This document shows, piece after piece, positions 1 to 27,715 of a stretch of 27,715 bases of DNA (positions are counted from its first letter, which is position 1; each line of letters opens with the position of its first letter). A program made the translations under genes and the position numbers. The stretch lies in IMG/VR virus record IMGVR_UViG_3300007735_000565, positions 1 through 27,715 of that record; one strand, 5' to 3'. The stretch comes from a virus. The notes beneath the pieces were generated by a model. That model saw only the letters and a list, made by a program, of their open reading frames with translations, was not told where the DNA came from and did no database searches.

Positions 1-373
1 GTCCTCTTAAGAATTCCTTAAAGTCAGTTACCGATTGTGAAAACTTCGGCCACTTTCTCTCATCATTGAAATAATTCCAACCACGGGAGTTGGCATAATC
101 TCCTGCAAGGAATCCCGTCAGGGGATGAAAGCCACAGACTTCCCACCTTGCTTCATCACGCTCCTGCACCAACTTTTTGTTCATCTCAGCAACAGGCTCA
201 CATGCCGTGCATGAGCCTTCAAATCCATTTTTAAGATCAGCAACACGCATGCGGAGATGCTTGATCTCAGCAATAGCACGACCAATCAAGATCTGATGAA
301 ATGTATCTCGGCTACCGCTGTCGAGATACTTGTTCAGAACATCAACGATTTCACCTTCTGTTGGTTCAATCAT
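1..373 (-). CDS. Hypothetical protein, C-terminus cut by window edge
   Basis: Partial gene. The frame is open from an ATG at 373 down to base 1 with no stop, giving 124 visible residues; the C-terminus lies outside the window. The protein is soluble-looking and rich in charged and aromatic residues, with one CxxC pair (GSCTACE, near residue 52) and many Trp residues further on. I do not recognise the family. It is the most promoter-distal visible member of a minus-strand chain; its ATG overlaps the end of the preceding gene by 8 bases, which suggests translational coupling. Being short and packed, it fits the class of early host-takeover or accessory genes, but that is inference from layout only. 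Confidence 0.6.
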   Translation of the reverse strand, partial: MIEPTEGEIVDVLNKYLDSGSRDTFHQILIGRAIAEIKHLRMRVADLKNGFEGSCTACEPVAEMNKKLVQERDEARWEVCGFHPLTGFLAGDYANSRGWNYFNDERKWPKFSQSVTDFKEFLRG

Positions 374-548
374 AGGTGTTCTCCTTGGAAAGTGCAGAGT
401 AGAGAACGCTTTCACAGAACTTGCGAAACTCTTCTTGGTAGTAGTCGATGTCCCTGTGCTTGTTCTTTTCGTACCAAATGTCCGTGAGAACATTGGTTAG
501 TGCATCCGTAACCATTTCCTTCGTGGTCTTTGGTGGATCGTCACTCAT
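366..548 (-). CDS. Hypothetical small protein (60 aa)
   Basis: Sixty-residue acidic/basic mixed protein with no membrane segment and no recognisable motif. The middle (about residues 10-50) looks like two amphipathic helices rich in Tyr, Glu and Lys. The start is fixed by a stop-start overlap: its ATG (548-546) shares bases with the TGA of the preceding gene in the ATGA arrangement. The gene downstream overlaps its stop by 8 bases. The tight packing with its neighbours is the main reason to believe it is real. Function unknown. Confidence 0.55.
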   Translation of the reverse strand: MSDDPPKTTKEMVTDALTNVLTDIWYEKNKHRDIDYYQEEFRKFCESVLYSALSKENTYD

Positions 549-736
549 TGCGTAAGATCCTTATCAATTGCATATCCATTCAGTGCTTCAAGTTCACTGA
601 TTCTCAGATTCATTCCATCACACATATTGATGATGCCAAGAAGAATAATACAATTCACCAACATCATCAAAAAGAAAACAGTAATTGAAATGAAAACAAG
701 ATTGAATTGCTTGCCAGTTGAATTATTGTAACTCAT
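545..736 (-). CDS. Small single-pass membrane protein (63 aa)
   Basis: The start was placed at 736, where ATG overlaps the TGA of the upstream gene (ATGA); an upstream in-frame extension to 766 exists but would run inside the neighbour. The protein has a polar N-terminus (about 10 residues), one long hydrophobic segment of roughly residues 12-36 (FNLVFISITVFFLMML region), then a polar C-terminal tail with an amphipathic helix. This is a one-helix membrane protein, most simply N-in. It could be a membrane-targeted early protein, for example a superinfection or inhibition factor, but nothing in the sequence decides this. Confidence 0.55.
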   Translation of the reverse strand: MSYNNSTGKQFNLVFISITVFFLMMLVNCIILLGIINMCDGMNLRISELEALNGYAIDKDLTQ

Positions 737-1029
737 TCGTACTTTCCTTGTTGTTCGTTTTCCCACTCTTTATCGACAAACTGTTGACCAAGAACTACAA
801 GTTCTCTAAAATGATCCCAGTTTACGCGGGAGTCAAGAGGTCTATCTCCAATGAATGTCAAATCATAACCTTCTTTATGCTTTACGAAATACGCTATCGT
901 CCACTTGAATTTTCCGTCCTCTGACCAAAGACAGATGTGGTGATTGGAACACAATTCAAGGGGGTATCTGGTTGGATTTTCTAGAGGCTTGTAATAACGT
1001 GTGTTGACAGGCTTTGAAAGAATGCTCAT
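733..1029 (-). CDS. Conserved-looking hypothetical protein (98 aa)
   Basis: Soluble protein of 98 residues. The central part (about residues 28-70: a Cys/His pair, then FKWTIAYF, then a FIGDRPLD stretch) reads like a small beta-sheet domain, and the C-terminal third is a charged helix ending in a Gln/Glu-rich tail. The ATG overlaps the TGA of the preceding gene (ATGA), and the gene's own stop overlaps the ATG of the membrane protein that follows. It resembles the small conserved proteins of unknown function common in T4-like genomes, but I cannot assign a family. CNHH-type metal binding (CSNHHIC, residues 27-33) is possible but not established. Confidence 0.55.
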   Translation of the reverse strand: MSILSKPVNTRYYKPLENPTRYPLELCSNHHICLWSEDGKFKWTIAYFVKHKEGYDLTFIGDRPLDSRVNWDHFRELVVLGQQFVDKEWENEQQGKYE

Positions 1030-1283
1030 TCGTAGTTTCCTCTGTCAGTCCACTTGTCTTCGTAAAGTTTATCAATCTCTGCGTTTAGTTTGATTAGATC
1101 TTTCTTGTAGCACTCGGCCTTGAATTGCCAATATGCTCTCTCCTTGGCAATGGTACGAATCATTTCAATTGCCTTGTTGAGCAGAGTGCTGTTGATCTTT
1201 TCACCAAGCATGAGTTCTGTGTGTGCTTGCTTGTCAAGCATCTCCAGAAGTTCTTGCTCCAATTGTGTGAGTTCTTCGCTCAT
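1026..1283 (-). CDS. Hypothetical coiled-coil protein (85 aa)
   Basis: The protein is almost wholly helical: residues 1-25 and 40-78 show heptad-like spacing of Leu/Ile among Glu and Lys, so a coiled-coil dimer or helical hairpin is likely. No catalytic or metal-binding motif is visible. It is the first gene of the five-gene minus-strand chain; a sigma70-like promoter lies directly upstream (-10 at 1290-1295). With the -10 so close to the ATG (about six bases) the leader would be extremely short or absent, and no Shine-Dalgarno sequence is present. Function unknown. Confidence 0.6.
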   Translation of the reverse strand: MSEELTQLEQELLEMLDKQAHTELMLGEKINSTLLNKAIEMIRTIAKERAYWQFKAECYKKDLIKLNAEIDKLYEDKWTDRGNYE

Positions 1284-1287
1284 GATG

Positions 1288-1317
1288 ATAATATATCACG
1301 ATTCTGTCGAAAGTCAA
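1288..1317 (-). promoter_or_regulatory. Sigma70-like early promoter
   Basis: Read on the minus strand, TTGACT (complement of 1312-1317) is followed after 16 bases by TATATT (complement of 1290-1295), or after 18 bases by TATTAT (1288-1293). The -35 box overlaps the last codons of the HNH gene upstream. The first ATG of the five-gene chain (1283) follows within a few bases, so the transcript would start at or next to the start codon. Placement fits an early promoter served by the host RNA polymerase. Confidence 0.55.
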
Positions 1318-1670
1318 AGCCAATCTTCATTAAGAAGACCAAACGACTTAAGCAAATCATTATTTGCATGTTGAATTGAATGACAGTTAGCGCAAAGAAG
1401 AATGCATTTCTTTACTTCATTCAATCTATCTTTTGCGATTAATTTATTACTGTTTATGGAGTAGTTCTTTTCTTTTGGATCTACATGATGGAAATGTAAT
1501 GCACTGGGATGACCAGCAAAACCACATTTGCTACATTTTCCACCTAATTGTTTTACTAAAGCAATTTTAGAGATCCATCTACGCTTGGACACACTACATG
1601 ATCCACAGATACTTGCGTTGGATTCTTTATGTGTATTGAAAGTCTTGTTGCAAAATTTACACTTACACAT
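1314..1670 (-). CDS. HNH endonuclease, homing type (118 aa)
   Basis: Zinc-finger HNH nuclease. An N-terminal Cys cluster (C4, C7, then CGSC at 22-25) is followed by CSKC (46-49), the HNH core HFHHVDP (59-65) and a C-terminal LLCANCHSIQH stretch, the usual order in small phage HNH enzymes of the homing type. Such enzymes nick or cut DNA in a divalent-metal-dependent way. The ATG at 1670 lies only three bases beyond the 3' end of the tRNA-Lys gene; a TTG at 1673 is a less likely start. The only Shine-Dalgarno candidate, GGAGG five bases before the ATG, is the 3' acceptor strand of that tRNA. The next gene's -35 box overlaps its end. Family call is firm; the role as a mobile element is inferred. 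Confidence 0.85.
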   Translation of the reverse strand: MCKCKFCNKTFNTHKESNASICGSCSVSKRRWISKIALVKQLGGKCSKCGFAGHPSALHFHHVDPKEKNYSINSNKLIAKDRLNEVKKCILLCANCHSIQHANNDLLKSFGLLNEDWL

Positions 1671-1673
1671 CAA

Positions 1674-1747
1674 TGCCTCCGGTAGGATTCGAACCTACGA
1701 CCTATTGATTAAAAGTCAAATGCTGCTACCAACTGAGCTACGGAGGC
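1674..1747 (-). tRNA. tRNA-Lys (anticodon TTT)
   Basis: The minus strand folds as a tRNA: acceptor stem GCCTCCG/CGGAGGC (7 bp, perfect), a short D arm with the GCTCAGTTGGTAGC signature, anticodon loop CTTTTAA giving anticodon TTT, and T arm GTAGG-TTCGAAT-CCTAC (5 bp, perfect). The anticodon stem has one T-T mismatch at its outer pair (27-43). The discriminator base is A (1674) and CCA is not encoded, so it must be added after transcription. It would read AAA and AAG, which are very frequent in this AT-rich genome. It is placed directly behind a consensus sigma70 promoter and directly before an HNH gene. Confidence 0.95.
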
Positions 1748-1757
1748 TTACTCGGGT

Positions 1758-1785
1758 ATTATAGCCAACCAATAGACGATGTCAA
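1758..1785 (-). promoter_or_regulatory. Consensus sigma70 promoter of tRNA-Lys
   Basis: On the minus strand a perfect -35 box TTGACA (complement of 1780-1785) and a perfect -10 box TATAAT (complement of 1758-1763) are 16 bases apart. Transcription would start near 1751, about four bases before the mature tRNA 5' end, so almost no leader needs removing. The -35 box begins just past the stop of the lipoprotein gene. The host RNA polymerase should read it at full strength from the moment of infection. Confidence 0.85.
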
Positions 1786-1788
1786 TAG

Positions 1789-2040
1789 TCAGTTCTTCTT
1801 TTTAGTGAAGAACTCTTTGTAGCCCCATGCAACCACTAAGAATAGAACAGGAATATACCAAACAATCCATGACCAATTTTGTTCTATCTTCTGATTCTTT
1901 TCAATCTGTGATTTAAGTGACATCATTACTACGCTGTCACCAGTGTTGTCGGGTACAATCTCTGGGCCAACGCATTTGCATCCAGCGGCGACTAACAGGG
2001 AAAGAAGTAAAGCAATCGCAATTAGTTTGGTGTATCTCAT
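1789..2040 (-). CDS. Small lipoprotein with C-terminal membrane helix; unimolecular-spanin candidate
   Basis: 83 residues. It has an N-terminal signal sequence (basic MRYTK, hydrophobic 6-19) ending in a lipobox-like VAAGC with Cys21 as lipidation site and a second Cys at 23; a periplasmic linker with a short helical stretch (about 40-55); then a hydrophobic helix WSWIVWYIPVLFLVVAW (56-72) and a basic tail. A lipoprotein anchored at one end in the outer membrane and by a C-terminal helix in the inner membrane is the known design of unimolecular spanins such as phage T1 gp11, which fuse the two membranes in the last step of lysis; this one is shorter. The ATG overlaps the stop of the holin-like gene (ATGA), supporting a lysis pair. 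It could instead be an unrelated imm- or cor-like lipoprotein. Confidence 0.6.
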   Translation of the reverse strand: MRYTKLIAIALLLSLLVAAGCKCVGPEIVPDNTGDSVVMMSLKSQIEKNQKIEQNWSWIVWYIPVLFLVVAWGYKEFFTKKKN

Positions 2041-2471
2041 GACTTTCTCCCTGCTGCGGCTGTGCCGAAATAGAATCCAACAATTGAAACTAAAATTTGT
2101 CTATTCTCTGAAGTATAGAGGAAGCCATTTACTTCAACAAAATATTTCTTGCTTGTTTCTGGAATCAATCCAAACAAACCCTCTGGATTGGTGGTATCAA
2201 CTTCTACGAATGTTGGAACACCGAAGAATGGGAGTATGAATGGTGCTGCGATTGTACCGAACAGCATGGTCAATACAATTAATTGACGCACACCCTTTCC
2301 GATGTCTATAGGAACTCTCTGTGCTGCCTTGTCTTGATTCTCTGTAGTTTGTTTATTTGCAGCAATTAGACGCTCAAAAATTTCTTTTTGATCTTGGCTT
2401 TTCTGAGCCATGAACTTAAAAAGAAATCCAGTCAACGACCCGCCGATTAAAGAAATAAGTTCAGTAGGCAT
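2037..2471 (-). CDS. Multi-pass membrane protein, holin candidate (144 aa)
   Basis: Three hydrophobic segments are visible: residues 5-20 (GGSLTGFLFKF region), 62-84 (LIVLTMLFGTIAAPFILPFFG) and 125-141 (ILVSIVGFYFGTAAAG), with a charged helical linker (22-50) and a basic C-terminal end. This size and layout are typical of phage holins, which collect in the inner membrane and open it at a set time. A gene for a lipoprotein of spanin design follows with an ATGA overlap. The start is supported by TAGGAG placed six bases upstream. An exact late-promoter octamer lies 15 bases before the ATG, as expected for a lysis gene. No lysozyme gene is visible in this window. The holin identity is inference from topology and context. 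Confidence 0.6.
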   Translation of the reverse strand: MPTELISLIGGSLTGFLFKFMAQKSQDQKEIFERLIAANKQTTENQDKAAQRVPIDIGKGVRQLIVLTMLFGTIAAPFILPFFGVPTFVEVDTTNPEGLFGLIPETSKKYFVEVNGFLYTSENRQILVSIVGFYFGTAAAGRKS

Positions 2472-2486
2472 AATATACTCCTACTT

Positions 2487-2494
2487 TATTTATA
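2487..2494 (-). promoter_or_regulatory. T4-type late promoter (TATAAATA) of the lysis pair
   Basis: An exact TATAAATA octamer on the minus strand. With the T4 geometry (octamer at -13 to -6) transcription starts at about 2481, giving a short leader of about ten bases that begins with GGAG, the Shine-Dalgarno of the holin-like gene. This is the one exact late octamer in the window that leaves room for a ribosome binding site. Confidence 0.75.
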
Positions 2495-2544
2495 TTACTG
2501 GGTTTTTTTGGGATATCTGATATACTAAATATAATGAGGTGCCT

Positions 2545-3162
2545 ATGACAAAAGAAGCCGAGTTTGTCAAACACATTCGCAAGCATCTTGGAGAATATGG
2601 ATTCTCCTTAACCCTTGGAAGAGGCAAAAAAGTCAATGTCGGAAATGCCAGATGTGATGGGTATTTCATCTACGGCAGAACTAAAAAAGAAAGAAAAATT
2701 CGTGTAGCAAAAAGAGGCCAGACATGGATCTATGTACTGGCACACGAATACTGCCATTTTCTACAATGGCTTGACCAACCAGAGCAGTTTACAAAAAAGC
2801 TTGATGAGGCTCAGGACATTGTAAATAATGTCTCTGTTGGGTTTGTCAACAAAAACTGGACCGGAAAACAAATCAGAAATGCTTTCCGAATGGTTGCTGA
2901 AAATGAAAGAGACTGTGAACGACGCACAGTAAAGCTTCTTGAAAAATGGGGCATTTCATTCAATAAAGATATGTACATCAAAAAGGCGAACCTTTATGTG
3001 TATCTCCATCATATGTGGATGGAATCATATTGCCTGAAAATGAAATTTGATGTTTACAAATCAAATAAACTATTGAAATTGCTAGCAGGGAACTTCAAGG
3101 TGAAGAGTCACCTCGTAGTTCCCAAACTAGTCATGGATGAACTAAACAGAGCGTTTAGTTGA
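2545..3162 (+). CDS. HExxH zinc metallopeptidase-like protein (205 aa)
   Basis: The zinc-binding motif is HEYCH (H67, E68, H71) in the helix WIYVLAHEYCHFLQW, preceded by a small beta region. A second helix about 50 residues later, AENERDCERR (118-127), offers Glu as third ligand, the arrangement of gluzincin-type peptidases and of many small phage and plasmid proteins related to them. Whether it cleaves proteins is not known. I chose ATG 2545 because GAGGT lies at suitable distance before it; a GTG at 2539 is also in frame. A TATAAT box at 2530-2535 may be its -10, but no convincing -35 is seen. It stands alone on the plus strand between two minus-strand blocks, and its 3' end overlaps a convergent small gene by 8 bases. 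Confidence 0.75.
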   Translation: MTKEAEFVKHIRKHLGEYGFSLTLGRGKKVNVGNARCDGYFIYGRTKKERKIRVAKRGQTWIYVLAHEYCHFLQWLDQPEQFTKKLDEAQDIVNNVSVGFVNKNWTGKQIRNAFRMVAENERDCERRTVKLLEKWGISFNKDMYIKKANLYVYLHHMWMESYCLKMKFDVYKSNKLLKLLAGNFKVKSHLVVPKLVMDELNRAFS

Positions 3163-3316
3163 ATCCGTCGTTTTGATTGTTCTGGTTGTTCCAGTCGAAG
3201 CGTTGATTGCTACCCTTGTCATCCTTGGGACGCTTGAAAGGCTTGTGGTCCCACTTCTTACGCTTCTTGTTACGTTGTTCCCCACGGGAACCTCTAAAAT
3301 CACTTTTCTTGAACAT
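3155..3316 (-). CDS. Very small basic protein (53 aa)
   Basis: ATG at 3316 is preceded by a strong Shine-Dalgarno (AGAGGAG, four bases before the start). The product is highly basic in its first two thirds (many Lys and Arg, one WDHKPFKRPK stretch) and Asn/Gln-rich at the C-terminus (DWNNQNNQND), with no hydrophobic core; it is probably disordered and may bind nucleic acid or a host protein. It is the third gene of a minus-strand chain and its start lies inside the end of the preceding gene. Its stop overlaps the end of the convergent metallopeptidase gene by 8 bases. The strong ribosome site and the packing support it as real. Confidence 0.6.
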   Translation of the reverse strand: MFKKSDFRGSRGEQRNKKRKKWDHKPFKRPKDDKGSNQRFDWNNQNNQNDGFN

Positions 3317-3407
3317 TGTTCTCCTCTTGCGGTTCGTTAGATCCAGTATCCTGATTCATATCCCAACTAAGTTCCAACCAATACAAATAATCGATGTGAT
3401 CCATCAT
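3300..3407 (-). CDS. Very small acidic protein (35 aa)
   Basis: ATG at 3407 forms a TAATG stop-start overlap with the gene before it; a second in-frame ATG at 3413 is possible. The product is short and acidic: an aromatic, amphipathic N-terminal half (HIDYLYWLELSWDM) followed by an Asp/Glu/Gln/Asn tail. Its last codons overlap the Shine-Dalgarno and start of the next gene. Without homologues I cannot exclude that it is mainly a translational coupler. Function unknown. Confidence 0.45.
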   Translation of the reverse strand: MMDHIDYLYWLELSWDMNQDTGSNEPQEENNVQEK

Positions 3408-3625
3408 TACCATGCCTCACAATCTTCAAAGTCTTCTTCCAATTGAACAGGTTGATTGAATTCATCAATCTGCTCAGGTTCAGTGTTTTCGGTTAGTGCT
3501 TCTTGTAAACACTTGATGAGTGGACTCCAATCAAGAAACTCTTCAGTTCCCTTGGTCATCTCCATCTCGTTCTTAAGGCTTTCAATCGTACCACGGACGC
3601 GAATGCTAAAGGGGAGGTTGTGCAT
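3407..3625 (-). CDS. Small acidic hypothetical protein (72 aa)
   Basis: Acidic protein: a basic first 15 residues, then a helical stretch and a strongly acidic C-terminus (about residues 46-72, many Glu and Asp). No recognised family. It starts the three-gene chain that runs to 3155. There is no Shine-Dalgarno at the usual distance; instead a large inverted repeat (3611-3652) spans the start codon, with GGGAGG in the upstream arm and codons 2-5 in the downstream arm. That makes expression control at the DNA or RNA level plausible. A weak sigma70-like promoter (TTGACT at 3654-3659, TAAAGT at 3632-3637, minus strand) would begin transcription on or next to the ATG. Confidence 0.55.
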   Translation of the reverse strand: MHNLPFSIRVRGTIESLKNEMEMTKGTEEFLDWSPLIKCLQEALTENTEPEQIDEFNQPVQLEEDFEDCEAW

Positions 3626-3652
3626 ACAAATACTTTAGCACAAACCTCCCCC
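3611..3652 (-). promoter_or_regulatory. Large inverted repeat over a promoter-like site and start codon
   Basis: GGGGAGGTTGTGC (3611-3623) pairs with the arm at 3638-3651 (GCACAA-A-CCTCCCC), a 13-bp match with one bulged A; the loop is 14 bases. On the minus strand the loop contains a weak -10 (TAAAGT) and the first two bases of the ATG at 3625, and one arm lies between the -35 and -10 positions. It could be an operator, an RNA hairpin controlling translation, or an intercistronic barrier. It lacks a following T run, so it is not a standard intrinsic terminator. Confidence 0.5.
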
Positions 3653-3667
3653 AAGTCAATAGCTATT

Positions 3668-4699
3668 TCAAGATTTTCTGAGGCCACCGTCTTTGCGTCC
3701 GAACAGACGATTCATTTCATTCAAAGTTTTATTTACTTTGAGTTGGAAATTTTCATTTGCGGCAACTTTTTGGGGTTTATTTTTATTATTAGAAGCACTA
3801 TAAGCACCATACCCCGGCTGAACTCTTCTAGATTCCATATCATCACTTGCGTAGGGTGGTGTCCGAGACTTTGTGGGTGCTGGTTTAGTGTTAACGCCTA
3901 TGCTACTGCCACCAATAGCGACATTTCTATTAGTTGTAGTATTTCCAGAATTTGTATTTGTAGTATTTCCAGAATTTGTATTTGTGGTAGTACTTGTAGT
4001 TGAAGTATTTCCAGAATCAATTTTTCCTAGACCGCTGGCTACTTTGCTACCAATAGCGGTATTGCTATTTGAATTTCCACTTACTATATTACTATTTGAA
4101 ATTCCACCACCAGCCACTACTGCATTTCCACTAGCCATTGTGCCAAAATTCATAGTCTGAGCACCTGAGCCAGATGAAACTTGCTGATTACCACCAACAT
4201 TTACTGGACCCTTTGCGAATTGTCCTGCAAACATGTTTGCAAAGTTTAGATTTACACCACCCGATTGGCTAGGTTGACCACCAGCACCTACTCCCGCTTG
4301 AGCCAGTTGATTTGCCATAGCAGCAGCACCGGGGCCAGCCTGATTTGCTAAACCACTTGGATCTACATTTGGCTGTGGTACTTCTGGAGTTGATGGCTTA
4401 TCTGGTCCCTTGGTGTCTGATGGCTTCTGATTTGAAGGGTCTGGAAATCTAGTTTTATTTTCTGGAAATGCTGATGTTTGTGACTCAACCTTTTTAACTT
4501 TAATACCATTAAAAATAAGACTTCCGTCCCTATAATCACTTTGTAATAGCTTTTCATCGACCTCTACAGGATTTCCCTGTTCATCGACATATTGTGTATT
4601 TTCCATCAAACTCATCAATCTGTGATTGATGATTCTTTGACGGTTGATTTGTTCTTGGAGATCAGCGATTTTATTTCTTAAGTAGGTGTGGTTTATCAT
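3668..4699 (-). CDS. Low-complexity late protein (343 aa), probable virion component
   Basis: Domain layout: an N-terminal coiled coil (about 3-35), a short beta-like region (45-70), a Pro/Ser/Thr linker (90-125), a long Gly/Ala/Gln/Asn/Ser-rich stretch (125-200), a Thr/Asn/Ser/Gly repeat region (205-255) with near-identical NTNSGNTT units, and a basic C-terminus (about 270-343) ending in a helix and GRKDGG. No enzyme motif is visible. The gene is divergent from the 633-aa gene at 4741; a late-promoter-like TATATATA lies seven bases upstream of the ATG and there is no Shine-Dalgarno. The composition suggests a flexible virion or assembly protein; this is inference. Its internal DNA repeat at 3936-3983 could expand or contract. 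Confidence 0.65.
   Translation of the reverse strand: MINHTYLRNKIADLQEQINRQRIINHRLMSLMENTQYVDEQGNPVEVDEKLLQSDYRDGSLIFNGIKVKKVESQTSAFPENKTRFPDPSNQKPSDTKGPDKPSTPEVPQPNVDPSGLANQAGPGAAAMANQLAQAGVGAGGQPSQSGGVNLNFANMFAGQFAKGPVNVGGNQQVSSGSGAQTMNFGTMASGNAVVAGGGISNSNIVSGNSNSNTAIGSKVASGLGKIDSGNTSTTSTTTNTNSGNTTNTNSGNTTTNRNVAIGGSSIGVNTKPAPTKSRTPPYASDDMESRRVQPGYGAYSASNNKNKPQKVAANENFQLKVNKTLNEMNRLFGRKDGGLRKS
3936..3983. repeat. 24-bp tandem repeat, two exact copies
   Basis: Two head-to-tail copies of a 24-base unit (3936-3959 and 3960-3983), followed by degenerate copies up to about 4015. It encodes the NTNSGNTT repeats (8 residues per unit) of the 343-aa low-complexity protein and stays in frame, so slippage would change protein length without breaking it. 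Confidence 0.8.
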
Positions 4700-4706
4700 A
4701 TCATAC

Positions 4707-4714
4707 TATATATA
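4707..4714 (-). promoter_or_regulatory. Late-promoter-like octamer (TATATATA)
   Basis: Minus-strand TATATATA differs from the T4 late consensus at one base and lies seven bases before the ATG at 4699. By T4 geometry the leader would be two bases. It forms a divergent pair with the motif at 4729-4736 inside a 41-bp gap. Confidence 0.45.
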
Positions 4715-4728
4715 AACTAAATTCGGTA

Positions 4729-4736
4729 TATACATA
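4729..4736 (+). promoter_or_regulatory. Late-promoter-like octamer (TATACATA)
   Basis: TATACATA differs from the T4 late octamer at one base and ends four bases before the ATG at 4741. No Shine-Dalgarno lies between. Spacing is one base shorter than at the three exact plus-strand octamers, so the start point would fall on or beside the first codon. Confidence 0.45.
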
Positions 4737-4740
4737 AAGT

Positions 4741-6642
4741 ATGCCAAGACAAATACCAACCGATCAAGATTTGAGAAATCCTTACGAAGACAGTCAACCA
4801 TTATCTAGCTTAGGCCAAAAAAGTTCTAAGCAAAAATTTAAAGACAGTATTCAGTCTGAGATTGAACTTGAGCGAGGTTTAGTAAACCAAGCCCTTGAGC
4901 GTAATAGAAAATTTCAAGAACTTATTGCTAAAGCAAGAAAAAACCTTGACTCGGAACCAACTGGCTCAAGATTTATAGAGCCAGAGGATACCATGTATCA
5001 GGATTTTGGCAAATCTGGATTTGTTGATGCAGGAGAATATATCGGTATGCCCCAATTGATGTCTGATGACAAATATCAAGCTTTGATTCAACAGGCAGTT
5101 GAAAAATTTGTTCGGGGTGCAAACGATGTCTTGGACAAGGCTCCAGCTGGAATATTTGATAGACCGGAATTTGATGCACCTCGACAAGCAAAGGCTGACA
5201 CCCAAAAAGCACCTCCTGCTATTCCTGAACTAATAGCAAGACCTCCTCAAGAAGATGAGGATCCAGAAGACTCAGACATTCCTGTGCAAGATTATGAAGG
5301 ATTAAACGATATTCAGGCATATCTGCAAGCTAATTCAGATAGAAGAATTCTTAATCCAAATAGATCTTATGATACTCCAGTAGTTTCTCCAGATGCATAT
5401 CCCCCAGAAGGTTATATGAAACCAACTGAAGCGTCTGACCGAGATGCTACTCAAAGAGATGTGAAACAAGATATTGCAAATGTTTCAGATGTATTTTCCG
5501 GTCTTGGTAAAGATTTAACCAAAGCACTAAAAGGTGCTGCGGCTTCTAGAAACATCAAAAAAACTTCTGCACAAGATTATGATGCAACCCAAGGAGATAG
5601 AACATTATCAAGAGAAGAACAATTGGAATTGGCTAGAAAAAATCCAGATATATTTGGTGGATTCCTTGGGCAAGCAAGATCTGCAAAAGTAAAGCAGGCT
5701 ATGGATTATGAGCCAACTGAAGCAGAAATCGATGCGGAGATGCAAAAAAGATTCCCAAGAAAACTAACACCAAGAGAAAGAGTATTCGGGATTAATGATG
5801 ATGTTACCACAACTGATTGGTTAAAGCAAAAGACAACAGCTGATACTGCATCAGCTAAATCTCTTGAAGATCTTTTAAACGCACAAAGAAAACTAAAAGC
5901 ATTTAGATATGAAAACATCAAATCATTTGGTGGAGAAAGTGCTGAACAAAAAGCATTGCAAAGAGCAGCGCAAAAGTATGGCATCACTAGCCTAGCGGAT
6001 GTTCCAGAGGATAAAAGAGTTACTGCATATGGCAATATCTTTGCCAGAGCTGCCAGAGAATATTCTGAGACTGGTGTAAATAAAGAACAATATTTCCAAG
6101 ATGTATTGGGTGGAAAATATTCAGATAGATTTACAGAAGGACAAAAGAAAGCATTTGAAAAAAATCCTGAAGGATTTGCTAAAGGATTTGCAAATAAACT
6201 CGCAAGAGAAGAAATTGCATCAAAAAAGAAACAATTTAAATCAACATTCAAAGGAACAGAATATGACCCTTATGTTGGTGCAGATACTATTGCAAAAAAA
6301 TATGAATACACTGAAGCTGGATCTACAGCCCCAGAAGTTGGGCCTCCATCAACAGACATTGAACGAGGTGGTCAGCTAGCCAAAGGACTACGAGCTGCTG
6401 AAAAGAAATATGCTGAGGGCAGAACAAGAGCACCTTCACAGGAAGAGCAAATGTTTAATTATTGGAACGAGCCATCAAACAAAAGATATCAGGCAGACAT
6501 GCTAAGAAGAAGACTAGCTGCTGATGCTTCTTTTGCAGGACAGTTCCAAATGCAAACAGGAATTGCAGGAATTGATGCTGTCAAGATGTCTGATCGAGAT
6601 CTAACGGAACTTCAATTGAAATCAATAGGTTTGGGCAAGTAA
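4741..6642 (+). CDS. Large charged late protein (633 aa), probable virion or injected protein
   Basis: The protein is mostly helical and strongly charged, without membrane segments. It has a coiled-coil-like N-terminus (about 30-75), a Pro/Asp/Glu-rich linker (about 140-230), and a Lys/Arg-rich helical C-terminal half (about 270-560) rich in Ala, Gln and Lys. No catalytic motif is recognisable. The start is ATG 4741; no Shine-Dalgarno precedes it, but a late-promoter-like TATACATA does. Large charged helical proteins in late regions of T4-like phages are often packaged in the head or tail; the 918-aa gene at 16163 is similar in style. I saw no clear sequence repeat linking the two. Function unassigned. 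Confidence 0.7.
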   Translation: MPRQIPTDQDLRNPYEDSQPLSSLGQKSSKQKFKDSIQSEIELERGLVNQALERNRKFQELIAKARKNLDSEPTGSRFIEPEDTMYQDFGKSGFVDAGEYIGMPQLMSDDKYQALIQQAVEKFVRGANDVLDKAPAGIFDRPEFDAPRQAKADTQKAPPAIPELIARPPQEDEDPEDSDIPVQDYEGLNDIQAYLQANSDRRILNPNRSYDTPVVSPDAYPPEGYMKPTEASDRDATQRDVKQDIANVSDVFSGLGKDLTKALKGAAASRNIKKTSAQDYDATQGDRTLSREEQLELARKNPDIFGGFLGQARSAKVKQAMDYEPTEAEIDAEMQKRFPRKLTPRERVFGINDDVTTTDWLKQKTTADTASAKSLEDLLNAQRKLKAFRYENIKSFGGESAEQKALQRAAQKYGITSLADVPEDKRVTAYGNIFARAAREYSETGVNKEQYFQDVLGGKYSDRFTEGQKKAFEKNPEGFAKGFANKLAREEIASKKKQFKSTFKGTEYDPYVGADTIAKKYEYTEAGSTAPEVGPPSTDIERGGQLAKGLRAAEKKYAEGRTRAPSQEEQMFNYWNEPSNKRYQADMLRRRLAADASFAGQFQMQTGIAGIDAVKMSDRDLTELQLKSIGLGK

Positions 6643-6678
6643 TCTTGATTTAAAAGTGAATATCTTTATAATGAAAAA

Positions 6679-7206
6679 ATGAGTAAACCTAAATATTCAC
6701 GAATGATTCGTAAAGTTCTTCTGCTAAATGCATCAGAGGAAATACTCAACATTGTTGATTGGATCAAGGCTGTTAAGCTTCTAAACAATGGAAAAGCCTT
6801 GAATTACAGCAATGATTTTTATGAGATTAAGACCTCAGAGCAAGTCGTTAAATTGCCTAAGACAATCATCTTAAAAACATTCGTGCGTGTGCCATTTAGA
6901 AGGATTCCTCCCACGCGGAAAAACATATTCCTTCGGGATCAATACACTTGCCAGTATTGCAAGAAAGATCTTGATGATAAGAATGCAACACTTGACCATG
7001 TTGTTCCTAAGTCAAAGGGTGGCGGATCCACATGGGAAAATCTGGTGACATCATGCCACTGCTGCAATTTGAAAAAAGCAAACAAGCCACTCAAAGAATC
7101 GGGTCTTAATCTAGAAAAGAAACCCAAGCCCCCATTTGTAAGTATTCTCGGATTGCGCGAATACATATATCACAATCAAGAATGGAAGAAATTTTTAAGG
7201 AATTGA
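6679..7206 (+). CDS. HNH endonuclease (175 aa)
   Basis: Classic HNH nuclease with a zinc site: CQYC (91-94), the catalytic LDHVVPKSKGG stretch (D106-H107), WENLV (N121) and SCHCCN (125-130). An N-terminal domain of about 80 residues (VLLLNASEE..., VPFRRIPPTRKNIFLRD) is the usual lead-in of the HNH family widespread in bacteria and phages, and the total length is normal for it. It makes metal-dependent cuts in DNA. The start at 6679 has no Shine-Dalgarno; TATAATGA at 6667-6674 resembles a degraded late octamer four bases before the ATG. The zinc-ribbon gene follows after one base. It may be a free-standing homing enzyme or a working phage nuclease. Confidence 0.9.
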   Translation: MSKPKYSRMIRKVLLLNASEEILNIVDWIKAVKLLNNGKALNYSNDFYEIKTSEQVVKLPKTIILKTFVRVPFRRIPPTRKNIFLRDQYTCQYCKKDLDDKNATLDHVVPKSKGGGSTWENLVTSCHCCNLKKANKPLKESGLNLEKKPKPPFVSILGLREYIYHNQEWKKFLRN

Positions 7207-7207
7207 C

Positions 7208-7507
7208 ATGCCAAATTACGGATATGAATGTACTGAATGTGAACATTATTTTGAAGAAGTTCATACAATGGCCGAAAGAGATAAGCCAACTAAAGAAAAA
7301 TGCCCATCATGTGGCAAATCAAAATGTGTTGTAAAGAGTTGGAAAGATGTTACTCCCGGCCTGAGTGCTGATACTACTCTGACCCCAGACAAGGCATCTG
7401 GTGGTAGATGGAGCGAACTCATGAGTCGTATGAAGCAAAATATGCCTGAATATGCAAAGAGAAAATTAGACCGGGCTAGTGATATGCGCGGTACTAGATG
7501 GAAGTAA
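7208..7507 (+). CDS. FmdB-type zinc ribbon protein (99 aa)
   Basis: The N-terminal 45 residues are a typical FmdB-family zinc ribbon: MPNYGYECTEC with C8 and C11, then CPSC with C32 and C35 followed by a basic stretch. The C-terminal half is charged and helical, with Met and Arg, and no other motif. The family is often called a putative regulator, but its role is not proven; in phages it may bind DNA or a transcription component. AAGGA six bases before the ATG serves as Shine-Dalgarno, and the gene begins one base after the HNH stop, so the two are one unit. The stop is followed within seven bases by the late octamer of the next gene. Confidence 0.85.
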   Translation: MPNYGYECTECEHYFEEVHTMAERDKPTKEKCPSCGKSKCVVKSWKDVTPGLSADTTLTPDKASGGRWSELMSRMKQNMPEYAKRKLDRASDMRGTRWK

Positions 7508-7513
7508 TCCATT

Positions 7514-7521
7514 TATAAATA
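7514..7521 (+). promoter_or_regulatory. T4-type late promoter (TATAAATA), five bases before ATG
   Basis: Exact late octamer with the spacer CAAAT and then the ATG at 7527. By T4 geometry (octamer at -13 to -6) the first transcribed base is the A of the ATG. No Shine-Dalgarno is present. Confidence 0.8.
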
Positions 7522-7526
7522 CAAAT

Positions 7527-8528
7527 ATGAAGAAGCTAACTAAACTTTTCGAAGACGCAATCAAAAATAACGAACAGGAACTTCAAGAGATTCTTTCGGA
7601 GGTCGAGCAGGCTTCTGGTAAGATGTCTCTTGAAGAGAAGTTTCGCTTTATTGAATTATTTGAAGAAGATAATTATGGAAAACCGAAAGACAAAAGAAAA
7701 GAAGAAGTTATCAAAAGAGGCAAATACCGAGTCGAAATCAGGACATCGACAGGGACGAAAATAAGAACCGCTTCTTCACAAAAAGGTCTTCTTGATGTTA
7801 TTCACGGTGCTAAAAACTTTAGAGTCATTGACGAAAGATCAAACAAAGACGTAACTACTCAAATCAAAAAGTTTATTGAGACTAGAAATAAACAAACCAA
7901 GAATTATGATAAGAAGCCAAAGAGTGGCCTCAAAGAAGATTTTAGTGTAAGAGAATTCACTCTTAGAATTGAAAGATCTAAACTTTTAAATGAGGGATTA
8001 GCTGGTGCAATTTCTAAGGCAATCGGACGCGGTGCTTCCGATTTAGATGTCTCACCATATCTAAAAAAAATTGGAGTATCTGATCCAAGCGTAAACATTT
8101 ATGATCCAAGCATGGCTAAAATGGCACCAGAAACAAGAGCAGTGCCAACGTCACCAAGACAAGATTATATTTACGTTGAACCACAACAAACTAAAAAGGC
8201 AGCTTCAGCCCAAACAAGTTCTGCATCAGATTATATCGAACCACAATCAAATGTTAAGCCATTTGCTCTAGGTGCCGCCACTGCATTGGGTGTTGGTGGA
8301 TATCTTATGTCGCAAGATGAGGCTCAAATGACCGGCCAAGCTGAGGCCACTAAAACTGGAACTGAGGCTCCTGCCGAAGAATTTAAAGCATATGAAGAGG
8401 ATTTAGTATCTGCATCAAACCTCATTAGTGGTATAATACAGTCCAAATCAAATGACGGTTCATTTTTAATGCAAACCAAAGACATTGGTCCTATTCGTGA
8501 TGTGACAAGTGTATCCGAAATTATGTAA
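7527..8528 (+). CDS. Late protein of unknown function (333 aa)
   Basis: The start is ATG 7527, set by the late octamer just upstream. Residues 1-55 are acidic helix (MKKLTKLFEDAIKNN at the start); 60-110 form a small basic beta-like domain (KYRVEIRTSTGTKIRTASS); the middle (130-180) is charged; 190-260 is a Pro/Gln/Ala-rich linker with two DYI-(Y)VEPQ-like motifs; a short hydrophobic Gly-rich segment (about 250-266, GAATALGVGGYLM) could insert into a membrane; and the tail is acidic. No family recognised. The N-terminus, with LFE followed by a helix, resembles capsid-targeting peptides cleaved after L-x-E in T4, so an internal head protein is possible. The next gene overlaps by one base (TAATG). 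Confidence 0.7.
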   Translation: MKKLTKLFEDAIKNNEQELQEILSEVEQASGKMSLEEKFRFIELFEEDNYGKPKDKRKEEVIKRGKYRVEIRTSTGTKIRTASSQKGLLDVIHGAKNFRVIDERSNKDVTTQIKKFIETRNKQTKNYDKKPKSGLKEDFSVREFTLRIERSKLLNEGLAGAISKAIGRGASDLDVSPYLKKIGVSDPSVNIYDPSMAKMAPETRAVPTSPRQDYIYVEPQQTKKAASAQTSSASDYIEPQSNVKPFALGAATALGVGGYLMSQDEAQMTGQAEATKTGTEAPAEEFKAYEEDLVSASNLISGIIQSKSNDGSFLMQTKDIGPIRDVTSVSEIM

Positions 8529-9205
8529 TGCTATCTGAATATATCAATACCAAATCATTTAATCATCTTCCTAAACTCCAAGAAGATCAAGTACAACAAA
8601 TCACCGAAGACGGTAGACGAGTCTATGTCTGTCCGGGTGGAAAGTTTCCTAGTGTAACTACAGTCGTAGGCTGGGAAAAGAACGAATTCTTCAAGAAGTG
8701 GCGAAGAGATAATCCAAAAGAATCTCAAAGAGTTTGCCAACGAGGTACTAACCTACACAAACTAATTGAAAATTATTTGCTCAATGAACAGATTGAAAAA
8801 AATTCATTGATGCCAGATCAGTACGAACTTTTCAAGCAAGTACAGGACAAATTAGACACTATAGATAACGTACATGCACTTGAATACCCTCTATGGGGCG
8901 CAAAGGTCGGTCTCGCTGGTCGAGTAGACTGCGTTGCTGACTATAACGGAGTAAAGAGCATTATTGACTTCAAGGGAAGTACGAACAGAAAGCGCGAAGA
9001 AGATATTGAAAACTATAAGCTTCAAGCAACTGCATATGCTCTTCTCTGGGAGGAAAGATTCAATGAAAAGATTGAAAACATTGTCATCCTCATTACATGC
9101 GAAGACGGCTCTGTTCAAGAATTCATCGACAAGCCAATCAAATACGTTGGAAAACTATTTGATGTGATACAGAAATACAAGGAAAAGTTCAATGAGTCTA
9201 AGTGA
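8528..9205 (+). CDS. PD-(D/E)XK exonuclease (225 aa)
   Basis: RecB/MGME1-like nuclease of the PD-(D/E)XK fold. Visible motifs in order: RGTNLHKLIE (H77), E119 in ALEYPLW, GRVDCVADYNG (D134), IIDFKGS (D147, K149) and QATAYA (Q166, Y170). This is the complete catalytic set for metal-dependent single-strand-directed exonucleases. The start overlaps the preceding stop as TAATG, so it is translated from the same late transcript; a nuclease within a late unit could trim DNA ends during recombination or packaging. The length is normal for compact phage members. The next gene overlaps its end by 14 bases. Confidence 0.88.
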   Translation: MLSEYINTKSFNHLPKLQEDQVQQITEDGRRVYVCPGGKFPSVTTVVGWEKNEFFKKWRRDNPKESQRVCQRGTNLHKLIENYLLNEQIEKNSLMPDQYELFKQVQDKLDTIDNVHALEYPLWGAKVGLAGRVDCVADYNGVKSIIDFKGSTNRKREEDIENYKLQATAYALLWEERFNEKIENIVILITCEDGSVQEFIDKPIKYVGKLFDVIQKYKEKFNESK

Positions 9206-9590
9206 AACTGATCAAGTGAATATAAGAAATAGTCGTTTATGGGTCAGAATGAATGAAGATGCCAGATCCGATTACCACAGAAAGACCTTTACAAGAAAGC
9301 ATGGCGGCTGTTTTGTTAAGGTAGATAAGCATTGGAAATGGATTGAAGAATCAAATACTGTTCCGTATGAACTTTCAGAGGAATTTAAAAACTTCAAAAT
9401 GCCAGAACCAGTCATAAAAATTGACAAGAAAAGGTGTTTTATTTACATCAAAGAAGGCAAAGAAGTTGAAATTGAAAACTTGTATCAGTATTGCCAAGAG
9501 AACGACCTAAATCGGTCTGCGATGTATGACTTAGTCATAGGCAAGAGAAAGTCTTATAAAGGCTTCAAGTTCGTCCGAAAAGAGGAATAG
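9192..9590 (+). CDS. Hypothetical protein with IENR1/NUMOD-like DNA-binding C-terminus (132 aa)
   Basis: Residues 1-60 are basic and Trp/His-rich (DYHRKTFTRKHGG) with no family I know. Residues about 92-130 resemble the helix-turn-helix modules (IENR1/NUMOD type) attached to intron-encoded nucleases: a VEIENLYQYCQENDL helix pair followed by IGKRKSYKGFKF. No nuclease active site is present, so it may be a stand-alone DNA-binding protein or a remnant of a homing enzyme. AAGGA eight bases upstream supports ATG 9192, inside the end of the exonuclease gene. The stop lies eight bases before the late octamer of the following gene. Confidence 0.6.
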   Translation: MSLSETDQVNIRNSRLWVRMNEDARSDYHRKTFTRKHGGCFVKVDKHWKWIEESNTVPYELSEEFKNFKMPEPVIKIDKKRCFIYIKEGKEVEIENLYQYCQENDLNRSAMYDLVIGKRKSYKGFKFVRKEE

Positions 9591-9598
9591 ACTGTCGT

Positions 9599-9606
9599 TA
9601 TAAATA
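9599..9606 (+). promoter_or_regulatory. T4-type late promoter (TATAAATA), five bases before ATG
   Basis: Exact late octamer followed by the spacer CTTTG and then the ATG at 9612. The expected transcription start is the A of that codon, and no Shine-Dalgarno is visible. Confidence 0.8.
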
Positions 9607-9611
9607 CTTTG

Positions 9612-12062
9612 ATGAACGACAGTTGGTTCGATTTACCTACCTTTATTAAATTTGCCCGTAGCCAAGGCATGAGCCTTGATGAGGGTACATATCTCCGCAA
9701 TGAAATTCTTCAATCGAGAGTGGAAAGACGAGTAATTTCCGCCAGAAGAAAACGCGAAGCTCTAGAATACAAAAGAAGAAGACGCATTCTTAAGAATAAA
9801 AAGGCCTCGCGGGGAGAGAGAAAACAACTTGCCGCTAGAGAGCGTCGTGATCAAATCGATCTAACAAACGACCGTAAAGAACTTCTAGCCCGACAGGCTC
9901 GGGAAAGAGGTCAGGCTAAAGCATTGGACATAGCATCAAACCAGAGGGTCTATATGGATGAAAGTATCGATGATCAAATTCTTAATCTTTTAAACGAAAT
10001 TTCTAATCAATCAGGAAAAACCCGAAAGAGAAGGGATATGTTCCGTGGATTTGATGATTTTAGAAAAGAATTAAGAATGTCCATGCAGATGTATAAAGAT
10101 GACAAGGACTTTGAGAAGAAGAGAAAACGTGCAGAGCGCGATCTACTTGAGGCTGAGGGAGAGGAAGAAGCTCCAGAAGATCAGCCCCAAGAGGAAGGTG
10201 GCGAGCCACAGCAAGAAGTAAATCCTAATGACCCAATGTTCATTGCCCAGCAGCACATGATGGCTATGAGCATCTTCATGCCATTGCGTTCAAAACTTAA
10301 CTACAAAGATACACTTTCAAAGCTATCTTTAGATAATCTTAAGAACTTTGGAATACTCATTACAGACGAAGATGAAACTGGCCGCAAAATTTCACTTAGC
10401 GAGCAAGTTGTTCGTGCAATGATTGTATTGTCCAGAATAGCATCCGGTGCTTCTGGACAAGAACTCAACTACACTCTCACATTCATGGGAGGTAAATTCT
10501 CAAGATTTACTAAGGAAGCATTCTTGTTAGCCAAGAAGCTTCTGGAAAAGATGAACACTCTAGACGGAACAGTATTGAATCATTTCTATGAGACTGCTGT
10601 TTTCAACATGGACGGAAGTCAGCCAACTGCGAAGTTGTTTACCAGTGATAAGAGAATCAATCCGATTGTAAATCAAAATAAGATTTTCATTGCTCCCAAA
10701 GATGAAAATTATGATGCTCAGAAGATGATGATTTTCAATCTGTTTAGCACCATGGATTTGAGCCAGATGCAGATCACTCCTACATTAGCTCAGGGATTTC
10801 AAACTATTGCATCTCAATTCGGAAAGACACTATTCAACTCCACCCAATACGAAGCCTTGATGAATGATCCAAATATCAATAACAAGGTAAAGAAAAATTT
10901 GACTGAGTTGGTAGCAAAGAAAAAAGTTCTAGATGAAAACGGTATGGTGTTGCCACAAGCTTCTCTTGAAGTATTCAAACAGCAGATGGAACAGCTCATT
11001 CCACTATTCATCCAAGATATAAACAAAAAGAAAAATCCAGTAAATATCGAAGCTAAAAAGGCTTTGATTGGAGCTTACTTATCTGGACAAGATCAGAATC
11101 CAATAGCTAATGCCACACACATTGTTCGTGATAATGGCATCTATGCGATTGACGATGCGCTTCTCACCGAATTGGCTGGGCTTTCTAAGATCAAATTTAA
11201 GAAGTTTAAGAGAAAGCTTTTTGAAGAAGAAATGCCAGAGGTCAATGAAAAGACATTGATGAAATCTTTAGTTTATAAGACAGCAGATGTAATGAAAGAT
11301 CCGGTTAGATTCCTTCTTTCACTTATGCTTGAATCATATGATTTTGAATCGATGCTCTGCTTTAACCCAATGCTAAAGGTTAAAGATCTTAAGAAGTTTG
11401 TTTCAAAGAACAATATCATTAGAGTCAATGGTAAAGAAATTACCATTCCAGTTGTTCGAAGCAGCGAAGAGCAAATTGAGTTTGATTCCCTCGGACACTA
11501 TATGGATGTGGCTGAACAGATTCTTATCAATTCAGATAAACCATTTGCTAAACTACTTGAACAAAAACTCATCAATAGAAAACAATTTATCAATCTCAAG
11601 AAGTCCAAGAAACAGCTTGATCCTGAAACTCTAGTTGCTTTGGCTCTGGCATACACTTACAACAATGCCCCAGAATCAATCACGGAAGAAAAGCGTGATC
11701 GTGATTATAAGAAGGAATATCGTGAATACCACGGTAAGCCAGAACAAATCAAGAGAAGAGCAAAGAGAGTTACTGCCAGAAGAAAACTCGCTCGTCAGGG
11801 AAGAGTAAAAAAGGGCGATGGTAAGGATGTCGATCATAAAGACGGCAATCCTATGAATAACTCTGAAAAGAATCTAAGAGTTCAAGATAAATCAACAAAC
11901 AGAAGCAACAACAAGAAATACAAGGGAATGACTTATGAAGAGCATGGTGCTGGAGATGAAGGCACTAAAGAATTGCTTCTTAATTATCTACTAAATACTC
12001 CGGGGCAGGATATTAAAAGGATACTAAATGCAATTGGACATAAACACCTTGATGCCAAATAA
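9612..12062 (+). CDS. Large late protein with C-terminal HNH-type domain (816 aa)
   Basis: The ATG at 9612 is preferred over a TTG three bases earlier because of the late octamer spacing. Residues about 30-110 are an extremely basic helix (RRKREALEYKRRRR), 120-210 mixed and acidic (EEEAPEDQPQEEGG), 215-680 a long helical body with no recognised domain. The C-terminal 130 residues hold a basic RAKRVTARRKLARQG helix and then an HNH-like core, DGKDVDHKDGNPMNN (D and H catalytic-type, Asn pair) and NLRVQDKSTNRSNN. That HNH-like module is common in phage proteins. A nuclease joined to a large late protein suggests action during packaging or a DNA-organising role in the virion; whether it cuts is unknown. 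The following gene starts inside its 3' end. Confidence 0.75.
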   Translation: MNDSWFDLPTFIKFARSQGMSLDEGTYLRNEILQSRVERRVISARRKREALEYKRRRRILKNKKASRGERKQLAARERRDQIDLTNDRKELLARQARERGQAKALDIASNQRVYMDESIDDQILNLLNEISNQSGKTRKRRDMFRGFDDFRKELRMSMQMYKDDKDFEKKRKRAERDLLEAEGEEEAPEDQPQEEGGEPQQEVNPNDPMFIAQQHMMAMSIFMPLRSKLNYKDTLSKLSLDNLKNFGILITDEDETGRKISLSEQVVRAMIVLSRIASGASGQELNYTLTFMGGKFSRFTKEAFLLAKKLLEKMNTLDGTVLNHFYETAVFNMDGSQPTAKLFTSDKRINPIVNQNKIFIAPKDENYDAQKMMIFNLFSTMDLSQMQITPTLAQGFQTIASQFGKTLFNSTQYEALMNDPNINNKVKKNLTELVAKKKVLDENGMVLPQASLEVFKQQMEQLIPLFIQDINKKKNPVNIEAKKALIGAYLSGQDQNPIANATHIVRDNGIYAIDDALLTELAGLSKIKFKKFKRKLFEEEMPEVNEKTLMKSLVYKTADVMKDPVRFLLSLMLESYDFESMLCFNPMLKVKDLKKFVSKNNIIRVNGKEITIPVVRSSEEQIEFDSLGHYMDVAEQILINSDKPFAKLLEQKLINRKQFINLKKSKKQLDPETLVALALAYTYNNAPESITEEKRDRDYKKEYREYHGKPEQIKRRAKRVTARRKLARQGRVKKGDGKDVDHKDGNPMNNSEKNLRVQDKSTNRSNNKKYKGMTYEEHGAGDEGTKELLLNYLLNTPGQDIKRILNAIGHKHLDAK

Positions 12063-12657
12063 TTATCTGGAACTAGGAACGGCACTGGGTGCTACTATTG
12101 CAGGAGCATTGGTATATTTTTTTCGTTGGAAAAAGAAAAGAAAAGAAGCCTATAATATCGAATACTGGAAAACTCACAGCGATATTCACGAAGCTTTAAC
12201 TGAATTAAGACTTGAGTGTGACGCAGCCAGAACACAGCTGGTTCAATTTCATAATGGTGAATATTTCATTGATGGTATTTCAATGAAGAAATTGTCAATG
12301 ACTCACGAATCTCTTCACAGCGGAGTAAGCGCACAATACACCAAGATGAGAGAAGTATTGATTTCCATGTTCATTGAACATGTTCAATCATTAATATCAG
12401 AAAATATTGTTATTAGAAAGCTAGGCCAACTCAAAGCTAGCATATTTCGCCAAATACTTGAAACTGATAATGTCGAAGCCTACATGACTACCACAATCAA
12501 AAATAAAGGTAAGATTACAGGATATATCATGGTTCAATGGTGCAATAGGGTGACATTTGAAACTATAGATATAGAATCCTGCAAAAAGGCACTAGAAAGA
12601 GCTAAGGATTCCATAGAAGTCAGTCTATTACAGCAGAAAGCAACCGATGAAAAATAA
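12028..12657 (+). CDS. Membrane-anchored protein of unknown function (209 aa)
   Basis: One N-terminal transmembrane helix (about 14-32, LELGTALGATIAGALVYFF) followed by a basic stop-transfer stretch (WKKKRKE) and a cytoplasmic domain of about 170 residues. The domain begins with a helix, then VQFHNGEYFIDGISMKKLSMTHES (about 76-99; given here as a description of the FHNG and DGISM-K motifs), and has the alternating pattern of a GAF-like sensor fold, though this is a guess. AAGGA six bases before 12028 decides the start, 35 bases inside the previous gene. The next gene overlaps its end by 11 bases. It could be a late membrane sensor or tail-associated protein. No lysis function is evident. Confidence 0.6.
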   Translation: MQLDINTLMPNNYLELGTALGATIAGALVYFFRWKKKRKEAYNIEYWKTHSDIHEALTELRLECDAARTQLVQFHNGEYFIDGISMKKLSMTHESLHSGVSAQYTKMREVLISMFIEHVQSLISENIVIRKLGQLKASIFRQILETDNVEAYMTTTIKNKGKITGYIMVQWCNRVTFETIDIESCKKALERAKDSIEVSLLQQKATDEK

Positions 12658-14773
12658 ACTCGATGAGGTATATAAAGATTCTGGTTTGGGCAAATGGTTT
12701 CACGACGAATCTGCCAATTCAGAACCCGGCTGGGACAGATATGACTCATCGGGAAAAAGAGTCGGTAAATGCGGAGATGCCAAGGAAGGTGAGGCCTATT
12801 CTGCTTGTTTATCAAAACAAAAAGCAAACAAATTAGGTAAAAAAGGTATTTCGTCGTTTGTCAAAAGAAAAAGAAAAGCTCAGAAAAAGGCTGGATATGA
12901 CGAAAAAGGCGAAGGCGGTAAAGGCCGAAAGCCTGTCTATGTCGAGACCGGGGCAGCAAAGAAAAAGAAGATGAACGAAGAAACAATAATTCCAGACGAA
13001 TTAATGGACATAAATAAAAAGACGAAAGCCAACACACCCGGTCAATCTATGGATATCTCAAAAAGAAACAAAAAATATAAGACTCCTCCCTGTGAAATGG
13101 ACAAGAAGATTGTCGAAATGAAAACTCCAGTCGGAGTCGTAATTCACTCTGTTGGCAAGCTTGCCAGACAGCTGAATGTGGGGGATGTTTATTACAAGAA
13201 TGCAACCACTCCCGTAGAAGTCCAAGAAATATCTTATCACCGGGATGGCACTTTGAAGTTGATTGTTGAATCCATGGGGCTTGATCGCGGCCTTGAAACA
13301 ATCGAAGAATGCTCTGGCGATGAAATGGTTGCCGTCTTCTTTGAATCAGAAAATAAGTACTTCCAAGAAAATAGCTGGGGTTTCCTTGAAGAAGCTGCCG
13401 AACACAAAGGCAAAAAAGTCAAACTAAATAAGCCAATGCGTGGCGATGTCAAGAAGTATAAGGTCTATGTCAAGAACGACAAGGGAAATGTCGTAAAGGT
13501 TGAGTTTGGCGATCCAAACATGGAAATCAAAAGAGATAATCCAGCCAGAAGAAAGAACTTCCGCGCACGCCACAATTGCGATAATCCCGGTCCCATCTGG
13601 AAGGCTAGATACTGGGCTTGTAGATTCTGGAGCAAGAGAAGCGTTTCTTCTCTTCTTTCGGAAGAAGCTCTTTCATATGGAGTTCTTTTGGAAAAGAACT
13701 CTCCAACAGATAAGAAAAAGTGGAGTGCTTGCATTGCTCAAGCTAAACAAAAGTTTGATGTATATCCATGTGTTACAATGGATTCTCTAGCGATTACTAG
13801 AAATGGACCAGAAAGCTACCACAATCTTGTGATTGGAGATGAAATTTTATCATACAATATTCAAAATGATGAACTTGAATGGAAACCAATACTTAATCTA
13901 CATCATTTTGATGATGCTCCTATTGTTGAGATGGGCAAAGCAACCGGATTTAAGATAAAATGTACCCCTAATCACAAATGGGTAGTTAAGAGTGGTTCTG
14001 ACTATCAAAATACTGGTTTGGTGGAAACTAAGGACATCAATAAGCACATGCAACTAGTTTGTTGCTCAGAACTTAACAATTCTTCTGATTTAATTTTAGA
14101 AAATTGGTCAAAGAAAAACTCATGGACAGAAAAAGTTCTTTCTATGTCCAAAGAACAAAGAGAAATATTTTTGGCCAGTGCAATTGTTTATGATGGCCAC
14201 GATCAGGGAATCAGCACAAAGATAGAAAAACGTCATACATTTGGTTTTAGCCAGAAGAACGAAGATCATTTCTACGCTGCTATTCTCGCAGCATCCTTAA
14301 ATGGTTATCATGTTTCTTTCTCTGACAAATATCCAGAAATGAAGGCCGCTACAATCATTAGAAATAAGAAAACACACAATACCCAAAATCTAATAATTGA
14401 AGATGCTGGTACTGAAGAAGTATGGTGTCCCGAGACTGAAAATAATACATGGGTTATGATTCAAAATGGATTTGTAACCATAACAGGAAATTCAGCCTAT
14501 GCCAATGCTTGGGCTGCAAAGTGCTACAAAAAGAAGGGTGGAGGATGGAGAAAGATTTCAGAAGCCGTTGAAGGATGCGGTTGCGATTCATCTCCAGATG
14601 ACACCGAAGCAATGAACGAATATCAATTCAAGATCAATAAAGGCACAAAAATCGAAGAAACTCCCGGTGATATGATTCATCAAATGATAAATACTAAGAA
14701 GGTAAAGGATATGGAACCTCAGAATATGAGGATCAATTATCTGAAGGGAATATTTGAGGAATTCAAGAAATGA
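12647..14773 (+). CDS. Conserved phage protein with DUF5872-like domains, interrupted by an intein (708 aa precursor)
   Basis: Extein parts: residues about 8-95 contain a Cys-poor basic domain (GKWFHDESA..., GWDRYDSSGKRVGKCGD, KKAGYDEKGEGGKGRKP) that resembles DUF5872; 155-270 a beta-rich domain; 275-325 a very basic motif VEFGDPNMEIKRD ... NFRARHNCDNPG ... ARYWACRFW, familiar from T4-like phages of aquatic origin; 360-374 plus the region after the intein form WSACIAQAKQKFDVYP-SAYANAWAAKCYKKKGGG, again DUF5872-like. The intein (residues 375-615) splits the conserved VYPSAYAN stretch; splicing would leave a 467-aa protein. It follows the membrane protein with an 11-base overlap and ends in an ATGA overlap with the next gene. 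Its biochemical role is unknown; late position suggests a virion or assembly protein. Confidence 0.75.
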   Translation: MKNKLDEVYKDSGLGKWFHDESANSEPGWDRYDSSGKRVGKCGDAKEGEAYSACLSKQKANKLGKKGISSFVKRKRKAQKKAGYDEKGEGGKGRKPVYVETGAAKKKKMNEETIIPDELMDINKKTKANTPGQSMDISKRNKKYKTPPCEMDKKIVEMKTPVGVVIHSVGKLARQLNVGDVYYKNATTPVEVQEISYHRDGTLKLIVESMGLDRGLETIEECSGDEMVAVFFESENKYFQENSWGFLEEAAEHKGKKVKLNKPMRGDVKKYKVYVKNDKGNVVKVEFGDPNMEIKRDNPARRKNFRARHNCDNPGPIWKARYWACRFWSKRSVSSLLSEEALSYGVLLEKNSPTDKKKWSACIAQAKQKFDVYPCVTMDSLAITRNGPESYHNLVIGDEILSYNIQNDELEWKPILNLHHFDDAPIVEMGKATGFKIKCTPNHKWVVKSGSDYQNTGLVETKDINKHMQLVCCSELNNSSDLILENWSKKNSWTEKVLSMSKEQREIFLASAIVYDGHDQGISTKIEKRHTFGFSQKNEDHFYAAILAASLNGYHVSFSDKYPEMKAATIIRNKKTHNTQNLIIEDAGTEEVWCPETENNTWVMIQNGFVTITGNSAYANAWAAKCYKKKGGGWRKISEAVEGCGCDSSPDDTEAMNEYQFKINKGTKIEETPGDMIHQMINTKKVKDMEPQNMRINYLKGIFEEFKK
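13769..14491 (+). other. Intein (241 aa) with degenerate LAGLIDADG domain
   Basis: The intein begins at Cys375 (block A: C-V-T-M-D-S-L-A-I-T) and includes block B (KCTPNHKWVV, with the T..H pair), a middle domain with one LAGLIDADG-like motif (LASAIVYDG, residues 509-517, catalytic-type Asp kept), block F (EVWCPETENNTWVMIQNG) and ends VTITGN before Ser616. The last residue is Asn as required; the penultimate residue is Gly, not the usual His, which occurs in several phage inteins. Only one LAGLIDADG motif is seen and the domain is short, so endonuclease activity is doubtful. The insertion site is VYP^SAYAN. Confidence 0.88.
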
Positions 14774-15255
14774 AATTTAAAGATCTAACACAAAAACTTT
14801 TCGAAAACGAAGACTATTTCGCTGGTGGCCTCGGTCAACCCGGCGAACCCACAAGAACCACAAGATCTGCCGTTTCAGATTTTGGAGCCTTTAGAATTGA
14901 AAACGGGGAACAATTTGAAAGAGTAAATGCGTTCCTCAATGCTTTCGGATCAAGAGACTATATTGATCCAAAGGGTGCAATCGCTCTTCTAAGAGCAAAA
15001 TTGAATCTTGTAGGTATTGATTTTAACTTTACCATGCAGACTCCACTAAATGTTGGTGAAAATGTTTTCCCAATTACAAGATATGGTGGAACATTTGGAA
15101 CCTCACCTGAGCATGATCTTCTCAAAGATGGATTCTTAATGACCGATGGTATCAAGGAATTCAATGGTGGCGTGGGTATGGATCTTCATATTAATGTTTC
15201 GAAGAATAAGAGAAAACTTTATGTCCTTGATATCTTCCTCGCACCCAATGCATGA
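14770..15255 (+). CDS. Hypothetical late protein (161 aa)
   Basis: The ATG overlaps the TGA of the intein-containing gene (ATGA), and GAGGA lies nine bases upstream. The first dozen residues (MKFKDLTQKLFE) are a basic/amphipathic peptide ending in L-x-E, then a flexible Gly/Pro/Thr region (18-36), and a beta-rich domain from about 37 to the end that closes in LYVLDIFLAP. The pattern looks like a small folded structural or chaperone-like subunit; I do not recognise it. The N-terminus resembles that of the gene at 7527. The following gene starts inside its last codons. Confidence 0.65.
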   Translation: MKFKDLTQKLFENEDYFAGGLGQPGEPTRTTRSAVSDFGAFRIENGEQFERVNAFLNAFGSRDYIDPKGAIALLRAKLNLVGIDFNFTMQTPLNVGENVFPITRYGGTFGTSPEHDLLKDGFLMTDGIKEFNGGVGMDLHINVSKNKRKLYVLDIFLAPNA

Positions 15256-15631
15256 TGGTGAAGTGCTCAATCAAATAAATTTTGAGCAATACGCTAAAGA
15301 AAAATATAATAACCCATCATGCATCAGCAAAGACGAGTTCTTTGATGATTTGCGAAGAATTAAGTACATTAAAAGATTATTTGGTAAATTCGAATTTGAA
15401 AAAGAACTCAAGATTACCCTCATAAGAAATCACCTTATCATTTTATCAAATGTATTTGGAAAAGAGCCATCCGCCAAGATGCTCTTTTTTAAATTGGATA
15501 AAAAATATCATTCATTCCTTAAAAGTTTTTTAGTAGATCTCGATTTACTCCCAAAATTTATTTCAGAAGTAAATATTCAAACCATTCCAACAGACCCAAG
15601 AATAGACAGGTTGCTTAAAACAAATGAGTAA
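15248..15631 (+). CDS. Conserved T4-type phage protein of unknown function (127 aa)
   Basis: The start was set at ATG 15248, overlapping the preceding stop by 8 bases; longer in-frame extensions would lie wholly within the neighbour. The protein is helical and contains FFDDLRRIKYIKRLFGKFEFE and then a hydrophobic helix LITLI-like stretch (residues about 58-78, LIRNHLIILSNVF), and it ends in a short charged tail. The pattern of a conserved DDLRRIKYIKRLF followed by RNHLIIL... is, from memory, found in many marine T4-like phages without a function. No Shine-Dalgarno is seen, so coupling to the gene before it is likely. It is not an enzyme by any visible motif. Confidence 0.65.
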   Translation: MHDGEVLNQINFEQYAKEKYNNPSCISKDEFFDDLRRIKYIKRLFGKFEFEKELKITLIRNHLIILSNVFGKEPSAKMLFFKLDKKYHSFLKSFLVDLDLLPKFISEVNIQTIPTDPRIDRLLKTNE

Positions 15632-16154
15632 TTATATGTCAGCAAGTGCGTATGTTCGTCCGTTCACGATGTACAAATTCGTGCAGATGATCAATTCAGA
15701 TTACACATCATTAGATCTTTACCGCAAAGGTATCATAGACAACGATGGAAACTTTTTAATACCCCCAGAAGTTGCTATTGATGAAAAAAATGCTGATCCT
15801 CTGGAGGTGATTATAGTAAAGATTAAATATTATTTTGACATGGTCCCCGATCCAAAATTTCAAGCCCAGTATGGGAATTTCTTATCCCTTCTTAATCTAT
15901 TCCTTGCAGAATCAAAAAATTACAATCTAACTAACGATGACGCGATGTATCTTCTTGAGGATACATTTATGAAGAAAAATATTTCCATCAGAGCCTTATT
16001 GAAAGAAGAAGGTGAAGGTGGTGGAGTACCAGCAAACTCAGTTAGTGGGGGTGGTATTCAGGGATTAGGATATCCCCCAGAAACAGATGAAATAGCCGTT
16101 CCTGCTAGAAACAAACTTACTATGCTTCGTAGAAAAAAGCGTAGAAAAGTATAA
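15624..16154 (+). CDS. Conserved late protein of unknown function (176 aa)
   Basis: The ATG at 15624 overlaps the TAA of the previous gene (ATGAGTAA); a second ATG at 15636 is a possible alternative. A folded N-terminal part (residues about 8-125) includes VRPFTMYKFVQMINSDYTS, the IIDNDGNFLIPPE loop and two helices (EVIIVKIKYYFDMVPD, LSLLNLFLAESKNY). A Gly/Ser/Pro linker with GGGVPANSVSGGG (about 131-150) leads to a strongly basic tail (RRKKRRKV), which may touch DNA or the capsid interior. The stop codon TAA is embedded in the late octamer of the next gene. I do not know the family's function. Confidence 0.65.
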   Translation: MSNYMSASAYVRPFTMYKFVQMINSDYTSLDLYRKGIIDNDGNFLIPPEVAIDEKNADPLEVIIVKIKYYFDMVPDPKFQAQYGNFLSLLNLFLAESKNYNLTNDDAMYLLEDTFMKKNISIRALLKEEGEGGGVPANSVSGGGIQGLGYPPETDEIAVPARNKLTMLRRKKRRKV

Positions 16155-16157
16155 ATA
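16150..16157 (+). promoter_or_regulatory. T4-type late promoter (TATAAATA), five bases before ATG
   Basis: Exact late octamer, spacer CTAGT, ATG at 16163. The octamer contains the TAA stop of the preceding gene, so no room is left for a leader. The predicted start of transcription is the A of the ATG; there is no Shine-Dalgarno. Confidence 0.8.
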
Positions 16158-16162
16158 CTAGT

Positions 16163-18919
16163 ATGGATTATAAATCACATCGTTCTTTAATTAACGCTGC
16201 TATACTCACAAAAAGAAGATCCTTGCTTACAGAGCAAGAAGCTATGCTAACTGGTTCTGGTGGTAGGCCAAATCCATTGCTTGATCCCAGAGCAGCACAA
16301 CAGACTCAAGAACGAAGTGTGCAACTAGAAAAGGCAAGAAAAGATATTCTTGCCGCGAAAGAACAGGCTGAAATTGAAGAAGATCTCCTCAACATGTATG
16401 CTGATGAGGGAAGAGCTAAACGTGCATATGCGATTGGATTGGGTACTCCTTATGATGGCGCACCACCCCTTCCCGGAGAACTAACTCGCGGCGAAGAGCT
16501 ATTAATCAATAATTTGAGAACACAAGTGGCTGCGGCTGAAGACACTGGTCGAAAGGACATGTATATTGAAAAAGAAATGGCTCAATTAACTCCTTTAGTC
16601 TTGGCTTCAAAACTTGAATTTGATAAAAGATCAAGAGCAAAGACTCCACCAAAAGCAAGTGCGGCTAAAGCTCAACTAAAAGCTGGTGAAAGTATTGAAC
16701 AAATCGCAGGAGAAAATTTAAAATTTACAGATCCAGATAATTATATGCGTCAGGCAGCAGCAATAAATCCTGACTTGCTAGATGATTCATTTTTAGATGA
16801 TGTATTAGCATCCTTACCAGATACAGGCAAAGATAAACAATTAAAAACTGAAGTTGCAAAATATAAGGATCAATTAAAGGCTCGCAGATCAGCAAATAGA
16901 GAATATCAACTTGATCAATTGATTAGTGGCATTATAGAACCCCGCGATGAAGGTAGAATATCTGATCGATATAAAACTTCTCAGGGTGATATTCAACAGC
17001 CAAAAGCTATTTCAGTAGATCGATATATCAACGCCGATTCTATGAAAAAGGACTTTAGGGTTGAAGCTGGAATAGATCCGATTCCCGGTGGTAAAAGGGC
17101 TAAAGCACCCGCATCGGGATCTATGTACGAAAGATATAGACAATTAGAAGATCAACTTAAACAGGCTGGATTCGTTGTACAAGATGTAGATGCAGCTGGT
17201 TTAGCTCAGGTTAGACCGGGAACAGCTATCGATCCTAGAATTAGGGCTTTGGCTGACAGTCAATTTAGAGAGATGCAAGAAATTTACAAAGCACATAAAA
17301 AGGCAAAGATAAGACAAGTACTTGAGCCAATTTTTGATGCTGCATATGGTGATGTCACTCAACTTGCACGGCAATTTGGAAATCCAAAATTATTAGATCC
17401 AGATATTGCTAGACAAGGCAGACCCGCTCTAATGGGTGATCCAGCAGAAGCAGCTGCTGATGTTGTAAGAAGAAAAATGATTGATCAGTTGCAATTCAAT
17501 GAAACTGGATCATCACCACTTTTGAAAACTTTTGCTGATTTAGATACTACTTATAAATCAACCGATCCTGCTGTCATCAGAGAGAGACAAAAAGAAGCAT
17601 TAGGAATTCTAGATGAAAAAGAATATTTTAATGCAGAATTTGAATATGATCCTGCCAAGAATGAATATAAAGTCAAAAGAGTAAGGGGATCGACTGAGCT
17701 TACTCCACTTCAGCAAGTAAGACAACTTTCTCAAATTGGATCGGGTTATGAATTTGATGTTGCTCAAAATAAATGGAGGGTAAGACCAGCCACAATTACA
17801 ACTCTTGAGACAAGTGCTGCACAAGGTACTTTAACAAGAGCATTATCAGTTGAAGAAATGATTGATTCTGGGGTTTTAAGATTTGACAGATCTGCTGGTA
17901 GATTTGCCTTTGCTGATTCTGCAAGACCTCTTTCTCCATTGGGCAAAGAAATGAAATTAGATGCTCCAGCAGCAACCCCAGAACACGCTGAATTGTTAGC
18001 TAGAGCAAGAGAGTTGTATGGAGAAGCACCTGAAATAACTTCTGCATATAAAAGAGATGCAAAACTCTTAAAAGTTGGTAAAGGTGTATTTGACGTTGCT
18101 AAGATTGTAGGTGCAAATCTAGGATCAGATTACGCTATGGAGAAAGTGGGGGAATGGTCCATATTTGGATTCGATCCAAATAGCCCAAACCAAGCTGTTA
18201 GAGATGTAGCTCAAAGTGCTACTTCATATGGAACTGCTGGTACTTTAGCAAGTATGATGGAGCGTGGAGGTACATTTAAAGGTAATATATTAAGAGGCGG
18301 GTTGCCTAGCGCGGCTCAGGGATTGGCAATAGATTTTATTTCTAAAGGACTTGGTACTGACACATCAGCTACAACCAATTTAGTCGGTGCTGGAGTTGGT
18401 ATGGCAGCAACTCCATTTTCTATTAGAGCATCGCAGCAACTAGCTAGAATGCCGGGGTTATATCCTAAAATGGCAGCAGCAGCATTAGCAATTCCAACAG
18501 CTGCTGAAGCTGGCGTACATCTCATAGGATCTATGTTCCAACCTCCAAAAATGCAAGGTAGTTTGAAAGAATTCTACGAATCAGCTAAAAATCTTTCAAA
18601 AGAACAGCAAGATCGATTGAGAGCTGATACAGAAAGATTACTAAAACAACCAAAAATGCCAGCTCAAGTAAGACCATCAGGTGATTTAACTTCATACCAG
18701 AAACAGTTTTACGATGAATTAGAAGAAGCTGGTCTTTTAGGTAGAGAACTAACATCAGAAACTGACATACAAAAATCAGCCATAATTGCTGGTAGAGCGA
18801 GATTAGCATACTTAGAAGCTATGCAGAAAGCAGCTAGAGAACAATTAGAGAAAGCTCAGATAAAGCCTTCATCACCAGTCGTTCCACCTTCACCGATTAA
18901 CCCACCAACGGTTAGGTAA
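16163..18919 (+). CDS. Very large late protein (918 aa), probable virion or injected protein
   Basis: Mostly helical and charged, built from Ala/Gln/Lys/Glu-rich segments, with long regions (about 30-180 and 190-300) that look like extended helices. From about 640 to 810 the composition changes to Gly/Ala/Ser with several weakly hydrophobic stretches (for example LVGAGVGMAATPF, MAAAALAIPTAAEAGVHLIGSMF), typical of proteins that insert into or cross a membrane. The C-terminus is a Pro-rich tail. No catalytic motif is visible. Size, late promoter and glycine-rich segment would fit an ejected protein that helps DNA cross the envelope, or a tape-measure-like part, but this is inference. Its stop converges on the RuvC-like gene with an 8-base overlap and no terminator between. 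Confidence 0.7.
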   Translation: MDYKSHRSLINAAILTKRRSLLTEQEAMLTGSGGRPNPLLDPRAAQQTQERSVQLEKARKDILAAKEQAEIEEDLLNMYADEGRAKRAYAIGLGTPYDGAPPLPGELTRGEELLINNLRTQVAAAEDTGRKDMYIEKEMAQLTPLVLASKLEFDKRSRAKTPPKASAAKAQLKAGESIEQIAGENLKFTDPDNYMRQAAAINPDLLDDSFLDDVLASLPDTGKDKQLKTEVAKYKDQLKARRSANREYQLDQLISGIIEPRDEGRISDRYKTSQGDIQQPKAISVDRYINADSMKKDFRVEAGIDPIPGGKRAKAPASGSMYERYRQLEDQLKQAGFVVQDVDAAGLAQVRPGTAIDPRIRALADSQFREMQEIYKAHKKAKIRQVLEPIFDAAYGDVTQLARQFGNPKLLDPDIARQGRPALMGDPAEAAADVVRRKMIDQLQFNETGSSPLLKTFADLDTTYKSTDPAVIRERQKEALGILDEKEYFNAEFEYDPAKNEYKVKRVRGSTELTPLQQVRQLSQIGSGYEFDVAQNKWRVRPATITTLETSAAQGTLTRALSVEEMIDSGVLRFDRSAGRFAFADSARPLSPLGKEMKLDAPAATPEHAELLARARELYGEAPEITSAYKRDAKLLKVGKGVFDVAKIVGANLGSDYAMEKVGEWSIFGFDPNSPNQAVRDVAQSATSYGTAGTLASMMERGGTFKGNILRGGLPSAAQGLAIDFISKGLGTDTSATTNLVGAGVGMAATPFSIRASQQLARMPGLYPKMAAAALAIPTAAEAGVHLIGSMFQPPKMQGSLKEFYESAKNLSKEQQDRLRADTERLLKQPKMPAQVRPSGDLTSYQKQFYDELEEAGLLGRELTSETDIQKSAIIAGRARLAYLEAMQKAAREQLEKAQIKPSSPVVPPSPINPPTVR

Positions 18920-19472
18920 TCATACTTTTATATAAGTGCTTACAGATATAATACGAATCGACCACATCACTAACCGGATTGGTCGATTCGTCTTTTCCGG
19001 GAGTAATGATTCCTTTGATATCAGCAGCCGTTTCCATTAAAAAGAACTTGTACATGTTATTCTTATCTGAGTTACCTTTACCTGTTGCGAACTTCTTAAC
19101 AACGGTAGGCTGTACAACTTCGATTGGAATGGCTTTTTGATACAGTTTATATTTCAATATACCAGTATTTTCTGCTATATGAAATACTCTTCCTTTAGCA
19201 TTATAAGCATAATCTTCAATTGCAACCATATCACATCCAATTAACAAATCAACCGCCCAATCTGAAATGCTATCGTACCTCTGGCAACTGCTATCGTATT
19301 TTGGAAAAAGCTCGCCGCGAATGTTATTATAAAATACATCAGCGTATTTTTTGATGTCTGTCAAAAAGAAAAACATGCAATCTTCAAATTTAAATACCTT
19401 CTTTTTATTGAAGTCATTATAGATGCAAATGCACGGACACGTTAAAGAATAATCAATTCCGGCTACAATCAT
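18912..19472 (-). CDS. RuvC-like Holliday junction resolvase (186 aa)
   Basis: RNase H-fold nuclease of the RuvC type. Acidic motifs in order: GIDYSLTCP (D7), VAIEDYAYNAKG (E at about residue 82), and a C-terminal SDVVDSYYICKH (Asp in a helix). The K-rich helix in the middle (VVQPTVVKKFATGKGNSDK) is the typical DNA-contacting segment of phage RuvC-like enzymes. It would cut four-way or branched DNA before packaging, a role T4 gives to endonuclease VII. The gene lies just beyond the nrdJ terminator, so it needs its own promoter; a weak late-like CCTAAATA four bases before the ATG is the only candidate, and no Shine-Dalgarno is seen. It overlaps the convergent 918-aa gene by 8 bases. Confidence 0.85.
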   Translation of the reverse strand: MIVAGIDYSLTCPCICIYNDFNKKKVFKFEDCMFFFLTDIKKYADVFYNNIRGELFPKYDSSCQRYDSISDWAVDLLIGCDMVAIEDYAYNAKGRVFHIAENTGILKYKLYQKAIPIEVVQPTVVKKFATGKGNSDKNNMYKFFLMETAADIKGIITPGKDESTNPVSDVVDSYYICKHLYKSMIT

Positions 19473-19485
19473 ATACTATTTAGGC

Positions 19486-19521
19486 AAAAAAGCGACCCTA
19501 TCGTTTTACCGATAGGGTCGC
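19486..19521 (-). terminator. Intrinsic terminator after nrdJ
   Basis: A perfect 12-bp stem (19492-19503 with 19510-19521, GCGACCCTATCG) and a six-base loop are followed on the minus strand by six T residues (complement of 19486-19491). This is a textbook rho-independent terminator, placed 24 bases after the nrdJ stop at 19546, ending the long replication transcript before the RuvC-like gene. Confidence 0.95.
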
Positions 19522-19545
19522 CAGTGCGTAATATTAAATTGTAAT

Positions 19546-20223
19546 TTATTTAGTCAAATCTACTAGCTCACATGAGCCAGCAGTGCAACTGAATGTTTGT
19601 GTGCCAGTGGTGTTGTCTTCCTTTTCATACTTAGACAGTTCTGACCAATCCACTGTTGATGGAATCTTATTCAAAAGTGCCTCGTATTGCTCTCTAGTGC
19701 AATCTTCATAGGGAGCCTGACGATAAGTATGATCTGAGTGCGGAAGGAACGAAATACCGCTGATCTCATCGAAGTGAGAATATACCCACGCCCCGACTTC
19801 CATCCACTCCTCATCACGAACAGTGATGGTAACGCTTGGCTTATGTTCGCACCAGTACTGTTGATATGTTAGCCAGAGTTGCAACTGCTCAAGAGCGGTC
19901 ATGTCATTACGAGTAATGCAATGTTCAGGAGACTTCATGGGGAATGAGAAGACCATAGTATGGTTTGGCTTCATTACGCATGGCTCGGCAGGGAATCCCT
20001 TGTCAATCATAAACTGGCAGATTGGGTCCTTACGGTCAGCGCGAACACGACGAATGTAATAACTAGCGTGACGAGCATGAATACCCGAAGCAGCATCCAC
20101 AAGTTGCGAAACTGTATTGTGAGAAATCCATCCGTTGGATAGTTGATATGAGTGAGTACCCTCTACCTCTATATCGACCATAAATTCGGGTGAAAGTTTT
20201 TTAATTGATTTTATTTTTACCAT
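19546..20223 (-). CDS. nrdJ: Ribonucleotide reductase NrdJ, C-terminal half with split-intein C-fragment
   Basis: The first 36 residues are a split-intein C-fragment: MVKIKSIKKLSPEFMVDIEV... (block F) ending GWISHN before Thr37. The remaining 189 residues are the C-terminal part of a class II (adenosylcobalamin-dependent) ribonucleotide reductase, beginning TVSQLVDAASGIHARHA and ending with the redox pair FSCTAGSCELVD (C-x4-C), which re-reduces the active site. It needs trans-splicing with the N-half (20808-22571) to be active. The start at 20223 is supported by AAAGGTG upstream. It begins inside the end of the HNH gene (23-base overlap) and is followed by a strong terminator. Out of frame with the N-half, so it cannot be read as one protein. 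Confidence 0.93.
   Translation of the reverse strand: MVKIKSIKKLSPEFMVDIEVEGTHSYQLSNGWISHNTVSQLVDAASGIHARHASYYIRRVRADRKDPICQFMIDKGFPAEPCVMKPNHTMVFSFPMKSPEHCITRNDMTALEQLQLWLTYQQYWCEHKPSVTITVRDEEWMEVGAWVYSHFDEISGISFLPHSDHTYRQAPYEDCTREQYEALLNKIPSTVDWSELSKYEKEDNTTGTQTFSCTAGSCELVDLTK
20116..20223 (-). other. Split intein C-fragment (36 aa)
   Basis: Residues 1-36 of the nrdJ C-half gene: a short block F strand pair followed by the block G end S-H-N, with Asn36 as cleavage residue, His35 as penultimate residue and Thr37 as the +1 nucleophile. This is the normal size of natural IntC pieces. Confidence 0.9.
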
Positions 20224-20839
20224 GTTTACACCTTTCGTTATGAAATCTTCCGATTGCTCTTGCGTTTAATTGTTTTCCACACACAGAACAGATGAGTTTA
20301 GGTTCTGTTCTTCCTATTCTATAGTCTTTATTTTCTTCAATGAACTGTTTTATGCTTTTTAATTGTTGTTGTTTTTTTGTATATTTAATATTATCAATAC
20401 CATTAGTCAACCAAACAAAACCTTTATTTTTGATTCCACCCCGTTTTCCAAATTCAGATTGCCATTTCGATTGAGTAAATGCTCCTCGTTTACCACCCTT
20501 GGACGCTAATATCAATCTTTCTTCTTTTGTTTGAGAGTGAATTCCAATTTTATTTTTTATTTGCGTTTCTGCGCCTTTTTTACCACCCAATCTACATTTT
20601 TCTAGTTTTAGTTGAGAAGATGATATTCCAATTTTACTAGCCATCAAATCTCTAACATTACCATTTTTTAAATATCTTTCATGGTGTATTTTTTTATGAT
20701 CTTCAAATGAAAGTGCTATTAGATTTGAAATATCATTTGATCCTCCCTCGTAAAGAGGAATTATGTGATGTATTTCATATCCTTTTGGTATTGGTCCTTT
20801 ATTTTCCTTATAATAACGTCTTATTTTCTTTCGATTCAT
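20201..20839 (-). CDS. Free-standing HNH homing endonuclease inside the nrdJ split (212 aa)
   Basis: HNH nuclease: the core is GYEIHHIIPLYEGGSND (H24, H25), N39 in ISNLIALS and H48/H52 in EDHKKIHHERY. It is followed by repeated Gly/Lys motifs (GGKKGAETQ, GGKRGAFTQ, GKRGGIKN) of the NUMOD3-like DNA-binding kind, a GFVWLTNGIDN segment common in phage HNH proteins, and a C-terminal Cys/His cluster (CSVCGKQLN, FHNERC). The start at 20839 has GAGGA five bases upstream. It overlaps the N-half stop by 32 bases and the C-half start by 23, so it is out of frame with both. It probably cuts intein-less nrdJ copies to spread the split intein. Confidence 0.9.
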   Translation of the reverse strand: MNRKKIRRYYKENKGPIPKGYEIHHIIPLYEGGSNDISNLIALSFEDHKKIHHERYLKNGNVRDLMASKIGISSSQLKLEKCRLGGKKGAETQIKNKIGIHSQTKEERLILASKGGKRGAFTQSKWQSEFGKRGGIKNKGFVWLTNGIDNIKYTKKQQQLKSIKQFIEENKDYRIGRTEPKLICSVCGKQLNARAIGRFHNERCKHGKNKIN

Positions 20840-22571
20840 TAACTTCCTCTTGGTTTAATACACCACTAGTATATAGTGTTTTAAGATTTTCAAGAGGATC
20901 AAATGACATGATGTAGTCATCTGTAGTTAATTCTCGCATACACTTCCAACCATTATTGGTCAGTAATTTATGTTCTGGTGAAAATTTATAAACATTACCG
21001 TGTTCATCTTCAATCTCAAATACGGGTGACATACCCTTTACATAGAGATTTGTAACCTTTCTTAGATCGTCGTTTTGATCATATACAAACAATTCAACAG
21101 GTGGTTGTACCCACGATCCCTCTAATAGATTTTCTGGATCTTTTCCACAGAATTCAAATATCTCAGCAAATGACATAATACCATTTGTAGTTTTAATTTT
21201 AGTGTCTAAAGTTCCACACCCTGAAGGTTTGACGCAAGTGATTGCAGCAGACTCGTTGATTTTTAGCTTATGAGCATACTCCTTGTTAGTATCCACCGCG
21301 ACATGGCGTAGATGCTCAAGTAGATCTGGTAGATCACCCGCACGACCATTAGTGATCTCGTTATCCATGATACCAGTCAGAGACACACCAAGCAGACGCT
21401 CTTCTTCACAGTTCTTCTGCCAATCGCTTGACAGGTAGCGGAACTTTGTAAGAGTTGACTGGAATGTACCAAGAATGGTAGCAAGACGAACCTTACGAGC
21501 AAGAGTATCTGGAGTATCGTCAGCACGAATCACGACTTCAGATAGATTGCAGAACTCACGATCACGCAAAATAATTTCTGAGCAAGGATTAGTTCCGAAG
21601 TCATAGTTTGGATTACGACGGTCACCAAGACGCTTGATCTGATTCTTTGCAGCCTGACGATTGAAGATACCACGCTCACCGCTCTTGCTCTTGACAAGTG
21701 CAACCCATTCGTCCATGAAAGTTTCCATGTCTGGCTTGCTCTTGTATGAAGCAGAGTTGTTTGCTAGTGCGCGTTGACCATTGTTCTCCCACCACGCACC
21801 GCTCTTGGCATTACGCATGCGGTCATCGTCAAGTGACGATAGAGAGATGAGAGCAGAACGACGAACGCCACCAACAACTACGATTTCAGCAATTTTGCAT
21901 ACGATATCGTGGCATTCGACCGTAGTGAGCTTTCGACCAGCCGCCTTGCGGAAGGTTTCAACGGTAAATCTGAAAAGGTCTTCCAGAGGTTCAGGTCCCG
22001 ATGCTCGTCCACCGAATGTTTTAAGTCTCGCTCCAGCAGGACGAATTTTTGAAATGTCCCATCGCGGAATCTGACCACCAATGAGTAGCGAGAAGAGTTC
22101 CTTATAAGCCTTGGCCCAGCCAATCTTAGAGTCCTCCACAACAATGAGCGAATCACTGTCGGTAAATTCTTCAGCAATAGTAGGAAGTTTTTCAACGAAA
22201 TCCCTTTCGACGGAGAATCCAACACCTGTACCGCACATTAAGATGTATAGAATCTCATCAAACGAGCGAACCTTGCTCGTAGAAACATAAGAGCAGTTAT
22301 ACCCTGCTACATGGTCGCGCTCCAATGCCTCGCCTGCGGTCATGAGGCAGCGCATAGACGGCATCACTTCCAAGTTCAGAACAGCTGTTTCAAGCTCCTT
22401 GCGTAGATCCTTGGGCATCTTGTAATTGCAACTTTCCTTAAGATGCTTTTCGAAGAAGTCGAAGTAACGAGTAACGGTTTCGTTCCATGACTCCCTTCGT
22501 GTTTCCTCATCGATCCAACGAGCGTAACGGGAAGCGTGAATAAAACTCTGATATGGAGTTGGTAGTGACAT
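20808..22571 (-). CDS. nrdJ: Ribonucleotide reductase NrdJ, N-terminal half with split-intein N-fragment
   Basis: The first 451 residues are the N-part of a monomeric class II (adenosylcobalamin-dependent) ribonucleotide reductase, which makes deoxynucleotides. The catalytic set is complete: C93 (YNCSYV) and C341 (FCNL) match the reducing pair, and N328-P-C330-S-E332 the thiyl-radical site, with the same C330-C341 spacing as in the Lactobacillus enzyme. The protein stops being reductase after AITCVKPSG and continues as a 136-residue split-intein N-fragment beginning at Cys452. I place the start at 22571 (ATG, with AAGGA upstream); a TTG at 22622 is in frame. It is split by the HNH gene before the C-half and is downstream of thyX. 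Confidence 0.93.
   Translation of the reverse strand: MSLPTPYQSFIHASRYARWIDEETRRESWNETVTRYFDFFEKHLKESCNYKMPKDLRKELETAVLNLEVMPSMRCLMTAGEALERDHVAGYNCSYVSTSKVRSFDEILYILMCGTGVGFSVERDFVEKLPTIAEEFTDSDSLIVVEDSKIGWAKAYKELFSLLIGGQIPRWDISKIRPAGARLKTFGGRASGPEPLEDLFRFTVETFRKAAGRKLTTVECHDIVCKIAEIVVVGGVRRSALISLSSLDDDRMRNAKSGAWWENNGQRALANNSASYKSKPDMETFMDEWVALVKSKSGERGIFNRQAAKNQIKRLGDRRNPNYDFGTNPCSEIILRDREFCNLSEVVIRADDTPDTLARKVRLATILGTFQSTLTKFRYLSSDWQKNCEEERLLGVSLTGIMDNEITNGRAGDLPDLLEHLRHVAVDTNKEYAHKLKINESAAITCVKPSGCGTLDTKIKTTNGIMSFAEIFEFCGKDPENLLEGSWVQPPVELFVYDQNDDLRKVTNLYVKGMSPVFEIEDEHGNVYKFSPEHKLLTNNGWKCMRELTTDDYIMSFDPLENLKTLYTSGVLNQEEVNESKENKTLL
20811..21218 (-). other. Split intein N-fragment (136 aa)
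   Basis: Begins at Cys452 of the precursor (block A, CGTLDTKIKTTNG) and contains block B (NVYKFSPEHKLLTNNGW, with a Ser in place of the usual Thr and the conserved His). It continues with RELTTDDYIMSFD and a tail of about 25 residues that overlaps the start of the HNH gene, longer than strictly needed for IntN. Pairs with the 36-residue C-fragment. Confidence 0.9.
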
Positions 22572-22625
22572 ATGAAAATCCTTAAAGTTGTGGCATTCTA
22601 GCCGTGTTGGGTATTTAGTCAATAT

Positions 22626-23330
22626 TTACTTTGTAAGTTCTGCCCAGCAAACAGGGAAATGGGGCTGAATTAGGCTACCCATGGCATTTGCGTATTCCCG
22701 AACCTCCCATTGAGCATGGGGGTCGATTCTTTGCTTAAAAACACGGGCATAAGCGGCCAAGGAACCCGTCCAGTACCATTCGGTGTATGTACCCTGGGGC
22801 AGGGCAAAACGAGCCTGTTCTGGGGCGATTCCAGCCCCAAGGAGCCAGTGGTAGGTCTTTAGGGCATCGCTAGCCACCTCAAAATACATGGCCTCAGCAG
22901 CCGCTAGCGTGTCTTCATTGGTAAGGAAGTCTTCTGACCCCTGTTTGGCCCCATTTGTGGGCTTTGTACGCCATTTTGGAATGTAAATTTCGGGTTCTTC
23001 GGTTACATACCGACGAGAAATTTCGTTTTCAACGAATCCGACCTTGTGCTTAAAAAGCTGGGTACGAATCGAAATAGGAGCCTTGATGTGAAGCATTATC
23101 TGGGGATGGGCAAAGGGGGTCCAGTGCTTGTGCTTGGCCAGATACGAAATAAGCTTCTTGTCCTTGTCTGGTAGCGTCTTACCAGTAATAGATCCTGTCC
23201 AGTGCTGTTCTCCGTCCCAGGATGATTCCTTGTGGAACGAAACTCTGGCCGCATTTACAACCGTCAAGTCAGAACCCATCACTTCGATGAGTCGAACGAA
23301 ACCCTTATCAAGTACATTTACTTTTTCCAT
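22626..23330 (-). CDS. thyX: Flavin-dependent thymidylate synthase ThyX (234 aa)
   Basis: ThyX converts dUMP to dTMP using methylene-tetrahydrofolate and FAD, without dihydrofolate production. The signature motif is present in its phage form, KHKVGFVENEISRRY (residues 94-108; RHR changed to KHK, NExS and RRY kept), along with the substrate region FKQRIDPHAQWEVREYA and an N-terminal HPQI/LH segment. The length is normal for the family, which works as a homotetramer. The gene starts with GAGG eight bases upstream and overlaps the primase stop by 13 bases. It sits directly before nrdJ, so the two nucleotide genes are expressed together with replication genes. Confidence 0.95.
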   Translation of the reverse strand: MEKVNVLDKGFVRLIEVMGSDLTVVNAARVSFHKESSWDGEQHWTGSITGKTLPDKDKKLISYLAKHKHWTPFAHPQIMLHIKAPISIRTQLFKHKVGFVENEISRRYVTEEPEIYIPKWRTKPTNGAKQGSEDFLTNEDTLAAAEAMYFEVASDALKTYHWLLGAGIAPEQARFALPQGTYTEWYWTGSLAAYARVFKQRIDPHAQWEVREYANAMGSLIQPHFPVCWAELTK

Positions 23331-24325
23331 TTCATAAACCTCAGTTTTGCTTCAAGACCTGAATGCGTATTGGTGCGTATCATAGCCATCGGATCACCAA
23401 ACGCAAGAACATAGTCGTTAATATCCTTGACCTTAACATCTGGCCAAATAAGAATCTTATGGCCCTTCTCAATAACCGTTTCCATGAAGCCACAAATCTG
23501 CTTGTTGCGCTTCTCGTTGTCGAAGACATAGATCACCTCACTGTTCGCAATCTTCTCAGGAAGCTTCATGTCCCCGGCAGCACCAACCATCGCAAGAGCG
23601 TTAGGTAGGAAGATGCTGTCAATCGGTCCTTCTGTGATGTAGATTGGTTGTTCTGGATTTACTCTCCAGAGTCCATACCATAGTTTTTCCACAGAATCCT
23701 TCTTGAGAGTAATATAGCGGATTTTGGAATCTGCCTCAAGCGCGCGACCCTGGACTCCGATGAGTTGTTTCTCGTCATCGTAGAATGGGATGACCAGTCT
23801 TGGCTCTCTCTTGAGTTCGTAGTCGCTGCTAAAGCCCTTCGCAACTTCGGAGAAGTCTTCGGCGTAATAAAAGTAGCAGAACGATTCGTCAGGGATCTTT
23901 CGCTTCTCAAGATATTTGACGATTGGATGTGCAAAATCAAGGTCACAAACATTGACGCAATTCTTAGGCACTTCGAATGTAGTGATCTTCTTAGTTGGAA
24001 CAAAGAGATCTTCCTGCTTTGGTTTCTTGTAATTTGATCTTCCATTTTCACCATTCGTAAATCGTTTAAAAGCATACTCCTTGGCAAGCAACGGATTGAT
24101 TGCTTCAAGGAAGTTGTACATGTTTGTTCCGTGGCCGCAATTGTGGCAACGGAAAAAGAAGTCGTTGCCCTTCTGGTAGAAATACCCACGGGCAATGTTC
24201 TTACGCTTCTTGGAATCCCCACAGAACGGACATCGACAATTGGCAAGATTATCCTTCTTCCACTTGAACTTCTTCAAGTGTTCTGAAGCAATGTTGATAA
24301 ACACCTTGTCGATATATGCGCTCAT
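23318..24325 (-). CDS. DNA primase, T4 gp61-like (335 aa)
   Basis: Makes the RNA primers for lagging-strand synthesis with the helicase. N-terminal zinc-binding region: RCPFCGD and CHNCGHG (two Cys pairs, about residues 30-65). Middle: a TOPRIM-like core with YITEGPIDSIFLPNALAMVGA (catalytic Glu) and VIYVFDNEKRNK (metal-binding Asp), then the DVKVKDINDY segment. Together these identify a bacterial/T4-type primase. The start was put at 24325, where the ATG overlaps the helicase TGA (ATGA), rather than the TTG at 24334. The gene ends inside the first codons of thyX. Confidence 0.93.
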   Translation of the reverse strand: MSAYIDKVFINIASEHLKKFKWKKDNLANCRCPFCGDSKKRKNIARGYFYQKGNDFFFRCHNCGHGTNMYNFLEAINPLLAKEYAFKRFTNGENGRSNYKKPKQEDLFVPTKKITTFEVPKNCVNVCDLDFAHPIVKYLEKRKIPDESFCYFYYAEDFSEVAKGFSSDYELKREPRLVIPFYDDEKQLIGVQGRALEADSKIRYITLKKDSVEKLWYGLWRVNPEQPIYITEGPIDSIFLPNALAMVGAAGDMKLPEKIANSEVIYVFDNEKRNKQICGFMETVIEKGHKILIWPDVKVKDINDYVLAFGDPMAMIRTNTHSGLEAKLRFMKWKK

Positions 24326-25716
24326 ATAGTCCAATCACTCACTTTGACTAGCTTGGGAATCTCACGCGGAGCATAGCCCTGTCCGTATCCATCAGGATTA
24401 TTCTGATTGGAATCGGCAATGCCATCTTGCTCATCTCGCTTGACATCATACAGCTTCATCTTGGAGCGGTCAATACCCACTACAAACTTTTTATTTACAG
24501 TTGCACTGTTGTAGCGGTTCTTGAGTTGCTTGACTAGAATCTGACCAGTCTGCTCTAGATCCTCTGTGCTGATAAGAGCAACAAAGAAATCTGCTGTGGC
24601 AGGAAGACCGAATGATTCCGAAGTATCTTCTAGACCGAAATCGCTGTTTGCAAATCCAGTTCTATTGACCTGGGTGGCTGAGAAGATTGGTACATTGTAC
24701 TCTACTGCTAGACCACGAAGTTCTTCTGCGACAGACTTGATGTAGAAATAGCTGTTTGTGTTTGCATTCTGCTTGATTCTTGCAGAAGCGCAAATGTTGA
24801 TATAGTCAACAAAGATGGCATCAGGAACAAACCGCTTCTTAATCTTCAGTTCGTCAAGAAGGTGCTTGAAGTTAGCAACCGATGCACTGGCAGTTGGGTA
24901 TTCTTTGATAATCAACTTGCCATGAACCTTATTCTTTAGCTGCTGCATCTTCTTATCGTAGATGGTCTTTGGAAGATCCTTGAGATTATCCAAGGTGATG
25001 TCTAGAAGATTGGCATCAATTCGCTCTGCGATTCTTTCTTCTGCCATTTCGCATGTGATGTATAGAACATTAAGATTCTGTACAAGACAATTCGCTGCAT
25101 GGTGGCATAGGAACAGGGACTTACCCACACCAGTACCAGCCATGATGATATTGAGAGTCTTTGATGGGACTCCACCACCAGTGATGGCGTTGAAGAATTC
25201 AAGATCGAACGGAATACGCTTTTCTATCTGATGATAGAACTCAAAGCGTCGATCAGCATCATCAATGTAGTCGTGACCAATGTGGTTGTCAAATGACACA
25301 GACAGAGCATTAGAAAGAATACTAGGGATTGCATTCTTTGTGTGTGTCTTTGATTTTCCGTCGAGAATATGAATAGAATCCATAATAGCATTATAGACTG
25401 CCTTATCCTTTACATGATTCTCAGTCTGCTCAATGAGCCAAGTGAGATCTGTTTGTTCTGGATTGGAATACAAAGCCTCAACGCACTTGGAGCATTCTGA
25501 GAACTCGTCTTCCGAAACAAGATCAAGCTTACCAAGGCTGATATCAAGAGCCTCCCTTGTGGGGAGGCTGTTGTACTTGGTGATGAATTCCGAAACCAGA
25601 GTGAAAATCTTCTTGTTTACATTATTACTGAAATATTCTTCCTTAAGGAATGGATGTACTTTACGAACATACTGCTCATTCGTCGCCAGATTCTTCAATA
25701 TAACTGATTCCATCAT
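24322..25716 (-). CDS. Replicative DNA helicase, T4 gp41-like / DnaB family (464 aa)
   Basis: Hexameric 5'-3' helicase that unwinds DNA at the fork and works with the primase next to it. An N-terminal helical domain (about 1-150) precedes a RecA-fold motor: Walker A MAGTGVGKSLFL, then ITCEMAEERIAERI, Walker B PDAIFVDYINIC, a sensor region SATQVNR, and the arginine-rich region QLKNRYNSA. The C-terminal tail ends PREIPKLVKVSDWTI. Length is normal for gp41-like helicases. I chose ATG 25716; GTG 25722 and a second ATG at 25713 are alternatives, and GAGAGG is upstream. Its 5' end overlaps the gene before by 41 bases and its stop overlaps the primase start. Confidence 0.95.
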   Translation of the reverse strand: MMESVILKNLATNEQYVRKVHPFLKEEYFSNNVNKKIFTLVSEFITKYNSLPTREALDISLGKLDLVSEDEFSECSKCVEALYSNPEQTDLTWLIEQTENHVKDKAVYNAIMDSIHILDGKSKTHTKNAIPSILSNALSVSFDNHIGHDYIDDADRRFEFYHQIEKRIPFDLEFFNAITGGGVPSKTLNIIMAGTGVGKSLFLCHHAANCLVQNLNVLYITCEMAEERIAERIDANLLDITLDNLKDLPKTIYDKKMQQLKNKVHGKLIIKEYPTASASVANFKHLLDELKIKKRFVPDAIFVDYINICASARIKQNANTNSYFYIKSVAEELRGLAVEYNVPIFSATQVNRTGFANSDFGLEDTSESFGLPATADFFVALISTEDLEQTGQILVKQLKNRYNSATVNKKFVVGIDRSKMKLYDVKRDEQDGIADSNQNNPDGYGQGYAPREIPKLVKVSDWTI

Positions 25717-25993
25717 CTTCACTTACCTCTCCGTCAAATTGATCACCGATCATACCATTCTGTTCCTCTAAGAATTGTACAAGAAGATTTCCAACTACAT
25801 TTTGAAATTCTTCCTTTTCAGAATCCAAGAGTTGACCTTTTACTATATCATAGTTGAAATTTAAAACAAGATTATTATCCTTTTCTTGTAAATTTACAAC
25901 TCCATATTGAATCGCAATGCCCTTGAATCTGCCTTCTGCAATTTCAATATGTGCATTTCCGTCGCCATCATTTTCAATAATATTATACTTCAT
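25676..25993 (-). CDS. Acidic hypothetical protein (105 aa)
   Basis: The start is ATG 25993, with GGAAGA-like Shine-Dalgarno upstream and an 11-base overlap with the previous gene; a longer in-frame extension would lie inside that gene. The protein has a beta-rich N-terminal half (KYNIIENDGDGNAHIEIAEG, then IAIQYGVVNL) and a helical and then strongly acidic C-terminus (EVSEDDGISYIEES). No catalytic motif. It lies between the small conserved gene and the helicase, and overlaps the helicase start by 41 bases, so it is part of the replication transcript. It may help the helicase or be unrelated; the family is unknown to me. Confidence 0.6.
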   Translation of the reverse strand: MKYNIIENDGDGNAHIEIAEGRFKGIAIQYGVVNLQEKDNNLVLNFNYDIVKGQLLDSEKEEFQNVVGNLLVQFLEEQNGMIGDQFDGEVSEDDGISYIEESGDE

Positions 25994-26246
25994 ATTCTTC
26001 CGCTCTTTCTTTTGCTTCTTCGATTGACATGTCTTCAATGAAGCAAGGAGTTCCGGAGCCAACCCAGGCTCCGATGATATTGAACTCAAAATACTCCTGT
26101 GCCTCATCAAATGTCATGCCATCTGCCATCAAATTTTCAATAATCTTCTTTTGGCTGTATGCGGCGATTGGTTCATTCTGACCGAATCTCCACATAAAAC
26201 CAACGAAAGCATTGTCGTGACCATCACAAAAAAGTACATTGCTCAT
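25983..26246 (-). CDS. Small conserved phage protein (87 aa)
   Basis: The start at 26246 has GAGGT four bases upstream and follows the GDP-mannose dehydratase gene by seven bases. The protein holds the pattern FCDGHDNAFVGFMWRFGQ, then a KIIENLMADGMTFDEAQEYFEFN helix and IGAWVGSGTPCFIE. From memory this pattern is widespread in phages and bacteria as a small protein of unknown function, with the MADGM-(x)-EAxEYF helix and the AWVG-TP loop as the conserved parts. Function not established. The next gene starts within its last codons. Confidence 0.75.
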   Translation of the reverse strand: MSNVLFCDGHDNAFVGFMWRFGQNEPIAAYSQKKIIENLMADGMTFDEAQEYFEFNIIGAWVGSGTPCFIEDMSIEEAKERAEEYEV

Positions 26247-26253
26247 AGTTACC

Positions 26254-27258
26254 TCAGATAATGTTAAACTCAAGCTTAGGATTCTGCAACTTGTGCATCC
26301 AGTAATCCACCATCTCGTCCATCATCTCCTCAAATGTAATGGTTGGTTCCCATCCCATTTGTTCTGTTGCCTTGCTAGCATCACCACGAAGGTAATGTAG
26401 TTCTTCTGGTCGCTCATACTTCTTATCAGTCTTTACATACTGCCGATAATCCATACCGAGATATTCGAAGACATATTCAACCATGTCTTCTACTGAGTAT
26501 GATTGACCAGTAGCAAGAACATAATCGTCTGGATTAGGCATCTGAAGCATGTTCCACATACCACGAACATAATCCTTGGCGTGTCCCCAGTCTCTCTTGG
26601 CTCTTAGATTCCCAAGAATCAGGTTTTCAGCCATTCCAAGCTTTATCTTTGATGCTTGCAGTGCTACTTTGTTCGTCACGAAGTTAATACCTCTACGAGG
26701 AGATTCGTGGTTGAACAAAATTCCTGAGCAAATAAACATACCATATGCGTTTCTATAGTTATGGCATAGATTGTGAGCGTAGAGCTTGGCGCAACCGTAT
26801 GGGCTTACAGGAGACATGTGAGTTGTTTCTCTCTGGTACTTGTCATCATCGCATGAATTACCGAACATCTCAGAAGTAGCCGCATGATATACCTTTGAGT
26901 GGGGTGAGAATCTACGAACAGCCTCAAGGACTGCAAGAGTACCACCACCGTTTACATCAAGGGTATACTTGGGAAGATCGAATGAAACTTGAACATGAGA
27001 CTGTGCGGCCAGATGATAAACTTCATCTGGTTGCAGCTTCTGAATATTAGTTTCGATGCTGATCGGATCGGTCAAGTCTGCATAGTGCAGCTTAATCTTT
27101 CCATCGACCCAAAGATGATCGATACGAGTTGTCTGGGATTCTGGAACAGAGTTTCTACGAACAGTTCCATGAACCTCATATCCCTTCTCAACAAGTAGTT
27201 CTGCGAGGTACGATGCATCCTGACCATTGGCCCCGATAATTAGTGCTTTCTTATCCAT
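26254..27258 (-). CDS. gmd: GDP-mannose 4,6-dehydratase (334 aa)
   Basis: Converts GDP-D-mannose to GDP-4-keto-6-deoxymannose, the precursor of GDP-fucose and related sugars. It is a short-chain dehydrogenase fold with NADP: nucleotide-binding [14 protein letters not shown] (G9-x-x-G12-x-x-A15), TSEMFG (T128 and E130), SPYGCAKLY (Y154 and K158) and NHESPRRG (substrate site), a full catalytic set. Somewhat shorter than the 370-residue bacterial enzyme. Start at 27258, with AGGAGG nine bases upstream; longer in-frame starts lie in the uvsX gene. It sits in the middle of the replication transcript between uvsX and the helicase, with no other sugar gene in the window. It may remodel host or virion glycans. 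Confidence 0.93.
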
Positions 27259-27715
27259 ACTTAAAATCCTCCTGAACGCGCTCATCAATTTGCTTTAGAA
27301 TCTCCTGAGTGAAATACTTCTCAGGGTCTTCGTTGATATGCTTTTCAAACACCTTTGTACCATCAGGAAGCTCAATCTTGGTAGAGTTCTTCTTGAAGAT
27401 ACCGTAATCCAAGGCAAGGTCAACAAGACCATAGTAACGGTTCAGACCGCTATCGAAATTCAGTTGAACCTGAACGATCTTGTTCTCCTTGGTTAGTCGG
27501 CTCTTATAAAGTTTGCAAGTAATGATATTACCTACAACTTCATCATCCTGCTTGTCCTTCTTCTTGGACAATGTTACGATAGTAGAAGCCGCATATTTTA
27601 GACCAGATCCACCACCAAGTTCCTTGGTTGGAACATAGGCTCCTACTACATCGTAGGTATGGTTTGTCATAATCATGGGAATCTTGGCCTTGCCAAGCTT
27701 TAGCGTAAGAACGCG
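27251..27715 (-). CDS. uvsX: UvsX recombinase (RecA family), C-terminal part only
   Basis: Partial at the window edge: the frame is open up to base 27715, so the N-terminus with Walker A lies outside. The visible 154 residues match the C-terminal half of T4 Uvs[40 protein letters not shown], the loop ending in [42 protein letters not shown] (the equivalent of the T4 DGGIDPYSGLLDMALELG region), and a shorter C-terminal tail. UvsX forms filaments on single-stranded DNA and carries out strand exchange for repair and recombination-dependent replication. Its stop overlaps the gmd start by 8 bases, so the genes are cotranscribed. Confidence 0.93.

Follow-up and report, generated by a model that had tools for sequence, protein, structure and literature searches.

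A probable T4-type late promoter set against the start codon in marine T4-like phages: predicted leaderless messages for part of the late genes

Many genes in a marine branch of the T4-like phages, genes that build the virion among them, probably carry a late promoter five bases before the start codon, and their messages would thus be without a leader. We regard it as very probable that some of the late genes are transcribed from gp55-type late promoters into mRNAs with no leader or almost none. In the mechanism that we propose, the gp55-type box would often be fixed 4-5 bases ahead of the initiation codon and transcription would begin on the A of the ATG, with 1-4 nt kept in some orthologues; promoter use of the box, a +1 on this A and a ribosome start at the 5'-terminal AUG are all inferred from sequence. 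The placement of the T4 octamer at -13 to -6, given in an earlier, sequence-only reading of this DNA, agrees with a review of T4 (A(-13); PMC2988020), and a box five bases before an ATG is therefore expected to start transcription on its A. Some of the leaderless late genes would lie behind terminators or at the heads of divergent operons and others within gene runs, while further late genes (gp23, gp18 and gp19 of Pelagibacter phage HTVC008M) would keep a Shine-Dalgarno (SD) leader.

The window, that is, the whole stretch of 27,715 nucleotides analysed, contains the following features.

7514-7521, plus strand: putative T4-type late promoter octamer TATAAATA; spacer 7522-7526, ATG at 7527, spacing 5
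7527-8528, plus strand: predicted leaderless gene, 333 aa, opening at the ATG behind the 7514 octamer
9599-9606, plus strand: putative late promoter octamer TATAAATA; spacer 9607-9611, ATG at 9612, spacing 5
9612-12062, plus strand: predicted leaderless gene, 816 aa, with a weak HNH-like C-terminal part, behind the 9599 octamer
16150-16157, plus strand: putative late promoter octamer TATAAATA; spacer 16158-16162, ATG at 16163, spacing 5
16163-18919, plus strand: predicted leaderless gene, 918 aa, behind the 16150 octamer
4729-4736, plus strand: variant octamer TATACATA, spacing 4 to the ATG at 4741, with a divergent gene on the opposite side
4741-6642, plus strand: gene, 633 aa, behind the variant octamer TATACATA
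19477-19484, minus strand: variant octamer CCTAAATA, spacing 4 to the ATG at 19472 of a RuvC-like gene, directly behind a terminator
19491-19522, minus strand: intrinsic terminator, 13-pair stem and T run, its end adjoining the octamer at 19484-19477
18912-19472, minus strand: RuvC-like Holliday junction resolvase gene, downstream of the terminator-promoter-ATG cassette
2487-2494, minus strand: putative late promoter TATAAATA of the leadered kind, for contrast; 15 bases, with GGAG between, to the ATG of the gene at 2037-2471

The exact octamer, the five bases and the ATG reported at 7514, 9599 and 16150 are present in all three cases, and no SD-like sequence stands at a usable distance before these ATGs, as had also been claimed. 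The next in-frame ATGs do lie far inside the genes (codon offsets 32, 19 and 27), but two other codons had been missed: an in-frame GTG 48 bases upstream of 7527 and a TTG one codon upstream of 9612. The three ATGs begin reading frames of 333, 816 and 918 codons' product length in aa, respectively, and their description as large late genes is a putative one, with the label "late" taken solely from the promoter. There are four copies of TATAAATA in the window (shuffles: mean 1.37, four or more in 6 of 100), three of which stand at N5-ATG, and all three sites are kept in a near-identical 113-kb contig (G001) and in an 83%-related one (G002). Octamer and spacing persist in G002 even where one spacer base (7514 site) or two of the five (16150 site) differ. 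The G002 homologue of the 333-aa product is 52.7% identical; for the 816-aa gene, the frame from the equivalent ATG ends after 76 codons in G002 and homology continues in a different frame. Searches of the three genes against named phages with tblastn gave no match at E 1e-5, and those of the 918-, 816- and 633-aa proteins against PDB sequences none at E 0.1. A scan for sigma-70 promoters over positions 4000-20500 remained at chance level (44 found, 46.6 in shuffles).

In G002 the counterpart of the 4729 site reads TATACATA with spacing 5, and the RuvC-like gene follows TCTAAATA-N4, again with a terminator of this type ahead of the box. At the leadered 2487 box, the G002 ATG likewise stands at spacing 15, with a second in-frame ATG at 3. 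The core T4-like genes of the window's phage are closest to those of marine T4-like phages (Kyanoviridae and kin), and TATAAATA, with its first base relaxed, corresponds to the T4-type late promoter. Homologues of gp55, gp33 and gp45 are encoded in G001 outside the 27.7-kb window (57730-58386, 20052-20279 and 61627-62325, respectively), and match those of HTVC008M, Melnitz and P-SSM2.

The trait extends beyond the window's phage and is common to pelagimyophages. In a census of ATAAATA at ORF starts, with permuted motifs as control and d as the number of bases between box and ATG, 1.07 Mb of non-cyanobacterial marine T4-like sequence, in 38 records, held 39 boxes at d4-5, 32 of them at exactly d5, against 1.85 for the control, which upholds the earlier contention that the three window sites are not due to chance. 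On the other hand, 44 cyanophage-clade records of equal total size had only two at d4-5 (control 1.45) and 181 at d12-39 (control 37). Individual genomes gave 8-9 sites at d4-5 in G001 (8 if only the nearest start is counted; permuted motifs 0.30), 8 in HTVC008M (0.25), 6 in G031 (0.35), 5 in G042 (0.15), 3 in Melnitz (0.10) and 1 in P-SSM2 (0.35), and none in T4, RB49, S-PM2, Syn9, KVP40, phiM12 or G032. With the five whole-fetched genomes removed, 33 partial loci still yielded nine sites, all at d5 (control 0.70). A lack of five-base enrichment elsewhere had been named in advance as the outcome that would speak against the idea; instead, the spacing is enriched in the phage, in its relatives and in Mosig, an isolate fetched later as a test. 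When no motif was supplied, the top positional k-mer upstream of starts was ATAAAT at -12 in G001, TAAATA at -11 in HTVC008M and GGAGA at -10 in T4; the 14 positional k-mers listed for each of two pools, drawn from the closest gp4 and gp20 loci, did not include the octamer, which counts against our reading. The relaxed octamer rule has a background (T4 3, RB49 2, Syn9 1, S-PM2 1, P-SSM2 6, G032 1), and the 39 ATG against one GTG/TTG at d4-5 are uninformative, since ATG is the usual start anyway. Virion genes lie downstream of many of the boxes, not all, in G001, G031, G042, HTVC008M and Mosig, and the placement of just 9 of the 41 ATAAATA of G001 at d4-5 counts against our reading.

Two isolates offer starts that were annotated independently. 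The pattern falls on the annotated starts of gp2, gp25 and gp48 in HTVC008M, and on that of gp4 (d5), for which homology suggests a start perhaps 14 codons later. Mosig has nine matches against none for controls. Of the eight within stretches whose annotation was viewed, seven coincide with the start of an annotated CDS; only two of these seven, gp2 and a gp3-like gene, are virion genes, which again weighs against our reading. A phage-encoded ribosomal protein S21 (bS21), present in HTVC008M, Melnitz and Mosig, was considered as a required partner and rejected, since G001, G002, G031 and G042 show the trait and no bS21 was found in these perhaps incomplete contigs.

Across six genomes, an SD-like 4-mer precedes 3 of 37 short-spaced starts and 371 of 729 other genes, and T at -1 is likewise distinctive (26/37 against 278/730, P 2e-4). 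At the short sites the box itself fills part of the SD zone. In 71% of 56 leadered boxes from four related phages, the sixth base after the octamer is A, the position that at d5 opens the ATG; T4-like and cyanophage promoters show no sharp preference there (54% each, with neighbours up to 48% and 53%). The suggestion that late mRNAs are leaderless as a rule is not supported, given the SD-like leaders of gp15, gp18, gp19, gp20 and gp23 in HTVC008M and of gp22 and gp23 in the window's phage, and given the boxes that leave a leader of 1-4 nt. The coupling of late transcription to 70S-type initiation and the escape from competition for ribosomes, both raised in the earlier reading, may or may not apply.

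The gp25 gene, whose starts are fixed by homology, shows the two states most clearly. Its 116 non-redundant loci divide into 27 at d4-5 (24 at exactly d5), 21 at d6-9, none at d10-15, 48 at d16-34 and 20 with no box, so that the spacing is either d4-9 or d16-34; the 21 loci at d6-9, with 1-4 nt of leader, count against strict leaderlessness. SD-like words precede 1 of the 48 short-spaced loci and 32 of the 48 long-spaced ones. The gp25 of Melnitz is of the leadered kind. Among orthologue records, d4-5 spacing was seen in 5 of 26 for gp25, 5 of 73 for gp2 and 7 of 50 for gp3, the last counted from separate profiles for gp3 and its tail-tube paralogue gp19. A T4 row at d14 in a first, mixed gp3 listing we take to be gp19 by its N-terminus. 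On the gp25 tree, 50 short (d4-9) and 50 long rows require 10 changes (shuffled mean 33.5, as low in 0 of 500), at least five of them forced by well-supported branches, with single forks unsure on so few columns. The gp20 tree, on which the short label clusters weakly (10 changes; shuffled mean 12.3, as low in 16 of 500), is weak as a trait history because most of its loci are short, and the gp25 tree was used instead. It is possible, though we hold this tentatively, that single late genes of marine T4-like phages have repeatedly switched between SD-led and leaderless by the replication-coupled late promoter moving onto the start codon, with leaders of about 5-10 nt shunned, and that two mRNA classes made late in infection fix, through their ratio, how much assembly protein is produced relative to the bulk proteins of capsid, sheath and tube, perhaps via 70S initiation.

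The boxes might be internal promoters while most of the protein comes from termination-reinitiation (70S scanning) after the upstream gene on longer read-through mRNAs, the short spacing being no more than a by-product of tight packing. The relaxed octamer rule, applied to six records, places a same-strand gene ahead of 44 of 55 sites (leaving out the HTVC008M position 1 row, an indexing artefact, and the window's copies of G001 sites), so read-through mRNAs could serve many of them; an upstream gene ends 8-21 bases ahead of each of the three window genes, and at 16150 its stop codon, ending at 16154, sits inside the octamer. However, the order terminator, box, N4-5, ATG recurs at eight loci (the RuvC gene of the window and G001, G002, G001 gp3, G031 gp3, HTVC008M 6280 and, judged by eye, L177, L190 and L247 gp3). 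Four divergent pairs have starts only 20-41 bases apart: G001 6325/6356, with CATAAATA at d5 on either side; G001 gp4/gp48-like, with variant boxes at d4 on both; HTVC008M gp2/gp4, the gp4 start being doubtful; and window 4699/4741, with variant boxes, one at d7. Packing alone, moreover, gives no peak at exactly five with none at 10-15, and we consider this explanation unlikely.

Terminators ahead of the box at those eight loci also speak against an A/T-rich translation signal, such as an S1-binding enhancer, at -13 to -6. The octamer does overlap the usual SD zone, but it matches the late consensus of T4, no effect is seen with A/T-rich motifs made by permutation, and in other phages the orthologues carry this box 12-34 bases upstream, in most cases together with an SD word; a translation signal is thus very improbable. 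Even less credence is due to luck or to starts picked to fit: the genomes are AT-rich and the starts in our ORF calls uncurated, but the permuted-motif controls, the independently annotated starts of HTVC008M and Mosig and the homology-fixed gp25 starts, where none of the 48 short ones has an earlier ATG in its frame, argue strongly against it.

The predicted leaderless late promoters resemble the gp55/gp33/gp45-dependent ones of T4 (PMC2988020) in their octamer, TATAAATA or NATAAATA, in the encoded gp55, gp33 and gp45 homologues and in the virion genes downstream in many cases; they differ in that T4 and RB49 boxes near ORF starts keep 12-37 bases to the ATG (42 in one case, none at d0-11), whereas 4-5 bases leave no room for an SD. 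The NATAAATA late promoters of the related cyanophages (S-PM2, Syn9; PMC2984593, PMC3037559) have the same box and are leadered. Bacterial leaderless mRNAs such as lambda cI (PMC9031893) likewise lack an SD and begin at their AUG or close to it; they are described as rare among enterobacteria, E. coli included, and some of them are inhibited by IF3. The version predicted for the marine phages would differ in being set by a phage late promoter, at many genes per phage. HTVC008M and Mosig, which show the architecture, belong to the pelagimyophages (PMC7029224), for which late-promoter prediction is reported to have been unsuccessful; the part of that report considered here describes no box-ATG spacing, and the short spacing may bear on this failure. 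The spacing provides a sequence rule for annotating late promoters and start codons in pelagimyophages, and gp25, gp2 and gp3 form a natural series of orthologues with and without predicted leaders in which leaderless translation in streamlined marine bacteria may be tested.

On re-check of the window sequence, which is the complete IMG/VR record of 27,715 bases, the octamers, five-base spacers and ATGs of the sequence-only reading proved exact at all three positions. A near-identical contig, G001 (IMGVR_UViG_3300011113_000396, 113,452 bases; 97.4% over 24.3 kb), carries the same three exact octamer-N5-ATG sites and no fourth, and a control pattern has no match. The related contig G002 (25,082 bases; 83% protein identity to the window at the 816-aa gene) preserves octamer and spacing at all three sites, with 3 of the 15 spacer bases changed. 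Its copy of the 816-aa frame meets a stop after 76 codons and continues in another frame. Apart from its start, the 918-aa gene shows little conservation there (31% over 297 aa in the first alignment listed), so the octamer, its spacing and the start codon have been kept where most of the protein has not. No named function was found for the 333-, 816- and 918-aa genes.

G001 encodes homologues of T4 gp43, gp41, gp17, gp20, gp21, gp22, gp23, gp55 and gp45, together with the gp33 of marine relatives, and the closest matches to the gp41 helicase are those of Methylophilales phage Melnitz (59.6%) and marine cyanophages. G001 is a marine T4-like phage, and the gp20 tree puts it outside the clade of the cyanophages. 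The window also holds a ribonucleotide reductase in two parts (19546-22622, minus strand), with both parts matched by a single reductase frame in G002. The G001 uvsX/RecA gene (L013:6347-8377, i.e. 86347-88377) is intein-split likewise, its halves separated by an HNH gene that runs on the other strand. Features of the window are as follows.

1674-1747, minus strand: tRNA-Lys(TTT) gene
19522-19491, minus strand: hairpin and T run before a box, present likewise at this locus in G001
19546-20223, minus strand: reductase part starting with an apparent intein C part (by eye; no Pfam match), then more reductase
20201-20839: free-standing HNH endonuclease gene between the reductase halves
20808-22622, minus strand: reductase part with an intein-splicing domain at its end

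Spacing was surveyed as d, the number of bases from ATAAATA to an ATG no further than a quarter of the way into a called ORF, and the control was the mean of the 20 other permutations of the motif's letters. Sites at d4-5 numbered 9 in G001 (control 0.30), 3 in G002 (0.10), 8 in Pelagibacter phage HTVC008M (0.25), 3 in Melnitz (0.10) and 1 in P-SSM2 (0.35); this census found none in T4, S-PM2, Syn9, RB49, phiM12 or KVP40. In further records, counting only nearest starts gave 6 in G031 (0.35), 5 in G042 (0.15) and 0 in G032 (0.10). In Melnitz and G042 both spacings occur, but boxes at d12-39 predominate (18 and 11), as in leadered phages. A motif-free search for positional k-mers ranked ATAAAT at -12 first in G001, TAAATA at -11 in HTVC008M and Shine-Dalgarno (SD) words in T4; the octamer was not among the k-mers listed when the 11 closest gp4 loci and the 14 closest gp20 loci were pooled as two sets.

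The enrichment of the short spacing recurred in Pelagibacter phage Mosig, brought in only after the rule had been fixed: ATAAATA-N4-5-ATG occurs 9 times against 0 controls, and the ORF rule yields 6 sites at d5 (control 0.65) and 18 at d12-39 (6.0). Seven of the eight sites inspected with annotation are annotated CDS starts, the exception being 73459.

24964: start labelled tail tube, located in the gp3 position
106670: start of DNA end protector, gp2
60328, 60990, 92381, 92996, 94129: starts of metabolic or hypothetical genes

For the pooled test, the 80 top-scoring loci were taken for gp4, and likewise for gp20, from the longer sets of matches listed, and records were divided into clades by the gp20 tree. 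Over all 160 loci, 15 sites fall at d5 (control 1.35) and 4 at d4 (1.65), besides a hump at 12-39. In 38 marine records outside the cyanophage clade (1,072 kb) there are 39 sites at d4-5 (1.85; in 32 the spacer is exactly five bases), 12 at d6-11 (6.5) and 107 at d12-39 (35.6), whereas 44 cyanophage-clade records (1,066 kb) have 2 at d4-5 (1.45) and 181 at d12-39 (37.4), and T4 with RB49 have 0 (0.60) and 43 (12.1). Excluding five whole-fetched genomes, the remaining 33 non-cyanophage marine records retain 9 sites at d5 and 0 at d4 (0.70). ATAAATA-N4-5-ATG matches occur in 16 of 45 larger contigs: 11 in G031 (control 1), 5 in G042 (0) and 0-3 in each of the others.

Orthologue series locate both states within single genes. 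Accepting TAAATA as a box at d4-5, gp2 is short in 5 of 73 loci (HTVC008M, Melnitz, G042, L146, L107), long in 4 and boxless in 64, and a first gp25 comparison gave 5 of 26 (HTVC008M, G042, L152, L108, L104), 5 long, 2 at d6 and 14 boxless. For gp3, told apart from gp19 with separate profiles, 7 of 50 loci are at d4-5 (HTVC008M, G031, L177, L190, L225, L234, L247), 11 are long (d12-27; including RB49, S-PM2, P-SSM2, Melnitz and G032) and 32 boxless, TATACATA-N4 of G001 being scored as no box. Before Melnitz gp3 (L052:9243-9257, i.e. 129243-129257), a box-N5-ATG follows a T run, its ATG out of frame and 17 bases upstream of the gp3 start; it may be left over from a change between the leadered and short states.

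Two scans enlarged the gp25 set to 160 loci (gene in 159; 116 non-redundant at 85% identity), distributed as d4 3, d5 24, d6 7, d7 3, d8 8, d9 3, none at d10-15, 48 at d16-34 and 20 with no box within 40 bases; the permuted-motif control gives 0.65 at d4-5, 1.6 at d6-11 and 5.45 at d12-40. SD-like words precede 1 of 48 short loci versus 32 of 48 long ones, and on the gp25 tree the states are strongly clustered, several switches notwithstanding. Should transcription start on base 6 past the octamer, the predicted leaders would measure 0-4 nt or at least 11, with none between. Spacing 8 (predicted 3-nt leader) occurs in L357, L375, L356, L383, L427, L443, L450 and L426, and in Mosig gp25 too.

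The T4 late box begins at -13, according to a passage of a T4 review (PMC2988020). At d5 sites the A of the ATG is base 6 past the octamer. Behind leadered boxes of Melnitz, G042, Mosig and G032 this base is A in 71% (n=56), the highest of 12 bases listed; it is A in 54% of 61 boxes in T4, RB49 and KVP40 and 54% of 181 in the cyanophage clade, barely above the next bases. T immediately precedes the ATG at 26 of 37 short sites versus 278 of 730 other starts (P 2e-4). Transcription initiation usually prefers a pyrimidine-purine step, and both base preferences would fit it. A hairpin with T run ends at most 7-9 bases from the box at the window/G001 locus, in G002, at gp3 of G001 and G031 and at HTVC008M 6280, with a like arrangement, judged by eye, at L177, L190 and L247 gp3. 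Four divergent start pairs lie 20-41 bases apart; G001 6325/6356 alone has ATAAATA at d5 on both sides, the other three having variant boxes or a doubtful start. Terminator-abutted and divergent sites would hardly leave space for a leader of whatever origin. Most sites (44 of 55 under a relaxed octamer rule) are preceded by a same-strand gene.

Short boxes precede genes for assembly proteins (gp2, the end protector; gp3, for tail completion; the baseplate proteins gp25 and gp48 and a further baseplate wedge protein; a tape measure; tail fibres), the G042 portal and a sheath-like protein of G001, and also oxygenases, csgF, a cyclase and RuvC, among other non-virion genes. The view that late mRNAs are leaderless as a rule was not sustained: SD-like sequences precede gp15, gp18, gp19, gp20 and gp23 in HTVC008M and gp22 and gp23 in G001, and because late genes including gp23 keep them, the late programme is mixed.

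Among the top-ranked open-licence PMC matches listed, none reported leaderless late mRNAs in T4-like phages, and such a report may exist in print elsewhere. In the passages available, late-promoter prediction was unsuccessful in pelagimyophages (PMC7029224), cyanophage late promoters are described (PMC3037559, PMC2984593), and 15 late promoters are listed for Melnitz with spacing absent, 'leaderless' occurring once, in a reference title (PMC9004378). Leaderless transcripts are said, as an aside, to be common in phages (PMC5312081), and 70S initiation is described for AUGs that form the 5' end or lie close to it (PMC9031893). For promoter position the evidence from sequence is very strong, while mRNA start and translation mode are predictions. 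Promoter type and mRNA type are each known, and their combination is new. T4 and RB49 place boxes at d12-39 and none at d4-5, whereas marine T4-like phages outside the cyanophage clade have both classes; there is a clear split between cyanophages, with leadered boxes and d4-5 at control level, and the other marine T4-like phages, in which d4-5 is enriched.
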